Assembly: GCF_000015045.1 (NCBI RefSeq)
Contig: NC_008609.1
Span: 2,117,501 to 2,181,500, forward strand
Length of the DNA: 64,000 nt
Direction: 5' to 3'
DNA from: Pelobacter propionicus DSM 2379
GTDB taxonomy: Bacteria; Desulfobacterota; Desulfuromonadia; Geobacterales; Pseudopelobacteraceae
Below, in pieces: positions 1 through 64,000 of this stretch; within the stretch, counting starts at the first letter, position 1; the number at the start of each line of letters is the position of its first letter. The position numbers and the translations under genes are program-made. Below the pieces are notes generated by a model that saw nothing but the letters and a program-made list of their open reading frames with translations, was not told where the DNA came from and made no database searches.

Positions 1-551
1 AAAACAGATACAAATGGGGTCTCGGTCTGCTCATGCTGGTGGTGCTGGGGGCGGGATGGCGCTATCCCTATCTCGGCTTCATGGTTCCACTGGTCATGAT
101 TGCCGGCCTGGTGGGCTCATCCTACAAGAAGCGAGTGGTATGCGGCACATTCTGCCCGCGGGGAAGCTTCCTGGATACCTGGTTCAAAGCACTGGGCGGC
201 TCCACCAGGGTACCGGCCTTCCTGATCAGTCCGCGCTTTCGCTGGAGCCTACTGACGGTGCTGTTTTCCTTTTTGTTTCTCCAGCTGGCGGGAGACATGG
301 GCAGCGTCAGCCACTGGGGCACGGTCTTCTGGCGGGTCTGCCTGATAACCAGCCTGATAGCGCTGGTGGCGGGAGTGCTCTACCGGCCGCGAGCCTGGTG
401 TTCCTTCTGCCCCATGGGCACCATACAAGGGGCCATTGCCGGCGGGAAGCGCTCCACGAGAATCTCGACACCCTGCGTCGACTGCGGCATCAGCGGAAAA
501 AATCAGTACCAGGGATCCACACCGGATTGCACACTTCAGGGAAAACAATAG
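1..551 (+). CDS. Membrane 4Fe-4S protein (NapH/polyferredoxin type), 5' end outside window
   Basis: The frame is open from the window edge and stops at 551, so the N-terminus is missing. The visible part has several hydrophobic segments and two CxxxCP motifs, CGTFCPRG and CSFCPMG, placed just after membrane segments. This arrangement is typical of NapH/CcoG/YccM-type membrane iron-sulfur proteins that move electrons from the quinone pool. The C-terminus carries CVDCG and one later Cys and then stops, without the full CxxCxxCxxxCP ferredoxin repeat most relatives have, so it may be shortened. It lies 67 bp before the flavoprotein gene on the same strand, and I infer it supplies or drains electrons for that enzyme or a sulfur transformation. 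Confidence 0.75.
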   Translation, partial: NRYKWGLGLLMLVVLGAGWRYPYLGFMVPLVMIAGLVGSSYKKRVVCGTFCPRGSFLDTWFKALGGSTRVPAFLISPRFRWSLLTVLFSFLFLQLAGDMGSVSHWGTVFWRVCLITSLIALVAGVLYRPRAWCSFCPMGTIQGAIAGGKRSTRISTPCVDCGISGKNQYQGSTPDCTLQGKQ

Positions 552-618
552 AGTCATCGACAGCATGCCGTAAGCGGCCCGCTGGACCTGCACTACAACA
601 AACGGAGGAGGAGAAAAC

Positions 619-2310
619 ATGAGTAAACGGATCATTGTCATTGGAGGATCGGCGGCCGGTCCCAAGGCCGCGGCACGGGCAAAACGGCTCGACCCCTCGG
701 CAGAGGTAACCATCATCCAGAAGGCGCCGGAAATGTCCATGGCGTCCTGCGGCTACCCCTATTTTGTGGCTGGGGTATTCAACAACCGCAACGCCCTGAT
801 CAGCACACCCTACGGCGAGGTTCGCGACCCCAACTTCTTCGTGAACACCAAGGGAATCCGTGCCCGCACCGAAACCGAAGTAACCGCCATCGACCGTACG
901 CAACGTACCGTTACCTGCCGTGACCTGAAAAGCGGCGTCCTCGACCAGTTGAGCTATGACAAGCTGATCATCGCCACCGGTGCCAAGCCGCGCAAACCTC
1001 CCGTACCGGGCATCGACCTGGAAGGGGTGACAACGCTCCAATCCATGCGTGACGCCGATTTCCTGCGCCGTATCCGCGACGAGGGCGCCGTCAAAAAGGC
1101 GGTGGTCATCGGCGGCGGCCTGATCGGCATTGAGACCTGCGAGGCATTGCAGTTGTCCGGCATCGACATCACGGTTATCGAAATGCTGCCCCAGATCCTG
1201 ATGTTCCTGGACTGGGAACTGGCCGAGATACTGGAAAACCATGTGCGCAGCAAGGCTGCCAATGTGATTACCGATGTCAAACTGGCAGGATTCCTGGGTG
1301 AAAACGGCAGACTGACGGCGGTCAGACTGGAGAATGGCACGGAACTGCCGTGCGAACTGGCGGTGCTGGCCATCGGCGTCATTCCCAACACAGATCTGGC
1401 CCAGGCAGCCGGACTTACCATCGGCGCCACCGGCGGCATCCTGGTGGATGAACACCTGAGGACCTCCGACCCGCATATCTACGCCGTGGGCGACTGCATC
1501 GAACTGGTGCAGCGCATAACCGGCGGAAAAACCCGCGCGCCCTTCGGCGACTTGGCCAATCTGGAGGGACGTGTGGCCGGTGAGAACGCCGTACTGGGCG
1601 ACAGCGTCACCTTCCCCGGCACCTTCCACACCGGTATCTGCAAAGTTTTCGACTTCAATGCCGGCTCCACCGGCCTCTCGGAGGGCAAGGCCCGCCAGGA
1701 AGGCTTCAACGTCGCCACGGTGATCAACGCAAGTCTGGACAAGCCGGAGTTCATGGGCGCCAAGCTGCTCATCTCCAAGATGGTGGTGGATGCCGACAGC
1801 GGCAGACTGTTGGGCGTGCAGTGCGTGGGGCCGGGCGACGTGGGCAAGCAGATCGCCACGGCGGCCATGGCGCTCTTGGGGAAACTGACGGTTGCCGACC
1901 TGGTGAATGCCGACCTCCCCTACGCGCCCCCCTTCTCACTGGCCATCGACCACTTCATCGCCACCGCCCACCTGATGGAGAACAAGCTGAAAGGGAGGCT
2001 GAACGGCATCGGTCCTGTCCAACTCAAGGAGAAGCTGGACAGGGGAGAGACCCCCTTCCTGCTGGACGTGCGTACCCCGGACGAGTTCGACATGATGCGT
2101 ATCGGTATCGGGGAGACGTTGATTCCCCTGGGTGACCTGCGGCGCAGGCTGGCCGACCTGCCCCAGGACAGGGAGCGGGAGATCGTCTGCTACTGCAAGA
2201 TATCCCTCAGGGGGTACGAAGCGGCAATCCTGCTGCAGGCAGCCGGATGGAAAAACGTCAAGGTTCTGGAGGGTGGGGTCATGGCCTGGCCGTACCGGCG
2301 GGAGAAATGA
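619..2310 (+). CDS. CoA-disulfide reductase / NAD(P)H polysulfide reductase-like flavoprotein with C-terminal rhodanese domain
   Basis: A 563-residue FAD- and NAD-dependent pyridine nucleotide-disulfide oxidoreductase. The N-terminal GGSAAG dinucleotide motif (about residues 9-14) binds FAD; the MASCGYPY motif gives a single redox Cys44, as in CoA-disulfide reductases and NADH oxidases; a second GGGLIGIE motif near residue 165 binds NAD(P)H; and AVGDC near residue 290 is the second FAD motif. Residues about 455-560 form a rhodanese domain with a CKISLR loop (Cys526 to Arg531). Such CoADR-rhodanese fusions reduce polysulfide or CoA persulfide in anaerobes. The start is set by a GGAGGAGG ribosome site just upstream. 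The neighbouring TsuA-like transporter genes and ArsR regulator support a sulfur role; the exact substrate is inferred. Confidence 0.92.
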   Translation: MSKRIIVIGGSAAGPKAAARAKRLDPSAEVTIIQKAPEMSMASCGYPYFVAGVFNNRNALISTPYGEVRDPNFFVNTKGIRARTETEVTAIDRTQRTVTCRDLKSGVLDQLSYDKLIIATGAKPRKPPVPGIDLEGVTTLQSMRDADFLRRIRDEGAVKKAVVIGGGLIGIETCEALQLSGIDITVIEMLPQILMFLDWELAEILENHVRSKAANVITDVKLAGFLGENGRLTAVRLENGTELPCELAVLAIGVIPNTDLAQAAGLTIGATGGILVDEHLRTSDPHIYAVGDCIELVQRITGGKTRAPFGDLANLEGRVAGENAVLGDSVTFPGTFHTGICKVFDFNAGSTGLSEGKARQEGFNVATVINASLDKPEFMGAKLLISKMVVDADSGRLLGVQCVGPGDVGKQIATAAMALLGKLTVADLVNADLPYAPPFSLAIDHFIATAHLMENKLKGRLNGIGPVQLKEKLDRGETPFLLDVRTPDEFDMMRIGIGETLIPLGDLRRRLADLPQDREREIVCYCKISLRGYEAAILLQAAGWKNVKVLEGGVMAWPYRREK

Positions 2311-2411
2311 GATTCATGACGCGTGAAACCTGAGCTTCGCTCAAAAGGAAGGATCCCATGTGGGATTATCAGTCCCTTGGCCGGGGTTATACCTAGCAGG
2401 GCACAATTGTG

Positions 2412-2440
2412 TTGACAGCTTACTCATTAACAACTAAAAC
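2412..2440 (+). promoter_or_regulatory. Candidate sigma-70 promoter of the PAS protein gene
   Basis: TTGACA at 2412-2417, a 17-base spacer, and TAAAAC at 2435-2440. The -35 is perfect and the -10 matches four of six positions. It sits about 90 bp before the ATG at 2530 in an AT-rich stretch, so this gene probably has its own promoter rather than being read only from the flavoprotein gene. Confidence 0.45.
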
Positions 2441-2529
2441 AAACACCATTATATTGTATTCGGTTCAAGCCCTGTTTTCTGGTTGTGCTGTTCGCGTCAA
2501 CATCCAACAATGCCCCACAAGGAGACCAC

Positions 2530-2871
2530 ATGAGTGACATCAGCAAAGTATGGGACAATCTGAACACCGCGGTCGTTGTGTCCGACCCTGATTTCAATGT
2601 AACCTACGCCAATAAAAGGGCTTTTGAGCTTTTTGAGGAACTGAAAATCGCCGGCCTGGAAATTGGCAAGAACATGGCCGCCTGCCACAAGCCGGAAACC
2701 ATGGTTAAGATGAAGGGCATATATCAGGATTTTGCCGACAAGAAGAGCAAGATCAACTATCTGACCATGGATGGCCCGGATGGAACACTGACCATCGTCA
2801 ATGTTCCTTTCTACGACGGGGATGCCTTGGCAGGCGTGGTTGAAATGGTTTTTGAAAGTAGCCTGGCCTGA
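2530..2871 (+). CDS. Single-domain PAS protein
   Basis: A 113-residue soluble protein made of one PAS fold and nothing else: TAVVVSDPDFNVTYANKRAFELF near the N-terminus is the typical PAS entry (variant broken here by the family), and the C-terminal half continues as beta strands ending in GVVEMVFE. No kinase, methyl-accepting or DNA-binding domain follows. The start is the ATG preceded by AAGGAGA at 2519; an upstream in-frame ATG at 2485 lacks a ribosome site. It ends in a strong bidirectional terminator shared with the convergent sigma-54 regulator. Isolated PAS domains usually act as sensor subunits for a partner; the convergent regulator, itself a PAS protein, is a possible partner by position only. 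Confidence 0.85.
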   Translation: MSDISKVWDNLNTAVVVSDPDFNVTYANKRAFELFEELKIAGLEIGKNMAACHKPETMVKMKGIYQDFADKKSKINYLTMDGPDGTLTIVNVPFYDGDALAGVVEMVFESSLA

Positions 2872-2895
2872 TCAAAGGGACAGGGAGTTTGGAAA

Positions 2896-2944
2896 CTAAA
2901 AACAGACAGGGCCGGGACAATCTCCCGGCCCTGTCTGTTTTTAG
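2896..2944. terminator. Bidirectional rho-independent terminator
   Basis: A perfect 22-base-pair stem (2896-2917 with 2923-2944) closed by a 5-base loop, GC-rich inside and flanked by A-runs on the left and T-runs on the right. It lies between two convergent genes, so it can stop transcription from both sides. Confidence 0.93.
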
Positions 2945-2951
2945 TAATCAG

Positions 2952-4337
2952 TCAGGTGGCATGCCGCGATCGACCGTCCTCCTCGGGGAGGGGGATGCCG
3001 AGCCGCTTCATCCTGCGAAACAGGGTCGTCTTGTGAATACCCAGTTCCCTGGCCGCAGCCAGGCGGTTGAAGTTGTTACGTTCGAGGGAGGCCAGAATAG
3101 CCTGGGCATCCAGGATGTCGTGTGCTGAACGCACGTCGCCTTCCGCTGCCATTGCCCGGTGGGCGCGCAGTTCCTCGGAGAGGTGGCCGATGCCGATCTG
3201 CCCCTCGTTGCAGAGGATGAAGGCGCGCTCGATGGCATTCTCCAGCTCGCGGATGTTTCCCGGCCAGTCGTGGGCCATGAGCAACGACAACGCCTCGGCG
3301 GAGATCCCCGGAACCGATTTCAGCTGCAGGTGGTTGAACCGCTCGATGAAGCGATTCACCAGCAGGGGGATATCCTCCTTCCTGCGGCGCAGGGGGGGAA
3401 GTTCCATGCGCACCACGTTCACCCGATAGTACAGATCCTCCCGGAAGAGCCCCTTGCGCACCTGCTCGACAAGATCCCTGTTGGTGGCCACGATTACCCG
3501 CGCGTCGCTGGTTTCGGACGTGACCGCCCCCAGCGGCTCGAAACTCCGCTCCTGGAGCACCCGCAGCAGGCGCACCTGCAGGGCCGGGCTCACTTCGCCG
3601 ATCTCATCCAGAAAGATCGTCCCTCCCCTGGCCAGGGCGAAACGGCCCGGTTTGTCCCGGGTGGCGCCGGTGAACGCGCCGGCCTTGTAGCCGAACAGCT
3701 CCGACTCCAGCAGGGTATCGGGCAGGGCGCCGCAGTTGACCGCGATGAACGGCCCTTGGCTGTGGGAACCCAAGGAGTGGATCGTGCGCGCCATGACCTC
3801 CTTGCCGGTGCCGGTCTCCCCCAGCAGCATGACCGTGCTGGGGCTGGCGGCTATGGCCGGCAGGATCTCGAAGATACGCTGCATCAGCGGGCTGCGACTG
3901 GAGAGATCCCCCACGCTGAACTTACCCTCCAGCTCCCGTCGCAGGGTTTCCACTTCGGACAGGTCGCGGAAGGTTTCCGCCCCGCCGATTACGCGTCCAT
4001 CGGCATCCCGCAGCACGGCGGTGGAGATACTGATCGGGATGCGGTTGCCGTCGGCGTCGATGATGTAGCCCGACCTGCCGATCACCGGCTTGCCGTTCTT
4101 GAGGGTGCGCTGCAACGCGCAGTCAGCGCCGCACATGCTGGAGCGGAACACCTCGCCGCAGCGGCGGCCGATGGCCTCCCTGCGCGGCACACCGGTGATC
4201 TCCTCGGCGGCCCGGTTGAAGGAGGTGATCACCCACTCCATGTCAACGGTAAAGACACCGTCGGAGATGCTCTCCAGGATCGCCTCGGTGGGAGAGAGCA
4301 GGTTCGACGTTCCCCCTTTGGCCCGGGAAGCGGTCAT
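2952..4337 (-). CDS. Sigma-54-dependent transcriptional activator with PAS sensor domain
   Basis: A 461-residue enhancer-binding protein. An N-terminal PAS domain (about residues 18-125) carries an unusual MCGADC cysteine pair; the central AAA+ domain (about 145-375) has Walker A GETGTGKE, the sigma-54 contact loop GAFTGA and Walker B GGTIFLDEIGE; the C-terminus (about 415-450) has a Fis-type helix-turn-helix (LAAARELGIHKTTLFRRM). There is no receiver domain, so the signal is probably read by the PAS domain, possibly as redox state or a bound cluster. The ATG at 4337 is preferred over one 66 bases upstream because a GGAGCAGG-type site precedes it. Its targets are not identified here; the adjacent sulfur genes are the obvious candidates by position. 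Confidence 0.93.
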   Translation of the reverse strand: MTASRAKGGTSNLLSPTEAILESISDGVFTVDMEWVITSFNRAAEEITGVPRREAIGRRCGEVFRSSMCGADCALQRTLKNGKPVIGRSGYIIDADGNRIPISISTAVLRDADGRVIGGAETFRDLSEVETLRRELEGKFSVGDLSSRSPLMQRIFEILPAIAASPSTVMLLGETGTGKEVMARTIHSLGSHSQGPFIAVNCGALPDTLLESELFGYKAGAFTGATRDKPGRFALARGGTIFLDEIGEVSPALQVRLLRVLQERSFEPLGAVTSETSDARVIVATNRDLVEQVRKGLFREDLYYRVNVVRMELPPLRRRKEDIPLLVNRFIERFNHLQLKSVPGISAEALSLLMAHDWPGNIRELENAIERAFILCNEGQIGIGHLSEELRAHRAMAAEGDVRSAHDILDAQAILASLERNNFNRLAAARELGIHKTTLFRRMKRLGIPLPEEDGRSRHAT

Positions 4338-4684
4338 GACCTGCTCCGATCCGGCCCACGGAGGGATGAGATCTCCCCCTGGCCATCCGGGAAACGTTTG
4401 CACCCGGTGGCGACCGAAACGGTCGGGACAGGGATGATCAGAAGCAGTGGGGGGGACATAATAGGGGATTCCCTTTGGACTCGTAGGCTGTGGTTGGCAT
4501 CAAGTCAGGGACTATAGCAGTAATTCAGGGAAACGGAAAGCGCCCGGAAGCCGGACAGGGGCAAAACGCGCGGGGAAGGCGGAATCGGGAACAGTCTCAA
4601 CTGAAACAACGACCTGATCGATGGGGTCGAGGGGATTATTCGCTGACACAAAGGCCGGAAACTCCCCCCTTCCCCCGTAGATGG
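4338..4684. other. Intergenic region without a recognised gene
   Basis: About 350 bp upstream of the sigma-54 regulator and downstream of the transporter genes. No convincing reading frame was seen. One small hairpin-like palindrome, CGACCG-AAA-CGGTCG at 4411-4425, lies about 75 bp upstream of the regulator start and could be an autoregulatory site, but nothing else supports that. Confidence 0.4.
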
Positions 4685-5212
4685 CTACAGCCCCTTCTTC
4701 TCGAACCAGGAGAACAGCCCGATTCCGCCGGCGATGAAGAGCGGGATCAGCAGCCAGTGGCTGACCCCCAGGAGTTGCGGCAAGGTGAGCTTGCCCAGGT
4801 CTCCCCAGGCGAGCAGGCTGTTCTTCATCGCCGGATACGCCTCGGCGTACAGGGCGGCGCCGATCAGCATGCCCACGACACCCCAGAGCGCATCCCAGCG
4901 CCCCTCGCCCACGGCGCCCAGGGAGGTGCCAGGGCAGTAGCCCAGAAGCCCCCAGCCGATGCCGAATATCAAGCCGCCAGGGATGACGCCGCCCAGGATG
5001 GTGGCTTTCACCGACAGCTTGGCAATGCCGAGATCGTTCAGCAGATAGACACCGGTCATGCCCACCAGTACCGCCGAGAGCATGAATTTGATGATGGTCA
5101 TATCCTTCAAGAGCAGGGCGCCCAACTGCCTGTCGTAGCGCAGCACCCTCCCCTTCTGCAGCAGGAAACCGAACAGTATGCCGGTAACCAGTCCGTAGAT
5201 CAGCATGTTCAT
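4685..5212 (-). CDS. YeeE/YedE (TsuA-like) transporter, C-terminal half protein
   Basis: A 175-residue membrane protein with about four or five hydrophobic segments and the conserved motif LLGYCPGTS (Cys93). In YeeE/TsuA thiosulfate transporters two pseudo-symmetric halves each give a conserved cysteine in a GCP/YCP motif to the substrate path. Here the halves are separate genes: this start codon overlaps the stop of the upstream half by four bases (ATGA), which implies translational coupling and a one-to-one complex. It is family-known that such pairs import thiosulfate or a related sulfur compound; the substrate here is inferred from the adjacent CoADR-rhodanese gene. Confidence 0.88.
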   Translation of the reverse strand: MNMLIYGLVTGILFGFLLQKGRVLRYDRQLGALLLKDMTIIKFMLSAVLVGMTGVYLLNDLGIAKLSVKATILGGVIPGGLIFGIGWGLLGYCPGTSLGAVGEGRWDALWGVVGMLIGAALYAEAYPAMKNSLLAWGDLGKLTLPQLLGVSHWLLIPLFIAGGIGLFSWFEKKGL

Positions 5213-5733
5213 TGCTTGCCACCTCCGCCGTAGAGCAGGCGCGCCACCAGCATGCCGCCCAGGAAAAAGCAGGCCAGGGCTATGAAACCGCTGATCGCCA
5301 TCTGCATGGTCCCGCTCAGTCCGTGACCGCTGGGACAGCCGTCGGCCAGGCGGGCGCCGAACATGGCGATGATTCCGCCCACAACCGCCGCCAGCGCACG
5401 CCTGGACCGACTCGGGCCGAAGCGGGCCTGCCACATGTCGGGCAGCGCCTTCCAGTGGAAGCTGCCCGACGTGGTGGAGGCGATCAGGGAGCCGAAGAAG
5501 ACTCCCAGCACGAACATCCACTGCCAGTCGATCTTGGGCGCCTCCTTGATGAAGTACGCCATCGTCCCCACCCGCTCCGGGTCGATGCTTTTCTCGATCA
5601 TTCCCGCCGTGCGCACGAAGGTGGTGGAGGCGCCGAAGTATTTGCCGGACACCCACAGCGACAGGGTGGATACGATGCCGGTCAAAGCGCCCGCAAGATA
5701 GGGGTTCCAGCCGCGGTCATTGTTCTCGTCCAT
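5209..5733 (-). CDS. YeeE/YedE (TsuA-like) transporter, N-terminal half protein
   Basis: About 174 residues with several transmembrane segments and the motif ADGCPSGHGLSG, the first-half counterpart of the YCPGTS motif of its partner. A GTG at 5736 directly precedes the ATG at 5733; both are well spaced from a GGAGG site, so the start is uncertain by one codon. It overlaps the downstream half by four bases and its start lies next to the stop of the small secreted protein gene, so the three are probably one transcript. The role is inferred to be sulfur-compound uptake across the inner membrane. Confidence 0.88.
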   Translation of the reverse strand: MDENNDRGWNPYLAGALTGIVSTLSLWVSGKYFGASTTFVRTAGMIEKSIDPERVGTMAYFIKEAPKIDWQWMFVLGVFFGSLIASTTSGSFHWKALPDMWQARFGPSRSRRALAAVVGGIIAMFGARLADGCPSGHGLSGTMQMAISGFIALACFFLGGMLVARLLYGGGGKQ

Positions 5734-5736
5734 CAC

Positions 5737-6180
5737 CTATCTCCTCCAGCCGCTCCACACAGGCACGCCGTTTTTGTCCCTGAGCAGCAGCAGATTAGTC
5801 CCCTTCTTCACCTCGGCAGCGATGATGGTGGCGTTTCCCATCATGGTTACGCGGGAGCCCTTCACTTCGATCCTGTCCCCCTTTTCGATTTTACTGTCCA
5901 GGCGTTCAATGAACCAGGAGGGGCCGAGATGGACCGGGATGGTCTCCTTGTCCGTCTTCAGCGTCAGGTGGATTCCCGAGCCCATCCCCTTCATGGGCAT
6001 CATCGTATCCACACTCACCACCTGACCGGAAACGCTCTCCACCGTGGCCTGATTGTACATCCGCTGATAAGAGCCCCTCATCCCCCATCCGCCACTGCCG
6101 CCCATGCCCTGGGCCATGGCCATTGTACCGGTAAGAAACACCACCACACCTGCCATTGCCACACGTACGAACCGTTTCAT
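5737..6180 (-). CDS. Small exported protein, probably OB-fold, first gene of the YeeE pair operon
   Basis: 147 residues. The N-terminus has a clear signal peptide (MKRFVRVAM, hydrophobic core, AMAQG cleavage region). The mature part starts with a Gly/Met-rich stretch and then strands resembling a DUF5666-like OB fold (VSGQVVSVDTMMPMKGMG, GDRIEVKGSRVTMMG) and ends in a VWSGWRR tail. Start at 6180 is supported by AAGGAGA; an upstream in-frame ATG has no site. I do not recognise a defined function. The many methionines and the operon with sulfur transporter genes suggest a periplasmic protein tied to metal or sulfur chemistry, but that is only inference. Confidence 0.82.
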   Translation of the reverse strand: MKRFVRVAMAGVVVFLTGTMAMAQGMGGSGGWGMRGSYQRMYNQATVESVSGQVVSVDTMMPMKGMGSGIHLTLKTDKETIPVHLGPSWFIERLDSKIEKGDRIEVKGSRVTMMGNATIIAAEVKKGTNLLLLRDKNGVPVWSGWRR

Positions 6181-6276
6181 ATGTAGTCTCCTTTTCACAC
6201 TGGCGTTCCCGGTGATTGCCGGGGGACCCCGCCACGTTTCAGACCTGGTCACCGGCATGACGGCTCCACGGGAGTG

Positions 6277-6714
6277 TCACACGCCGATATCCTCGTTCCA
6301 CAGGTCCGGCCTGTTGTCGATAAACTGGCGCATCAGGGCGATGCACTCCTCGTCCTGCAGCAGTTCCACCTGCACGCCGCGGGAGCGGAGCAGTTCCTCC
6401 TCGCCCCGGAAGTTCCTGTTTTCTCCAATGACCACCCGCGGAATACCGTAGAGCAGGATCGCTCCCGCACACATGGGACAGGGGGACAACGTCGTATACA
6501 GCACCGACTCGCGGTAGATGGCTGCCGGCATCCGCCCCGCGTTCTCCAGGGCATCCATCTCTGCGTGAAGTATCACGCTCCCCTTCTGCACCCGCCGGTT
6601 ATGCCCCCTTCCCAGAACAGCCCCCCGGTGCACCACGAGCGAGCCGATGGGAATGCCCCCCTCGGCCAGCCCCTTCCGCGCCTCTTCTAAGGCGGCTTGC
6701 ATGAATTCGTCCAT
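6277..6714 (-). CDS. Cytosine deaminase of the zinc cytidine-deaminase superfamily, close in layout to fungal FCY1
   Basis: 145 residues with the zinc site HAE (His50, Glu52) and PCPMC (Cys79, Cys82). The whole length follows the pattern I remember for the small yeast cytosine deaminase: GGIPIGSLV, LGRGHN.R.QKGS, LEN.GR, TTLSPC.MC.GAI..YGIPR, the VGEN/IGEN-N-F segment and the C-terminal FIDNRP..W.EDIG. This differs from the large bacterial CodA amidohydrolase type and from tRNA adenosine deaminases. It would convert cytosine to uracil for pyrimidine salvage. It stands alone, with 95 bp to the operon below and divergent spacing above; a clear ribosome site was not seen. Confidence 0.9.
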   Translation of the reverse strand: MDEFMQAALEEARKGLAEGGIPIGSLVVHRGAVLGRGHNRRVQKGSVILHAEMDALENAGRMPAAIYRESVLYTTLSPCPMCAGAILLYGIPRVVIGENRNFRGEEELLRSRGVQVELLQDEECIALMRQFIDNRPDLWNEDIGV

Positions 6715-6934
6715 ATCCGTCTTCCCCCTCTCTCCGCTGGCGGCGGGAGTGTATCGTCTTCAAGTGTAGCCTCGGCTCGGCAACAGGCAATCTGCGGCGT
6801 CTCTTTTGTCAGCATAAAGGTCACGAATCGGGTTTCAAGCGGAGCAGCAGGTCAGCGGGGATTGTTTTGACGACGGTACGGCGGGATGCTATGGTTACGC
6901 GGCAAAATTCCAGGAAACATGGGGGGAGGATGAA

Positions 6935-7051
6935 ATGCGCAGGATAGGTCTCTTGCTGGTCGCCCTGCTGCTCGCGGGGCAGGCGGACAACGCCATCCAG
7001 TACCAGGTGCTGTTCTTCTCCAACAGATTCAAAAAGCTGGAGAGACAATAG
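6935..7051 (+). CDS. Possible 38-residue secreted or membrane peptide
   Basis: A short frame starting MRRIGLLLVALLLAGQADN, with positive N-terminus, hydrophobic core and a polar tail ending FKKLERQ. It is preceded by GGGGGAGG at 6921-6928, well spaced from the ATG, and it ends seven bases before the convergent YciI gene stop. The signal-like start and the good ribosome site are the only support; it could also be chance or the remnant of a longer exported protein. Confidence 0.35.
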   Translation: MRRIGLLLVALLLAGQADNAIQYQVLFFSNRFKKLERQ

Positions 7052-7057
7052 CGCGGC

Positions 7058-7348
7058 CTACAGTTCCAGCAGCCCCGCGAAATCCGCTGATGTGCGGTTG
7101 GCCGTGAATTCGGTGATCTGGTAGTCGGCAACCCCCTGCGCCCTGAAGGGGTCCTGATCCAGGATCTTTTCCAGTTCGGCGTGGGTGACGCCTTTTGCCA
7201 GGATCACCCCGCCATTGCGGGGAACCTTGCGGCCGGAGGCGATGAATACCCCCTGCTGGTAGAACCGGTCCAGAAAAGCCCGGTGGGCCTGGAGCTGACA
7301 CTCCACCACCTCCAGCGGCTGTGTATAGTGCAGTGACACGATGAACAT
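7058..7348 (-). CDS. YciI family protein
   Basis: 96 residues with the YCII fold: MFIVSLHYTQPLEVVE at the start, the conserved HRAFLD segment, the ASGRKVPRNGGVILAKG core and DQDPF, all family hallmarks (the His and Asp are the conserved pair). YciI proteins are small ferredoxin-like dimers, some with dehalogenase or hydrolase-like activity, most of unknown substrate. The ATG at 7348 is chosen because GGGGAGA precedes it. It follows the ArsR gene on the same strand by 81 bp and may be read from the same promoter. Confidence 0.9.
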   Translation of the reverse strand: MFIVSLHYTQPLEVVECQLQAHRAFLDRFYQQGVFIASGRKVPRNGGVILAKGVTHAELEKILDQDPFRAQGVADYQITEFTANRTSADFAGLLEL

Positions 7349-7429
7349 GAATGATCTCCCCAAGCAGCTTCAGTGGTTGACCAGCGACAGCATGGCGGCA
7401 AAAGAACGCTCCCCGGTCGCCAGAAGCGT

Positions 7430-7705
7430 TCACTCCAGCGCGGCGATGATCTTCTTCACCATGGGGTTGGTGACGCTGTAGCGCACCCCGGTCCCCTCGC
7501 GCCTGCCGGTGATGATGCCCCGGTTCTTGAGCAGCGCCAGGTGTTGGGAAACCGTTGCCTGGGGCAGACCCAGGCATTCCCATATATTCTTGACGTTGCA
7601 CTCCTTGGTGCACAACCCTGCCGCTATCTTGAGCCGGACCGGATGACCGAGCACCTTGAGGATCTCCGCCTCCTGGCTGTAGTCCCTTGTTTCTGAAGAT
7701 TCCAT
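7430..7705 (-). CDS. ArsR-family winged-helix regulator with clustered cysteines
   Basis: 91 residues: helix LKVLGHPVRLKIAAGL, recognition helix region LPQATVSQHLALLKNRGII and wing GRREGTGVRYSV. Three cysteines, Cys32, Cys36 (LCTKEC) and Cys44, sit in the helix alpha-3 area where ArsR/SmtB relatives bind metals or form persulfide-sensing disulfides. Start at 7705 is the most family-like; an ATG 30 codons upstream would add an unconserved tail. The promoter at 7805-7832 fits this gene. With the sulfur transporter and rhodanese nearby, a thiol or persulfide sensor is plausible; a metal sensor is the alternative. Confidence 0.88.
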   Translation of the reverse strand: MESSETRDYSQEAEILKVLGHPVRLKIAAGLCTKECNVKNIWECLGLPQATVSQHLALLKNRGIITGRREGTGVRYSVTNPMVKKIIAALE

Positions 7706-7804
7706 GAGCCGCGCCTTTGCTGGATGGTATGCCATGCTCCCCTGGCGTGGGTTCGCGAGAGCGGTGCGACGGAGAGCACGCCCCAACCCGCGAAAATTTC
7801 ATTC

Positions 7805-7832
7805 ATAATAGAGATATCCCCCCCGCTGTCAA
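7805..7832 (-). promoter_or_regulatory. Sigma-70 promoter of the arsR-type gene
   Basis: Read on the minus strand: TTGACA (7832-7827), 16-base spacer, TATTAT (7810-7805). Both boxes are near perfect. The palindrome GAAAATTTC at 7792-7800 lies just downstream and is a possible operator for autorepression. The rest of the interval 7706-8134 shows no convincing gene. Confidence 0.65.
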
Positions 7833-8134
7833 GCCCGGCGTCGGGAACGGTGATACCAAGAGAGCCGGAATGCGCTTCTTCCCGCCCTGTTGTGCTTTCG
7901 ACGTTTCCCGGTTCCTGATCCAGAGTCACGTGGCACTGCGACCTTTCAACAACAGCCAGGCCAGGGAGTAGGTTCCGCATCCCACCGGGAAAAAATCTTT
8001 GTTCTGCTGTTCAGGGGGCTCGTCTGCCGGAGACATTCACGCCTTTCCTCCCCTGGCGCCTTTTCGGCACGACACAGACTGCCCTGGCATGCAGGGATTC
8101 ACGGCGTCTACGCCGGGAGTGGAAGCCATCCCCT

Positions 8135-8163
8135 TTGACGTGGCGCATATGGCGGTATATAGT
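8135..8163 (+). promoter_or_regulatory. Sigma-70 promoter of the efflux operon
   Basis: TTGACG (8135-8140), 17-base spacer, TATAGT (8158-8163), about 70 bp before the adaptor gene. The segment GGCGGTATATAGT is repeated exactly in the promoter at 12469-12497 at the other end of the operon. Confidence 0.65.
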
Positions 8164-8231
8164 TCCTGGCATTATAACGGTTTAGGATCCGCGCAGGCAT
8201 GCTGACGCCCCCTGGGGAGAACGGGTATTCC

Positions 8232-9449
8232 ATGGAACACGAAGACCTGGACCAGTTGAAAATCGACAAGACGGTCACTGCGCCCCGCTCCGGAACTTCC
8301 CGGGGGAGGCGCTTCTGGGCAGCGGGGATTCTGCTGGTCGTCCTGGCGGTCTCCCTCTACGTCAGTGGTGTGCTGCGCCCCGCTGAAACCGTGGAGGTCG
8401 TGACCGTACAACAGATTTTCCCTTCCCAGGGCTTTACCCTGCTCAGCGCCAGCGGCTACGTCGTAGCCCAGCGCAAGGCCGCGGTGGCTTCCAAGGCGAC
8501 CGGTCGCCTGGTCTGGCTGGGGGTCGAGGAGGGGAGTGCCGTCCGCCAGGGGGACGTGATTGCCCGGATCGAAAACGCCGACGTGCTGGCCATCCAGTCC
8601 CAGGCGGCGGCGAACCTGAAGAACTGTCGCGCGGATCTGGACCAGGCCCTGGCGGAACTGCACGACGCCCACCTTTCCTTCAAGCGCTACACGATCCTGC
8701 TCTCCGATGGGGTCGTCTCCAGGGCTGACTTCGATGCGGCCCAGGCTCGCTACCGCAAGGCACAGGCCGCGGTCGCCGGCGCCAGGGCCGCCATCCGGTC
8801 GGCCTCGGCCGCTCTGGATGGCGCCAGGGTAGCGGTGGAGTTCACCTCCATCAGGGCTCCCTTCGACGCAGTGGTGCTGACCAAGAACGCCGATGTGGGG
8901 GATATCGTCACCCCCCTTGCCTCGGCGGCCAACGCCAAGGCGGCGGTGGTTACCATCGCCGACATGGGCTCCCTGCAGGTCGAGGTCGATGTCATGGAAT
9001 CCAGCCTTGAGAAGGTCCGGGTGGGGCAACCGTGCGAGATCCAGCTGGACTCCTTCCCCGACCTGCGCTTTCGCGGAGCTGTCCACATGGTCGTGCCCAC
9101 GGCGGACCGGAGCAAGGCCACCGTGCTGGTCAAGGTCAGGTTCCTGGACTTCGACCGGCGGATCCTGCCGGAGATGAGCGCCAGGGTGGCCTTCCTCTCC
9201 CGGCCGGTGGCAAACAGCGAACAGCGGCCGCGCACAACCATCCCCAGCGCTGCGCTGGTCCGGGGCCGCGGGCGAAACCTGGTCTTCCTGGTGGAGGGCG
9301 ACCGGATCAAGGAGAAACCGGTTAACCTGGGGGTGAAGGTGGGTGACCTGGTGGAGGTGACCAGTGGCGTAAAGAGCGGGGACAGCCTGGTCCTGCGCCC
9401 CGCCGGCAGCCTGCGGGACGGTTCCCGCATCAGCATTCCCGAGAAATGA
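8232..9449 (+). CDS. HlyD/MacA-family periplasmic adaptor of an ABC efflux system
   Basis: 405 residues. One N-terminal membrane anchor (FWAAGILLVVLAVSLYV, about 29-45), then a biotinyl-lipoyl-like half (SGYVVAQRKAAVASKATGRL), a coiled-coil hairpin (about 115-190, Ala/Arg-rich), the second lipoyl half with FTSIRAPFDAVV, and beta-barrel domains to the end. The ATG at 8232 follows GGGGAGAA; an in-frame ATG 33 bases earlier lacks one. Its last four bases overlap the ATPase start (ATGA). The set adaptor, ATPase and two FtsX permeases matches MacAB/DevBCA-like tripartite export, probably with an outer-membrane factor encoded elsewhere. The cargo cannot be told from sequence. Confidence 0.92.
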   Translation: MEHEDLDQLKIDKTVTAPRSGTSRGRRFWAAGILLVVLAVSLYVSGVLRPAETVEVVTVQQIFPSQGFTLLSASGYVVAQRKAAVASKATGRLVWLGVEEGSAVRQGDVIARIENADVLAIQSQAAANLKNCRADLDQALAELHDAHLSFKRYTILLSDGVVSRADFDAAQARYRKAQAAVAGARAAIRSASAALDGARVAVEFTSIRAPFDAVVLTKNADVGDIVTPLASAANAKAAVVTIADMGSLQVEVDVMESSLEKVRVGQPCEIQLDSFPDLRFRGAVHMVVPTADRSKATVLVKVRFLDFDRRILPEMSARVAFLSRPVANSEQRPRTTIPSAALVRGRGRNLVFLVEGDRIKEKPVNLGVKVGDLVEVTSGVKSGDSLVLRPAGSLRDGSRISIPEK

Positions 9450-10141
9450 ACCAGACAAAACCCGACATCGTCCAGATACGGAACCTCTCCAAATCCTATC
9501 GCAGGGGGAGCCAGATCATCCCGGTGCTGGAGGATATCAGCTTCCATATCCCCGACGGCGAATTCCTGGCTCTGATGGGGCCGTCCGGCTCGGGGAAGAG
9601 CACCCTGCTCAACCTGCTGGCCGGGATAGACTGCGCCGACTCCGGCAGCATCCTGATAGGCGGGGTGGATATAACCACCCTGGCCGAGAGGGAACTGGCC
9701 CGCTGGCGCTCCCTGCACGTCGGCTTCATCTTCCAGTTCTACAACCTGATCCCGGTCCTGACCGCCTTCGAGAACGTGGAGCTGCCGCTGCTCCTGACCC
9801 GCCTCTCCCGCGGGGAGCGGCGCGCCCATGTGGAGACGGCCCTCAGGGTGGTGGGGCTTGGGGACCGCATGGACCACTATCCCTCCCAGCTTTCCGGCGG
9901 CCAGCAGCAGCGGGTCGCCATCGCCCGGGCAGTGGTCACCGACCCCACCATCCTGGTGGCCGACGAGCCCACCGGCGACCTTGACCGCGGTTCGGCCGGC
10001 GAGGTCCTGGACCTTATGGAGCGGCTCAACCGGGAATCGGGCAAGACGATCATCATGGTCACCCACGACCCCCGGGCAGCGGAGCGGGCCCGCGTGATCA
10101 GGTATCTGGAAAAGGGCGAGCTGAGCGATGCATCTCGCTAA
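9446..10141 (+). CDS. MacB/LolD-type ABC transporter ATPase
   Basis: 231 residues with Walker A GPSGSGKST (45-53), Q-loop, the signature LSGGQQQR, Walker B ILVADEPTGDLD and the switch His in MVTHDPRAAERA. The pattern belongs to the MacB/LolD/FtsE family that drives mechanotransmission rather than substrate passage through the membrane. It overlaps the adaptor gene by 4 bases and the first permease by 14 bases, so all four genes are translationally coupled. Confidence 0.96.
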   Translation: MNQTKPDIVQIRNLSKSYRRGSQIIPVLEDISFHIPDGEFLALMGPSGSGKSTLLNLLAGIDCADSGSILIGGVDITTLAERELARWRSLHVGFIFQFYNLIPVLTAFENVELPLLLTRLSRGERRAHVETALRVVGLGDRMDHYPSQLSGGQQQRVAIARAVVTDPTILVADEPTGDLDRGSAGEVLDLMERLNRESGKTIIMVTHDPRAAERARVIRYLEKGELSDASR

Positions 10142-11285
10142 GCTGCTCTTCAGAAATGCCTTCCGCCACCGCCTGCGCACCTCCCTGACGATCCTCGGCA
10201 TCACCATCGCCATCCTCTCCTTCGGCATGCTGCGCACGGTGATCAGCGCCTGGTACGCCGGCGTGGACGCCTCGTCCGCCAGCCGCCTGGTCACCCGCAA
10301 CGCCATCTCCCTGGTATTCTCCCTGCCCCTCTCCTACAAAGAGCGCATCCGCCAGGTTGACGGCGTCCAGCAGGTCTCCTACGGCAGCTGGTTCGGCGGC
10401 CTCTACATCGACGAAAAGAACTTCTTCCCCAACTTCGCCGTGGAAACCGAGCAGTACCTGAAGCTCTACCCCGAGTACGTCCTATCCCCGGAACAGCTGG
10501 CCGCCACCATCCGCGACCGCAAGGGGTGCGTGGCCGGCCGCAAGCTGGCGGAGCGCTTCCGTTGGAAGATCGGCGACAGCATCGTGCTCAAGGGAACCAT
10601 CTATCCGGGTGAATGGGAGTTCGTGCTGCGGGGCATCTACCGGGGCAGGGAAAAGACCGTGGACGAGACCCAGCTGTTCTTCAACTGGGACTACCTGAAC
10701 GAGACCATGAAGAAGACGGTGCCCCGCCGGGCCAATCAGGTGGGCTTCTACATGGTCGGGGTGACCTCCCCCAGCAGGGCGGCGGATGTGGCCCTGGCCA
10801 TCGACCGGCTCTTCAGGAACTCCCTGGCCGAGACCCTGACCGAGACGGAGAAGGCCTTCCAGCTGGGCTTCATCTCCATGACCGAGGCGATCGTCATCGC
10901 CATCCAGCTGGTCTCCTTCGTGGTGATCGTCATCATCATGGCGGTGGTGGCCAACACCATGGCCATGACGGCGCGGGAACGCATCGCTGAGTACGCGGTG
11001 TTCAAGACCCTGGGCTTCCGCGGCTACCACATCGCCGGCCTGATCCTGGGCGAATCGCTGCTGATCACCATGACCGGCTGCATCCTGGGCATCGCCCTCA
11101 CCTTTCCGGCTGCCAGCGCCTTCGGCAGCGCCCTGTCCGCCTACTTCCCGATCTTCAACGTGGCCCCCTCCACAATCTGGCTGGACCTTCTGGCAGCCCT
11201 GCTGGTGGCGCTGGTGGCGGCGATCTTCCCCGCCTGGCGCGCCACGACCATCCCCATCGCCGATGGCCTGCGGAGGATCGGCTGA
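10128..11285 (+). CDS. MacB-type ABC permease with periplasmic domain (FtsX fold), first copy
   Basis: 385 residues: one N-terminal membrane helix after LRTSLTILGITIAI, a long extracytoplasmic MacB periplasmic core domain (about 45-255) and three C-terminal helices (about 265-285, 310-340, 355-372), the FtsX arrangement. MTARERIAEYAVFKTLGFR is the family coupling loop after the second helix. It is followed after two bases by a second, related permease, so the membrane part is a heterodimer rather than the homodimer of classical MacB. Confidence 0.93.
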   Translation: MHLAKLLFRNAFRHRLRTSLTILGITIAILSFGMLRTVISAWYAGVDASSASRLVTRNAISLVFSLPLSYKERIRQVDGVQQVSYGSWFGGLYIDEKNFFPNFAVETEQYLKLYPEYVLSPEQLAATIRDRKGCVAGRKLAERFRWKIGDSIVLKGTIYPGEWEFVLRGIYRGREKTVDETQLFFNWDYLNETMKKTVPRRANQVGFYMVGVTSPSRAADVALAIDRLFRNSLAETLTETEKAFQLGFISMTEAIVIAIQLVSFVVIVIIMAVVANTMAMTARERIAEYAVFKTLGFRGYHIAGLILGESLLITMTGCILGIALTFPAASAFGSALSAYFPIFNVAPSTIWLDLLAALLVALVAAIFPAWRATTIPIADGLRRIG

Positions 11286-11287
11286 CC

Positions 11288-12454
11288 ATGGCCATACCCT
11301 TTTCCTACAGCCTGCGCAACCTCTGGACCCGCCGCCTGACCACGGTGCTGACCGCCTCGGGCATGGCCCTGGTGGTGTTCGTCTTCGCCTCCATACTCAT
11401 GCTCTCCGAGGGGCTCAGGAAGACCCTGGTGCAGACCGGCTCAGCGGACAACGTGGTGGTGATCCGCAAGGGATCTGCCTCGGAGGTGCAGAGCGGGATC
11501 GAGCGCGCCCAGGCGGCCGTGGTGGAGACCGAACCCCAGGTGACCCTGGGCGAGCGTGGGCGCCGTCTCCTGGCCAGGGAGCTCTTGGTGCTGATCAACC
11601 TGCCCAAGCGGGGAAGCGGCACCACCTCCCAGGTGACCATCCGCGGCATCCAGCCGGAGTCGCTGCTGCTGCGCCCCCAGGTCAGGCTGATCAGGGGGAG
11701 GATGCCTAGGCCCGGATCATCGGAGATCATGGCCGGGGCCAGCATCGCCCGGCGATTCCGGGGAGGCGGCATGGGAGAAGTGCTGCGCTTCGCCATGCGC
11801 GACTGGACCGTGGTGGGAATCTTCGACGCCGGCAACCGGGCGTTCAGCTCGGAGATCTGGGGCGACGCCGACCAGCTCATGCAGGCCTTCCGGCGTCCGG
11901 TGTACTCCTCGCTGATCTTCAAGCTGGCCGACTCGTCGGCCTTTGGTGCGGTGAAGCAACGCATCGAGAACGACCCCCGCCTGACCCTGGAGGCGCGGCG
12001 GGAGACGACGTACTATGCCGACCAGTCGGAGATGATGGCCACCTTTCTCAATATCCTGGGGCTGTCGCTGACGGTGATCTTTTCCCTGGGCGCCATCATC
12101 GGTGCCATGATCACCATGTACTCCGCCGTGGCCAACCGCACCGGCGAGATCGGCACCCTGCGGGCGCTGGGCTTCCAGCGCAGGAGCATCCTTGTGGCCT
12201 TCCTGCTGGAGTCGCTGCTGCTGGGCCTGGTGGGCGGCTGCGTCGGCCTCTTCTTTGCCTCTTTTCTGCAACTCTTCACCATCTCCACCCTCAACTTCCA
12301 GACTTTTTCCGAGCTGGCCTTCAGCTTCACCCTCACCGTCGGTATCTTCTACAAATCGTTGCTCTTCTCCCTGATCATGGGATTCATCGGCGGCGTGCTG
12401 CCGGCCTTCCGCGCCTCGCGGAAGACCATCGTCGAGGCGCTGCGGGTGACCTGA
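11288..12454 (+). CDS. MacB-type ABC permease with periplasmic domain (FtsX fold), second copy
   Basis: 388 residues with the same plan as its partner: N-terminal helix (LTTVLTASGMALVVFVFA), an extracytoplasmic domain (about 45-250) and three helices near the C-terminus, with the coupling motif ANRTGEIGTLRALGFQRR. It ends the operon. The two permeases differ clearly in sequence, consistent with an old duplication and an asymmetric transporter. Confidence 0.93.
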   Translation: MAIPFSYSLRNLWTRRLTTVLTASGMALVVFVFASILMLSEGLRKTLVQTGSADNVVVIRKGSASEVQSGIERAQAAVVETEPQVTLGERGRRLLARELLVLINLPKRGSGTTSQVTIRGIQPESLLLRPQVRLIRGRMPRPGSSEIMAGASIARRFRGGGMGEVLRFAMRDWTVVGIFDAGNRAFSSEIWGDADQLMQAFRRPVYSSLIFKLADSSAFGAVKQRIENDPRLTLEARRETTYYADQSEMMATFLNILGLSLTVIFSLGAIIGAMITMYSAVANRTGEIGTLRALGFQRRSILVAFLLESLLLGLVGGCVGLFFASFLQLFTISTLNFQTFSELAFSFTLTVGIFYKSLLFSLIMGFIGGVLPAFRASRKTIVEALRVT

Positions 12455-12468
12455 TGTTCTCTTCGTCT

Positions 12469-12497
12469 TTGACGTAAAGAGCAGGGCGGTATATAGT
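12469..12497 (+). promoter_or_regulatory. Sigma-70 promoter for the downstream membrane protein gene
   Basis: TTGACG (12469-12474), 17-base spacer, TATAGT (12492-12497). It shares TTGACGT and GGCGGTATATAGT with the promoter at 8135-8163. It sits right after the last efflux gene and about 110 bp before the ATG at 12606. Confidence 0.6.
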
Positions 12498-12605
12498 GCT
12501 AAAATTAAAATACATTTCAGGACAATATCCCAACATCAAACCAAATCTCGCGGTTGACTCAAAAAAACGTCAGGTAAATCCTCTGCAGTTAGGTCTCTAT
12601 CGTAA

Positions 12606-13115
12606 ATGGAAACATTCGAACGCCCATATAAGCAAGTCTCGCGCGTCAAAGCGCTATTGCTCTTCTTCTTCCGCCCCAAAGCATTTGTCGAGTTTGCAGC
12701 CGAGCACGACATCGCATGGCTACTTTGTGACAGTCCTGAAATAAGGGCTGACTACCTACGAGGCGAATACAAGCCCAACGTCGCGCAGCATCATGATGAC
12801 GCCAAGCAAAGGGCGGAAGCCCTTCGTCGCTCACTACTCCATGCTGCAATGGTTGTCTTGGTCACGGCCTTACTTGGCCTCGTTACTGGGCTACTACTTC
12901 AACGTCAGGTCGGAATGCTTGCTACCTTTGCAAGCAATATTCTTCAGGCCGTCGCCGTAGGCATTATCCTTTGGGCCACACTTTGGCAACTCACCAGAGA
13001 TCTTCAGAGTTTTGGAGGCAACAGCCTCCCGGAGCGTGTACACAGCTGGATCTTTAACGCCCTGTACATCATTGGCACATTTATACTATTCATCGTCTAT
13101 GGCTGGCAGACCTAA
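12606..13115 (+). CDS. Membrane protein of unknown function
   Basis: 169 residues, not recognised. The N-terminal 70 residues are soluble and charged (with FFFRPKAFVEFAAEHDIAWLL), followed by three probable membrane helices at about 78-98, 103-125 and 148-166. Codon and base use are visibly more AT-rich than in the efflux operon upstream. The start is the ATG at 12606; no strong ribosome site precedes it. It has its own promoter candidate and is followed by transposon-like debris, so it may have arrived by transfer. No function is proposed. Confidence 0.7.
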   Translation: METFERPYKQVSRVKALLLFFFRPKAFVEFAAEHDIAWLLCDSPEIRADYLRGEYKPNVAQHHDDAKQRAEALRRSLLHAAMVVLVTALLGLVTGLLLQRQVGMLATFASNILQAVAVGIILWATLWQLTRDLQSFGGNSLPERVHSWIFNALYIIGTFILFIVYGWQT

Positions 13116-13254
13116 GCATGCTATTAGACATAATGTCTGTCGGGGGGCGACCTCAGGGGTCGGGCTTGCTTTGTTGTTTAAACTGTATATACGCCCCCCA
13201 TGGCCCGCAAACAAAGCATACACTATTGGTGAAAAAGCACTTGGTTCCAGACAA

Positions 13255-13326
13255 CGGGGCAGAGAAGTTACTGAAGCCCGCACCCTGACAGCCTGGGCGG
13301 TCTCGGAGTTTTCCGACGCAACCATC
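13255..13326 (+). pseudogene. Possible remnant of a REP-associated tyrosine transposase
   Basis: Within an otherwise unconvincing frame the stretch EARTLTAWAVSEFSDATI (13273-13326) resembles the helix-turn-helix end of TnpA-REP/Y1 transposases (pattern ARSLLCYWAVRELG). Nothing of the catalytic HUH region is seen upstream, so at most a short decayed tail remains. The call rests on a short similarity from memory and on the repeat element that follows directly. Confidence 0.3.
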
Positions 13327-13357
13327 AGGGAAACACAGGGATCAGGGAAACACAGGG
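13324..13357. repeat. Perfect 17-bp tandem duplication
   Basis: ATCAGGGAAACACAGGG occurs twice without gap at 13324-13340 and 13341-13357. The second copy runs into the left arm of the inverted-repeat element that starts at 13354. Confidence 0.9.
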
Positions 13358-13529
13358 GTCAGAGCTCAACACTTGACATACTGTTACGACCCGGAAGCTG
13401 CCCGAGAGGCGCTTGCCGACAAAATGGAAGAGGAAATCAAGCCGTTTCAGCGGGCGGCATGATCGAATAAAGAGGGATCGAGAGGCAGACCTGCGTAATT
13501 GCTTTACCAAATGCGGAGCTCTGACCCCT
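13354..13529. mobile_element. Small inverted-repeat element (MITE/REPIN-like)
   Basis: A perfect 14-bp inverted repeat, AGGGGTCAGAGCTC at 13354-13367 and GAGCTCTGACCCCT at 13516-13529, encloses about 150 bp. GAGCTCTGACCCC-type ends are, from memory, common next to REP-associated transposases. The interior holds a short open stretch (YDPEAAREALADK, about 13380-13460) that looks like the tail of a lost gene. Non-autonomous: no transposase inside. Confidence 0.55.
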
Positions 13530-13587
13530 CAGCATGCTTACTCCGCGCTTACAGCAAATATATTACAAAACCCCAGAGGGTCCCCTC

Positions 13588-14871
13588 ATGGCCAATCACC
13601 CCGCCTCCAAAAACACTGCTCGACATATGTACAGAAAATGGGTTCTGTTTGTGCGCAAACTGGGCTTCCCGCTGAAGATCACGCCACATATCCCAACCGC
13701 TTGCATAACGGGCAGTGTGGGAAAAACAACGACGTGCCGAATGGTTGCATCTATTTTGCGGGAAACGGGCAAAACGGTCGCACTGAGCACGACTCTCGGT
13801 ACATATGTGGGAGACAGTCCTCGGTGTATCGGCGATTCTTCAAATGGCCGCCGCGGCAGTCGGTTGTTGGCAGAGCGCCAAGTTGACGCAGGGGTGTTTG
13901 AAATTGCACGAGGCGGTCTCATTAATGAGGGAATGTTGTTTTCCAACTACGATATCGGCGCGCTGCTGAATGTTTACGACAACCACATCGGCCTGAAGGG
14001 GGTTGAGTCTCGGGCCGATCTGGCCAAAGTAAAAAAACAGGTGGTGGTCAATGCCCGGAAAATGGCCATTTTGAACGCGGACGACCCTTTGTGTCTTGGG
14101 GTAAAGAAGGACATTCGTGCCGCGCGCACATGTCTGATCACGATGACTGCTGAGAGCCCCGTTGTGCGCGATCACATGTCCAGGGGGGGCGTAGCTGTTC
14201 GTCAGGAAGGCAACGGGGCAGAGGCGATGATCAGGTTGTACGAGGGCAACAAAATGGTCCTCTCCATGGCAGCTCTGGATATTCCTGCCAGTTGGGGAGG
14301 TCGATATCGGCCAGCAATCAACAATGCCATGTTTGCTGCAGCCATTACGTATGGGCTGGATGTTTCTACACAATCCATACGAGCGGGCTTGCGTAGCTTT
14401 CAGTCAGATGAGGTCAGCAACCCAGGCAGAATGAATTTTTATGACCATCTACCCTGCGGTTTGCTGATTACCTGGGCAGACGGCCCGGAGGCGGCCTGCG
14501 AAATTGCCGATTTTGTGTCCCTCCATACCATTTCAGGGAAAAAGCATCTGATGCTCGCGGCTATGGGAAATCGCCCGGATGCTTTCATCGTGGAGACGGC
14601 GCTGGCGTTTTCGGGCAGATTTGACAGCTACATCAGCACCGACTGGGAAGACTTGCGTGGGCGTGCGCCTGGGGAAGTTGCCGGGCTTCTGGCCAGCGGG
14701 TTCAAAAATGGCGGGGTCGATCAAAGCAGGATAGAAATCGCCACGTCGTATGATGATGGCTTGTCACGTGCATTTGCCAAGCCGTCTCAGGGGGACTTGC
14801 TCGTCATTGTGAGTTTCAGCGGCTGGAGGGCAAAAGAACAGGGCTTGTTCAAAAGCAAAAACATCCCATGA
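13588..14871 (+). CDS. Stand-alone Mur ligase related to the ligase domain of cyanophycin synthetase
   Basis: 427 residues. The ATP-binding P-loop is TGSVGKTTT (about 41-49), followed by GTYVGD and the segment VFEIARGGLINEGM..NYDIGALLNV, then NHIGL and AILNADDP. This order (GD..G.RS..LL, E.ARGG) is characteristic of the C-terminal Mur-ligase part of cyanophycin synthetase rather than MurC/D/E/F. The ATP-grasp half that adds the other amino acid is absent. The C-terminal third is the ligase alpha/beta domain. The start is uncertain: 13588 (weak AGAGGG) or 13534. It overlaps the downstream lipoprotein region and lies beside mobile debris with AT-richer composition, suggesting transfer. It should form an amide bond between a carboxylate and an amine; substrates are unknown. 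Confidence 0.82.
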   Translation: MANHPASKNTARHMYRKWVLFVRKLGFPLKITPHIPTACITGSVGKTTTCRMVASILRETGKTVALSTTLGTYVGDSPRCIGDSSNGRRGSRLLAERQVDAGVFEIARGGLINEGMLFSNYDIGALLNVYDNHIGLKGVESRADLAKVKKQVVVNARKMAILNADDPLCLGVKKDIRAARTCLITMTAESPVVRDHMSRGGVAVRQEGNGAEAMIRLYEGNKMVLSMAALDIPASWGGRYRPAINNAMFAAAITYGLDVSTQSIRAGLRSFQSDEVSNPGRMNFYDHLPCGLLITWADGPEAACEIADFVSLHTISGKKHLMLAAMGNRPDAFIVETALAFSGRFDSYISTDWEDLRGRAPGEVAGLLASGFKNGGVDQSRIEIATSYDDGLSRAFAKPSQGDLLVIVSFSGWRAKEQGLFKSKNIP

Positions 14872-14900
14872 ACGAGACATCGCACAAGGAGGCAGAAGCC

Positions 14901-16130
14901 ATGGGAAGATCAGCTTCAGGTGCCGTGACGGCACTTATCACGATTGCCCTGCTCGCGGCTTTCGGCTGCGACGGCAATCAGAACACGACCCTGGCAGCGG
15001 CGGGCGACGGGCCGGCCCTGACCCGCACGCTGCTTTTGTCCGGGCTGGAAAAACCCTGGGATCTGGCCTTCACCCCCGACGGCGCCCTGCTGTTCACGGA
15101 GAAGTGCCGCGGGCTCTCGGCGCGACGTGCGGACGGCAGCGTGAAGCGACTGTTCGGCACAAAGGGCTCGGCCCTGGTGGCCGATGATCTCTTCTGCAGC
15201 GGCCAGAGCGGCATGAACGGGGTGGCCGTGGATCCGGACTTCACCCGCAACCGCTATGTCTACGTCTACATGGCATCCAGACTGAGCAACCCGGCGACGA
15301 ACCGCGTCGTACGCCTGCGGGTGGATCGGGGTTATACCAGCGTGGGCAACCGCAGGGACATCGTCAGCGACATCCCCTTCAAGCACAGGGCCAACCGCTG
15401 GGGCGGTCCCGGAACCCACAGCGGTGGCCGCATCCGCTTCAGCCCAACTGACCGGTTCCTCTACGTCACCACGGGCGACAACCACAACGGCCCGCTCCCC
15501 CAGGACCTGACCCGACTGGGGGGCAAGACCCTGCGCATAGACCGCGACGGCAGAGCAGCGCCCGGCAATGCTACACCGGCTAAGGGCGATGGACGCATCT
15601 TCACCTGGGGACACCGCAACGTGCAGGGGATCGCCTTCCGTCCCGTCAGCGGCCAGCCATTTGCCTGCGAGCACGGCCCGGGACACAGCGACGAGGTAAC
15701 GCCGCTCATCGCCGGGGGCAACGGCGGATGGGACCCGAAGCCCGGGCCGGGCGTTGCCTGCGAGGATGACTACTGCGGCTACGTCTCCAACAGGGCGGAC
15801 GGCAGGCCGACGCCGATGACCGACCTGGACCGGTTCCCCGCGGCGCTCCCTCCCTCCTGGAACAACGGCGGCAGATCACAGGGGATGAGCCCCTGCGTCT
15901 TCCTGAGCGGCCCCCAGTGGAAGGGGTGGGACGGCCGGCTGGCGGTGGGCTTTTTGCGCGGCAAACGCATCGAGATGCTGCAGCTTGACAGGACGGGCAG
16001 GACTATTGCAACATCGACCGTCCCCGACATCCCGGCCGAGCGCATCCGCACGCTGGTCCAGGGGCCGGACAACGCTCTGTACGTATCCACCGACGGCGGA
16101 GAAATCTGGAAACTCACCCCGCGCCCCTGA
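14901..16130 (+). CDS. PQQ-type glucose/sorbosone dehydrogenase-like lipoprotein
   Basis: 409 residues. A signal peptide with lipobox LLAAFGC gives an exported lipoprotein. The mature part is a six-bladed beta-propeller of the soluble aldose sugar dehydrogenase (YliI/GdhB) type: LEKPWDLAFTPDGALLFTEK, MNGVAVDPDF, GGRIRFSPTDRFLYVTTGD, FTWGHRNVQGIAF, CEHGPGHSDEV and the last blade GPDNALYVSTDGGEIWKL. The HGPG..DEV segment lines the cofactor site in relatives. The start follows AAGGAGG at 14886; a longer frame begins inside the ligase gene (ATGA at 14868), so the two genes are adjacent or overlapping and likely one transcript. It would oxidise sugars or aldehydes outside the inner membrane if PQQ is available. 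Confidence 0.88.
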   Translation: MGRSASGAVTALITIALLAAFGCDGNQNTTLAAAGDGPALTRTLLLSGLEKPWDLAFTPDGALLFTEKCRGLSARRADGSVKRLFGTKGSALVADDLFCSGQSGMNGVAVDPDFTRNRYVYVYMASRLSNPATNRVVRLRVDRGYTSVGNRRDIVSDIPFKHRANRWGGPGTHSGGRIRFSPTDRFLYVTTGDNHNGPLPQDLTRLGGKTLRIDRDGRAAPGNATPAKGDGRIFTWGHRNVQGIAFRPVSGQPFACEHGPGHSDEVTPLIAGGNGGWDPKPGPGVACEDDYCGYVSNRADGRPTPMTDLDRFPAALPPSWNNGGRSQGMSPCVFLSGPQWKGWDGRLAVGFLRGKRIEMLQLDRTGRTIATSTVPDIPAERIRTLVQGPDNALYVSTDGGEIWKLTPRP

Positions 16131-16463
16131 CCGCTTGAAGACAGGGGCTGTACGCTCGGCGTTAGCCTTCAAGGCGCACGGGTGGTAAGCGGTCACGCAG
16201 TCGAGTCCGATCCGATGAAATGCCGTACGGCTTTCTTTGATTTCATTTGATTAACCCTGCGTAATCAAGTAAAGTACCACCTCAATTCAGCCAGCGGCAG
16301 GAATCATCCGCCGCTGTTACCTCGCCCTGTTGCGCAACCAGGTGAAGTTTGGCCACTCGTGCAAGGTGAACGCACCTGCCGAGAAAGCACTCTCCCCTCA
16401 CCTCTTCGACGATGGCGCACCGAACCTGAACGAGTGAGGGGGTGAGATGATGGAGTCAGATGA
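16131..16463. other. Intergenic region with one inverted repeat
   Basis: About 330 bp with no convincing gene. TTGATTA and TAATCAA (16247-16268, 8-base spacer) form a perfect 7-bp inverted repeat upstream of the large histidine kinase, a possible operator; the remainder is unremarkable. Confidence 0.35.
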
Positions 16464-19400
16464 ATGATTGTCGGTATCATCCCTGGAAATACGAGGCGTT
16501 CCCGTTGGCTCTGGCCGGCAGGGGCGTTTTTTTTGGCTCTGCTTCTGGCTGTACTGGCGTGGAACCGTACCCCTGATCCTCCCAAAGCCGACCCGCTGAC
16601 CATGGCGGAGAGGGCCTGGCTGAAGGCTCATCCTGTCATCCGACTGGCGCCTGATCCGGATTTTCCTCCGGTGGAATATTTCGACAAGGACGGCAGGTAC
16701 AGCGGCATAACCTCAGATTACCTGGCGCTTTTGGAAAAGAAGCTCGGCATACGCTTCGAGATCGTCCGCCTGCGTAACTGGGACGAGATCATCGGCAGTG
16801 CCAAACGCCGGCAGATCGACGCCTTTGTGGCCAGCACTACCCCGCAACGATCCGCATACACGCTGTCCACCACGCCTTTCCTGGAGTATCCCGCCGTAAT
16901 CATTGCCCGCGAAAAGGTCAAGGGGCCGCTCACCCTGGAATCTCTCGGCGGGATGAGGGTGTCGGCGGTTTCGGAATATGCGACCCATGATTTCATCGCC
17001 GCTCATTATCCGAAATTGTTGCTGGATCCGGTCCCGGATATCAGGACCGGACTGCGGAAAGTGTCCTTCGGCCTGAGCGACGCTTTTGTGGAGAATCTGG
17101 CCACCGCCAGCTATTACATCGAACGAGAGGGAATCAGTAACCTGCGCATAGCCGGCGACTCCGGATATGTGTACAGAATGGGATTCTGCTCGCGGAACGA
17201 CTGGCCGGAACTGAACCGCATCCTGGAGAAAGGAGTTGCCGGAATCAGTGCCGAGGAGAAGAGAGCCATTTATAACAAATGGATTCCCCTGGAGCACAGA
17301 TCACTGTTCAGCAGCAGGAAATTCCAGATCGGCCTCCTGGTTGTTTGTGCGGCGATTCTCGCGATTGTCGTCGGAGTCATTGCCGTGAACAGGGCACTTG
17401 CGCGGCAGGTCAGGCTGAGGACGGGGGAACTGGAAAGCGAACTGGCCCGGCGCAGACGCATGGAAGAAGAGCTGCGCCGCGCGCGGGAAGAACTGGAGAA
17501 GCGGGTCGAAGACAGGACGGTGGAGGTGCGAAACGCCAACGAATTGCTGGAACGCGAGATCACCGTGCGCAGGCGGAACGAAAGCGTCATCATGGCACGA
17601 TTGCGCCTGCTCCAGTTCGCCGGTACCCACACCCAGGACGAACTGCTGGAGGCCACCCTGGACGAGGCCGAGGCGTTGACCGGAAGCGTGATCGGTTTTT
17701 ACGTGCTCGTCCTGGATGATCAGAAAACACTGTCGCTTCAGAACTGGTCCACCAGGACCAAGAGGGATTACTGCAAGGCGGAAGGGAAAGGGCTGCACTA
17801 CGACATCGCGCAGGCCGGGGTCTGGACGGATTGCATCCACCAGCGCCGGCCGGTCATCCACAACGACTACGGCTCCCTCTCCCATCGCAAGGGGTTGCCG
17901 TCGGGACACGCTCCCCTGGCCAGGGAACTGGTGGTGCCGGTCTTCCGCGGTGAAAACATTGTGGCGATTCTTGCCGTGGGCAACAAACCGACCGACTATA
18001 CCCCCCTGGACGTTGAAGCGGTTGTCCTGCTGGCCGATCTCGCCTGGGAAATCACCGAGCAAAAGAGGATGGAGAAAGAGCTGCTCCTGTCCCATTTCTG
18101 TATCGACGGGGCAGCCATCGGCATCTACCACACCACACCCGAAGGAACTATCCTGAACGCCAACGATTTCGCCTGCCGGAGTCTCGGTTACACGCCAGAC
18201 GAAGTGCGCGCACTGAAAGTCAAGGATATCGATCCGGTCATAACAGACGAGAAAATAGCCGAAATCAAAAGATTGTTGGAGAGCACCGGCTCCGTTACCC
18301 ACGAATCGGTTCACCGACGAAAAGACGGGACGACTTTCCCGGTGGAGATCGTCACCAATTCCCTGGAGTTCCAGGGCAGAGTGTACGGCTTCTCCTTTGT
18401 CAGCGACATCACCGAGCGCAAGCGTGCGGAGGAGACGTTACGGGAGAGCGAGTCGCGCGCAAGCCGAAAACTGGACAACATTCTGGATCCCGAGGGAGAC
18501 ACGGCTGAGCTGGATCTGGCCGATATTCTGGACGCGCCGCAGATCCAGGCGCTCATGAATGACATGTACCGCATTACCGGCCTCAAGATGAGCATCATCG
18601 ATCTCAAGGGGCGGGTGCTGGTGGATATGGGATGGCAGGGTATCTGCGCCAGATTCCACCGTGCCCATCCGGAAACCCTTAAGAATTGCATTGAAAGCGA
18701 TTCGGACCTTACCGTGGGAGTTCCCCGGGGGGAATTCAAGACGTACCGATGCAAGAACAACATGTGGCACCTGGTCACCCCGATCATTGTCGGCGAACGA
18801 CACCGGGGCAACCTCTTCATGGGGCAGTTCTTCTTCGAGAACGAGGAGATCGATTACGACCTCTTCCGCCGGCAGGCGAGGACCTACTGCTTTCCCGAGA
18901 AGGAATACATCGCGGCCCTGGAAAGCGTGCCCCGTCACAGCGAAGAGCTCGTGAACCAGGGGAAGACCGTTTTCCTGAGGCTCATCGATATGTTCTCGAA
19001 GCTGAGCTACGCCAACATCAAGCTGGCGCATTCCCTGGCCGAGCGCGACCAGTTGACGGCAACGCTGCGCCAGGCCAACATGGTGGTGGAAAACAGCCCG
19101 GTGGTGCTGTTCCGCTGCAAGCCGGTTCCCGGCTGGCCGGTGGAGCTGGTGTCACGGAATGTGCTGCAGTTCGGCTATACGCCCGAAGAGTTCATGTCCG
19201 GTGAGCGCGATTACGCTTCCATCGTGTACCCACCGGATCTGGGATGGGTAACCGGCGAGACGGACGAGTACGCAGCAACGGACGAAGGGCAGCTGCGCCA
19301 GGAATACCGGATCCTCACCAAGGCGGGGGAGATCCGTTGGATCATCGATGAAACGAATTACGAGCGAAACGAAGCAGGGGAGATCACCAACCTGGAGGGG

Positions 19401-20231
19401 GTGATCATCGATGTCACCCAGCGCAAGCGGGCCGAGGAAGAGCTCCAGCGGCAGCAAAGCCTGCTGAAGGAACTGAACGACACGCTGGAGAGAAGGATCG
19501 AAGAGGAGGTAAAGAAAAACCGGGAAAAGGACATCCTGCTCATCCAGCAGAACCGCCAGGCAGCCCTGGGGGAGATGCTGGACCACATCGCCCACCAGTG
19601 GAAACAGCCGATCAACTCAATCTCCCTCATCGCCCAGGATATGGCCGACAGCTCATCCTACGGCGAACTGACTGATGGGGATGTGCAGACAACCATCGAC
19701 AAAATCATGTCGCTCCTGGAGCACATGTCCCAGACCGTCGATGTGTTCAGGGGTTTCTACCGGCCGGACAAGGAAACGAAACTATTCAGCATCAGGGACG
19801 CCATCGATCAGGCACTGGTATTCATTACGCCGGTTTTCAGATACGAGTCCATCGCCATAGAGCTCGACGTGGATGGGGACATGACCGCATTCGGCTATCC
19901 CAAGGAATACGCACAGGCGCTGCTCAACATACTGGCCAACGCCAGGGATGTGTTCAGAAAAAGGAAAACAAGAGAACCCAGGGTGCTGCTGCGGGGGGTC
20001 GGGGAAGGCGGCAGATCGGTTGTCACCATCACGGACAACGCCGGCGGTATTCCCGAGGCGATTATTGACAGGATCTTCGATGTGTATTTCACCACCAATG
20101 AGGCGAGCGGCGGAACCGGAATCGGTCTCTATATGTCGCGTAATATCGTTGAAAAGAATATGGGCGGAAACCTGAGCGCCGAAAACGTGGAGGGTGGCGC
20201 ACGCTTCAGAATAGAGCTCCCCAGCGCCTGA
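16464..20231 (+). CDS. Large membrane histidine kinase: SBP-like sensor, GAF, PAS, PocR, PAS, kinase
   Basis: 1255 residues. Domains in order: membrane helix (about 15-34); extracytoplasmic bacterial solute-binding type 3 domain (about 55-275, starting WLKAHPVIRLAPDPDFPPVEY); second helix (about 290-312); coiled coil (315-380); GAF-type domain (385-540, with the SGHAPLARELVVPV segment); PAS (545-665); PocR ligand-sensing domain (about 680-850, cysteine-rich, GWQGICARFH, CIESD, YRCKNNMWHLVTPI); PAS (870-990); kinase with His1044 in IAHQWKQPIN; and HATPase (NILANARDVF, DNAGGI, GGTGIGLYMSR). There is no receiver domain and no regulator gene adjacent. It should sense an outside solute plus a cytoplasmic ligand, perhaps a small hydrocarbon derivative as for PocR, and phosphorylate an unlinked regulator. 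Confidence 0.93.
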   Translation: MIVGIIPGNTRRSRWLWPAGAFFLALLLAVLAWNRTPDPPKADPLTMAERAWLKAHPVIRLAPDPDFPPVEYFDKDGRYSGITSDYLALLEKKLGIRFEIVRLRNWDEIIGSAKRRQIDAFVASTTPQRSAYTLSTTPFLEYPAVIIAREKVKGPLTLESLGGMRVSAVSEYATHDFIAAHYPKLLLDPVPDIRTGLRKVSFGLSDAFVENLATASYYIEREGISNLRIAGDSGYVYRMGFCSRNDWPELNRILEKGVAGISAEEKRAIYNKWIPLEHRSLFSSRKFQIGLLVVCAAILAIVVGVIAVNRALARQVRLRTGELESELARRRRMEEELRRAREELEKRVEDRTVEVRNANELLEREITVRRRNESVIMARLRLLQFAGTHTQDELLEATLDEAEALTGSVIGFYVLVLDDQKTLSLQNWSTRTKRDYCKAEGKGLHYDIAQAGVWTDCIHQRRPVIHNDYGSLSHRKGLPSGHAPLARELVVPVFRGENIVAILAVGNKPTDYTPLDVEAVVLLADLAWEITEQKRMEKELLLSHFCIDGAAIGIYHTTPEGTILNANDFACRSLGYTPDEVRALKVKDIDPVITDEKIAEIKRLLESTGSVTHESVHRRKDGTTFPVEIVTNSLEFQGRVYGFSFVSDITERKRAEETLRESESRASRKLDNILDPEGDTAELDLADILDAPQIQALMNDMYRITGLKMSIIDLKGRVLVDMGWQGICARFHRAHPETLKNCIESDSDLTVGVPRGEFKTYRCKNNMWHLVTPIIVGERHRGNLFMGQFFFENEEIDYDLFRRQARTYCFPEKEYIAALESVPRHSEELVNQGKTVFLRLIDMFSKLSYANIKLAHSLAERDQLTATLRQANMVVENSPVVLFRCKPVPGWPVELVSRNVLQFGYTPEEFMSGERDYASIVYPPDLGWVTGETDEYAATDEGQLRQEYRILTKAGEIRWIIDETNYERNEAGEITNLEGVIIDVTQRKRAEEELQRQQSLLKELNDTLERRIEEEVKKNREKDILLIQQNRQAALGEMLDHIAHQWKQPINSISLIAQDMADSSSYGELTDGDVQTTIDKIMSLLEHMSQTVDVFRGFYRPDKETKLFSIRDAIDQALVFITPVFRYESIAIELDVDGDMTAFGYPKEYAQALLNILANARDVFRKRKTREPRVLLRGVGEGGRSVVTITDNAGGIPEAIIDRIFDVYFTTNEASGGTGIGLYMSRNIVEKNMGGNLSAENVEGGARFRIELPSA

Positions 20232-20388
20232 AATTCCCTAGACGGGACGCCGGTAACGGCTGTAGTATGGCGCTTCCCCGGCGAGCGCGACGCTGCGGCG
20301 AATCGCCTGCGGCACCAGGCACGACAATACGGGTGACCCCGGCAGCCTCTGAACACGACATCCCGGCACCACCTTGAAAGGCAACCCC

Positions 20389-21009
20389 ATGACCGCATCA
20401 ACCCTGCTCTACTTCCTGGGGGTCTCCATGGCCCTGACCATCGCCCCCGGGCCGGACAACATCTTCGTCATGGCCCAGGGGATCACCCGCGGCAGGAAGC
20501 AGGCCATCGTCACAGCCCTGGGGATGTGCAGCGGCGTCAGCGTGCACACCACGGCGGCGGCCTTCGGCATCTCGGCCCTGTTCTACTCCTCGGTGCTGGC
20601 CTTCAACATCGTCAAGTACGCCGGCGCGGCCTACCTGCTCTACCTGGCCTGCATGACCATGAAAGAGCGTTCCTCGGTGCGCCTGGCCGCCGACGACGAC
20701 CGCCCCCTGTCAGCCCTGTTCAAGCGCGGCTTCATCATGAACGTGCTCAACCCCAAGGTGGCCCTGTTCTTCCTGGCCTTCCTGCCCCAGTTCGTCTCCC
20801 CCGCCGCCGGCTCCGTGCCGCTGCAGATGCTGCTTCTGGGACTGATCTTCATGCTGCAGGCAGTAGTCATCTTCTGCGTCATCGGCTATTTCTCCGGCGG
20901 CATCGGCGGCTATCTCCTGGCCAGGCCGAGGATCGCCCGCTCCTTCGACTGGCTGACCGCCGGCGTCTTCGCCTCCCTGGGGATCAGGCTGGCCCTGGCG
21001 GAACGTTGA
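20389..21009 (+). CDS. LysE/RhtB-family amino-acid exporter
   Basis: 206 residues with about six membrane helices. The family signature at the N-terminus is present: LTIAPGPDNIFVMAQGITRGRKQA (GP motif), followed by GMCSGVSVHT and the FKRGFIMNVLNPKVALFFLAFLPQFV segment. Such carriers expel lysine, homoserine, threonine or related compounds. The ATG at 20389 follows AAAGG; an earlier TTG adds only five residues. A strong terminator follows, so it is a single-gene unit downstream of the kinase. Confidence 0.93.
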   Translation: MTASTLLYFLGVSMALTIAPGPDNIFVMAQGITRGRKQAIVTALGMCSGVSVHTTAAAFGISALFYSSVLAFNIVKYAGAAYLLYLACMTMKERSSVRLAADDDRPLSALFKRGFIMNVLNPKVALFFLAFLPQFVSPAAGSVPLQMLLLGLIFMLQAVVIFCVIGYFSGGIGGYLLARPRIARSFDWLTAGVFASLGIRLALAER

Positions 21010-21024
21010 GAAAATACGCAAACG

Positions 21025-21066
21025 AAAAACGCCGTGTCCCCCTCTCCTGGGGGGCACGGCGTTTTT
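21025..21066 (+). terminator. Rho-independent terminator after the exporter gene
   Basis: An 18-bp stem (21025-21042 with 21049-21066, one G-T pair) around a short loop, A-run before and TTTTT after. It can also work toward the minus-strand small gene that ends at 21199. Confidence 0.9.
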
Positions 21067-21198
21067 CTGTTCCGTTCCCTGGTGTACTTGTATCCGTTCC
21101 GTTCCGCTCCATGCATACTGCCCGACACTGCACGGAGTCGCGCCGTTCGTACCTGACCTGACTCAGCAACCGCGGCCTCTGCCGGACCGCACGGGAAT

Positions 21199-21405
21199 TC
21201 AGTGACGCTGTATGGCCATGTCGATGGCATCGGACATGCTGTCCAGAAGCGACAGGTCAATGGCCTGCAGGCTGACTTTCTCCAGCGAGCTCAGCTCCAG
21301 ACCGGCGTTGGAGCAGGCATACTCGGGTGATACCCTGGCCAGTTGCCGGAACTTCTTGTCGGTAATGACCCTACCCAGGAAACTTTCAACGGCTTTCTGT
21401 GACAT
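21199..21405 (-). CDS. Os1348 / NHLP-clan small protein
   Basis: 68 residues beginning MSQKAVESFLGRVITDKKFR and ending in SMSDAIDMAIQRH. The start pattern (K.VE..LGR..TD..FR) and the following Cys31 and Leu-rich helices match what I remember of the Os1348 family, which belongs to the nitrile-hydratase-leader-peptide clan and includes leader-like small proteins related to RiPP precursors. There is no Gly-Gly cleavage motif, no core rich in Cys/Ser/Thr and no modification enzyme nearby, so a RiPP role is not supported here. GGAGG at 21410 sets the start. Relatives in Geobacter are short orphan genes. Confidence 0.75.
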   Translation of the reverse strand: MSQKAVESFLGRVITDKKFRQLARVSPEYACSNAGLELSSLEKVSLQAIDLSLLDSMSDAIDMAIQRH

Positions 21406-21740
21406 ATGGACCTCCGCAAAGACTGTCCTTGCTGGGGACACAAACTTAATGAAGTTGGTTCTGTTACCAGTATATACACGTACTGTGCCAAACAGGCAAC
21501 AGCTTGCAAAAGCGGATAGTTAGCGATTCAAGGCAGAAATATTTCGTCCGAAATCCGGACACTATGTGCACTGTGGGGACAGAACAGGAAGGATTTGAGC
21601 ATGAAGACACGCTGTTCATCTCCGCCGTCTCCGCGAGCATCGGTTCTTGGGTTTAGGCGGCGGAACTGGGGCTGGGGAGCACTCTTCCCCTGCTTCTTTA
21701 CGCAGAGAACCGCAAAAACGGTAATCAGCTCTCATGTTCA

Positions 21741-21791
21741 CAAACGAAATGTTCCGTTTGGAATATTGACCGGGGGCCGGTCAAATACAAT
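21741..21791 (+). promoter_or_regulatory. Two palindromes and a -10-like box upstream of the DUF4124 gene
   Basis: CAAACG and CGTTTG (21741-21746, 21755-21760) form one inverted repeat; TTGACCGG-GGG-CCGGTCAA (21766-21784) is a perfect 19-base palindrome ending two bases before TACAAT (21786-21791). The second lies 32 bp before the ATG and would block a promoter if bound. No other gene is seen between 21406 and 21816. Confidence 0.5.
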
Positions 21792-21816
21792 GTTGAGCGA
21801 CAAAGGAGAAAAATGC

Positions 21817-22440
21817 ATGAATGGAAACTTCTTGCGCATCCTGCTTGCCATGCTGGTTTTTATTGGTGTTTCAGATGTTTCATTCCTGTCTGCTGAAACA
21901 TATGAGTGGACTGATAGCGATGGTTCTATACATTTTAGCGACACACCACCCTCTAGCGGCAAACATCCCATTGTGCAAAGAGACGATACAACAGTTACGC
22001 CGTCAACACCTTCAAAAAGATCATCGAGAACTTCTTCAACCGTAACTAAGCAACTCTCTAACGAACAACTACCGAAGCTCTTCACACCCGACACTTCTAA
22101 CCCGGCAGTTGCTGCTTTCGTTGCATGGCATGCAACCGTCATCAATGGGGATTTTGCATCCTTCCGTGCCCTCATGCCAGTGATGCCAAACATCTCTAAT
22201 AATATGGTAAAAAAAATGTTTGACCAAATCCACTTGACTGCACCAAAGTCAACTAAAATTACAGAACCAAAACAGAATGATCGCGACACTATTGAGTTCA
22301 CCTCTGTAGGTTGTAATGGAAATAGACCTGTAGTTAGCGTCGTTTATGTCAGGAAGATAGACGAGATCTGGCGTGTTGCCGGCTCGGGCTGGGGTCCATC
22401 ATGGAATTCAAAGATATCAGAGATCGTTAAATGTCCATAA
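21817..22440 (+). CDS. Exported DUF4124-domain protein
   Basis: 207 residues. A signal peptide (FLRILLAMLVFIGVSDVSFLSAETYEW region; cleavage after LSA) precedes a DUF4124 motif YEWTDSDGSIHFSDTPP, then a Ser/Thr-rich linker (about 50-80) and a C-terminal domain resembling a small NTF2/DUF4878-like fold (AFVAWHATVINGDFASFRALMP, ending WRVAGSGWG). Base composition is clearly more AT-rich than the surroundings, which suggests acquisition. The ATG at 21817 follows AAAGGAGA; an upstream extension has no ribosome site. Periplasmic or surface location is likely; function unknown. Confidence 0.82.
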   Translation: MNGNFLRILLAMLVFIGVSDVSFLSAETYEWTDSDGSIHFSDTPPSSGKHPIVQRDDTTVTPSTPSKRSSRTSSTVTKQLSNEQLPKLFTPDTSNPAVAAFVAWHATVINGDFASFRALMPVMPNISNNMVKKMFDQIHLTAPKSTKITEPKQNDRDTIEFTSVGCNGNRPVVSVVYVRKIDEIWRVAGSGWGPSWNSKISEIVKCP

Positions 22441-22651
22441 CACTCAACAAAGTAGTGGCGCCGGGGTCAGACATGAACCATGGACCACCTTGTGGTGCCT
22501 GGCAGTGAAGATAAAATAGAGTGTATCCATCCTTTGCCGGGAGCACACCATGACCGTTACAGGATAATCGCCACACGACACCGATCCCCCTCTGGACATG
22601 ATGGCACGGGAATGCTACGGTTCCTGCTCCGAATCAAGGAGGAACCACACC

Positions 22652-22768
22652 GTGCCCCCCACCGAACAACTCCTGTCCCGCTACCACTCCCGTTCCGCCG
22701 ACCAGCGCCGGGTCATGCCGATGCTGGTGCAGTTCAATGACCGGGGCTTTGCCCTGGGGAACGCGTGA
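22652..22768 (+). CDS. 38-residue ORF translationally coupled to the molybdate transporter
   Basis: Starts at GTG 22652, preceded by a perfect AAGGAGG at 22636-22642, and ends PMLVQFNDRGFALGNA. Its last four bases GTGA contain the start codon of the transporter, so translation of one should feed the other. An in-frame ATG at 22598 would give 56 residues but ignores the ribosome site. It is charged and lacks a membrane helix. It may be a leader peptide that controls transporter translation, or a small partner protein; I do not recognise it. Confidence 0.5.
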   Translation: MPPTEQLLSRYHSRSADQRRVMPMLVQFNDRGFALGNA

Positions 22769-23886
22769 GGGGCGGCCCGCTGGAACGGTTGCGCCTGCTG
22801 GCCCACGAACTGTCCGGCGCACTGGGCGACCTGGGCACCTTCCTGCCGCTGGTGCTGGGGGTCCTGGCGGTTGCCGGCTACGACCCCGCCTCCATCTTCA
22901 CCCTGTTCGGGCTCTACTACCTGGCCACAGCCCTGCTGTTCCGCATGCCCATGCCGGTCCAGCCCATGAAGGTTGCCGCCGCCGCCGTGCTCACCGGCAG
23001 CGTGACTCCCGGGCAACTATCGGGCGCCACCCTGTTCATGGGTGGCACACTGCTGATCCTCTCCCAGACCGGCGCCGCCGAACGCCTGGCCGACCTGGTC
23101 CCCCACCCGGTCAGTAACGGCATAATGGCCGGGCTGGGCGTGTTGCTGGGCATACTCGGGTTGCGGCTGGTTGCCGGGGAACCGCTGATCGGCCTGGTCA
23201 CGCTGGTGGCCATGGTTCCCCTGGGCTTCAACCGACTGCTCCCCCAGGCCCTGGTCGGACTCCTGATCGGTGTGGGCCTGAAATGGGCAACCTCGGGAAC
23301 ACCTGAGCTGCCTGCCTGTTCCGCCACTCTGCACCTGCCACAACCGGCCCTGCCCGCCTGGGGCGACATCTGGCGGGGAACGCTCGGCGTCGGGCTGCCC
23401 CAGCTCTCCCTGACCCTGGTCAACGCGGTGATCGTCACCGCATCATTGGCGAAGCGGCTCTTCCCCGACAACATGCGCGCGACGCCGCGGCGTCTGACCC
23501 TCTCCATGGGGGTTGCCAACTGTTTCAGCGCCCTTTTGGGCGGCTTCCCCATGTGCCATGGAGCCGGGGGCCTGGCAGGGCACTACCATTTCGGCGCCCG
23601 CACATCCCTTCCGGCGCTGCTGCTGGGCAGCGGACTGCTCACCCTGGGGCTCTTCTTCGGCGACTACGGTGGCAGGCTGCTGGCCCTGGTTCCCCCGGCT
23701 TCCCTGGGGGCGCTGCTCTTCTGGAGCTCCGTGGAGATGGTCCGCGGTTGCGGAAGACCGGGAGACCGGGGTGAATGTGCCACGGTAGCTCTCACCGCGC
23801 TCATCACCATCGGGGGCAATGTGGCCCTGGCTCTGCTGGGGGGGATCGTCTTCGACCGGCTGCGCCGCCATTTAGGCGACAGGTAA
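22765..23886 (+). CDS. MOT1-family molybdate/sulfate transporter
   Basis: 373 residues, about ten membrane helices. The MOT1 hallmark ELSGALGDLGTFLPL appears near the N-terminus and the second conserved segment PMCHGAGGLAGHYHFGARTS near residue 265, with MPVQPMKVAAA between. MOT1 proteins are SulP relatives that take up molybdate with high affinity. The start is GTG inside the GTGA overlap with the preceding mini-ORF. Molybdate is needed for molybdenum-cofactor enzymes; none is encoded in this window. Confidence 0.92.
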   Translation: MRGGPLERLRLLAHELSGALGDLGTFLPLVLGVLAVAGYDPASIFTLFGLYYLATALLFRMPMPVQPMKVAAAAVLTGSVTPGQLSGATLFMGGTLLILSQTGAAERLADLVPHPVSNGIMAGLGVLLGILGLRLVAGEPLIGLVTLVAMVPLGFNRLLPQALVGLLIGVGLKWATSGTPELPACSATLHLPQPALPAWGDIWRGTLGVGLPQLSLTLVNAVIVTASLAKRLFPDNMRATPRRLTLSMGVANCFSALLGGFPMCHGAGGLAGHYHFGARTSLPALLLGSGLLTLGLFFGDYGGRLLALVPPASLGALLFWSSVEMVRGCGRPGDRGECATVALTALITIGGNVALALLGGIVFDRLRRHLGDR

Positions 23887-23994
23887 AAACAGAAACCATA
23901 GATTCGGGGTGAAACGGCTCAGGAGGGGCGGGATTGGGAATATGTTGTGGAGGGCACGACTGAGGACGTTCAATGCAACCTGAAAAAGCAGTTG

Positions 23995-24126
23995 TTCACG
24001 CAAAGTCTCAAAGTTCGCGAAAAAAAGCAGCTAGATACATAAAAAAAACACTCGAATCACCTGTTTGGTGAAGCATGACTATTTAACAACTATTTGATTT
24101 CTTTGCGTCTTTGCGCCTTTGCGTGA
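23995..24126. repeat. Imperfect inverted repeat of GCAAAG type
   Basis: TTCACGCAAAG...CAAAG (about 23995-24020) is the approximate reverse complement of CTTTGCGTCTTTGCGCC...CTTTGCGTGA (24101-24126). Such cacgcaaag/ctttgcgtga repeats are, from memory, frequent in intergenic DNA of several bacteria. The two arms flank an AT-rich middle without a gene. Confidence 0.45.
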
Positions 24127-24161
24127 GATGAATTGCCGTTTTCAGACATACTGGTGAGGCA

Positions 24162-24198
24162 AACGCGGGGGGCAGATCCAGGATCTGCCCCCCGCGTT
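24162..24198. terminator. GC-rich hairpin, probable terminator
   Basis: Two 18-base arms (24162-24179 and 24181-24198) are perfect reverse complements with a single central base, so the inner pairs open to make the loop. It lies directly downstream of the minus-strand decarboxylase gene. There is no good T-run, so it may be a rho-independent terminator of weak type or an RNA-stabilising hairpin. Confidence 0.55.
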
Positions 24199-24205
24199 CA
24201 ACATA

Positions 24206-25525
24206 TCAGAGATCCACATCCAGCTCGTTCTGGACCAGCTGCTCCCTCACCTGCCGCTTGCGGATCAGAACCAGCTCCGCGTCCTTCATCTTCATCACCG
24301 CCGGCGCCTTGCGGTGGGAATTGTAGTTTTCCGGCGACATGCTCTCTGAATAGGCCCCGGTCCCGCCGATGACCACGTAATCGCCGATCTCCGCCTCGGC
24401 CACCTGCACCGGAACGATGGTTCCCTCGTTGTCCAGGCGCACCGAGTCGCCGCTCTCGCAGCAGCGCCCCACGATGCCATAGGGTGTGGCAGTGCCGACG
24501 GAGTAGCTGTCATACTCGCTGGAGCGCAGGGTCCCGTCCTGCCCCACGATGGAGATGGGATGCTCGGAACCGTACAGGAGCGGCCGGGACAAGAGTTCCA
24601 TGCCGCCGTCCACCAACAGGAAGTTCATCTCGTTGGTCAGTTTCTTGTCCATGACCCGGGTGATGATATAGCCGGAATTGGCCACCACGAAGGTCCCGGG
24701 CTCGATCTCCATCCTGAGCGCCCGGCCGGTCTGCTCCTTGAACTCCTTCAGCCTGGCCGCGGCGTAGGTTCCCAGCTCGTTGATATCGGCCTGTTTTTCC
24801 CCCGGCATCCTGGCAACCTTCAGGCCGCCGCCGAAGCTTACCGTACCCGCATCGGGGAAGTAGGAGCGCACGAAGCCCAGCTCGCGGTCGATATTCTCCC
24901 GCCACTTCTCGGGATCGCCGCCCGAGCCGATGTGCACGTGCACCTGGGTGAAGCGCAGCCCCTTATCCCGGGCCATCTCCACCACCGTGGGAATGTCGTT
25001 CAGGTGCACGCCGAAGCAGGAGTATTCGCTCCCCGTATCCCTGGTCTGGCTCTCCCCACCGCCGGAGGCGCCGGGGTGCACACGGATGGAGAGATCGATG
25101 CCAGCCTGTTTGGCGAAGTCGGCGATCAGCCGGTACTGGGTCAGGGAACAGACGTTGTATTTTAGGCCGTTGCGGATCATTCCTTCCAGTTCCTCCCGCT
25201 CCTGGCCAAGAGGGACCTCCTGGGTGGTCAGCATCATGCGGTCATAGGGGATGCCGGCGCTATGGGCCCGGGCAGCCTCGTCCACGGACGAGCAGTCCAG
25301 GTCAAGCCCCTTGCCGGTCACCACGCGCAGGACGGTCCGGTCGGAATTGGCCTTCATGGCATAGCGCACGTGCAGGCCAAAGGCGTTGGGCATGTTCAGC
25401 AGCTGGTCGCAGCTCTGTTCGATGAATGCCCGGTCGTGCAGATACACCGGCGTACCCCATTTTTGGGCAATCAGCGGAACAAGCGCTGCGTCGAGTCTGG
25501 TTGGTCCAAAGTGATTCTGTGTCAT
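24206..25525 (-). CDS. Diaminopimelate decarboxylase-family PLP enzyme
   Basis: 439 residues of alanine-racemase fold type III. YAMKANSD holds the PLP lysine (Lys58); HVHIGSGG and FGGGLK bind cofactor phosphate; EPGTFVVANSGYIITRV and RCCESGD carry the C-terminal substrate Cys; GAYS near the end is the conserved tyrosine segment. The family removes the carboxyl group from meso-DAP to make lysine, or acts on related diamino acids. Several usual LysA words are altered (YAVKAN to YAMKAN, PN to SD), so another substrate such as a carboxylated polyamine is possible. No lysine riboswitch was seen upstream. Confidence 0.85.
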   Translation of the reverse strand: MTQNHFGPTRLDAALVPLIAQKWGTPVYLHDRAFIEQSCDQLLNMPNAFGLHVRYAMKANSDRTVLRVVTGKGLDLDCSSVDEAARAHSAGIPYDRMMLTTQEVPLGQEREELEGMIRNGLKYNVCSLTQYRLIADFAKQAGIDLSIRVHPGASGGGESQTRDTGSEYSCFGVHLNDIPTVVEMARDKGLRFTQVHVHIGSGGDPEKWRENIDRELGFVRSYFPDAGTVSFGGGLKVARMPGEKQADINELGTYAAARLKEFKEQTGRALRMEIEPGTFVVANSGYIITRVMDKKLTNEMNFLLVDGGMELLSRPLLYGSEHPISIVGQDGTLRSSEYDSYSVGTATPYGIVGRCCESGDSVRLDNEGTIVPVQVAEAEIGDYVVIGGTGAYSESMSPENYNSHRKAPAVMKMKDAELVLIRKRQVREQLVQNELDVDL

Positions 25526-25613
25526 TGGTGATCACTACCTCTCTCGTGTGATATAAAAAAAACGGTTTCGAACCTGGATGCGGCAGGTGGAGCCGTACTG
25601 CGTTCGCCCCGGA

Positions 25614-26552
25614 TCATTCTCCCCAGGTTTCCCAGACAATGCCGATCCACTCCTCCAGGTACAGATCCAGATACTCGCGGCTGATGGCGCTGGCGTGGGG
25701 CGTGATCAGCACATTGGGAAGCCTCCAGAGCGGCGAGGAAGGGGGGAGCGGTTCCTCGCGGAACACGTCCAACCCGGCTCCCGCCAGGGGGCCGTCCCGC
25801 AGGGCGCTGATCAGATGCTCCTCGCGATAGCAGCTGCCCCGGCCGAGATTGTACAGATACGAGCCCGGTTTCATCAACTGGAAATGACGCTGGGTGAACA
25901 GATCCTCGGTCCGGGGGCCGCCGGGGAGCATCAGCACCACGTGGTCCGCCAGGGGGAGCTCATCTTCCAGGCTGTCGAAGGTCACCACCCGCTGGGCAAA
26001 GGGATCGTTCTCGAATCCCTCCCTGCTGCGCTTGACCCCGGTGATGCGTGCACCAAAGGCCCGGATCAGCTCCGCCATCTGGCGGCCGATGGCGCCGTAG
26101 CCTATGATCAGTATCTGCTGGCTGAAGAGCGAAGAGCTGCCATCCAGGGCGTTGCGGTCCCAGAGCCGGTTATTCTGGTTCTCACGGCAGTGCCCCAGGC
26201 GGCGGTTGAAATAGAGCATCATGGCCAGCAGGCTCTCGCGCATGATGCGGCCGTGGAACCTGCCGTAAAAGTTCCTGACCCTGCCGGATGGATCGGCGGG
26301 GACCCAGTCTCTCCCGGCTGCCGGGGTGAATACCGCCTCCAGTCGGGGCAGCAGTTCATAGCGGTCGGCCCTGAACTGCCAGGTCAAGAGCCAGTCCGCC
26401 TCGCCCAGCAGATGGCGCAGTTCATCCCTCCCGCCGGCCTCCAGCAGGTTGACACCGGGAAAGGCCTGGCGTATGCGCTCCAGGTGGCGCGCCTGTATGG
26501 AGAAAGAGGCCACATCGCTCTTCAGGTGTACCAGGAGATTCTTCTGTAGCAT
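25614..26552 (-). CDS. D-isomer-specific 2-hydroxyacid dehydrogenase, GhrA-like
   Basis: 312 residues. The Rossmann motif GYGAIGRQMAELI (about residue 155) binds NAD(P)H and the catalytic triad is visible: Arg in NLGRGSCYREEHL, Glu in DVFREEPLP and His in ITPHASA. The short N-terminal part and RFHGRIMRESLLAMML resemble glyoxylate/hydroxypyruvate reductase A. It would reduce 2-oxoacids to D-2-hydroxyacids. The start is probably the ATG at 26552, with another 12 bases upstream; it is divergent from the nitroreductase gene and follows no operon. Confidence 0.9.
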   Translation of the reverse strand: MLQKNLLVHLKSDVASFSIQARHLERIRQAFPGVNLLEAGGRDELRHLLGEADWLLTWQFRADRYELLPRLEAVFTPAAGRDWVPADPSGRVRNFYGRFHGRIMRESLLAMMLYFNRRLGHCRENQNNRLWDRNALDGSSSLFSQQILIIGYGAIGRQMAELIRAFGARITGVKRSREGFENDPFAQRVVTFDSLEDELPLADHVVLMLPGGPRTEDLFTQRHFQLMKPGSYLYNLGRGSCYREEHLISALRDGPLAGAGLDVFREEPLPPSSPLWRLPNVLITPHASAISREYLDLYLEEWIGIVWETWGE

Positions 26553-26731
26553 GAGTACCCCCATGGAAGCCGATTTCTGCGTAGGTATACCATCCTGAGA
26601 TTCGGGGCATCAACCAAATAGTTGCGCGAGCCGGAAACGATTTCTCGTCAGGAGCCGCTTCCGAAGCGTTTTTCCGTTTCAGCTCCCCTCCGGTTTCCTG
26701 TATCATTGCGTCATTTCAGGAGGTATGAACC

Positions 26732-27280
26732 ATGATCGAACTGCTCCGCAAACGCCGCAGCATCCGCTGCTATACCGATGAACCCATAGACCGCGCAACC
26801 GTCGACCTGCTGATCGAGGCGCTGCTGCGCGCGCCCTCCTCGCGAAACATCAACCCCTGGGAATTCATCGTGGTTGACGATCGCGACCAGCTGGTACAAC
26901 TCTCCCGGGCCAAGGAGCACGGCTCCGACTTTCTGAAACAGGCCCAGTTGGGCATCGTGGTCTGCGCCGACGCCAGGAAGAGCGACGTGTGGGTGGAGGA
27001 CTGCTCCATCGCCTCCATACTCGTGCAGATGACCGCCCAGTCACGGGGGCTGGGGAGCTGCTGGATCCAGATCCGCAAGCGTCCCCATGACACCACCGCC
27101 ACGGCGGAAGAGTACATCCGGAAGATCCTGGGCCTGCCGGAGCATCTCAGGGTCCTGTCCATGGTCAGCATCGGCCTTCCCGCCGAACAGCGCAAACCGC
27201 TGGGGGCGGACGAACTCCCCTGCCACAAGGTCAGGCACAACCGCTACGACGAGCCGTGGCAGCCGTCGGGCAGGCCCTGA
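26732..27280 (+). CDS. Nitroreductase-family FMN protein
   Basis: 182 residues with the family opening MIELLRKRRSIRCYTDEPID, the FMN-binding RAPSSRNINPWEFIVV and the GLGSCWIQIR segment near residue 108. Proteins of this fold reduce nitro groups, quinones or flavins with NAD(P)H. AGGAGGT at 26719 sets the start. The next gene, a MalY/PatB lyase, starts 13 bp after its stop and the two probably form an operon. Confidence 0.93.
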   Translation: MIELLRKRRSIRCYTDEPIDRATVDLLIEALLRAPSSRNINPWEFIVVDDRDQLVQLSRAKEHGSDFLKQAQLGIVVCADARKSDVWVEDCSIASILVQMTAQSRGLGSCWIQIRKRPHDTTATAEEYIRKILGLPEHLRVLSMVSIGLPAEQRKPLGADELPCHKVRHNRYDEPWQPSGRP

Positions 27281-27293
27281 CGGGGGAGCGGCA

Positions 27294-28445
27294 ATGGCCG
27301 ATTCCCCATTCGATTTCGACAGCATCGTCGACCGGAGCAACAGCGGCAGCGAGAAGTGGGACAGGTACAAGGGGCGCGACATCATCCCGCTCTGGGTGGC
27401 GGATATGGACTTCCGCTCCCCCCCGGCAATCATCCGGGCCCTGCACGAGCGGGTGGACCACGGTCTCTTCGGCTACACCCGCCCCTGGCAGGGGGTGACC
27501 GATGCGGTCATGGAGCACCTGGAGCGCGACTTCCACTGGAGGATCGAGGCGGAGTGGATTGTTTGGCTCCCCGGCTTGGTCTGCGGCCTGAACGTGCTCT
27601 GCCGGGCCGTGGGAGAGATTGGTGACGACGTGGTCACCCTCACCCCGGTCTACCCCCCCTTCCTGTCGGCCCCATCCCTCTCCCGCCGCAACCTGGTCAC
27701 GGTTCCGCTGGTTCTCCGGGGCACGCGCTGGGAGGCTGACAGGGATGAGCTGGAGCGGGCCATCACCCCCCGCAGCCGACTGCTGCTGCTCTGCTCCCCC
27801 CACAACCCGGTGGGGCGCTGCTGGACGAGGGAGGAGCTGCTCGGCTTCGCGGATCTGGCCAAACGCCACAATCTGGTCATCGGCTCCGACGAGATCCACG
27901 CCGGCCTGGTCCTTGATCAAGAGAAATGCCACCTCCCCCTGGCCACCCTCTCCCCGGACGCGGCCAGACGCACCATCACCCTGATGGCCCCCAGCAAGAC
28001 CTTCAACATCCCCGGCCTGGGCTGTTCCTTCGCCATCATCCCGGACCAGGGGTTGCGCGACAGCTTCAGGAAGGCCAAAGCGGGGATCGTTCCCCACGTG
28101 AACAGCCTCGGCTACACCGCAACCGAGGCTGCCTACCGCCATGGTGGGGAATGGCGCCTGGCGCTGATCGACTACCTGCGGGACAACCGGGACCTGGTGA
28201 TCCGGGCGGTGGGGCGCATGCCCGGCCTGTCAGTCACGCCGGTGGAGGCCACCTACCTGGCCTGGATCGATGCCCGCAAAAGCGGGATCGACCATCCGGC
28301 ACGCTTCTTCGAGCAGGCCGGGGTGGGGCTCTCCGACGGAGCCCCCTTTGGAGCCCCCGGCTTCGTGCGCCTGAACTTCGGCTGCCCCCGCCCCCTGCTG
28401 GAGGAGGCGCTGGGGCGTATGGAGCGTGCTTTGGCGCGTCCCTGA
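27294..28445 (+). CDS. MalY/PatB-type cystathionine beta-lyase (PLP)
   Basis: 383 residues of class I/II aminotransferase fold. Signature parts: PLWVADMDFRSPPAII, FGYTRPWQGV, CSPHNPVGRCW, SDEIHAGLV and SKTFNIPGL, where the lysine forms the Schiff base. PatB/MalY enzymes split cystathionine or cysteine conjugates to a thiol, pyruvate and ammonia, linking it to the sulfur metabolism earlier in the window. The ATG at 27294 follows GGGGGAG; a much longer upstream frame runs inside the nitroreductase gene and is not used. Confidence 0.93.
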   Translation: MADSPFDFDSIVDRSNSGSEKWDRYKGRDIIPLWVADMDFRSPPAIIRALHERVDHGLFGYTRPWQGVTDAVMEHLERDFHWRIEAEWIVWLPGLVCGLNVLCRAVGEIGDDVVTLTPVYPPFLSAPSLSRRNLVTVPLVLRGTRWEADRDELERAITPRSRLLLLCSPHNPVGRCWTREELLGFADLAKRHNLVIGSDEIHAGLVLDQEKCHLPLATLSPDAARRTITLMAPSKTFNIPGLGCSFAIIPDQGLRDSFRKAKAGIVPHVNSLGYTATEAAYRHGGEWRLALIDYLRDNRDLVIRAVGRMPGLSVTPVEATYLAWIDARKSGIDHPARFFEQAGVGLSDGAPFGAPGFVRLNFGCPRPLLEEALGRMERALARP

Positions 28446-28595
28446 CAGCCTCACCCCCCTGCAACAATCAGAAACAGTGCAATTTAAGTATGATACAAAC
28501 TGTTTTTTACAGCAGTGACAGAAGGGATACCGGGGATAATCTACAAGAAACGAGGGGGGTTCGATGTCAAGGGGTACGCCCGATTCCGACCTGTT

Positions 28596-29477
28596 TCATC
28601 CGCTGGTTGTCAGGTAGATGCCGGAGAAGATCAGCGCCATGCCGGACAGATGGAAGAGGTGGAACGACTCGCCCAGAAACAGGACCGAGAGGATCGTGCC
28701 GAACAGCGGCATGAGGTGCACGAACAGGCCGGCCCTGTTAGCGCCCACCTGCACCACCGCCCGGTTCCACATGATGAACGCCAGCACCGAGGCGAACAGC
28801 CCCACATAGGCCAGACCGACCACTACCGGGGCGGTCAGCAGCACCCTCCCCCCCTGCCCCAGTTCCCAGAAATAGAATGGAGCCAACCCCAAAAGACCGA
28901 CCATGACCATGACGGTCAGGACGCCCAAGGGATGGGCGCCGTCCGGCAATCGCCGCAGCAGCACCGTGTAGAGCGCCCAGCAGACGACCGCCAGCAGCAC
29001 CCACAGATCGCCCCGGTTGGCCTGGAACGACACAAGCGAGCGCACATCGGCCCGGCAGATGATGGTAATGACCCCTGCCAGGGAGACCAGCACCCCCAGC
29101 AGCTGGCGCCGGGTCAGGGCGCCCTCGCCGAAGAGCCATGAGAGCAATGCAATGAAAACCGGGATGGTGGAGTCAATCAGGAGCGCATTGGTTGCGGTTG
29201 TCGACTGGAGGGCGATGTAGAGCAGGGTGTTGAAGCCGGCCACCCCCAAAAGCCCGTTCAGGGCGAGGAGCCTCCAGTTGCGCCGAAGAAGCGGCCATTG
29301 CCGGCGCAGGATGGGCCAGGAAAGGGGGAGCAGGATGGCAAGCGCCACGGCCCAGCGCCAGAATGCCAGTGAAATGGGGGGAACGGCGCCCCGCAGTCCT
29401 CTCCCCACCACGAAATTTCCGGACCAGATCAGGGAGCTCAGCACCAGCAGAATATAGGGGGAGCGGGAAAGTCGCAT
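28596..29477 (-). CDS. DMT-superfamily (EamA) exporter
   Basis: 293 residues with ten hydrophobic segments and two EamA repeats: first from LIWSGNFVVGRGLRG, second from WALYTVLLRRLP. The repeats end with the family glutamate-rich LFGEGALT and FLGESFH segments. Drug/metabolite transporters of this type expel amino acids or metabolites. A GTG one codon upstream is an alternative start; no strong ribosome site is visible. Confidence 0.9.
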   Translation of the reverse strand: MRLSRSPYILLVLSSLIWSGNFVVGRGLRGAVPPISLAFWRWAVALAILLPLSWPILRRQWPLLRRNWRLLALNGLLGVAGFNTLLYIALQSTTATNALLIDSTIPVFIALLSWLFGEGALTRRQLLGVLVSLAGVITIICRADVRSLVSFQANRGDLWVLLAVVCWALYTVLLRRLPDGAHPLGVLTVMVMVGLLGLAPFYFWELGQGGRVLLTAPVVVGLAYVGLFASVLAFIMWNRAVVQVGANRAGLFVHLMPLFGTILSVLFLGESFHLFHLSGMALIFSGIYLTTSG

Positions 29478-29893
29478 CACGCACCAACGTCAAAGAAGAT
29501 TATTGCCAAGCATGGTAGACGTTCTTCGCCATGGATTCAACGCTAACATCATGCAGGGGAACAATTTTCCCTTCCCCTTCAGGGGCGTGGAACACTCACT
29601 ATCAAGCGCGTGGCGCGAAGGATCAAGGAAGACGCATAACCCGTTAACCCTGAAGGTGTGCCCGTAGTCGGAACGCCGCAGAAAAGCCCCCGGTTCCCGC
29701 TCCATGAACCGATCAGGGAGTCCGAACGCATGAGCATCCGGAGAAACAGCAACAGAATCTGATGTGAATTTGAGCGACGACAGCCGCCCCTTTCTGGCGG
29801 AGTGACATCACCAGGAGCCGGGACGCAGGACGGAAACCTACATCACCTTCCCCTGAATCGGTCAAATCTGTTTCACAGAGCGACAGCCGGAGG
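29478..29893. other. Intergenic region without a recognised gene
   Basis: About 415 bp. A minus-strand open stretch at 29490-29705 (including FLRRSDYGHTFRV) reads protein-like for a while, but has no ribosome site and no recognised family. I see no promoter or RNA gene. Confidence 0.35.
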
Positions 29894-30769
29894 TCAAAAG
29901 AAGTATGCCCAACGGGCGCCAAAGGTATTGGTGCCCGGCCCGTTCCTTACCGAGAAGTCATCACGGTATTCAACCATCAGCTGGTTGTTGCTTCCGATCA
30001 TCCAGAACAGCGAGAGACCGAGGCCGTGGCTGTTGACCTTGTTGTTCTGCCACTCGCCGTTTTGCTTCGTCTCGCCGCCATAACTGTAGAAATAGTCCAC
30101 CGAGGCGTACCACTGCTTGGTGATGTCGTAGCTCAGATGAACCTCAGCCCCGAAGACCGGATCCTGCTTGAGATTGATCTTCTCGTTTTCCGTATAGAAC
30201 TCGCCATTGACGATCATGTCCAGGTAGGTCCTCTCCCCGAAACCCTTGACGACGCCCAGTTCCGGCTTGATCGCCCAGCGGTTGTTCCCCAGGTTGAGCG
30301 CCTTGTGCCGGTCGTAATCGCCCAGGGGCATGGTTATGTAGGGGCTGAAGCCGGCCCACAACTTGTTCTTGGGATCGTTGACGAACCAGAAGGTCGCGAA
30401 AACGGTCGGATCGGCGAATCCCGTCGTGGAAATATCCGCGTTGCCCACGGCCGCGCCATCCAGGTTGGCTTCGCCGAAGGGGATCAGCGCCTGGGGGTCG
30501 ATGCGGAACCCGCCGTCGCCGTAGAGCGCCTTGCCGATATCCATGTAGTACACCGGCCTGAGAATGCCGAGATTTTCGGTGAGATTGAAATCATTGCTCA
30601 CCTTCTTGCCGTTCGCATAGTACGAAGTTGCGGATATGTGTTTGAAATAGGTGCAAAAGAGGAACGTGTCGGGCGGTAGCGGAATGTAATCCCGCGAGTT
30701 CACTGCCAATGCGATCTGAGGCACGACCAGCAGCGCACACAGCAGCGCGGAAACGAACATCTTCTTCAT
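29894..30769 (-). CDS. Outer-membrane transporter of the phenol MetA-pathway/SphA family
   Basis: 291 residues with a signal peptide (MKKMFVSALLCALLVVPQIALA) and a series of short amphipathic beta strands ending in a C-terminal aromatic, ARWAYFF, typical of outer-membrane barrels. GFADPTVFATFWF, SPYITMPLGDYD, WAIKPELGVVKG and NQLMVEYRDDFS match the COG4313 'MetA-pathway of phenol degradation' family, thought to pass hydrophobic compounds. It lies downstream of the alcohol dehydrogenase gene, separated by a hairpin, and may share its transcript. Confidence 0.87.
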   Translation of the reverse strand: MKKMFVSALLCALLVVPQIALAVNSRDYIPLPPDTFLFCTYFKHISATSYYANGKKVSNDFNLTENLGILRPVYYMDIGKALYGDGGFRIDPQALIPFGEANLDGAAVGNADISTTGFADPTVFATFWFVNDPKNKLWAGFSPYITMPLGDYDRHKALNLGNNRWAIKPELGVVKGFGERTYLDMIVNGEFYTENEKINLKQDPVFGAEVHLSYDITKQWYASVDYFYSYGGETKQNGEWQNNKVNSHGLGLSLFWMIGSNNQLMVEYRDDFSVRNGPGTNTFGARWAYFF

Positions 30770-30895
30770 GGATACACCTCCCCAGTAATCTCATCGTTAT
30801 GTAATGGTAGTGACGCTGATGAATCCCCTTTTCATTCCATTGCAGGGGCGCGGGGCACTCCTGCGCGACTGTCATCTGCTCCCGCCATATCCCCT

Positions 30896-30946
30896 GCCCT
30901 TCCCCCTTTCCCCCATCCCGATGAGGGGAGGGAAAGGGGGAAGGGC
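30896..30946. terminator. Strong hairpin between alcohol dehydrogenase and channel genes
   Basis: Two 17-base arms (30896-30912 and 30930-30946) are perfect reverse complements, with a partly paired loop. It lies just after the stop of the alcohol dehydrogenase. No T-run, so it may end most transcripts or separate mRNA segments. Confidence 0.55.
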
Positions 30947-30961
30947 CACCTGACGCGCGCC

Positions 30962-32125
30962 TTACATCGCCTCGGTGTACAGCCTGGTCAGGTCGTCCAG
31001 CTTTATGGTGCGGGGATTGAAGAGACAGCAGATGTCCTTGATGGCGTTTTCGGCCAGTGTGGGAATGTCGCTCGTCTTGACACCGATTTCCGAGAGACCG
31101 GCGGGGATACCCACCGCGGCGGAGAGTTTGCGGATGGCTTCCACGCCCCTCTCGGCAGCCTCCATGGGCATCAGTCCGGTGGTGTCCACCCCCATGGCCT
31201 GGGCGATATCGGCGTAGCGCTGGGGACAGGCGATCAGGTTGAAACTGCAACCGTGGGGGAGCAGGATAGCGTTGCAGACGCCGTGGGGCTTGTTGAGCAG
31301 GGCGCCCGGCTGATGCGCCATGGCATGAACGATGCCGATGCCGGCGTTGCTGAATGCCATGCCTGCCAGATATTCGGCGTACGCCATCTTGTCCCGGGCC
31401 TCAAGGTTGCTGCCGTTGGCAACGGCCTGGGGAAGATATTCCGCGATAAGCTTGATGGCCGCAATGGCGCAGGCATCGGTGACCGGGTTCGCGAGAGCCG
31501 CCACATACGCCTCCACCGCATGGGTGAGTGCGTCCATGCCGGTTGAGGCGGTCAATGGCGCAGGGAGGCCGACCATCAGGGCCGGATCGTTGATTGCGAT
31601 GGTGGCGGTAATCCTGGGGCTGGCAAAGATCATCTTCACATGAATATCGCTGTTGGTAATGACGGCAAACGATGTCATCTCACTGGCGGTGCCGGCGGTG
31701 GTGTTGATGGCAATAAAGGGGGGCAGCGCATTCTTGAAGGTATCAACTCCGGCGAAATCACGGATATCACCGTCATTTGTGGCAACAATTCCGATCCCTT
31801 TGGCGCAGTCATGGGAACTGCCCCCACCAAGGCTCACGAGCATGTCACAGTTGTTTTCGCGATACACCTTGATCCCGGCCCGCACGTTCAGATCGGTGGG
31901 GTTTGGTTCCGCACCACTGAAAATGACACACTGGACACCGTCAACCTCGAGCAGTTGTTTCATCCGATCGGCAACGCCAAGATCCGCCATGCCCTTATCG
32001 GTAACGAGCAGCGCTTTGGTACCCTTGAGAAACTGAGCGCAAGGTCCCAGTTCCTTTACAGCGCCGATACCCATCTTCGTTATTGCGGGGATATAAAAGT
32101 TGTATACCTGTTCAGCCAATGCCAT
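30962..32125 (-). CDS. Iron-containing alcohol dehydrogenase
   Basis: 387 residues of the group III, DhaT/AdhB type. LGGGSSHDCAKGIGIVATNDG and NTTAGTASEMTSFAVITN are the NAD and family motifs; the iron ligands lie in TGMDALTHAVEAY, IVHAMAHQPGALL and HGVCNAILLPHG. Such enzymes interconvert ethanol, propanol or 1,3-propanediol with their aldehydes using NAD. This fits alcohol fermentation or oxidation in a Pelobacter-like organism. A candidate sigma-54 promoter 180 bp upstream and the sigma-54 two-component genes beyond it suggest induction by substrate. Confidence 0.95.
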   Translation of the reverse strand: MALAEQVYNFYIPAITKMGIGAVKELGPCAQFLKGTKALLVTDKGMADLGVADRMKQLLEVDGVQCVIFSGAEPNPTDLNVRAGIKVYRENNCDMLVSLGGGSSHDCAKGIGIVATNDGDIRDFAGVDTFKNALPPFIAINTTAGTASEMTSFAVITNSDIHVKMIFASPRITATIAINDPALMVGLPAPLTASTGMDALTHAVEAYVAALANPVTDACAIAAIKLIAEYLPQAVANGSNLEARDKMAYAEYLAGMAFSNAGIGIVHAMAHQPGALLNKPHGVCNAILLPHGCSFNLIACPQRYADIAQAMGVDTTGLMPMEAAERGVEAIRKLSAAVGIPAGLSEIGVKTSDIPTLAENAIKDICCLFNPRTIKLDDLTRLYTEAM

Positions 32126-32303
32126 GGTCTGTTTCCTCCTCGTCGGTATGGTTCGTTATCCGGATTGTCGCGCCACGCTCACGGCTCATTTCCCACCGCT
32201 GACAGCACGTACATTCAAAGGAACCCATCCCCCCTTTCCTTCACAAATGTGATGCGGCCTGGCTGGTCGTACGGAGTGGCACGCCAAAGGTGACGCCCAT
32301 GGA

Positions 32304-32320
32304 TTGCAGAGATCATGCCG
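32304..32320 (-). promoter_or_regulatory. Candidate sigma-54 promoter of the alcohol dehydrogenase gene
   Basis: Minus strand CGGCAT-GATCT-CTGCA (32320-32305) matches TGGCAC-N5-TTGCA at eight of eleven positions and has the invariant GG-N10-GC spacing. It lies 180 bp before the ADH start and beside a sigma-54 activator gene. Confidence 0.45.
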
Positions 32321-32470
32321 CAGGGCATAAATAAATTGTCAGGCAAAACAGTCAGTTAAAACGAGTTGTCGTCACATAAAACAGAGAGGGGTGAAAAAAA
32401 ACTTACAGGATGGGAGGACAAAACGGCTCGAGCGGAGAGGAAAGCGGGCCAGGAGTGGAATGGGCGACGG

Positions 32471-32487
32471 TGTCGTCAATGGTGACA
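32471..32487. promoter_or_regulatory. Possible activator-binding palindrome
   Basis: TGTCGTCAATGGTGACA, an imperfect palindrome (TGTC..CA-TG..GACA), about 150 bp upstream of the candidate sigma-54 promoter, the usual place for an enhancer site. The interval 32126-32568 contains no gene. Confidence 0.3.
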
Positions 32488-32568
32488 GGTGTAAAAAAAG
32501 TTTCATCCCCCCCGGCCATGGCAGGCGCAGAGAACCGAGATGATGCAACGGGGATATGACCGGTGGGT

Positions 32569-33990
32569 TCAGGGGAGGTTTTCCCTGTTCTTGCGCAGGC
32601 GCTTGTTCAGGGTCTGGCGGGTGAATCCCAGCAGTGAGGCGGCAATCCCCTGATTGCCGTTGGCAAGCTTCATGGCTTCGTCCACCAGGTACTCCTCCAC
32701 CTCGCGCACCGTGGGAAGCCTGTCCAGCGCCTGCCGCAACCCGTCCACCACACCCTTTACCGGAAGGGAAGCGGAGGCCGGCGGTGCAGAGCGGATTCCA
32801 ATGTGCTCCCTGAAGCGCTCCAGGGAGAGGACGCCGCTGCCGTGGCGGGCCACGGCGTCGAAGATGAGCGCCTTCATCTCGCGCACGTTGCCGGGAAAAT
32901 CATACAGGGAGAGGAGGGTGACCAGTTCCGGGGGGTAGGACGGCTTCTTCTTTTTCAGCTCCTGTGCCGACTCCTCCAGAAAATGGTTCAAAAGCACCGA
33001 AATATCCTCCGCACGCTTCCGCAGGGGGGGAAGTTGAACCTGATGGGTGCAGAGCCTGAAGTAGAGGTCGTTGCGGAACTTCCCCGTCGCGGTCAGTTCC
33101 CGGAGATCCCTGTTGGTTGCCACGATGACGCGGGCATCGCTGACCAGCGGCATGTCGGAACCGACCTGGTAGTACTCCTGTTCCTGGAGCAGGCGCAGGA
33201 GCTTGACCTGGGATACCTCGTGCAGGTCACCGATCTCGTCCAGAAACAGGGTCCCGCCCGAGGCCTGGGCTATCAGGCCGGCCCGGGCCTGGTCCGCGCC
33301 GGTAAAGGCCCCCTTCTTGTGGCCGAAGAGGGTGTCGGAAAACATGTTGTCGTCCAGACCGGCAGCGTTGACCGGCACGAATTTCCCCTTGAGCCCACTT
33401 GCCGTGTGGATCGCCTTGGCGATCAGCTCCTTGCCGGTGCCGGTCTCGCCGTTGATGATCACCGGCTGCCGCGATCTGGCGATGACCTCGCAGTACTGGA
33501 AGATGGCCGACATCTTTGGACTAACCGAGACCAGGGCGGAAAAGGCGCCGGGATTCTCGATGCGGTTACTGAGCAGGTGCTCTCGCAGTTGGGACACTTG
33601 GTTCTTCAGACTGCTGATCTCCAGCGCCCTCTTCACACAGGAGACCAGGCGGGCATTCTCCACCGGCTTCACCAGGTAGTCGAAGGCACCCCCCTTCATG
33701 CAGTCGACGGCAATATCGACCTCGTCGGCCGCGGTCATGACAATCACCGGAATGTGGGGATAATCGCGGCTGAGCAGGGTCAGCAGCTCCCTGCCGGACA
33801 CATACGGCATGAACAGGTCCAGGACGATCAGGTCGATCGTCTCCTTTTCCAGCAGCGACAGTACCCGTCGGCTGTCATCCAGGGTGCGTATCTCCCTGAA
33901 ACCGGCAAAACGGAGCAGGGATTCGGAAGAAAACAGGATGTGCTGCTCGTCATCCACGATCAGGATGGTGAAGGTGGCGCCGTCGGTCAT
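32569..33990 (-). CDS. NtrC-family sigma-54 response regulator
   Basis: 473 residues: receiver domain (about 8-120, acceptor Asp58 in IVLDLFMP, Lys in YLVKPVE), AAA+ domain with GETGTGKE, the GAFTGA loop and GGTLFLDEIGD (about 155-385), and a Fis-type helix-turn-helix at the C-terminus (IAASLLGFTRQTLNKRL). Its start overlaps the stop of the upstream histidine kinase by four bases, so the two are a coupled two-component pair. Likely target by position: the alcohol dehydrogenase and outer-membrane channel genes downstream. Confidence 0.95.
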   Translation of the reverse strand: MTDGATFTILIVDDEQHILFSSESLLRFAGFREIRTLDDSRRVLSLLEKETIDLIVLDLFMPYVSGRELLTLLSRDYPHIPVIVMTAADEVDIAVDCMKGGAFDYLVKPVENARLVSCVKRALEISSLKNQVSQLREHLLSNRIENPGAFSALVSVSPKMSAIFQYCEVIARSRQPVIINGETGTGKELIAKAIHTASGLKGKFVPVNAAGLDDNMFSDTLFGHKKGAFTGADQARAGLIAQASGGTLFLDEIGDLHEVSQVKLLRLLQEQEYYQVGSDMPLVSDARVIVATNRDLRELTATGKFRNDLYFRLCTHQVQLPPLRKRAEDISVLLNHFLEESAQELKKKKPSYPPELVTLLSLYDFPGNVREMKALIFDAVARHGSGVLSLERFREHIGIRSAPPASASLPVKGVVDGLRQALDRLPTVREVEEYLVDEAMKLANGNQGIAASLLGFTRQTLNKRLRKNRENLP

Positions 33991-35948
33991 GGTAACCCGT
34001 TCTCCTCAGGTTCGAAACGCAGGGCCGGTATTCTGACATAAAACACGGTGCCCTTCCCCGGACTGGAATCGCACTCGATGATGCCGTTGTGCTCTTTGAC
34101 AATGGTGAAGTTGATGGAAAGCCCCAGGCCGGTTCCGCCCCGGTCCAGCTTGGTGGTGAAAAAGGGATCGAAAATGGCCTTCTGCACCTCCTCGGTCATG
34201 CCGATCCCCTGATCCTCGACCCTGATGGTGATCTGTTCCAGGTACTGGGAATAGGAGGTCTGGATGGAAACCGCCCGGTCCCGGGAGGGAAGCGACTCAA
34301 GGGCGTTCATGGTCAGGTTGACAATCACCTGTTCCAGCTGGCGGAAACGCCCCCTGACCGGCGGAAGCGCCTTGTCCAGGCTGCAGCTGAAATTGTCGGT
34401 GTGCTGCTTGATCTTGTTGTGCAGCATGGAGAGCGCCGCCTCGATGACCTTGTTGATGTCCACCGGCTTGTCGAGACGGGTCTTTTCCTGACGCGCGAAA
34501 TCCTTCAGACCGGTGACGATCCCCTTGATACGGTAGGCCCCTTCCGTAAGACCGGTGAGCATTTTGGGGATCATGGCCGCCGCCTCGCCGTAGCCCAGCT
34601 TGCCCAGGAAGAATTCGCCGTTCTCCTCGGCGTAGCGGGTGAGAACCCGGTTGATCTCGGGCCAAATGTCGCTCAGGAACTGGGCATTGGAGAGGATATA
34701 GTTGTTGGGATTGTTGATCTCGTGGGCGATTCCCGAGGCCAGGGTGCCGATCGCCGCCATCTTGTTGGCCTGGAGGAGGCGCTCCTGCATGATCCTGTTC
34801 TCCTCTTCGGCGGCCTTTCGCGCCGATATGTCACGCACCACCGCCAGGACCTTGTACTCCCCCCCGATCACGGCTCCTTTCATGTTCACCTCGACCCAGA
34901 AGAGGCGTCCGGACCTGTCCTTGGCCAGCCATTCGAACAGGTGGGACTGGTCTCTCTTGGTCTTCCAGATCAGTTTCATCAAATCCTGGAAAGTATAGGG
35001 GGGGAATCCGGCGCTCAACTGTTCCACGTTGAGCAGCAAAACCTCCTCGCGCAGGTAGCCGTACATCTGGCACATCTTCAGGTTGACATCCAGCATGGCG
35101 CCGGTTTCCACGTCGAACACGAAGGTGGCGTCATTGGCCGCATCGAAAATGGCGCGGTAATTGGCCTCGGATTCCCTGAGCGCCTGCTGCGCCTGCTTGC
35201 GCTCGCTGATATCGGCCATGATCGCCACGTACCCGATGGTGCCCCCCTCGCTGTTCAGCATGGGGGCCGTTGACAGGCTGACGTCGATGAAATGGCCATC
35301 CCGGTGCAGCCGCCTCGTCTCCATGGATTGACGCTCCTCCCCCCGGTTCAGGCGGCGGATATTCTCCTTGAGTTCCTCCATCAGTTCGATGGAGACGATG
35401 GGATAGGATTTGCCGAGCACCTCGTCTATCTTCCAGCCAAACATCCGCTCGGCAGCCGGGTTCCAGAGAGTCAGGTTCAGGTCCAGGTCCAGGGTGAGTA
35501 TGGCAGGCGGCGATGCGTTGACCAGCGCTTCCAGCATCTGGTTTGCCCCGCGAAGGGCGTCTTCGGCATGCTTGCGGTCGGATATGTTGCGCAGGTATTC
35601 GCCGGCCATGACCACAGTGCCGGATGCATCGAAAATGGGGAAGGCGTGAATCTCCAGATAGCCGACCCTGGGATTGAATTTCTCGGCGACGATGCTCATG
35701 CCGGTTTCGAATACCTGCACCAGATGGCAGGGGTCGCAGCGGCCGTTCAGATCGGGATAATAGACCTCATAGCAGTGCCTGTTCTGCTTGCGCCGGTTGG
35801 GAGCGGCATACTCATGCCCTCCCCTCCAGTTGCTGTAGACGATCTTGAAATCAGTATCGACCACGGAGATCAGGTCGGGAATCGCCTGCAGGATGCTGTG
35901 CATCAGCTGTTTCGGCGATGAGCAGCCACTGTTCCGTGAAGCATCCAC
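33987..35948 (-). CDS. Cytoplasmic PAS histidine kinase, partner of the sigma-54 regulator
   Basis: 653 residues without membrane helices. Three PAS domains: about 15-130, containing cysteines HCYEVYYP and CDPCH; 135-260; and 265-385. Then the kinase core with His409 in IAHEINNPNNYIL and an HATPase (NLTMNALESL, EDQGIGM, GGTGLGLSI). The cysteine-bearing first PAS suggests a redox or metal-dependent signal. Start GTG 35948 follows GGAGG with good spacing. ATGA overlap with the regulator gene. Confidence 0.94.
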   Translation of the reverse strand: MDASRNSGCSSPKQLMHSILQAIPDLISVVDTDFKIVYSNWRGGHEYAAPNRRKQNRHCYEVYYPDLNGRCDPCHLVQVFETGMSIVAEKFNPRVGYLEIHAFPIFDASGTVVMAGEYLRNISDRKHAEDALRGANQMLEALVNASPPAILTLDLDLNLTLWNPAAERMFGWKIDEVLGKSYPIVSIELMEELKENIRRLNRGEERQSMETRRLHRDGHFIDVSLSTAPMLNSEGGTIGYVAIMADISERKQAQQALRESEANYRAIFDAANDATFVFDVETGAMLDVNLKMCQMYGYLREEVLLLNVEQLSAGFPPYTFQDLMKLIWKTKRDQSHLFEWLAKDRSGRLFWVEVNMKGAVIGGEYKVLAVVRDISARKAAEEENRIMQERLLQANKMAAIGTLASGIAHEINNPNNYILSNAQFLSDIWPEINRVLTRYAEENGEFFLGKLGYGEAAAMIPKMLTGLTEGAYRIKGIVTGLKDFARQEKTRLDKPVDINKVIEAALSMLHNKIKQHTDNFSCSLDKALPPVRGRFRQLEQVIVNLTMNALESLPSRDRAVSIQTSYSQYLEQITIRVEDQGIGMTEEVQKAIFDPFFTTKLDRGGTGLGLSINFTIVKEHNGIIECDSSPGKGTVFYVRIPALRFEPEENGLP

Positions 35949-36032
35949 GCCATATCCTCCTCATTGGGGATTGAAGCAGTGTTCTACCCTAATCCGCGCA
36001 AGACGGAACCATACAGGGGTACTACCCAGCGC

Positions 36033-36452
36033 CTATGGCCGTAAGGCGACCGGTTCGTCCAGCACGATCAGGTACCCGTCCGGGTCGAAGCACCAGAGTT
36101 CCTTGACGCCGTACGGCTTGAGTTCCAGGGGGTAGAGGATCTCCAGATCCTCCTCCAGGATGGCGTCGTTGATTCCCTCGATATCCTTGACACTGAAATG
36201 CAGGGTCGCACCGATGCCGCGGGGGAACATGCCCAGGCGCTGCTCCAGCACCGGATGGGCCCTGATAACGTCGCTCTCGTCCACGAAGATGACGGTGATC
36301 TCCCCCATGTCCAGCATGAGGTGATCCGGCGCGCCGGGGGTGGTGAAGGAGCGCTGCACCGGGAGTTCCAGGATTCCGGCGTAGAACGCCTCGGTTACCG
36401 CCAGGTCAGCCACGGAGAACTGGATGGAATGACGGGAGCGATGCACGTTCAT
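36033..36452 (-). CDS. VOC-family (glyoxalase/dioxygenase fold) protein
   Basis: 139 residues with the two beta-alpha-beta-beta-beta repeats of the vicinal oxygen chelate fold: HSIQFSVADLAVTEAFYAGIL near the N-terminus and ATLHFSVKDIEGINDAI near residue 73. Metal ligands would be the His of HSIQF and ATLHF and a Glu near the end (KELWCFDPDGYLIVLDE). Substrate unknown. Its start codon is immediately adjacent to the ccdA-type stop, so it is the last gene of that operon. Confidence 0.87.
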   Translation of the reverse strand: MNVHRSRHSIQFSVADLAVTEAFYAGILELPVQRSFTTPGAPDHLMLDMGEITVIFVDESDVIRAHPVLEQRLGMFPRGIGATLHFSVKDIEGINDAILEEDLEILYPLELKPYGVKELWCFDPDGYLIVLDEPVALRP

Positions 36453-37184
36453 CTACACCCCCCCGAACAGGTATGAGGCATAGCCGGACAGGCGCGAGAG
36501 CCAGTTGGAGAAGAGCAGGATTCCGATCAGCATGAGAAAGACTCCGGTTATGATTTCAAACAGACGGATGAAACGCTTGAAGCGGTTGAAGAGGGAGAGG
36601 AACTGGTGCAGCGCCAGGGAAGAGAGCAGAAACGGGATGCCCAGCCCCAGGGAGTAGAGCAAGAGCAGGATGATCCCCTGGGCAACCCTCGCCTCGTTGG
36701 CCGCAACCATCAGGATGGATGCCAGGATCGGGCCGATGCAGGGGGTCCAGCCGGCGGCGAACACCAGGCCGACCAGGAAGCTCCCCGCGTAGCCTGCGGG
36801 CTTGTTGCGCACGCTGATGCGTTTCTCCCCCAGCAGCAGCCTGAGCGGCACCAGACCGGTGACATGGGCACCGAAAAGGAAGATCAGCAGGCCGCCGATC
36901 TTCCGGATGGCGGCGGCATGCTGCTGCAGCAGGGAACCGATCATGGTGGCCGAGGCGCCCAGGAGGACGAATACCGCGGTAAAGCCTATGATGAAGCAGA
37001 TGGAGTGAAGAAAGGTTTTTCTGCGCACCAGGTGCGAGGGATGCTGCTCCTGGAGATCGGCGAAGGAGAGTCCGGTGATGTAGGTGATGTACGAGGGAAT
37101 CAGTGGCAGGACGCAGGGGGAGAGAAAGGAGAGCAGGCCGGCGACGAACGCGCCGGCATAGGTTACGTCCTGGGTATGGATCAT
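36453..37184 (-). CDS. CcdA-type thiol-disulfide electron carrier across the membrane
   Basis: 243 residues, six membrane helices. The reactive pair is Cys24 in LSPCVLPLIPSYI and Cys149 in AAGWTPCIGPILAS, the CcdA/DsbD-beta signature. It carries reducing power from cytoplasmic thioredoxin to periplasmic thiol proteins, usually for c-type cytochrome maturation. The TlpA-like gene lies just upstream (17 bp) and is its obvious client. Confidence 0.95.
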   Translation of the reverse strand: MIHTQDVTYAGAFVAGLLSFLSPCVLPLIPSYITYITGLSFADLQEQHPSHLVRRKTFLHSICFIIGFTAVFVLLGASATMIGSLLQQHAAAIRKIGGLLIFLFGAHVTGLVPLRLLLGEKRISVRNKPAGYAGSFLVGLVFAAGWTPCIGPILASILMVAANEARVAQGIILLLLYSLGLGIPFLLSSLALHQFLSLFNRFKRFIRLFEIITGVFLMLIGILLFSNWLSRLSGYASYLFGGV

Positions 37185-37201
37185 GGTCAGCGCACACCCC
37201 C

Positions 37202-37732
37202 CTACTTCTTCATCAGGTCCTCAAGAAAGGCAATTGTATCGGGAGCATCCCAGGCAAGGGGACCGATGATCTTTTTGACGACGATGCCGCTTTTGTCGAT
37301 GACAAAGGTCTCCGGAACGCCGCTGACGCCGTAGACGCTGGCAGCCTTGCCCTGGGCGTCGGTGTAGGCCGGCAGCAGAAAGCCGTGAGCGCGAAAGAAC
37401 TCCTCTATGGCCGTTTTGCCCCCCTCGTCCAGGGAGACGGCAACCATCTGGAACGGCTTGCCGGCCATGGAGGCGTTGAGCCTCATCATGGAGGGGATCT
37501 CTTCCCGGCAGGGGGGGCACCAGGTGGCCCAGAAGTTAAGCAGCACCACCTTCCCCTTCAGCTGGGAGAGCCGCAGGCTGCCGCCGTTTAAGTCGCTGAC
37601 AACGATCTCCGGGGCGGGCCTGTTTTCGGCGGCCGTGAAAGCAGCTCCTTCGATCCCCTGTTCGTTCCGCTGGCAGGCCATGGTCAGCGCGGCCAGGATT
37701 GCCAGCGCCAGCAGACAGAGACGTTTCTTCAT
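37202..37732 (-). CDS. TlpA/ResA-type thioredoxin-like lipoprotein
   Basis: 176 residues: lipobox LTMAC (Cys20), AhpC/TSA-Redoxin fold with active site WCPPC (Cys72, Cys75) in VVLLNFWATWCPPCREEIP, and cis-Pro segment GVPETFVIDKSG. It is anchored outside the inner membrane and keeps cytochrome c haem-binding cysteines reduced, fed by CcdA encoded next. Start at 37732 has AGGG-type site and the right signal peptide; longer frames run into the prenyl synthase gene. Confidence 0.94.
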   Translation of the reverse strand: MKKRLCLLALAILAALTMACQRNEQGIEGAAFTAAENRPAPEIVVSDLNGGSLRLSQLKGKVVLLNFWATWCPPCREEIPSMMRLNASMAGKPFQMVAVSLDEGGKTAIEEFFRAHGFLLPAYTDAQGKAASVYGVSGVPETFVIDKSGIVVKKIIGPLAWDAPDTIAFLEDLMKK

Positions 37733-37760
37733 GCACCCTCCCCGTGGCGAACCGGGTTTC

Positions 37761-38729
37761 TCACTTGCTGCGGGTAACCACATACCCGGCCAGATCCAGC
37801 AGCGCATCCGCCACCGGGCCGGAAGCGAACAGGCTCAACGAGTCAGCGCAGCCCTGGATGTAGCGCCGCGCGGCATCCACGGTATAGTCGATGCCGCCGT
37901 AGCGCTGCACCAGCCCCGACACCTGGCGGAATTCGTCCAGGGTCATCTCGTCCTTTTCAACAACTGTCGCGATCTGGTCGCGCTCCGAGGGAGTGCAGTG
38001 ACGCAGGACATGGATCAGGGGCATGGTGATCTTCCCCTCCTCCAGGTCGTGGCCGATGCTCTTGCCGAACTCCTCTTCGGTGGCGATGTAGTCCAGCGTG
38101 TCGTCCATGAGCTGGAAAGCGATGCCCAGATTCATGCCGAAATCGGAGAGTGCCTGGCGCCGCTCCGGCGCCGCTCCCCCCAGAATCGCCCCGGCCTCGC
38201 AGGCCGCGGACATGAGAATGGCGGTCTTGGAGCGTACCACATCGATGTAGCGCTCCTCGGTCAGCTCCAGTTCGCCGGTGCAGAGCAGCTGCATGACCTC
38301 GCCCTCGGCGATCACCGTGGTCGCGTCGGAGAGCACCTTGAGGATATCCAAGCTGCCGACCGCAACCATCAGGGAGAAGGATTTGGAGAAGAGGAAGTCG
38401 CCCACCAGCACGGAGGCTTCATTGCCCCAGAGGGTGTTGGCCGAGGCCAGGCCGCGCCGCAGGGTGGCGCTGTCCACAACGTCGTCGTGGAGCAGGGTGG
38501 CGGTGTGGATGAACTCTATGACGCTGGCCAGGGGAACGGCCTTGTCTCCCTGGTAGTCGCACAGGCGAGCAGCCAAAAGCAGCAGTGCCGGCCTGACGCG
38601 TTTGCCGCCGCTGGAGAGCACGTACTCGCCAACCTTGCGGATCAGGGGAACATCGGACTCCAGGTCCGTGCGGAATTGCTGTTCGACTCGCTTCAAATCG
38701 TCGCCGATGATATTCAGTGCAGCTTGCAT
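37761..38729 (-). CDS. ispB: Trans-polyprenyl diphosphate synthase (octaprenyl/menaquinone side chain)
   Basis: 322 residues with both aspartate-rich motifs: LLHDDVVDSATLRRG (first, DDxxD) and FQLMDDTLDY (second). LLSSGGKRVRPALLLLAA is the substrate-binding opening. The length and motifs fit long-chain class E prenyl synthases that make the side chain of menaquinone. This agrees with mqnA elsewhere in the window. AAGGA precedes the ATG. The name ispB is by family; chain length cannot be read. Confidence 0.9.
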   Translation of the reverse strand: MQAALNIIGDDLKRVEQQFRTDLESDVPLIRKVGEYVLSSGGKRVRPALLLLAARLCDYQGDKAVPLASVIEFIHTATLLHDDVVDSATLRRGLASANTLWGNEASVLVGDFLFSKSFSLMVAVGSLDILKVLSDATTVIAEGEVMQLLCTGELELTEERYIDVVRSKTAILMSAACEAGAILGGAAPERRQALSDFGMNLGIAFQLMDDTLDYIATEEEFGKSIGHDLEEGKITMPLIHVLRHCTPSERDQIATVVEKDEMTLDEFRQVSGLVQRYGGIDYTVDAARRYIQGCADSLSLFASGPVADALLDLAGYVVTRSK

Positions 38730-38857
38730 CCGGTCGTCCTTGTGGGAAAAAGATTCGTCATAGTACTGGAATCAAAACGGTTTTGTCAAAGTATTTCTGG
38801 CAGTTACAGCGCCGTCAGCGGGGAGGCGGCCTATCGTACCGGTATGGGAGGACAAAA

Positions 38858-39538
38858 TCAGCGTGTCGTACGGCCCCTGTGCTCCCCTTGGCAGAGATGG
38901 GCGATCATTTCAGCATCCATGCAGAGCGCGGCAGGAATCAGGGTGTCGATCTCGTTATGCGCTGTTCCCAGGATCCTGGTGGTCATTTCCCGGAACAGCA
39001 GCAGCTCTTGGGCAAACAGTTCCTTGAAGGGGTGGCGCAGGTCCGGCAGGCTGCGGGGGTCTTGGTCGATGAAATTCATCGTGCACCAGTCGTCGAAGAG
39101 TTCCTCACCCGAGCTGTCGATCAGGGGGATTCCGTTCAGGCGGCAGGTCATGGGACGGTGCTCGTAGACCAGGCAGACCCCCTGCTCGGAGAGCAGCACG
39201 CAGGGGGTCTCGTCATCTTCGGGCATGATGCCGTCCCACTCTTCCTCGGGGATCGGGTTGAGCAGCCAGGGTTCACTGAACCGGGGCCAGCGCTCTTCGA
39301 TGCCGTGGAGGCGGGAGAGCGCCTTGCGGCGGATGTCGAGCTTCACCCTGTCCGGCAAAAGGTCGAAGCCTTGTCGCAGATAGAGGGCATCCAGCAGGGT
39401 GATGTCGAACAGGCCACGGCAGCAGGAGGAACAGCCCCTGTTGCAGGCGATCAGGTCGCCGTGCCTGTCCAGGCAGGCGGCGAACCAGCTGTCAACCTCC
39501 CGCAGCAGGATCCCGTATCGTTCCAGCAGATCATCCAC
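38858..39538 (-). CDS. YkgJ-family cysteine-cluster protein
   Basis: 226 residues with CNRGCSSCCRG (CxxxCxxCC) at about 32-42, then CVLLSEQGVCLVYEHRPMTCR, the second half of the zinc/iron cluster ligand set of the YkgJ (CxxCxxCC) family. The family is a presumed metal-binding protein of unknown activity. It follows the CheX-type gene by 21 bp and precedes the prenyl synthase. Confidence 0.88.
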   Translation of the reverse strand: MDDLLERYGILLREVDSWFAACLDRHGDLIACNRGCSSCCRGLFDITLLDALYLRQGFDLLPDRVKLDIRRKALSRLHGIEERWPRFSEPWLLNPIPEEEWDGIMPEDDETPCVLLSEQGVCLVYEHRPMTCRLNGIPLIDSSGEELFDDWCTMNFIDQDPRSLPDLRHPFKELFAQELLLFREMTTRILGTAHNEIDTLIPAALCMDAEMIAHLCQGEHRGRTTR

Positions 39539-39559
39539 GCCGATTCACCGCCCTTCCGC

Positions 39560-40057
39560 TTACATGTAGACCATGATCTTCAGATCTATGGTGCCTTCGG
39601 CGTTCCTGAAGGGGATGGTGACCCCCTTGCATTGGACGTTGATGCTGGTTACCTCGTTTTCCTCGGGTGGTTCCGAGATGGCGCGCAGCTGTCCCGAGAT
39701 CACCAGGGGGAGCCCCAGGGCGACACTGCCGTACTGCTCGTGATACTTGGTCTTGAAGGCACCGGCAATGTTGTTGGCCAACTCTCCCACGGCATCGCGG
39801 ATACACTCGTCTTCCGCCTCGTCAACCATCAGGAGTTCCTTGGCCACGATCTGGGCCGACTTCTTGTCCGTGGCGATGATGATGTAGCCGACCCGGTCAC
39901 CGGCTATGCCGACGATACCGGTGACATCGGAATCAACCGGGTCGACGCGCCTCTCCACCTTGCCGGCCAGCAGGTCGATGTTCATGTAGCTCTTGAACGT
40001 GTCCTGGGTAGCCGACATGACCGTGAACATGATTTCTTCAAAGGTAATGGATGCCAA
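39560..40057 (-). CDS. CheX-family chemotaxis phosphatase
   Basis: 165 residues. The catalytic helix motif DAVGELANNIAGAFK (E..N pattern near residue 88) is that of CheX/CheC phosphatases, which remove phosphate from CheY-P. The start is a TTG at 40057, chosen because AAGGAGG lies eight bases upstream; the first ATG in frame would lose conserved N-terminal strand. No chemotaxis genes flank it. Confidence 0.88.
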   Translation of the reverse strand: MASITFEEIMFTVMSATQDTFKSYMNIDLLAGKVERRVDPVDSDVTGIVGIAGDRVGYIIIATDKKSAQIVAKELLMVDEAEDECIRDAVGELANNIAGAFKTKYHEQYGSVALGLPLVISGQLRAISEPPEENEVTSINVQCKGVTIPFRNAEGTIDLKIMVYM

Positions 40058-40178
40058 ACCGATGCCCTCCTTGTGTGTGATACATGATCCGCCAATTCTA
40101 GCGTACGGCGCGTTTTTCACAGATCCGCGGCGCCATTCATAGATACAGTCAGCCCAATGGCGCTGGATACGCCCTGAA

Positions 40179-41741
40179 TCACTCCCACTCGATGGTGGCG
40201 GGCGGCTTGCTGGAGATGTCGTACACCACCCGGTTGACCCCCTTGACCTCGTTGATGATCCTAGCACTGATGCGGGCCATGTCTTCGTAGGGGAGCGGGT
40301 ACCAGCTGGCGGTCATGAAGTCTTTGGTTTCCACCGCCCGCAGGGCCACCACATACTCGTAGGTGCGGCCGTCGCCCATGACCCCCACGCTCTTCACCGG
40401 CAGGAACACGGCAAAAGCCTGGCTGATCTTGTGGTAATGGTCGGAGGAGTAGAGCTCCTCGATGAAGATGGCATCCGCCCTGCGAAGGATGTCGGCGTAC
40501 TCCTTCTTCACCTCTCCCAGGATGCGCACGGCCAGTCCCGGCCCGGGGAAAGGGTGGCGCCAGACCATCTGATGGGGGAGCCCCAGCTCCTCGCCGATGG
40601 CGCGCACCTCGTCCTTGAACAGTTCGCGCAGCGGTTCCAGGAGCTTGAGCTTCATGTACTCCGGAAGCCCGCCCACGTTGTGGTGGCTCTTGATGTTGTG
40701 GGCCTTGCCGGTCTTGGCCCCGGCCGACTCGATAACGTCCGGGTAGATGGTCCCCTGGGCCAGCCAGCGGGCGTCCTCGATGCGGTTGGACTCCTCGTCG
40801 AAGATCTCCACGAACAGGCTGCCGATGATCTTGCGCTTTTTCTCCGGATCGCTCTCCCCGGCCAGGGCGCTTAGGAAACGCTCCTCGGCGTTGACCCGGA
40901 TCACCTTGACCCCCAGGTTTTCGGCAAAGGTGCGCATCACCTGGTCACCCTCCTCCAGGCGCAGCAGGCCGTTGTCCACGAAGACGCAGGTCAGCTGGTC
41001 GCCAATGGCCCGATGGATCAATGCGGCAGCCACCGACGAGTCCACCCCGCCGGAAAGCCCCAGGATCACCCGTTCGCTGCCCACCTGTTCTTGGATGCGG
41101 GTAACGGCATCCTCGATGATCTGGCCGGGTGTCCAGTGACCGGTGCAGCCGCAGATGGCACGCACAAAGGTGTCGATCAGCTGGTCGCCGCGGGGGGTGT
41201 GGTTGACCTCGGGATGGAACTGCACCCCGTACAGGTTGCGGCTCACATCCTGGATGGCGCAGACCGGGGCGTTCTCCGTGTAGGCCACCACCTGGAATCC
41301 GTCCGGCACGCGGGAGACGTGGTCGCCATGACTCATCCAGACCGGGCTCGCCCCCCCCACGAAGAAGCCGTCGAACAGCTGGCCGGGCTGGCCGGAACAA
41401 AGCAACTCGGCGTGGCCGAACTCGCGCTTGCCGGCAGGCACCACTTCTCCGCCGAAGTGGCGGCTCATGAGCTGCATGCCGTAGCAGATCCCCAGCACCG
41501 GAACTCCCAGCTCGAACAGCTCCTCGGCAACTGCCGGCGCTCCCGGCTCGTAGACCGATTTGGGGCCGCCGGACAGGATGATGCCCGAGGGATTGAAGGC
41601 GCGGATGGCCGCCATCTCCATGTCAAAGGGGTGCAGTTCGCAGAACACGTGGGCCTCGCGCACCCGCCGGGCGATCAGCTGGGTGTACTGGGAGCCGAAA
41701 TCGAGGATCAGGATCTTCTGGCTGTGGATGTCAGTTTTCAT
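40179..41741 (-). CDS. guaA: GMP synthase (glutamine-hydrolysing)
   Basis: 520 residues. N-terminal class I glutamine amidotransferase with [12 protein letters not shown], Cys86 in GICYGMQ and His/Glu in FHPEVNHT; then the ATP pyrophosphatase P-loop LSGGVDSS near residue 223; and the C-terminal dimerisation domain ending [24 protein letters not shown]-type (the usual PGTIEWE terminus). Converts XMP to GMP. Three bases separate it from guaB. Confidence 0.98.
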
Positions 41742-41744
41742 GGG

Positions 41745-43217
<1,473 letters not shown>

Positions 43218-43463
43218 TCAGCTCCTGGCGCAAGAAAATTTTACAGAAGTTAGTACGGCGAACCGGGCAAGTCAAGGTAAAAGTTGTCGCAGCAGCGCCC
43301 ACCCCAAAAAATAATATCGTTTTAAATCAATCAGTTGAAAAACGCAGCCTGGCCATAAGCCGCCCGCAGGTGTAGCCTTTCGGGGTTTACCTGTCCGCAA
43401 CGCCCGGGCCAAGGCGTTTCAGGCCAGGCATTATTCCACCGGGCATGCTCGACGGGAACGGCG

Positions 43464-44807
43464 CTACTCTCCCCAGCGCCGGATATAGGCGTCGACGTCG
43501 AATTTGCGTCTGCACCCCCTGTCGTTCATGTACCGGATCTTGCCGAAGACCGGCCGTTCACCCCAGGCGCGGTCATGCACCCCCCCCATGCTCCAGGCGA
43601 TGCCGGCATAGCCGTTGGGGTCGCGGCCATCCAGGCTGTAGCGGTCGTTCAACCGGATGGCGACCGCCAGCGCCTCTTCCGGCGAGGCGCTCCACTCCAG
43701 GATCTTTTTGGCCCAGTACATGCGCAGGTAGCCGTGCATCTTCCCGCCCAGCAGCAGGGAACGCTGGGCCGCATTCCAGAGCGGATCATGGGTCTCGGCG
43801 TCCTGGAACTGTTCCTGCGTATAAAGGTACTCGCGCCGGTCGTGGCGATGTTCCCCGAGGGTCTTCAGCGCCCAGGCGGGAAATCCCTCCAGACGGTCAT
43901 AGGCCTGGTTATGGAGACAGAAATTGTCCGACAGCTCCCTTCTCACGATCAGTTCATCCAGAAACGCCTCGCTGGATGGCGAGCCGGAGAGAGTGCGCAC
44001 TGTTTCCAGGGCCACCCGCTGGGGAGCGAGCTGGCCGAAGTGCAGCCAGGGGGAGAGCTCCGACTGGCCGTCGCAACAGGGATCGTTACGCCGGAGACCA
44101 TAGTCTTCAAGACCCTGGGCGATGAAGCTCCGCAGCCGTTCACCGGCGGCCCTTGTTCCCGGCAGGGGATTGCTCAGCTCTGACACGCTCCTGTCCATGT
44201 ACAGATCGGAGAGAATGCCTTGGGGATCGAGGGGTTGAAACGGGACGGGCCAGGCATGGGGATGGGGGATGAGGGGGGGAAACTCATGCAGGAAGTCGGC
44301 GAGCAGGCGCCGAAGCTTCGGTCGCAGGGTGTGGGCACCATACTCCTGTTTATCGGAGACGAAACGGCAGGGGACGATGTTGTGGCTATCCACCTCGAAA
44401 AAGGGAACCCCGCACAAGCGGGCCGCCCCTTCGCGCCAGACCCGCTTGACACGCAGGGGATCGAAGTCGGTGACAACGGTGCCGACCCGATTCCGTTCCA
44501 CGAACGAACAGAGCTGTCCCACCGGCTCCCCCCGCAGCAGGTAGAAGGGAATGTTCATCTTTGCCAGCAGTTGAGCAGTCTCCGCCAACCCCCTCAGCAT
44601 GAAGCCATACTGCCGGAGCGTCGCTCCCAGGAAGGAAGGGGCCAGAGTGAAGAGCACCACCAGCGGCGCCCGCCGTTCCAAGGCCAGTTCCTGGGCATGG
44701 AGCAGGGCCCAGTTGTCCATTGCCCTCTGGTCTCGGCTCATCCAGTAAACCACCGGGCCGTCCTGCCCTTCCCGCCTGTTCAGGGGGTGTATGCGCCGGA
44801 TGTCCAC
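43464..44807 (-). CDS. phr: Class II deoxyribodipyrimidine photolyase
   Basis: 447 residues from the GTG at 44807, giving the class II opening VDIRRIHPLN...VVYWMSRDQRAMDNWALL. FAD-binding and class II marks follow: WLHFGQLAPQRVAL, ELIVRRELSDNFC, GKMHGYLRMYWAKKILEW, LNDRYSLDGRDPNGYAGIAWSMGG. Repairs UV pyrimidine dimers with light. A longer frame would start inside the OppC-type gene; the chosen start lies 5 bp after that gene's stop, which is coupling or simple adjacency. Unexpected for a strict anaerobe from dark sediment but known in the group. Confidence 0.93.
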   Translation of the reverse strand: MDIRRIHPLNRREGQDGPVVYWMSRDQRAMDNWALLHAQELALERRAPLVVLFTLAPSFLGATLRQYGFMLRGLAETAQLLAKMNIPFYLLRGEPVGQLCSFVERNRVGTVVTDFDPLRVKRVWREGAARLCGVPFFEVDSHNIVPCRFVSDKQEYGAHTLRPKLRRLLADFLHEFPPLIPHPHAWPVPFQPLDPQGILSDLYMDRSVSELSNPLPGTRAAGERLRSFIAQGLEDYGLRRNDPCCDGQSELSPWLHFGQLAPQRVALETVRTLSGSPSSEAFLDELIVRRELSDNFCLHNQAYDRLEGFPAWALKTLGEHRHDRREYLYTQEQFQDAETHDPLWNAAQRSLLLGGKMHGYLRMYWAKKILEWSASPEEALAVAIRLNDRYSLDGRDPNGYAGIAWSMGGVHDRAWGERPVFGKIRYMNDRGCRRKFDVDAYIRRWGE

Positions 44808-44812
44808 GGCTG

Positions 44813-45670
44813 TCAACGGTTCACCCGGGGATCGAAGGCGTCCCTGATCCCCTCCCCCAGCAGGTTGTAGGCCAGTACCGTCACCAGGATGGCCAGACCG
44901 GGGAAGAAGGAGAGCCACCAGGCAAATTCGATGTAGTCCTTGCCCGAGGTGAGGATGTTGCCCCAGCTGGGGGTGGGGGGCTGGACGCCGATGCCCAGGA
45001 ACGAGAGGGCCGACTCGGTCAGGATGGCGCCGGCCACCCCCAGGGTGGCGGAAACCAGCACCGGCGACAGGGTGTTGGGCAGGATGTGGCGGAAGATGAT
45101 CCGCAGGTCGGAGCAGCCGATGCAGCGGGCCGCCGTGATGTAGTCCATCTCGCGGATGGAGAGGGTCTCGGCCCGCACCATGCGCGCCACCCCCATCCAG
45201 CCGGTCAGACCGATGACCATCATGATGTACCAGATGGAAGGCTCCAGAAAGGTGATCACCGCCAGGATCAGGAAGAAGGCGGGAAAGCAGAGCATGATGT
45301 CCACCATGCGCATCAGGCAGCTGTCAACCAGGCCACGGTAGTAGCCGGAGACCAGTCCCACCAGGGTGCCGATGGAGACGGCGATGCCCACGGCGACAAA
45401 GCCGACCTTGAGGGAGATGCGGCTGCCATAGATCATGCGACTGAGTACGTCGCGCCCCAGTTCGTCGGTGCCGAACCAGTGCTGCCAGGAGGGGGGGGAG
45501 AGCACATGCCAGGCATCGATGGCGTTGGGGTCGGAGGGGACGATCAACGGGGCCAGCAGGGAGACGACGAAGAGCAGCAGCACCACGCAGCCGCCGGCCA
45601 GGGCCAGGCGGTTGCGTTTCAGGCGTTGCCAGACAACGGCGTACAGGTATGAACTGGTCAGGTCGGTCAT
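44813..45670 (-). CDS. Peptide/nickel-type ABC transporter permease (OppC/DppC family)
   Basis: 285 residues with about six helices. WFGTDELGRDVLSRMIYGSR is the family N-terminal signature and REMDYITAARCIGCSDLRIIFRHILPN the ATPase-coupling loop (EAA motif). Eight bases follow the OppB-type gene. No solute-binding protein or ATPase is encoded beside the pair; these must come from elsewhere. Confidence 0.94.
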   Translation of the reverse strand: MTDLTSSYLYAVVWQRLKRNRLALAGGCVVLLLFVVSLLAPLIVPSDPNAIDAWHVLSPPSWQHWFGTDELGRDVLSRMIYGSRISLKVGFVAVGIAVSIGTLVGLVSGYYRGLVDSCLMRMVDIMLCFPAFFLILAVITFLEPSIWYIMMVIGLTGWMGVARMVRAETLSIREMDYITAARCIGCSDLRIIFRHILPNTLSPVLVSATLGVAGAILTESALSFLGIGVQPPTPSWGNILTSGKDYIEFAWWLSFFPGLAILVTVLAYNLLGEGIRDAFDPRVNR

Positions 45671-45678
45671 GGGCGCCC

Positions 45679-46656
45679 CTATGCCCCGTGCCGGATGCGC
45701 GGATCGGCCAGGGCGTAGCTGACATCGGCCACCAGGTTACCGATCAGGGTCAAAAAGGCGCCGATCACCAGGATACCCATGACCACCGGATAGTCGCGGG
45801 ACATGACCCCCTGGTAGAAGAGCTGCCCCATGCCGGGGATGGCGAAGATGGTCTCGAAGATGACGCTGCCGCCGATCAGGCCGGGAATGGAGAAACCGGC
45901 CAGGGTGATCAACGGAAGCAGGGCGTTGCGTAGGGCATGGCGGTAGATCACCACCCGCTCGGAGAGCCCCTTGGCACGGGCGGTGGTGATGTAATCCTGG
46001 CCGACGACCCCCAGCATGGAGGAGCGCATGTAGCGCGACAGTCCGGCCAGGCTGCCGAAGGATGCCACCATGATCGGCATGACCAGGTGCTTGGCCATGT
46101 CCCACAGGTAGAAGGCGGTGCCGTACGCCTCGCTCCCCAGGGTATGCAGTCCGGATATGGGCAGCCAGTTCAGCCTCACCCCGAAGAAGTACATCAACAG
46201 CAGCGCCAGCCAGAAGGACGGTACGGCAAAGCCAACAAAGACGAAGACCGTTATTCCCCGGTCCAGCAGGGTATCACGATGGGTGGCGGCCAGGATACCG
46301 ATGGGGATGGCCAGCCCGAACTCCAGCAGCAGGGCGATGATGTTCAGGGAGATGGTAACCGGCAGGCGCTCCCTGATCTTTTCGATAACCGGGCGGCTGT
46401 CGGAGGAGAACGAGCGTCCCAGGTCCAGGCGGGCCAGCTTGCCGACCCAACTGAAATACTGCACGTGCAGCGGCTGGTCCAGGCCGTAGAAAGCCCTCAG
46501 ACGCTCACGGGCCTCCTTGCCCACCTTGGGGTTCATTGCCATCTGCATCTCCACCGGTTCTCCCGGCGCAAGATGGATCACGGAGAAGGTGATCAGGGTT
46601 ATGCCCACCATGAGCGGTATCAGCAGCAGAACGCGTTTTGTCAGATAGGTCAGCAT
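45679..46656 (-). CDS. Peptide/nickel-type ABC transporter permease (OppB/DppB family)
   Basis: 325 residues: N-terminal helix [32 protein letters not shown]-type loop [12 protein letters not shown] and the EAA coupling loop [29 protein letters not shown]. Six helices. First gene of a run oppB-oppC-photolyase. Imports oligopeptides or nickel in relatives; substrate unknown here. Confidence 0.94.
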
Positions 46657-46941
46657 GGTTCCATCCTTGCGCCACCGGCACGCGCGGCACCTATGTGATG
46701 CGCTTCACCCGGCCGGCCGGTGGCCAGCGCGGGAAAATACTGCGTACGTACGAGTCATTACATGGGGTTGAGCATCAATGGCTCATGTATCGGTTCAGTG
46801 CCCCACAACTCCTGACCGCTCTTGGTCGGAGAGAAAACGATGCATGCCCCACACGCTCCCCAACCCGCGGCAGGACATTATCCGGGAAGACGGCACGCGC
46901 CCATGTATACCACTTACACCAGCTGCGCGGCAACATAACAA

Positions 46942-46962
46942 AGGGCGGCACGGGGCCGCCCT
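46942..46962 (-). terminator. Rho-independent terminator after nifS
   Basis: AGGGCGGC (46942-46949) pairs with GCCGCCCT (46955-46962) around a 5-base loop; on the minus strand the stem is followed by a T-rich tract. The rest of 46657-46992 holds no gene. Confidence 0.75.
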
Positions 46963-46992
46963 CTCTGGATACTGGTTTGCGGTGGTGACCGG

Positions 46993-48168
46993 CTAGGCCT
47001 GTGCCTTGAGAAATTCCCGACCGAAGGGGGACATCTGCCGCAAGCGTTCGATGATGGGGGGCAGTTCACGGATCACGCCGTCGATCTCGGCTTCTGTGGT
47101 ATAGCGAGAGAGCGAGAAGCGGATTGAGCCGTGGGCGCAGGTAAAGGGCACGCCCATGGCGCGCAGCACATGGGACGGTTCCAGCGAACCGGAGGTGCAG
47201 GCGCTGCCCGACGAGGCGCAGATGCCCAGTTCGGAGAGCAGCATCAGGATGGACTCCCCTTCCACGAACTCGAAGGCGATGGAAAGCGTGTTGGGTAAGC
47301 GCTCCGCGCCCCCCCCGTTGATACGGGAGTGGGGAATGGCAGCCAGGAGCGACTCCTGCAGACGGTCACGCATGGCCTTGACCTGGTTGTTCTCGAACGG
47401 CATGTGCGCTGCCGCCAGCTCGCAGGCCTTGCCCAGGGCGATGATGGCGGCGGCATTCTCGGTGCCGGCGCGGCGGCTCTTCTCCTGATGCCCCCCCACG
47501 AGAAAGGGGCGGAACGGCGTGCCGCGGCGCACGTACAGCACACCGATCCCCTTGGGTGCATGCAGCTTATGCCCCGAGATGGAGAGCATGTCCACCACGG
47601 AAGAGGACATGTCGATGGGGATCTTGCCCACGGCCTGGACCGCGTCGGTATGGAAGAGCGCCCCCTTGTCCCTGGCCAGGGCGGCGGCCTCCTCCACCGG
47701 GAAGATCACCCCGGTTTCGTTGTTGGCCCACATAAGCGACACGATGGCGGTGTCGTCGTCCACGGCGGCCCGATACTCATCCATGTTCAGACGCCCCTCG
47801 CCGTCCACGCCGATTTCCGTAACGCGGTACCCCTTCTGGATCAGGTTGCGGCACTGGGTCAGCACCGCCGGGTGCTCCACGCGTGAGGTGATCACGTGAC
47901 GACGATTGGGAAGAACCTCCAGGGTCGAGCGGATGGCGGTATTGTCGCTCTCGGTTCCGCAGGCTGTGAAGATGATCTCCTCGGGAGAGGCACCCAGCAG
48001 GCCGGCAACGCGGTTTCTGGCCTCAACCACCTTCCCCTGTACCTGGCCGCCGAAGAAGTGCATGGAACTGGGGTTGCCGTACAGTTCGCAGAAATAGGGG
48101 CGCATCTCCTCGAAGACCGCTTCGTCAACCTTGGTGGTGGCATTGTTGTCCAGATAGATCTCCCTCAT
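46993..48168 (-). CDS. nifS: Cysteine desulfurase (NifS/IscS)
   Basis: 391 residues of class V aminotransferase fold. Lys201 in SISGHKLHAPKG binds PLP; His99 stacks on the ring; the persulfide Cys323 lies in SSGSACTSGSLEPSHV, the group I (NifS/IscS) loop. It moves sulfur from cysteine to the NifU scaffold. The start ATG overlaps the nifU stop by four bases (ATGA). Confidence 0.96.
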   Translation of the reverse strand: MREIYLDNNATTKVDEAVFEEMRPYFCELYGNPSSMHFFGGQVQGKVVEARNRVAGLLGASPEEIIFTACGTESDNTAIRSTLEVLPNRRHVITSRVEHPAVLTQCRNLIQKGYRVTEIGVDGEGRLNMDEYRAAVDDDTAIVSLMWANNETGVIFPVEEAAALARDKGALFHTDAVQAVGKIPIDMSSSVVDMLSISGHKLHAPKGIGVLYVRRGTPFRPFLVGGHQEKSRRAGTENAAAIIALGKACELAAAHMPFENNQVKAMRDRLQESLLAAIPHSRINGGGAERLPNTLSIAFEFVEGESILMLLSELGICASSGSACTSGSLEPSHVLRAMGVPFTCAHGSIRFSLSRYTTEAEIDGVIRELPPIIERLRQMSPFGREFLKAQA

Positions 48169-49037
48169 GCGGACACCTCCTCGACAACGATATCCTCGGC
48201 CACCAGGTCGCGCAGCTTGTGCTCGACCATGCGCGCCGTGTTGCCGGAAGATGCGCAGCCGGCACACGCCTTGCGGAAGGCCACCTGAACCTTTGGTCCG
48301 TCGATATCGATCAGCTCCAGATCGCCGCCATCGGCCCACAGCAGCGGCCGAATGTCGCGCTCCAGCACCTCCTGGATCATCTGCATCCGCTTCATGTTGG
48401 AGAGCTTCTCGGGGCGCTTGCGCGGTTGGGCTTCTGCCCCGCCCAGCACTTGGGCAATCAGCTCCTTGATACTGGAAATGCAGCCGCCGCAGGCTCCACC
48501 AGCCTTGGTAAAATTAGTCACCTGCTCAACAGTGGTCAGCTTGTTTGTTTCAATGACTTTTTTGAGATAGGCATCGGTTATGCCGAAACACTTGCAGACC
48601 AGCTCCCCCTCATAATCGGGGTAGGCATGGCCATGGTCATGTTCGCTGTCATGGGCGGGGATCGGCTCGCCGCGGTACTTTGCTATGGCAACCTCCAGAG
48701 CCTCCTGCCCCATGACCGAACAGTGCATCTTCTCTTCCGGCAACCCGCCCAGAAACTCGGCGATATCCTGATTACTGATAGCCAGGGCCTCGTCCAGGGT
48801 CTTGCCCTTGAGCATCTCGGTCAGGGCAGACGAGGATGCGATGGCGCTGGCGCAGCCAAAAGTCTGGAACCTGGCGTCCACGATCCGTTCCTTGTGTTCG
48901 TCCAGCTTGAGATACAGCTTGAGCGCGTCGCCGCATGCCAGACTGCCCACTTCACCTATGGCGTCGGCGTCGGGTATGTCCCCAACGTTGCGCGGGTTCA
49001 GAAAATGATCTTTAACGATCGGTGTGTAATCCCACAT
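48165..49037 (-). CDS. nifU: NifU-type Fe-S cluster scaffold, three domains
   Basis: 290 residues. N-terminal IscU-like domain (about 1-125) with Cys in GSLACGD, TFGCASA and KMHCSVM; middle BFD-type [2Fe-2S] domain with CKCFG and GGACGGC (about 145-195); C-terminal NifU domain with CAGCASS (about 215-285). This full-length NifU fits an anaerobe using the NIF machinery as its general Fe-S assembly line. No iscR is present beside it. Confidence 0.96.
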   Translation of the reverse strand: MWDYTPIVKDHFLNPRNVGDIPDADAIGEVGSLACGDALKLYLKLDEHKERIVDARFQTFGCASAIASSSALTEMLKGKTLDEALAISNQDIAEFLGGLPEEKMHCSVMGQEALEVAIAKYRGEPIPAHDSEHDHGHAYPDYEGELVCKCFGITDAYLKKVIETNKLTTVEQVTNFTKAGGACGGCISSIKELIAQVLGGAEAQPRKRPEKLSNMKRMQMIQEVLERDIRPLLWADGGDLELIDIDGPKVQVAFRKACAGCASSGNTARMVEHKLRDLVAEDIVVEEVSA

Positions 49038-49067
49038 CGGTGTTTCCTCCGAACAACTCGAATAAAA

Positions 49068-50486
49068 TTAACTACCTATAAAGGCGCGGCCAGCGGTCAT
49101 GACTTCCGCCAGACGGGCATCCGACGACGCCTCTCCATAGAGACGCACCACCGGCTCCGTTCCCGACTTGCGGAACAGCATCCAGCAGCCATCATCCAGC
49201 AGCAGTTTGGTCCCGTCGATCCTGATCACATCCCGGATCCCCGTCCCGGCGATCCGGGCGGGAAGTGAGGCGATCCGGGCGGCATAGCTCTTTTCCAGCT
49301 CGGGAGACAGGCGCAGGTTCTCCCGGCGGGTAACGAAGCGCCCCACCTCTCCGTAGAGGCGTTCAAGCAGTTCCCGCACTGTTTTCCCCTCACGGGCCAC
49401 CATTTCCGCCACCAGGAAGCAGGCAAGGATGCCGTCCTTTTCGGGCACATGCCCCCTGATGGAAAGGCCGGCGCTCTCCTCGCCGCCGATGACGATCCTG
49501 TCCTGGCTGATCAACTCGCCGACATACTTGAAGCCCACCGGCGTCTCGTGCAGCTCGACGCCATGTTTCCTGGCAACGGCATCCACCAGATGGGATGTGG
49601 CCACGCTGCGGGCAGCGCCTCCCTCAATGCCGCGGACGCGGATCAGGTAATCCAGCAAAAGCGCGATGATGTAGTTGGGCTCTATGTAGCTGCCGTCCGC
49701 ATCCAGGATGCCGAAGCGGTCGGCATCGCCATCCGTTGCCAGGCCCAGACGGATCTCGGGATCGTTCTTCACCAGGTCGATGAAGTCCGGAATGTGACTT
49801 TCCGACGGTTCAGGGGGTTGACCGCCAAAATAGGGGTCGGGGCGATCGTTGATCATCCGGAACGCTACGCCGTGGCGGAGCAGGGGGGCGTCAAGATAGC
49901 CACGGGCGGTGCCGTAGAGCGGGTTCAGCGCCACCTTTCCCAGCTTCCTGATGGCGTCGAAATCGACCTTGTTCTCCAGTTCCCGCAGGTACTCCTCCCG
50001 TGGATCGATGGAGACCAGTAGACCGCGCTGCCGGGCGTCCTCCAACGAAGGTAACGGACGGCAGAGACTGCCCATCACGTCGTTGGCGCGCCTTTCTATG
50101 TCCCCGGTGGTTTCGGGAAGAGCAGGTCCCCCCCATGAAGGGGAAAACTTGACGCCATTGTATTCGGGAGGGTTGTGGCTTGCCGTAAAATTAATCCCGC
50201 CAGCGGTTTTGCGGCGCAGGATCTCTAAGGAGATGACCGGGGTAGGCGTATCCCTTTCGCAGACAAAGGCCGTGATGCCCGCCCCCGCCATGACCCGTGC
50301 CGCTTCATGGACAAAGCGCTGGCCCATGAAACGGGTGTCGCAACTGATCACCACCCCACCCTGCTGCTCGCCTGCGGCGGCAATATGGTCCGCAATCGCC
50401 TGCACGACAACCCGCACATTGTCAAAGGTGAAATCCTCGCCGAGAATACCACGCCAACCAGACGTTCCGAAGGAAATACGTGTCAT
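49068..50486 (-). CDS. Phosphoglucomutase/phosphomannomutase family
   Basis: 472 residues of the alpha-D-phosphohexomutase family: FGTSGWRG start, phosphoserine Ser103 in TASHNPPEYNG, metal loop DGDADRFG, sugar loop GGEESAG and phosphate loop RKSGTEPVVRLYGE. It interconverts 1- and 6-phospho sugars. It is first in a run with nifU (30 bp downstream) and nifS, which is an odd pairing. Relatives include the GlmM and PgcA types; this length fits a ManB/Pgm-like enzyme. Confidence 0.93.
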   Translation of the reverse strand: MTRISFGTSGWRGILGEDFTFDNVRVVVQAIADHIAAAGEQQGGVVISCDTRFMGQRFVHEAARVMAGAGITAFVCERDTPTPVISLEILRRKTAGGINFTASHNPPEYNGVKFSPSWGGPALPETTGDIERRANDVMGSLCRPLPSLEDARQRGLLVSIDPREEYLRELENKVDFDAIRKLGKVALNPLYGTARGYLDAPLLRHGVAFRMINDRPDPYFGGQPPEPSESHIPDFIDLVKNDPEIRLGLATDGDADRFGILDADGSYIEPNYIIALLLDYLIRVRGIEGGAARSVATSHLVDAVARKHGVELHETPVGFKYVGELISQDRIVIGGEESAGLSIRGHVPEKDGILACFLVAEMVAREGKTVRELLERLYGEVGRFVTRRENLRLSPELEKSYAARIASLPARIAGTGIRDVIRIDGTKLLLDDGCWMLFRKSGTEPVVRLYGEASSDARLAEVMTAGRAFIGS

Positions 50487-50590
50487 GGCTCACCATCCTT
50501 GAGTAAGAAGACAGCTTTAGTCGTGTTAAAGTAATACAGCCTTGAGTTTCCGTCAAGTCAAAGAGCCGTATATACAAAGGATTTTTACTA

Positions 50591-50619
50591 TTGACTTTGT
50601 AAGCTTATACTTGTTACAT
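50591..50619 (+). promoter_or_regulatory. Sigma-70 promoter of the PxxKW gene
   Basis: TTGACT (50591-50596), 17-base spacer, TTACAT (50614-50619), in an AT-rich stretch 40 bp before the gene. Divergent from the phosphohexomutase gene. Confidence 0.5.
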
Positions 50620-50658
50620 TGATTATCTCATTACGCAAACAACTCAGGAGGAAGAAGA

Positions 50659-50952
50659 ATGCAGTGTCAGACCGTACTTTCAGGTACCGAGTGTACCTTT
50701 TGGGGAAAACAGGGCTGTGTATTTCAGGAAGGCTCATGCCAGACAATCGTTGAAAACTGCGAGGGATGTGACCGGATCGTGGAAGGCACCATCGGCAATG
50801 TCTGCTCTGTCTACCCTGCCCCTGCGAAGAAATGGCAGAACGGAATCTGCAATTTCGCCACCCACGTCAAGGTCGAGATCAAGGTTGACGACCTGAAGGT
50901 CAACCCGCTGAAGGCTTCCAAGAAGGCGTCCGGCGGCGGCAAGAAGAAATAA
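50659..50952 (+). CDS. PxxKW-family cysteine-rich protein
   Basis: 97 residues with eight cysteines (3, 12, 20, 27, 34, 37, 49, 64) and the name motif PAKKW (55-59) followed by a Lys-rich tail. The spacing suggests a metal or Fe-S site. The family is known from deltaproteobacteria and is of unknown function. A strong CAGGAGG ribosome site, own promoter and terminator mark it as a well-expressed single gene. Confidence 0.9.
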   Translation: MQCQTVLSGTECTFWGKQGCVFQEGSCQTIVENCEGCDRIVEGTIGNVCSVYPAPAKKWQNGICNFATHVKVEIKVDDLKVNPLKASKKASGGGKKK

Positions 50953-50976
50953 GACGCTGTACTCCTGTTACGACTG

Positions 50977-51009
50977 GGGGGAATTCGCTGAGAATTCCCC
51001 CTTTGTTTT
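50977..51009 (+). terminator. Rho-independent terminator after the PxxKW gene
   Basis: GGGGGAATTC (50977-50986) pairs perfectly with GAATTCCCCC (50992-51001), loop GCTGA, then TTTGTTTT. Confidence 0.92.
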
Positions 51010-51074
51010 ACCTGCTCGGCTCGACCACCCCAGCGCCCAGCCATGATCAGCCCGAGATGGTCACGGCACGGGAA

Positions 51075-51902
51075 TCAATCCAGGGGCAGAAAGGCGAGAT
51101 CCCGCACCGGCGCGATCAGGCCGATCTCCGCCGCGAAACGGAAGTAGCGTTTCAATCCTGACAGGTGCAGATCCGTCAGATCGTAGGATATATTGTTCCT
51201 CCAGTAGTCCAAAAGCAACTCAGGCCCCATCCAATCCCGCTCCGGCGATACGCGAACGATTTCCTCCAGATGTTCTTCCGCATACTGTTTGGCATGGCCC
51301 AACTGTCGCGCAAGTCTCATCAGCTCATCCCCCCGTCTGCCCGCCACCTCCCGAGTGGTCAGCCAGAGGGCAAAGACAAAGGGGGTGCCGGTCCACCGGT
51401 ACCAGAGTTCTCCCAGATCGTAGACAAACATGTCGTGCCTGCTCATGGTCGCGCGCAGAGCCGCGTCACCGATCAGAAGGATCGCCTCGTTCCCGCCCAT
51501 GGCACCAGGGGTGCTCTGATCGGTTATCTGGAAGGTACATTGGCAGTTGTAACGGATACGGAGCAGGATTTTCAGCAGGTTGACGGAGGTGGCTGACTCC
51601 GAACTGAGCAGCACCTGTGCGCCATCCAGATCCTCAATGGGCGTTTTTGAAAAGAGCAGCACACTCAGCACCGGACCGCTGCTGCTGATGGAGATATCGG
51701 GAATGATCAGGTACTGGTCGGAATGGGTGGCAAAGGTGATCGATGAAGAGGGGCAGACATCGATCCCTCCCGACGCCAGCATTCCGTTCAGGTATGCCGG
51801 GACCCCGCCGACGTAACGGTAGTCGTTCTCCGGAAAAAGCGCATTCAGGGCATGAAAGAGCGGGGTGCAGTTGGCGTATTCTATACGTCCGATTCGCAGC
51901 AT
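51075..51902 (-). CDS. mqnA: Chorismate dehydratase (futalosine menaquinone pathway)
   Basis: 275 residues of the MqnA/MqnD periplasmic-binding-like fold without signal peptide: LRIGRIEYANCTPLFHAL opening, LASGGIDVCPSSSITFA, LLIGDAALRA and YDLGELWYRWTGTPFVFALW. It turns chorismate into 3-enolpyruvylbenzoate, the first step of the futalosine pathway. Its start overlaps the TolC-type stop by one base (TGATG). Confidence 0.93.
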   Translation of the reverse strand: MLRIGRIEYANCTPLFHALNALFPENDYRYVGGVPAYLNGMLASGGIDVCPSSSITFATHSDQYLIIPDISISSSGPVLSVLLFSKTPIEDLDGAQVLLSSESATSVNLLKILLRIRYNCQCTFQITDQSTPGAMGGNEAILLIGDAALRATMSRHDMFVYDLGELWYRWTGTPFVFALWLTTREVAGRRGDELMRLARQLGHAKQYAEEHLEEIVRVSPERDWMGPELLLDYWRNNISYDLTDLHLSGLKRYFRFAAEIGLIAPVRDLAFLPLD

Positions 51903-53377
51903 CAGTAGATATTCAGGTAGAGGCGGTCAGCGTCGCCCTCGACGAAACGGACCCCCTCCTGGTCGAGTAGTTGGCCCGTCGCCTGCAGGAAACGAGTAAT
52001 GGCATTGTCATGGGCAACGGCTGCCGCAATCTGGCTGTTCTTGGCATCGGCCAGGTCATGTTCCACTTCGAGCACGTCCTTTGTGGTAGCCAGTCCGACG
52101 CTGTTCTTGCGCATAAATGCGCGAAGACGCTCTTCGGCAAAGGCCCTGCCCCGGTCAGCGACCTCGATCTGCTTGAACGCGCTATCGATGGCGCGGATGA
52201 AGCTGAGCACCTCGTTCTTCGCGCTCTCCTCCAGACTGCGGATCTGCAGGGCGGTCTGGGCATTTTTGAGACGACTCTTGCGATAGTCGTTTTCCGCAGC
52301 ATTGTTTCCCAAGGGGTATTTGAAGACCAGACCGATGCTCCAGGCGGGGTAATCAAAGCTTCCCAGATCCCCAATATCGCGGCCGTAGCTGTGGCCCTGC
52401 CCGACCAGCGAACCGGAGAGGCTCAAATTGAGATCGGGCTTGATATTGTTGCCAAAGACGCGGGACTGGAGTTCGCTGATGTCCAGGCTCCGTTGCAGTT
52501 CCCTGATATCTGGACGGCCCATAGCCTGTCGCAGGGCCTGATCCTGGTCCAGCGGATACGGCGCGCGGCGCGGCGTGTCGCTGATGACAATCTCCCCTTT
52601 GCCGGAAATCTGCAGGAGCAGTCGCAGAACATCCACCTGATCGTTAACCTCTTTCTCGGCGGCAATCAGCTCCCTTTCCCGTGTCGTCACGCCGTATTCG
52701 GCATTTAATATTTCCATGGCCGGCAGGACACCGGCGGAAACCCTGGCCCTGGTTTCGTCGAGAATCCTGCGGGCCAACGCCAGAGATACCCGCTTGACCT
52801 CCCGCACCTCCTGCAAGCCGTAGAGCTTGAAATACTCCGTTCTGGCCTGACTGACGGTATTCAGCAGGAGATTTCGGAAATGCTCCATGGATGCGTATTT
52901 GGAGAATCGTGAAATGGAAATGCCGAGATCGGTAGCATCGCGCCCCATATTCTTGAGCAGCGGCTGGCTGAGCGTGACGCCGAGACTGGACTGCCAGTAG
53001 TTATTCAGGGAGGAGAACTGGTTGGTCTTGGTGTGGCTGTTGTTGAATCCCAGTGTCGCGGTAGCTCCGGTCCAGAACAGCTGGCTGAGGGAGGAGTCCA
53101 GCACAAAGGAGTGCCCCTTGTTGGAGGCGCTGCCATAGGAACCGGATACAGGGTTGGTGAAATCACTGTAGTGCGTCTCAATGTTCAGTTGCGGATCGTA
53201 GATTGCCCTGTTGCGATTGATGTCGGCCTGGTACTGGGCCGGCGTGTACAGTTCGGCCCGCACGTCCAGGTTTTTCTCCGCCGCCATCCGGACCGCCTCA
53301 CCCAGGGAGAGCCGTATCGGCTGGCCTGAAGCCCAGGCGCAGGCCGTCCAGCAGAAGAGCAGTGCTATCACAACCAT
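51902..53377 (-). CDS. TolC-family outer-membrane efflux protein
   Basis: 491 residues: signal peptide (VVIALLFCWTACAWASG), then LSLGEAVRMAAEKNLDVRAE opening the first OEP repeat, long helices with LQEVREVKRV, AAEKEVNDQV, and a second repeat (about 320-480) with ALRQAMGRPDIRELQRS. It forms an outer-membrane channel used by tripartite exporters. Odd place: between gcvH and mqnA, coupled to mqnA by overlapping stop and start. The start is ATG 53377; longer frames lack signal-peptide form. Confidence 0.91.
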   Translation of the reverse strand: MVVIALLFCWTACAWASGQPIRLSLGEAVRMAAEKNLDVRAELYTPAQYQADINRNRAIYDPQLNIETHYSDFTNPVSGSYGSASNKGHSFVLDSSLSQLFWTGATATLGFNNSHTKTNQFSSLNNYWQSSLGVTLSQPLLKNMGRDATDLGISISRFSKYASMEHFRNLLLNTVSQARTEYFKLYGLQEVREVKRVSLALARRILDETRARVSAGVLPAMEILNAEYGVTTRERELIAAEKEVNDQVDVLRLLLQISGKGEIVISDTPRRAPYPLDQDQALRQAMGRPDIRELQRSLDISELQSRVFGNNIKPDLNLSLSGSLVGQGHSYGRDIGDLGSFDYPAWSIGLVFKYPLGNNAAENDYRKSRLKNAQTALQIRSLEESAKNEVLSFIRAIDSAFKQIEVADRGRAFAEERLRAFMRKNSVGLATTKDVLEVEHDLADAKNSQIAAAVAHDNAITRFLQATGQLLDQEGVRFVEGDADRLYLNIY

Positions 53378-53459
53378 CACCGATCTCACGCCAGCATCCC
53401 TGTATGAAAACGGCGGGGAGGGATACCGCGCACCCCTGCCCCGCCATGTAGCAGGTCGA

Positions 53460-53846
53460 TCAATCCCTGTTCTCCACATACTCGGCATAGTCATCGGCCG
53501 TCATCAACCCCTTCAGCTCATCGGGGTCGTCCAGCGTCACCTCCAGCAACCAGCCACCATCGTACGGGTCATCGTTGAGCAGCCCCGGGTTGTCCAGAAC
53601 CTCCGCATTGACCGACTCAATGGTGCCACTGAAGGGGGCATACAACTCGGCAACGGTCTTCCTCCCCTCGATGGAGCCGAACGAATCGTCCTGCTCGACG
53701 TCATCCCCCTCATCGGGCAACTCCAGCGCCAAGATGATGCCCAACTCATTCTGGGCAAAATCCGTGATGCCGATGACCGCCGTTCCATTCTCGATCCGAA
53801 CCCAGACATGCTCACGGGAATACTTGAGCTCTTCAGGAAAGTCCAT
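53460..53846 (-). CDS. gcvH: Glycine cleavage system H protein (lipoyl carrier)
   Basis: 128 residues with the lipoyl fold: LKYSREHVWVRIENGTAVIGITDFAQNELG, then SFGSIEGRKTVAELYAPFSGTI with Lys63 at the lipoylation position (EGRK instead of the usual ESVK), ending MTADDYAEYV. No gcvT or gcvP is near; three bases after accC, so it is read with the biotin carboxylase genes. It may carry lipoate for assembly rather than glycine cleavage. Confidence 0.93.
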   Translation of the reverse strand: MDFPEELKYSREHVWVRIENGTAVIGITDFAQNELGIILALELPDEGDDVEQDDSFGSIEGRKTVAELYAPFSGTIESVNAEVLDNPGLLNDDPYDGGWLLEVTLDDPDELKGLMTADDYAEYVENRD

Positions 53847-53849
53847 AGT

Positions 53850-55190
53850 CTACTCCAGCACGATTCTCTCAAGAAATGATGTATCTATGTTTCCTTCGAT
53901 AAAATCCTTGTTGGTCATGATCCTCTTCTGGAAGAAGATGGTGGTCTTGATACCCTCGATAATATACTCGTCCAGCGCCCGGGACATGCGTTTGATGGCA
54001 TCCTGCCGCGTTTCGGCATGGACGATCAGCTTGGCCACCATGGAGTCGTAATAGGGCAAGACGGTATACTGGTCATAGACGAAGGAATCCACCCGCACCC
54101 CCAGCCCTCCCGGCGGGTGGTAGGCGGTTATCTTGCCGGGACAGGGGGTGAACTTGTGGGGATCCTCGGCATTGATGCGGCACTCGATGGCATGGCCGCT
54201 GATCTTGATGTCCTCCTGCCTATAGCGCAGAGGACAGCCGGCTGCCGAGCGGATCTGTTCGCGGACGATGTCGACGCCGGTTATCATCTCGGTTACCGGG
54301 TGCTCCACCTGAACGCGGGTATTCATCTCCATGAAATAGAAGTTGTTCTCTTTGTCCACCAGGAACTCAACGGTTCCCACGCTGTTGTATCCAACCGATG
54401 CGGCCGCCCTGACCGCTGCCTCCCCCATGGCTGCGCGCAGCTCCGGGGTACTGATGGTGGAGGGGGCCTCCTCGATCAGCTTCTGGTGGCGCCGCTGGAT
54501 GGAGCAGTCACGCTCCCCCAGGTGAATCACGTTGCCATGCTTGTCGGCCAGGATCTGGATCTCCACATGACGCGGGTGCTCGCAATACTTTTCTATGTAC
54601 ACTTCAGGGTTGCCAAAGCCTGACTGGGCCTCGGCACGGGCGGTGGCAAAGGCATTGGGGAGCGCCGCCTGGGAGTGAACGATCTTCATGCCGCGACCGC
54701 CCCCCCCTGCCGTAGCCTTGATAATCACCGGGAAGCCGATCTCCTTGGCAATGGTTATGGCCTCATCCACCGAAGCGACCCCCTCCTTGGTGCCGGGCAG
54801 GATCGGCACTCCCTGGGCAGTGACCGCCTGACGGGCGCTGATCTTGTCGCCCATGATGCGCATGCTCTCCGGGCTGGGGCCGATGAAGGTGATGCCGCAC
54901 TTTTCGCAGATTTCAGCGAAATCGGCGTTTTCCGACAAAAACCCGTAGCCGGGGTGGATGGCCTCGGCATCGGTCAGTTCAGCGGCACTGATGATGGCAT
55001 TGATATTCAGGTAACTCTGGGCGCTGGCGGCGGGGCCGATGCAGACGCTCTCGTCGGCCAGCTTGACGTGCAGTGAGTTGATATCGGGTTGGGAGTAAAC
55101 CGCCACCGTCTTGATGCCCAGTTCCTTGCAGGCCCGGATGATGCGCAGGGCAATCTCGCCCCGGTTGGCGATCAGAATCTTATGAAACAT
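53850..55190 (-). CDS. accC: Acetyl-CoA carboxylase, biotin carboxylase subunit
   Basis: 446 residues of ATP-grasp fold: [35 protein letters not shown] (ATP loop), [19 protein letters not shown] and [20 protein letters not shown]. Carboxylates biotin on AccB. The ATG at 55190 is the conserved start. accB lies 112 bp upstream. Confidence 0.97.
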
Positions 55191-55302
55191 GAAAAGGTAA
55201 CCTCTTGTATTCTCCAGACGGATAAAAGTCAGCCGGGGGACTGGCCGTGGGCGGGAGATCCCCGCAATCAACGTTCACACAACCATCCCCGTGCGCAGGC
55301 AC

Positions 55303-55761
55303 CTACATTTTTTCGATGACAAACAGCGGATCGCCGAATTCGACGGCCTGGCCGTTTTCCTTGCACACCTTGAGGATTCTGCAACGGAACTCGGCCTCTA
55401 TCTCGTTCATCAGCTTCATGGCTTCCACGATGCAAAGCATCTGCCCCTTCTCAACCACCTGGCCGGGTTCCACATAGGAGGCGGCACCCGGTTCGGGAGC
55501 GCAGTAGAACGTGCCGACGATGGGCGAATTGATCGTGTCCCCCTGGGCGGCGGTAGGAGCCGCCGCGGAAGCGGGAGCCTCGGCCGGAGCGGACGCGCAC
55601 TGTACCGCGGCCTGCGGCGCGGGTACGGGAACCATGGACAGCTGCTCTACCCGTGCTCCCCGACGGATAACGATCTTTTCATCGGAGTTTTCCATCTCAA
55701 ACTCGGTAATATCCGTCTCGGTGATCATATCAAACAGTACCTGCAGGTCTTTAACATCCAT
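55303..55761 (-). CDS. accB: Acetyl-CoA carboxylase, biotin carboxyl carrier protein
   Basis: 152 residues: N-terminal dimerisation segment (MDVKDLQVLFDMITETDITEFEME), an Ala/Pro-rich linker (about 45-75) and the biotinyl domain with VEAMKLMNEIE, Lys116 being biotinylated. Operon with pepP upstream and accC downstream. Confidence 0.97.
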   Translation of the reverse strand: MDVKDLQVLFDMITETDITEFEMENSDEKIVIRRGARVEQLSMVPVPAPQAAVQCASAPAEAPASAAAPTAAQGDTINSPIVGTFYCAPEPGAASYVEPGQVVEKGQMLCIVEAMKLMNEIEAEFRCRILKVCKENGQAVEFGDPLFVIEKM

Positions 55762-55836
55762 TTTTGTCTCCTTTGAAATACGGCCGTGCTTTTACCCGGT
55801 TGGCACCGGATCCCCGGCAATAGGCGGGGTACTCCT

Positions 55837-56904
55837 CTATACGTACATCAGCTCTTTTGAAACCCGCGTCAGCGCACGGCAGCCATCAGGCAGGACCACC
55901 ACCGTGTCCTCGATCCTCACCCCGCCAAAGCCGGGAATATAGATACCAGGTTCGATGGTGAACACCATCCCCTCCTGGAGGGTCATATCGTTGCGGGGGG
56001 AGATGGCCGGCTTCTCGTGAACCTCAAGACCGACCCCGTGCCCCAGGCCATGGCCGAAATAGTCGCCAAAGCCGCGACCGCGGATATGATCGCGGGCAAC
56101 GGCATCCAGGTCGCGGCAGGAGATGCCCGGTCTGACCGCTGCAATGGCCAGGTCGTGGGCCTCCTTGACAACGGCGTAAACATCAACACCGCGCCGGTCA
56201 GGCGTGCCGATGGCAATGGTTACGGTCTCGTCGGAAACGTATCCGTCCATGCAGGCGCCGAAGTCGATGGTAACCAGTTCGCCGGAGCGGAGCAGTTTTT
56301 CCGACGCCCGGCCATGGGGCATGGCGCCCCGTTCTCCCGAGGCAACGATGAAATCAAAGGCCCTGCCCTCGGCGCCGCGGTTTCGCATCTCCTTTTCGAG
56401 TTCCCAGGCAAAAGAGGCCTCGCTGACACCGGGACCCAATTTTCCCAGACAGGCAACAAGGGCATCCGAGGCCAAACCGGCCACGCGGGAGAGCCGCTCC
56501 AGCTCATCCTGGTCTTTGCAGGAACGGATCTGGTCCAGGTCGCCCCCCAGGGAGACCAGTTCATGCCCTTTCAAGCTTGAAGAGAGTTCGCTGAACGCGG
56601 CGAAGGTGGTGTGGGCCGCCTCGAAACCGATGCGCGACAACCCCAGATCGTCGACCAATTCCCGTAGCAAAGCATTTCTATCGCTGTACTGGAGCACCTC
56701 GCCGTCCAGTACCTCGGCAGCTGCCTGTGTCGTATAGCGCGAATCGCACAGCAAACGGCACTCCTCCCGGGTGAGCAGCAGTGCGCCGTCAGAGCCGGTA
56801 AAGCCTGACAGGTAGCGAATATTCGCAAGGCTTAAGAACAGGATCGCATCCAGGTCATGGGCAGTGAAAAAGCGCTCCAGTCTGGCGCGCCTGATGTGTA
56901 GCAT
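55837..56904 (-). CDS. pepP: Xaa-Pro aminopeptidase (M24B)
   Basis: 355 residues: N-terminal creatinase-like domain (LHIRRARLERFFTAHDLDAILFLS) and a C-terminal pita-bread fold with the metal ligands in VTIDFGACMDGYVSDETVTI, GHGLGHGVGLEVHE, TIEPGIYIPG and VRIEDTVVV. Cleaves N-terminal residues before proline. The start is uncertain between 56904 and 56916. The usual neighbours aroQ and efp of related genomes are not present in this run. Confidence 0.94.
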   Translation of the reverse strand: MLHIRRARLERFFTAHDLDAILFLSLANIRYLSGFTGSDGALLLTREECRLLCDSRYTTQAAAEVLDGEVLQYSDRNALLRELVDDLGLSRIGFEAAHTTFAAFSELSSSLKGHELVSLGGDLDQIRSCKDQDELERLSRVAGLASDALVACLGKLGPGVSEASFAWELEKEMRNRGAEGRAFDFIVASGERGAMPHGRASEKLLRSGELVTIDFGACMDGYVSDETVTIAIGTPDRRGVDVYAVVKEAHDLAIAAVRPGISCRDLDAVARDHIRGRGFGDYFGHGLGHGVGLEVHEKPAISPRNDMTLQEGMVFTIEPGIYIPGFGGVRIEDTVVVLPDGCRALTRVSKELMYV

Positions 56905-57028
56905 AGGTAAATCCATTAGCACAAATTGTTTTTTCCAGGGATGATTACATTATCGGAATCGCATCGTCCGCGCTGTCTCGTTGAAGGCATGGTGAATCCC
57001 GTGGTGCAGGGGGCCGCAAAACAGCAGG

Positions 57029-57391
57029 CTAGAGCAGCATCCTGGCCAACTCATACGATTTGAGCCTCAGCAGGTAGCGCCCCTTGCCCAGGCTGGCGTC
57101 ACGATCCATCACCAGAATGACGAACAGTTCCTGACTCAGAACCCGTAAAACAACACACATGTCGCCGCTGGTGGTGGAGACTTCCTCCATCTCGCCCACC
57201 TTGAGCAGCTCCACTGCCCGCCTGATGTCACCCAGCAGCGTGGCGTATTCAACCGAGAGAAGCTGCAGATCAAAGCTTCCCTCATCCACAACCACCTGAT
57301 CGATGGGAATACCGTCGCTGGCCATGATGACGACTGCCCGGCCACCGGCTACATTTTCCACTATTTCCGTCAGTGTACCCTTTAGCGACAT
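57029..57391 (-). CDS. Roadblock/LC7-domain protein (MglB-like)
   Basis: 120 residues, one Roadblock fold: LTEIVENVAGGRAVVIMASDGIPIDQVVV then ATLLGDIRRAVELL and the C-terminal LVMDRDASLGKGRYLLRL. Such proteins are GTPase regulators or polarity factors. AGGAGG precedes the start, which overlaps the end of the TPR gene by ten bases. Confidence 0.91.
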   Translation of the reverse strand: MSLKGTLTEIVENVAGGRAVVIMASDGIPIDQVVVDEGSFDLQLLSVEYATLLGDIRRAVELLKVGEMEEVSTTSGDMCVVLRVLSQELFVILVMDRDASLGKGRYLLRLKSYELARMLL

Positions 57392-58305
57392 GCCTTGATC
57401 CTCCTGATCGAGTCGAGCCAACCCTCAAGCGTGGCGACCACCGCATCGGACTGCCCCTGAACCGGGATTCCGGAAGGAAGCGTCGGTACTTCCTGAACAG
57501 TCAGCAGAGAAACTGCTTCAGGAAGAGGAGGCGGAACCGCGCCAGCCGCCGCACGCTCCATCTGTTGGGCCTCAATCTCGGCGATACGGGACAGGGCATC
57601 GCTGTTCCCCGGATCATCAACCGCCAGGGAGCGGTAGATATCCAGCGCCTTGGAGAGAAACCCCTGCTGGACGTACAGTTCCGCCAAGGTAGCGGTGGAG
57701 AGCGGGTCAAGGCGGGGAGCCGCAGCGGGAACGGGAGGTTCCTCTTCCACCACTTCCTCCAGCAGGATATCGCCATCATCGAGATCGATGACATCTTCTT
57801 CCTGCTCGGAAAACGCCAGTGAAGGAAGATCAGGAACAGATGTCTGCTCCACTGACTGCTGGACGCCCACCGCAACCTCGGCAAGGGAAGGCTGTTCCAG
57901 CAGCCTCAGTTCCTCGCGGCACTCCTCGTCATCGGGGTGGAAATCCAGCAGAACCCGATAGAGCCGTTGTGCCCCCTCAGGATCTCCCGCGGCAACCAGA
58001 AGCCTCCCCAGAATTCTCTGACTCTCGGCATCCTCAGGTACGGCCGCAACGACAGCCTCAAGGGCCTGGCGGCTCTCGTCCATGAGTCCCTTGGCGTAAC
58101 AGGCCAGGGCCAGGGAGCGCTGACCGGCAACATAGGCGGGAAATTTCTCCACCCCCCGCCGCGCGGTGTGCAGAGCGTCATCCACCAGATTGAGCTTAAG
58201 GTAAGCGTCCGACAACCGGGAGAAGAGATAGGAATCGGGGTTCTGCGCCAGATGCTCCTCGTAGTTCTTGATATCAGCCCAGAATGATGCACGTTCATGT
58301 TGCAT
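57382..58305 (-). CDS. Tetratricopeptide-repeat protein
   Basis: 307 residues. At least four TPR units (about 10-45, 46-80, 81-115, 116-145: LSDAYLKLNLVDDAL, ACYAKGLMDESRQAL, LGRLLVAAGDPEGAQ), an acidic Pro-rich linker (about 150-205) and another TPR (LAELYVQQGFLSKALDIY). No signal peptide. A scaffold protein; coupled by overlap to the roadblock gene, suggesting a complex. Confidence 0.9.
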   Translation of the reverse strand: MQHERASFWADIKNYEEHLAQNPDSYLFSRLSDAYLKLNLVDDALHTARRGVEKFPAYVAGQRSLALACYAKGLMDESRQALEAVVAAVPEDAESQRILGRLLVAAGDPEGAQRLYRVLLDFHPDDEECREELRLLEQPSLAEVAVGVQQSVEQTSVPDLPSLAFSEQEEDVIDLDDGDILLEEVVEEEPPVPAAAPRLDPLSTATLAELYVQQGFLSKALDIYRSLAVDDPGNSDALSRIAEIEAQQMERAAAGAVPPPLPEAVSLLTVQEVPTLPSGIPVQGQSDAVVATLEGWLDSIRRIKACR

Positions 58306-58308
58306 GAT

Positions 58309-59388
58309 TCAGACCTCCAGTCCACTCAGGGTGAGCAGTTGCTCCGCGGTCAAGTTAACCACGACACAGTCGCCGATGCCGCGATTGCAGATAAATCTGA
58401 TGATGCCGCTGCGACTCTTCTTGTCCGTCAGCAAGGTCTCCGCCAAACGGCCTTGGTCGATCCGGGGAGGGATGCACGGGAGACCAAAACGCCCCAGGAG
58501 AGCGACGATCCGGGAAACATCCCCCTCGCTGCAGTATCCGCCGGCCAGACTGATCCGGGCGGCAAGCACCATGCCGATGGCAACCGCCTCGCCATGCACC
58601 AGGGTGCCGTAACCGGCCAGGGTTTCAATGGCATGGCCCAGGGTATGGCCGTAGTTGAGGATGGCGCGTAGTCCGCTCTCCTTCTCGTCTTGCTCCACAA
58701 CCCGCGCCTTCAGTTCACAGCAGCGCAACACGATGCGCTCCAGGCAGTCGGCATCCATCTCCAGAATCCTGCCGCTGTCCCGTTCCAGGAGTTCATAGAA
58801 GGCCAGGTCCATGGCTACGCCGTATTTGATCACCTCGGCCAGGCCGGCGCGAAACTCGCGCTGCGGAAGCGTGGTAAGCGTCTCCACGTCGATCAGTACG
58901 AGGCGCGGCTGATAGAAGGCGCCGATCAGATTCTTGCCCCGCGGATGGTCGATGGCTGTCTTGCCGCCAACGCTGCTGTCGACCTGCGCCAGCAGGGTTG
59001 TGGGAACCTGCACAAAGGGGATGCCGCGCAGGAAGGTCGCGGCGGCGAAACCGGCCAGGTCTCCCACGACACCGCCCCCGAGGGCCACGATGTAGGAGTT
59101 GCGATCCAGACCCGCCTGGATCAGCTGATCATAGACGAGGTTCAAGGTCGCCGCGTTCTTGTGTTCCTCTCCTTCGGGAATCAGGATCAGGGTAACCTGA
59201 TTGCCTGACTCGACAAGCGATGCCCGCACCTGCTCGGCGTACAACTCCGCCACGGCAGGGTTGCTGATCACCGCCACGCGCCCGGAAAGCCCCCGTTCGA
59301 GGCAGTGTCGCCCCAGCGACGGGAGCGTACCGCCGTCGATCAGAATATCGTAACTGTTTTCTCCCAGGTTGACGGTCAGCACACTCAC
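58309..59388 (-). CDS. aroB: 3-dehydroquinate synthase
   Basis: 359 residues: NAD and metal site segments GGGVVGDLAGFAAATFLRGIPFVQVPTTLLAQVDSSVGGKT and GLAEVIKYGVAMD, with the metal His in NYGHTLGHAIE and HGEAVAIGM. Second step of the shikimate pathway. Starts with GTG at 59388, overlapped by the stop of the upstream remnant frame (GTGA). Three bases before the TPR gene. Confidence 0.97.
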   Translation of the reverse strand: MSVLTVNLGENSYDILIDGGTLPSLGRHCLERGLSGRVAVISNPAVAELYAEQVRASLVESGNQVTLILIPEGEEHKNAATLNLVYDQLIQAGLDRNSYIVALGGGVVGDLAGFAAATFLRGIPFVQVPTTLLAQVDSSVGGKTAIDHPRGKNLIGAFYQPRLVLIDVETLTTLPQREFRAGLAEVIKYGVAMDLAFYELLERDSGRILEMDADCLERIVLRCCELKARVVEQDEKESGLRAILNYGHTLGHAIETLAGYGTLVHGEAVAIGMVLAARISLAGGYCSEGDVSRIVALLGRFGLPCIPPRIDQGRLAETLLTDKKSRSGIIRFICNRGIGDCVVVNLTAEQLLTLSGLEV

Positions 59389-59510
59389 GCAGGCAACCCC
59401 TTTAAAACCTTCATAATCTTTGGCGCAACATCTTCCACGGAAACGTTGTCCATGTCAATTCCAATAATTCCCTCTGAACATAAAGTGCACCCCGACTCCC
59501 CTCGCTGCGG
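59385..59510 (-). pseudogene. Possible aroK (shikimate kinase) C-terminal remnant
   Basis: An open tail ending ...IDMDNVSVEDVAPKIMKVLKGLPA with its stop inside GTGA, the aroB start. The words IDMDNVSVEDVAPKIM resemble the shikimate-kinase end (VDT-D-G-S-V-E-E-V...I). Upstream there is a stop 41 codons away and no P-loop, so the rest of the gene is gone. In related genomes, as I recall, aroK lies between aroC and aroB. Alternatively a 22-residue ORF from ATG 59453. Confidence 0.4.
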
Positions 59511-59572
59511 TCACCATAGCATACCGCCTGGCGGGCGCGGCCACAAACCTGGGCTCACGGCTGCCGGGGAGC

Positions 59573-60754
59573 TCAGAGGGTGCGAATCCGTTCGCAATAC
59601 CCCTGGTAATTGCGCCTGATTTCCTGGACGGAATCGCCGCCGAACTTCTCGAGAAAGGCATTGGCGATCTCAACGGCAACAACCGCCTCGGCCACCACCA
59701 GCGCGGCAGGAACGGCACAGGTATCGGAGCGCTCAACCGCCGCCTGGAACGGCTCATGGGTCAGCATGTCAACCGAGCGGAGCGGCTTATAGAGGGTGGG
59801 GATCGGTTTCATGGCAGCCCTGAGGATGATCGCCTCGCCGTTGGACATGCCCCCCTCGATGCCGCCGGCATTGTTGGACGTGCGGTAATAGGCGCCGCCT
59901 GAATCGGCTCCGGTGCGTGCGGCATCGCGGAATATCTCATCGTGCACCTGGGAACCGGGGCGTCGGGCCGTCTCAAAACCGATGCCCACCTCGACCCCCT
60001 TGATGGCCTGAATGCTCATCAGCGCCATGGCCAGTCGCGCATCCAGCTTGCGGTCCCACTGGACATGGCTCCCCAGGCCGGGCGGAACGCCGATCACCTG
60101 CACCTCCACCACCCCACCCAGGGTATCGCCGCTCCCCTTGGCGTCATCGATCAGTCGTTTCATCTCCTGCTCGGCAGCCCCGTCACAGCAGAACAATGGC
60201 GACTGTCCGGCGCTGGCCCAGATGTATTCAAAGGAGGCAGCGGGGTCGGTGGCTACGACACCACCCACTTCGCGGACAACCCCACCCACCCTGATGCCGA
60301 AGAGCCGCAGCAGGGCCTTGGCAGCAGCTCCCACGGCAACACGCACGGCAGTCTCGCGGGCACTGGAGCGTTCCAGGATGTTGCGCAGGTCCCGGTGACC
60401 GTACTTGAGGGCGCCGCCCAGGTCGGCATGGCCTGGACGGGGACGTGTGACAGCCTGTGATTCGTCGCGAAACTCCGGAAGCGACGACATCTTCGTACTC
60501 CAGTTTTCCCAGTCGCGGTTTTTCACCACCAGGGTTAACGGTGATGCCAGCGTCTCTCCCCAACGCACCCCGGAGAGTATCTCCACCTGGTCTTTCTCGA
60601 TCTTCATCCGGTCGCCACGGCCGTAGCCCTGCTGGCGCCGGGCCAGCTCGCGGTTGATATCCTCGGCCAGAAGCGGAACGCCGGCCGGCATCCCCTCGAT
60701 AATCGCGGTCAACTGTGGTCCGTGGGATTCCCCTGCTGTCAGATAACGAAGCAT
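59573..60754 (-). CDS. aroC: Chorismate synthase
   Basis: 393 residues: [55 protein letters not shown] and [28 protein letters not shown] are the three family signatures, giving the FMN-dependent enzyme that makes chorismate. The length fits the group of about 390 residues. Chorismate also feeds mqnA in this window. GGAGG sits 13 bases before the ATG, a long gap. Confidence 0.97.
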
Positions 60755-60844
60755 AGAAATAAAAAAACCTCCATGAATATGAAGAATCCCGGCCAAAATA
60801 GCATTTATGCCGGGCGCTCGGCAAGGCAAAAGACTTTTGCCGTT

Positions 60845-61099
60845 TCACGACAGGCGGACGCCGGGGGACGAGGTAATGAGATGCGGCCGTGCTCCAGGGC
60901 ACTTAAGCTCCACCACCTGCTTGCCGTTGCAGGCCGCCCGCACCAGGACGCCGATGATGCGTCCCTTGCTGGAGGTGCGGTAAAGGGTCATCTTGACGCC
61001 GCGCACCCTGGGGTCATCGGCAGCCGCGCACAGGTAACGCTCCACCGTGGTGGAAAAGGATGGCTTAGATACAAAACCCGCTATGGAAATCAATCGCAT
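60845..61099 (-). pseudogene. Polyphosphate kinase 1 fragment
   Basis: The translated minus strand reads SFSTTVERYLCAAADDPRVRG, then VKMTLYRTSSKGRIIGVLVRAACNGKQVVELK, which follows the PPK1 phospholipase-D-like domain (pattern DP.V..IK.TLYRTS....I..AL..AA..GK.V..LVELKARFDE). Three residues (the AVL of GKQVAVLVEL) are missing and the ARFDE lock is replaced by CPGARPH before a stop. Only about 60 of about 700 residues remain, so it is a relic, not a gene. Confidence 0.6.
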
Positions 61100-61382
61100 T
61101 TCTCGGTCTATGGGTGTGGAGAGTCGCCGCTAAAATAATCTGATAAAATGTCATGGCCCAGCCTCAATTCCGGCAAAAACGGGCCATCGGGGCCAGAAAA
61201 AAGCCCGCCACGGCTGCCAAATAAACACTTGCCGATTGACAACTTTTGTATAAGAATCATCACGCATACACACAAAGCGCAGTCATTCCCGTACACAGCC
61301 CCGCACCCCCCATCCACCAGGCAATGACCGGATCAGGGGCCATCACCACAGTCAATCCCGAACAACGAGAGGAACGTCACGC

Positions 61383-63176
61383 ATGTCCTTTGCAGGTGAC
61401 CTGGAGCACTTACCCATAGTCGATGTGATTCAGCTGCTCCACTCCACGAGAAAAACAGGGACGCTCTGCCTCAAAAGCCAGAAGGGGGAGAGTCAACTGG
61501 TTTTTAATGACGGCTATATCGTCAGTGCAAACCACGTCCAGAACAACGTCCGTATCGGCCAGATCCTGGTGGAGATGTCCGCCATCACCCCCGAACACCT
61601 GGAGGAAGCGCTTCAACGCCAGGAACGTGACGGAACCGGACGTAAGCCGCTGATCGCCACGCTCATCGAGGGTGGCCAGATCGACCGCCAAGTCGCCTTT
61701 GCCGGCCTGGAAACACTGATCGAGATGACCATCGTAGAGGTATTGACCTGGAACAGCGGCACATTCGCTCTGGATGTGGACGCAACGGTGACAAGCGATG
61801 AATACCGTTATTTCCCCGAGATTCTCAAACAGGAAATCCAGCTCAATACGCAGAACATCCTTATGGATGCCCTGCGCATATACGACGAAAAGATGCGTGA
61901 CGGCACGCTGGGTGAGGGAGCCTTCCTGGCAACCCATGACTTCGAGGCAACGGAACAGAACGGCATCATTACCGCGGATGTGCTCGGCCTCGACGACCTC
62001 GACAAGCTTGACAAAAAGATCCCGGATGTGTTCCTGGGACTGAAGGAGTACGACGTCTCTGAAATCCATCGCCAGAGAATCAGGGAGGCTGTGCCAGACC
62101 TGCCCCCGGACGACCAGAACCGGCTTTTCACCCTGCTACGGGAATACTCCGACGAGACGCCTTCCGCCTCCCCGGCGACAGACTCCCCTGCCCCGCCCCT
62201 GGCGGTGATCGTCTTCAGCAACGACCCCTTCATTACCCACATTGTCTCCACCGTGTGCAGACATGAAGGACTATTCGTCTTCTCCACCGACGATGCGACA
62301 AACCTGGACCCGATCGTTGACCAGTCCCTTGCCAAGGAACTGGTGCCACTCCTGGTCATTGACGCGCCGCTTGAGGCGGATGGCCCCTTTTCCCCCGGCG
62401 AAATCCAGGATCTGCTGCTGCGAAAGCGGGAAAAGTATCCCCACATCGTTATCCTGCAACTGGTCGCGCCCCGCGACTGCGAGTTTCCCCTGCTGGCTCT
62501 GCAGGCCGGCGTGCGCAGCGTCCTGGCCAGGCCCGTCAGGGGGAAACAGCACGCGCTTTTCGTGGAAAACAGCGCCAAGTTTCTGAAAACATTCCAGCTT
62601 ACGCTGCAAAAAAACTATGTAAGCTCCGACCAAAGGATACTGCGCTGCTTCAAGGATTGCATCTGTGAACTGGACAGCCAGCGCAGCCTGCCGGAAATGG
62701 CCTTTGTGGTGCTCACATTCGCCTCCGCCATGTTCGAGCGAACGCTGACGCTGGTCGTGAGAGAAAACCAGCTGATCGCCGAAAAGGGATTCGGGATCAG
62801 GGGCGACAAAAGCAGCGGGGCAACGGAAGCCATGCTTTTCAACGTGCCACTGGGAGAGCCGTCGGTATTTCAGGACGTGCTCAAAAGCGGCCGCTACTTC
62901 TACGGCCAGTGCAACGACGCGGTCCTGAGTACCCATCTCCATGCGCGGATCGGAACGCCCCACAGCCCCAAGATGATGCTCATGCCCATCAAGGCCCTGG
63001 GACGGGTCATCGCCCTGATCTACGGCGATTTTGGCGACATGGCCGGTTCGCCGCTCCAGATCGACCTTCTGGATATCGCTGCACGCCATGCCGGACTGCT
63101 GCTGGACAACAGCCTGTACCGGAAGAGATATCTCGCCTCGGCCCAGAAGAGCAACCAGAACACCCCGCAGTCATAA
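61383..63176 (+). CDS. DUF4388 (PATAN) regulator with receiver-like and GAF-like parts
   Basis: 597 residues. N-terminal DUF4388 domain (MSFAGDLEHLPIVDVIQLLHSTRKTGTLCL..GESQLVFNDGYIVSA, about 1-115), second half of it with IEMTIVEVLTWNSGTFALD (about 115-145), a middle segment resembling a degenerate receiver (AVIVFSNDPFITHIV to ARPVRGKQ, about 275-385, no clear acceptor Asp) and a C-terminal GAF-like part (about 435-590). PATAN proteins are thought to act in signalling and gliding/pili control. It is followed after 12 bp by the PilT-like gene, likely one operon. Confidence 0.88.
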   Translation: MSFAGDLEHLPIVDVIQLLHSTRKTGTLCLKSQKGESQLVFNDGYIVSANHVQNNVRIGQILVEMSAITPEHLEEALQRQERDGTGRKPLIATLIEGGQIDRQVAFAGLETLIEMTIVEVLTWNSGTFALDVDATVTSDEYRYFPEILKQEIQLNTQNILMDALRIYDEKMRDGTLGEGAFLATHDFEATEQNGIITADVLGLDDLDKLDKKIPDVFLGLKEYDVSEIHRQRIREAVPDLPPDDQNRLFTLLREYSDETPSASPATDSPAPPLAVIVFSNDPFITHIVSTVCRHEGLFVFSTDDATNLDPIVDQSLAKELVPLLVIDAPLEADGPFSPGEIQDLLLRKREKYPHIVILQLVAPRDCEFPLLALQAGVRSVLARPVRGKQHALFVENSAKFLKTFQLTLQKNYVSSDQRILRCFKDCICELDSQRSLPEMAFVVLTFASAMFERTLTLVVRENQLIAEKGFGIRGDKSSGATEAMLFNVPLGEPSVFQDVLKSGRYFYGQCNDAVLSTHLHARIGTPHSPKMMLMPIKALGRVIALIYGDFGDMAGSPLQIDLLDIAARHAGLLLDNSLYRKRYLASAQKSNQNTPQS

Positions 63177-63188
63177 CAAGGAGAATCC

Positions 63189-64000
63189 ATGGACATCAAC
63201 ATACTGCACCAGATCCTGGAAATCGCCTTTCAGAAACGGGTTTCCGACCTCCATTTCGAGGTCGACAATCCCCCCTTTTTCCGGGGACGCGGGCAACTGA
63301 TCCGCTCCAAGATGCAGAATCTGACCCCCGGGGACACGGAGTTCATAGCAGCACGCGTCCTGGAGCAGAACAATCGCCAGATCAATAGTGATTTCAAGGA
63401 ACTTGACGCGTCATACGCTTTACCCAGCGGAGGGCGCTTCCGTGCCAGCGTCTTCAAGCAGCGCGGACACTTCGGCATCGTCATGCGTGTCATCCCTCCC
63501 CACGTCAGTACCTTCCAGGAGCTGAACCTGCCGCCGGTGCTGGAGGAGATTGCCAAGGCGCCCAACGGCCTGATCCTGGTCACCGGCCCCACCGGTAACG
63601 GCAAATCCACCACCCTGGCAGCCATGATCAGATGCATCAACGAACACAACAACTACAACATCATAACCATAGAAGATCCCATTGAATTCCTCTTCACCTC
63701 CCAGAGGAGTTGCATCATCCAGAGGGAGGTCGGCATCGACACCGCCAGCTTCAACAGCGCCCTGAAGGCGGCTCTGCGCATGGATCCGGATGTAATCATG
63801 GTGGGAGAAATGCGCGACACGGAAACCATCGACGCCTGCATCAAGGCGGCGGAGACCGGCCATCTGGTCCTGACCACCCTGCACACCCAGGGTGCCGTCT
63901 CCACCATAAACCGCATCGTGGGCAACTTCCCGCCCGACACGCAGGAGATCATCCGCCAGCGGTTGGCCGATATCCTCGTGGCCACCATCTCGCTGCGACT
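63189..64000 (+). CDS. PilT/PilU-type retraction ATPase, 3' end outside window
   Basis: The frame runs to the window edge (270 codons visible). MDINILHQILEIAFQKRVSDLHFEV..P.FRGRGQL is the PilT/PilU N-terminal domain; Walker A GPTGNGKSTT, Asp box EDPIEFLF, REVGIDTASF and TLHTQGA (His box) follow in order. These hexameric ATPases retract type IV pili. AACAAGGAG precedes the ATG. PilU-like rather than PilT by the FFRGRG opening; the missing end would tell. Confidence 0.93.
   Translation, partial: MDINILHQILEIAFQKRVSDLHFEVDNPPFFRGRGQLIRSKMQNLTPGDTEFIAARVLEQNNRQINSDFKELDASYALPSGGRFRASVFKQRGHFGIVMRVIPPHVSTFQELNLPPVLEEIAKAPNGLILVTGPTGNGKSTTLAAMIRCINEHNNYNIITIEDPIEFLFTSQRSCIIQREVGIDTASFNSALKAALRMDPDVIMVGEMRDTETIDACIKAAETGHLVLTTLHTQGAVSTINRIVGNFPPDTQEIIRQRLADILVATISLR

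Follow-up and report, generated by a model that had tools for sequence, protein, structure and literature searches.

The stretch of DNA analysed here, hereafter the window, spans 64,000 nucleotides of Pelobacter propionicus DSM 2379 and contains a gene resembling the Mur-ligase half of cyanophycin synthetase (CphA), followed by a gene for a sugar dehydrogenase-like lipoprotein. The locus raises the questions of what a stand-alone ligase of this kind is, whether it could still work, and whether it belongs with the dehydrogenase in a small modification module, as the initial annotation proposed. Overall, our analysis suggests that the ligase is an orphan and divergent CphA-type protein that was probably transferred, and that is either active with altered specificity or decaying. 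The gene is the following.

13588 to 14871, plus strand: stand-alone CphA-type Mur ligase (M half, with the Mur core and an altered lid), 427 aa.

Analysis of the reading frame revealed 427 open codons with no stop or frameshift; an alternative start at ATG 13534 would give a product of 445 aa. The longest open run among 500 mononucleotide shuffles of the same stretch was 269 codons and, since no shuffle exceeded this length, the frame is unlikely to have arisen by chance. The intact frame counts against the reading that the ligase is a remnant, catalytically dead or in decay, of a cyanophycin synthetase gene whose N and ATP-grasp halves were missing when it was transferred, a reading to which we give a substantial chance, somewhat short of even.

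The best NCBIfam match of the ligase was cyanophycin synthetase (TIGR02068), with 277 bits; the aligned part, positions 471-847 of the 862 in the profile, corresponds to the M half, and this score is far under the cut-off of 850 bits, which is set for the whole enzyme. Lesser scores were found for murF (48 bits), murE (41 bits), folC (22 bits) and murC (20 bits). An identity as MurC or FolC, named beforehand as the contrary outcome, was dropped, as these two profiles reached 19.6 and 21.5 bits, respectively, against 277 bits for TIGR02068. Mur_ligase_M (PF08245, 63.5 bits) was the sole Pfam match above cut-off, and the top five solved structures were all cyanophycin synthases (PDB chains, E 3.8e-55 to 2.1e-44). 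A single-sequence AlphaFold2 model of the ligase had a pLDDT of 36 and a pTM of 0.25, values too low for the model to be of use. No signal peptide was visible by eye.

At E <= 1, Pfam listed no ATP-grasp domain, CphA N domain or Mur_ligase_C for the ligase protein. The N domain (PF18921), not listed for the ligase, was present in three of the five comparison proteins scanned (L046, the L056 cphA product and L058). No ATP-grasp remnant was recognisable in the DNA upstream of the ligase (12455-13620), where tblastn with 19 CphA-type frames gave weak matches only; the best three (E 0.018-0.039) were all to Mur regions. A truncated CphA whose ATP-grasp half decayed in place was dropped as an explanation because this region holds no clear remnant, and the same result counts against a dead remnant of the transferred gene. 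The initial description of a cyanophycin-synthetase-type Mur ligase without the ATP-grasp half was thus borne out by TIGR02068, Pfam, PDB, genome and upstream searches.

When the host genome was searched with TIGR02068, the hits were this ligase gene, further genes of Mur ligases and, weakly, some ATP-grasp proteins, and a search with the full-length CphA-like protein of genome G083 recovered this ligase gene and one weak ATP-grasp match only. With these two queries no ATP-grasp partner of the CphA kind (an Asp-adding G domain) was found in the host genome, a result that is in keeping both with an orphan ligase and with the remnant reading. It bears also on the idea that an ATP-grasp protein from another locus serves as partner of the ligase, on the model of the split pairs of genomes G265 and G504. 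Adjacent ATP-grasp and Mur genes occur at these two loci (L065 and L066), and their Mur proteins group, weakly, with the ligase; against this, both genome searches gave weak ATP-grasp matches, none adjoining the ligase. A dedicated partner elsewhere in the genome was dropped on this ground and we regard it as improbable. In the neighbourhood of the ligase, to which the examination for these functions was confined, there was no cyanophycinase or isoaspartyl peptidase gene.

The following sites in the ligase gene were compared with CphA.

13708 to 13731, plus strand: P-loop TGSVGKTT, residues 41-48, in which the CphA-conserved Asn is Val44.
13897 to 13917, plus strand: FEIARGG motif, residues 104-110, in which Glu105 matches by position the Mg-binding Glu558 of TeCphA1.
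13981 to 13986, plus strand: Asn132-His133, in place of Asp585-His586 of SuCphA1 (alignment to PDB chains).
14467 to 14487, plus strand: ITWADGP, residues 294-300, in place of the CphA lid motif (V/I)DYAHNP.

The ligase had been described as keeping the P-loop, VFEIARGGL and GD..G.R. The first two are indeed present (TGSVGKTT, and VFEIARGGL with E105), as is LRGR (356-359), but the third is altered, CphA GDRRD being GNRPD in the ligase (residues 327-331). When positions of TeCphA1 were matched to the ligase by motif and spacing, not by direct alignment, Lys499, Thr500, Thr522, Glu558 and Arg731 were found to be all kept (K46, T47, T69, E105 and R281), and Asn497 and His748 to be changed (V44 and D298). 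SuCphA1 Asp585 is likewise changed (N132) and H133 is kept. In TeCphA1, Glu558 binds Mg, Asn497 sandwiches the adenine and His748 meets the gamma-thiophosphate (PMC9427784, section 10); for SuCphA1, mutation of Asp585 and His586 together is described as rendering the M domain inactive (PMC9262961). The ligase hence does not possess the CphA1 M-domain active-site set as a whole: the Mg/ATP core is kept and the equivalents of His748, Asn497 and Asp585 are changed. The changes in the DYAHNP lid, Asp585 and the adenine-stacking Asn are what a dead remnant would be expected to display, whereas the kept core residues speak against it. The ligase may join an amine to a carboxylate, as proposed initially, and this proposal is weakened by the changes at several M-domain active-site residues.

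Conservation was then counted in an alignment (A1) of 16 rows, from which L044, L052, L063 and the second ligases of Ruegeria and Roseateles were left out; a threshold of 12 out of 14 canonical rows gave 89 conserved columns. The ligase keeps 58 of these 89 columns (65%) and the G083 protein 67 of 89, while the canonical rows keep 78-97% (n = 14, leave-one-out). Fifteen of the 31 departures of the ligase recur in the G083 protein, where 7.7 would be expected (hypergeometric P 0.0003), and five of the 15 are identical in both (G87, V139, a gap at 158, N328 and A338). Because the G083 protein is intact (903 aa), the shared departures suggest a lineage feature over pure decay and count against the remnant reading. 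Other rows of A1 served as a control: Ruegeria had 9 against 4.6 expected and Roseateles 8 against 3.9 (P about 0.009), and Legionella and Mesorhizobium shared departures slightly above expectation (P 0.04). Since these rows also exceed expectation, part of the excess reflects tolerant columns.

Identity of the ligase to the 14 CphA-type M domains of A1 ranged from 26 to 36% over 374-381 columns, the Deinococcus M domains (36%) being slightly closer than the G083 protein (34%). A maximum-likelihood tree of 23 rows placed the ligase among CphA-type rows and grouped it with the G083, G265 and G504 ligases with support of 84/85, which falls under the tool's mark of 95/80 (the fork was not starred). 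L045 was excluded from the tree, its frame being the L044 frame ended at the locus edge; it was still among the 19 tblastn queries. The branch of the ligase is long (1.73 against a median of 0.44; the stem of the G265/G504 pair is 3.34) and, as the tool warns on long rows, the place of the ligase in the tree is unsure. A long branch also fits a remnant.

We hold that there is about an even chance that the gene encodes an amide ligase of the Mur type that is active with changed specificity, and this reading is slightly favoured over a dead relic because the frame is unbroken, the Mg/ATP core has been kept and half of the departures are found again in a full-length relative. A Mur-ligase fold has most likely been retained. 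If active, it would use Mg-ATP to form an acyl phosphate from the carboxylate of a small molecule or peptide, which an amine would then attack. Given the changes to its lid and to part of its acceptor side, and as the searches gave no Asp-adding partner, the ligase would not make cyanophycin and would act on another carboxylate and amine. Its fold, catalytic activity and substrates, as well as a horizontal origin, we infer; the homology, the missing halves, the kept and changed residues, the shift in composition and the lack of a conserved pairing in the genomes searched are observed.

Genome searches for relatives of the ligase covered the phylum of the host. Of the 76 genomes of the family, the host among them, 67 gave a match at E <= 1e-3, none of those outside the host being better than 5.1e-9. 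These non-host matches span at most about 270 residues inside longer Mur-type frames and are for this reason read as ordinary Mur ligases. A CphA-type relative was found in none of the 75 other family genomes, which is in keeping with a transferred remnant. With E <= 1e-12 as the limit, matching genomes numbered 6 among the 395 of the phylum and 2 among the 277 of the class, the host being counted in both, and 2 among the 22 of the class of G083; these genome sets overlap. All phylum matches beyond the host lay in frames of 650-908 aa, and no stand-alone relative was found among the phylum genomes searched. Plasmids gave matches in 33 of 72,556 records (E <= 1e-3), of which 19 were annotated as cphA or cyanophycin synthetase; gene contents were viewed for 13 of the 23 plasmid records of an earlier plasmid search. 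One of 50,697 phages matched (E <= 1e-5). Among viral contigs the ligase protein had no match and an alignment query gave two P-loop-only matches. A single-protein search of broader genome contigs found two loci with 28-30% identity over 139-141 residues. These searches yielded no close relative of the ligase. CphA-type ligases without ATP-grasp do exist in the comparison set, as N-domain-plus-Mur proteins in Legionella adelaidensis (622 aa) and Deinococcus deserti (724 aa). In the open-licence PMC literature we found no title or abstract on a stand-alone CphA M domain and no paper on Pelobacter propionicus together with cyanophycin.

The neighbours of the ligase are ABC-transporter-like genes (named by eye), a membrane ORF, the glucose/sorbosone dehydrogenase-family (GSDH) gene and a histidine kinase gene. 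Two features upstream of the ligase bear on its origin.

12606 to 13115, plus strand: small membrane protein with low GC3, which may belong to the same foreign stretch and has no Pfam match above cut-off.
13354 to 13529, no strand assigned: possible transposase-linked remnant of 176 bp with 22-nt inverted ends that are 86% complementary and could be due to chance.

Comparison of third-position GC content (GC3) on nine chosen genes, the ligase included, revealed that seven of the other eight lie at 0.75-0.93 and that the ORF at 12606 is low. The ligase has 54.0% GC and a GC3 of 0.60, the membrane ORF 51.4% and 0.55, and the dehydrogenase 67.2% and 0.83; the histidine kinase has a GC3 of 0.75, and the four transporter-like genes and a LysE-like ORF 0.85-0.93. 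The statement that the ligase-dehydrogenase pair is AT-richer therefore applies to the ligase, and to the membrane ORF at 12606, but not to the dehydrogenase, whose GC3 differs from that of the ligase by 0.23.

Of eight family genomes searched, seven conserve the last transporter-like gene (11288-12454). In five genomes, none of the ORFs downstream of its homologue matched the window at E <= 1e-8 (about 8 kb each; 2.5 kb in G058), which indicates that the DNA beyond this conserved gene, where the ligase lies, is variable. The mobile-element debris reported ahead of the pair is doubtful, since the inverted ends at 13354-13529 may be chance: the same scan found further inverted pairs of about this length nearby, and the window contains two exact copies of the 14-mer end, where 0.66 is expected in a control that allows two mismatches and a count of two is reached by 15 of 100 shuffles. 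The genome has one copy of the stretch. The beginnings of its ends resemble those found next to a transposase-like ORF (named by eye) in the relative G060 (L071), and a possible transposon remnant adjoining the ligase would suit a relic. Composition, variable stretch and inverted ends together fit a transfer of the ligase without proving it.

The second gene of the proposed pair and its ribosome-binding site are as follows.

14901 to 16130, plus strand: GSDH-family lipoprotein, 409 aa from the preferred start at 14901 and 420 aa from 14868.
14886 to 14892, plus strand: ribosome-binding site AAGGAGG for start 14901, 8 nt before ATG 14901 (MGRSASGAVTALITIALLAAFGC).

The description of this gene as a PQQ-type sugar dehydrogenase lipoprotein agrees with our results as regards GSDH homology (PF07995, 204 bits, cut-off 25) and the N-terminus from ATG 14901, which is lipoprotein-like as read by eye. 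TIGR03606 scored 110 bits, under its cut-off of 434, and the protein is related to solved oxidoreductases and glucose dehydrogenases, the closest PDB chain being 2ism (E 1.1e-35). A search for PqqC had no match in the host genome and, as it had none in any of 14 control genomes either, is uninformative on PQQ synthesis by the host. The reported overlap of the two genes depends on the chosen start: ATG 14868 overlaps the ligase stop and ATG 14901 lies 29 bases past it. Because AAGGAGG precedes the lipoprotein start at 14901, this start is preferred, ATG 14868 looks secondary and the overlap is not confirmed.

The joint modification module suggested for ligase and dehydrogenase is very improbable in our judgement. 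The two genes lie on the same strand, with 29 bases from the ligase stop to the preferred dehydrogenase start, and no promoter- or terminator-like site was seen on the plus strand between them; the latter says little, as the number of sites in these scans did not exceed that in shuffled sequence. The distribution of the genes argues to the contrary. An orthologue of the dehydrogenase with 70% identity is present in 2 of the 75 other family genomes (G015 and G060, E <= 1e-20), and neither has the ligase upstream; the ORF just upstream, on the other strand in both, is DMT-type transporter-like in G015 and peptidase-like in G060 (named by eye). DNA similarity of these two genomes to the window begins at 15001 or 15018, within the dehydrogenase gene. 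Among the six genomes with other CphA-type ligases, a dehydrogenase match was found in G402 alone, and this was weak (31%, E 1.5e-11) and on another contig. Conserved co-occurrence of the two genes fails, the pair being present in no genome outside the host among those searched for both. The GC3 values also differ (0.60 against 0.83), and the proteins would work in different compartments, since a signal peptide was seen by eye in the dehydrogenase, an apparent lipoprotein, and not in the ligase. The module was dropped because the 70% orthologues lack the ligase, and the link to the dehydrogenase should not be carried forward.

The reading that we prefer, an orphan, probably horizontally acquired and divergent relative of the CphA M domain that is active on other substrates, next to a dehydrogenase of separate history, is as likely to be right as wrong. 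If active, the ligase would be a one-domain form of the Arg-adding half of cyanophycin synthetase with an altered ATP lid, and it would help to find out how the choice of substrate depends on individual M-domain residues. If a relic, it would be an ordinary case of gene transfer and decay. A further and rather unlikely proposal is that the ligase, together with the G083 protein and the ligases of G265 and G504, belongs to a distinct CphA-derived clade with a rebuilt lid (no DYAHNP), which would make no cyanophycin and would attach amino acids or amines to other carboxylates, e.g. surface polysaccharides, the ligase being its minimal one-domain form. Such a wider clade, with members beside polysaccharide genes, would hint that CphA-type ligases may be reused outside nitrogen storage.

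Comparison with known systems places these features in context. The ligase shares with the CphA1 M domain (TIGR02068; PDB 7lg5, 7lgm and 7wac) the Mur-ligase core, the P-loop and the Mg-binding Glu, together with the words ARGG, NV..NH, NADDPL, PGR and LRGR. It differs from CphA1 in the absence of the N and ATP-grasp domains and in four motifs, having TWADGP for DYAHNP, GNRPD for GDRRD, NH for DH and Val for the P-loop Asn. CphA2 keeps the ATP-grasp domain and the ligase does not. This cyanobacterial variant of CphA has a single working site and repolymerises beta-Asp-Arg dipeptides (PMC10206079).

The G083 protein (L064/P0001, full-length CphA-like, 903 aa) has the best score to the ligase in the phylum (E 1.4e-61, 35%). 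Unlike the ligase it spans CphA profile positions 2-849 of 871 (below cut-off) and contains ATP-grasp and Mur_ligase_C; it had no PF18921 match at E <= 0.001. Its gene adjoins a glycosyltransferase gene and a CoA-ligase-like gene, also unlike the ligase. In the split CphA-like pairs of G265 and G504 the Mur protein is separate from ATP-grasp, as in the ligase. These Mur proteins resemble the ligase further in having GSVGKTTT and VFE or LFE with GRGG, and in lacking DYAHNP and a Mur_ligase_C match; they differ in their length (644 and 662 aa), an N-terminal extension and an adjacent ATP-grasp gene, with 22-24% identity to the ligase. The second 'Mur ligase family protein' after cphA in Ruegeria (L056, 578 aa) and Roseateles (L061, 601 aa) is CphA-type with no Pfam ATP-grasp or N domain, like the ligase. 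In contrast to the ligase, these second ligases keep DFAHNP and Mur_ligase_C (26-28% identity to the ligase), and they follow cphA, which is itself preceded by cyanophycinase.

The surroundings of LIG, the stand-alone CphA-type Mur ligase of the window, include the following genes:
12606-13115, small membrane protein (named by eye) with low GC3
16464-20231, histidine kinase of 1255 aa

All Pfam matches of the membrane protein (DUF5671, SLATT_1) were below the cut-off. A perfect tandem duplication of a 17-bp unit, ATCAGGGAAACACAGGG, occurs at 13324-13357, just 5' of the 176-bp inverted-repeat stretch. The histidine kinase unites SBP_bac_3, GAF, PAS and PocR domains.

A search of plasmid records with LIG revealed further Mur ligase genes:
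Ruegeria locus L056, 4356-6092, second CphA-type Mur ligase
Roseateles locus L061, 4358-6163, second CphA-type Mur ligase
Paracoccus plasmid locus L059, 4007-4764, gene of 115 codons annotated as Mur ligase family

Both second ligases are encoded immediately downstream of cphA, and their N-terminal ~195 aa gave no Pfam match. The Paracoccus gene, which is overlapped by a hypothetical gene, shares 43% identity with LIG across 66 residues and seems to be a CphA-type ligase fragment.

CphA-like proteins were found in split and full-length forms in three comparison genomes:
G265 (locus L065), 2701-6861, two-gene split pair
G504 (locus L066), 7830-11976, two-gene split pair
G083 (locus L064), 5330-10579, full-length protein

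In the split pairs, one protein type combines ATP-grasp with a partial Mur region (727 aa in G265; 738 aa in G504) and the other is Mur (644 and 662 aa, respectively). Genes near the G504 pair encode, by Pfam, a glycosyltransferase, an AMP-binding enzyme and an MBOAT acyltransferase; near the G265 pair are sugar-transferase-like and glycosyltransferase-like ORFs named by eye. These pairs possibly represent an amide-forming system for polysaccharides. The full-length G083 protein lacks the canonical lid motif, DRPVNA replacing DYAHNP; its gene adjoins a glycosyltransferase and an AMP-dependent CoA ligase-like gene (the latter below cut-offs), neighbours that stand in place of cyanophycinase.
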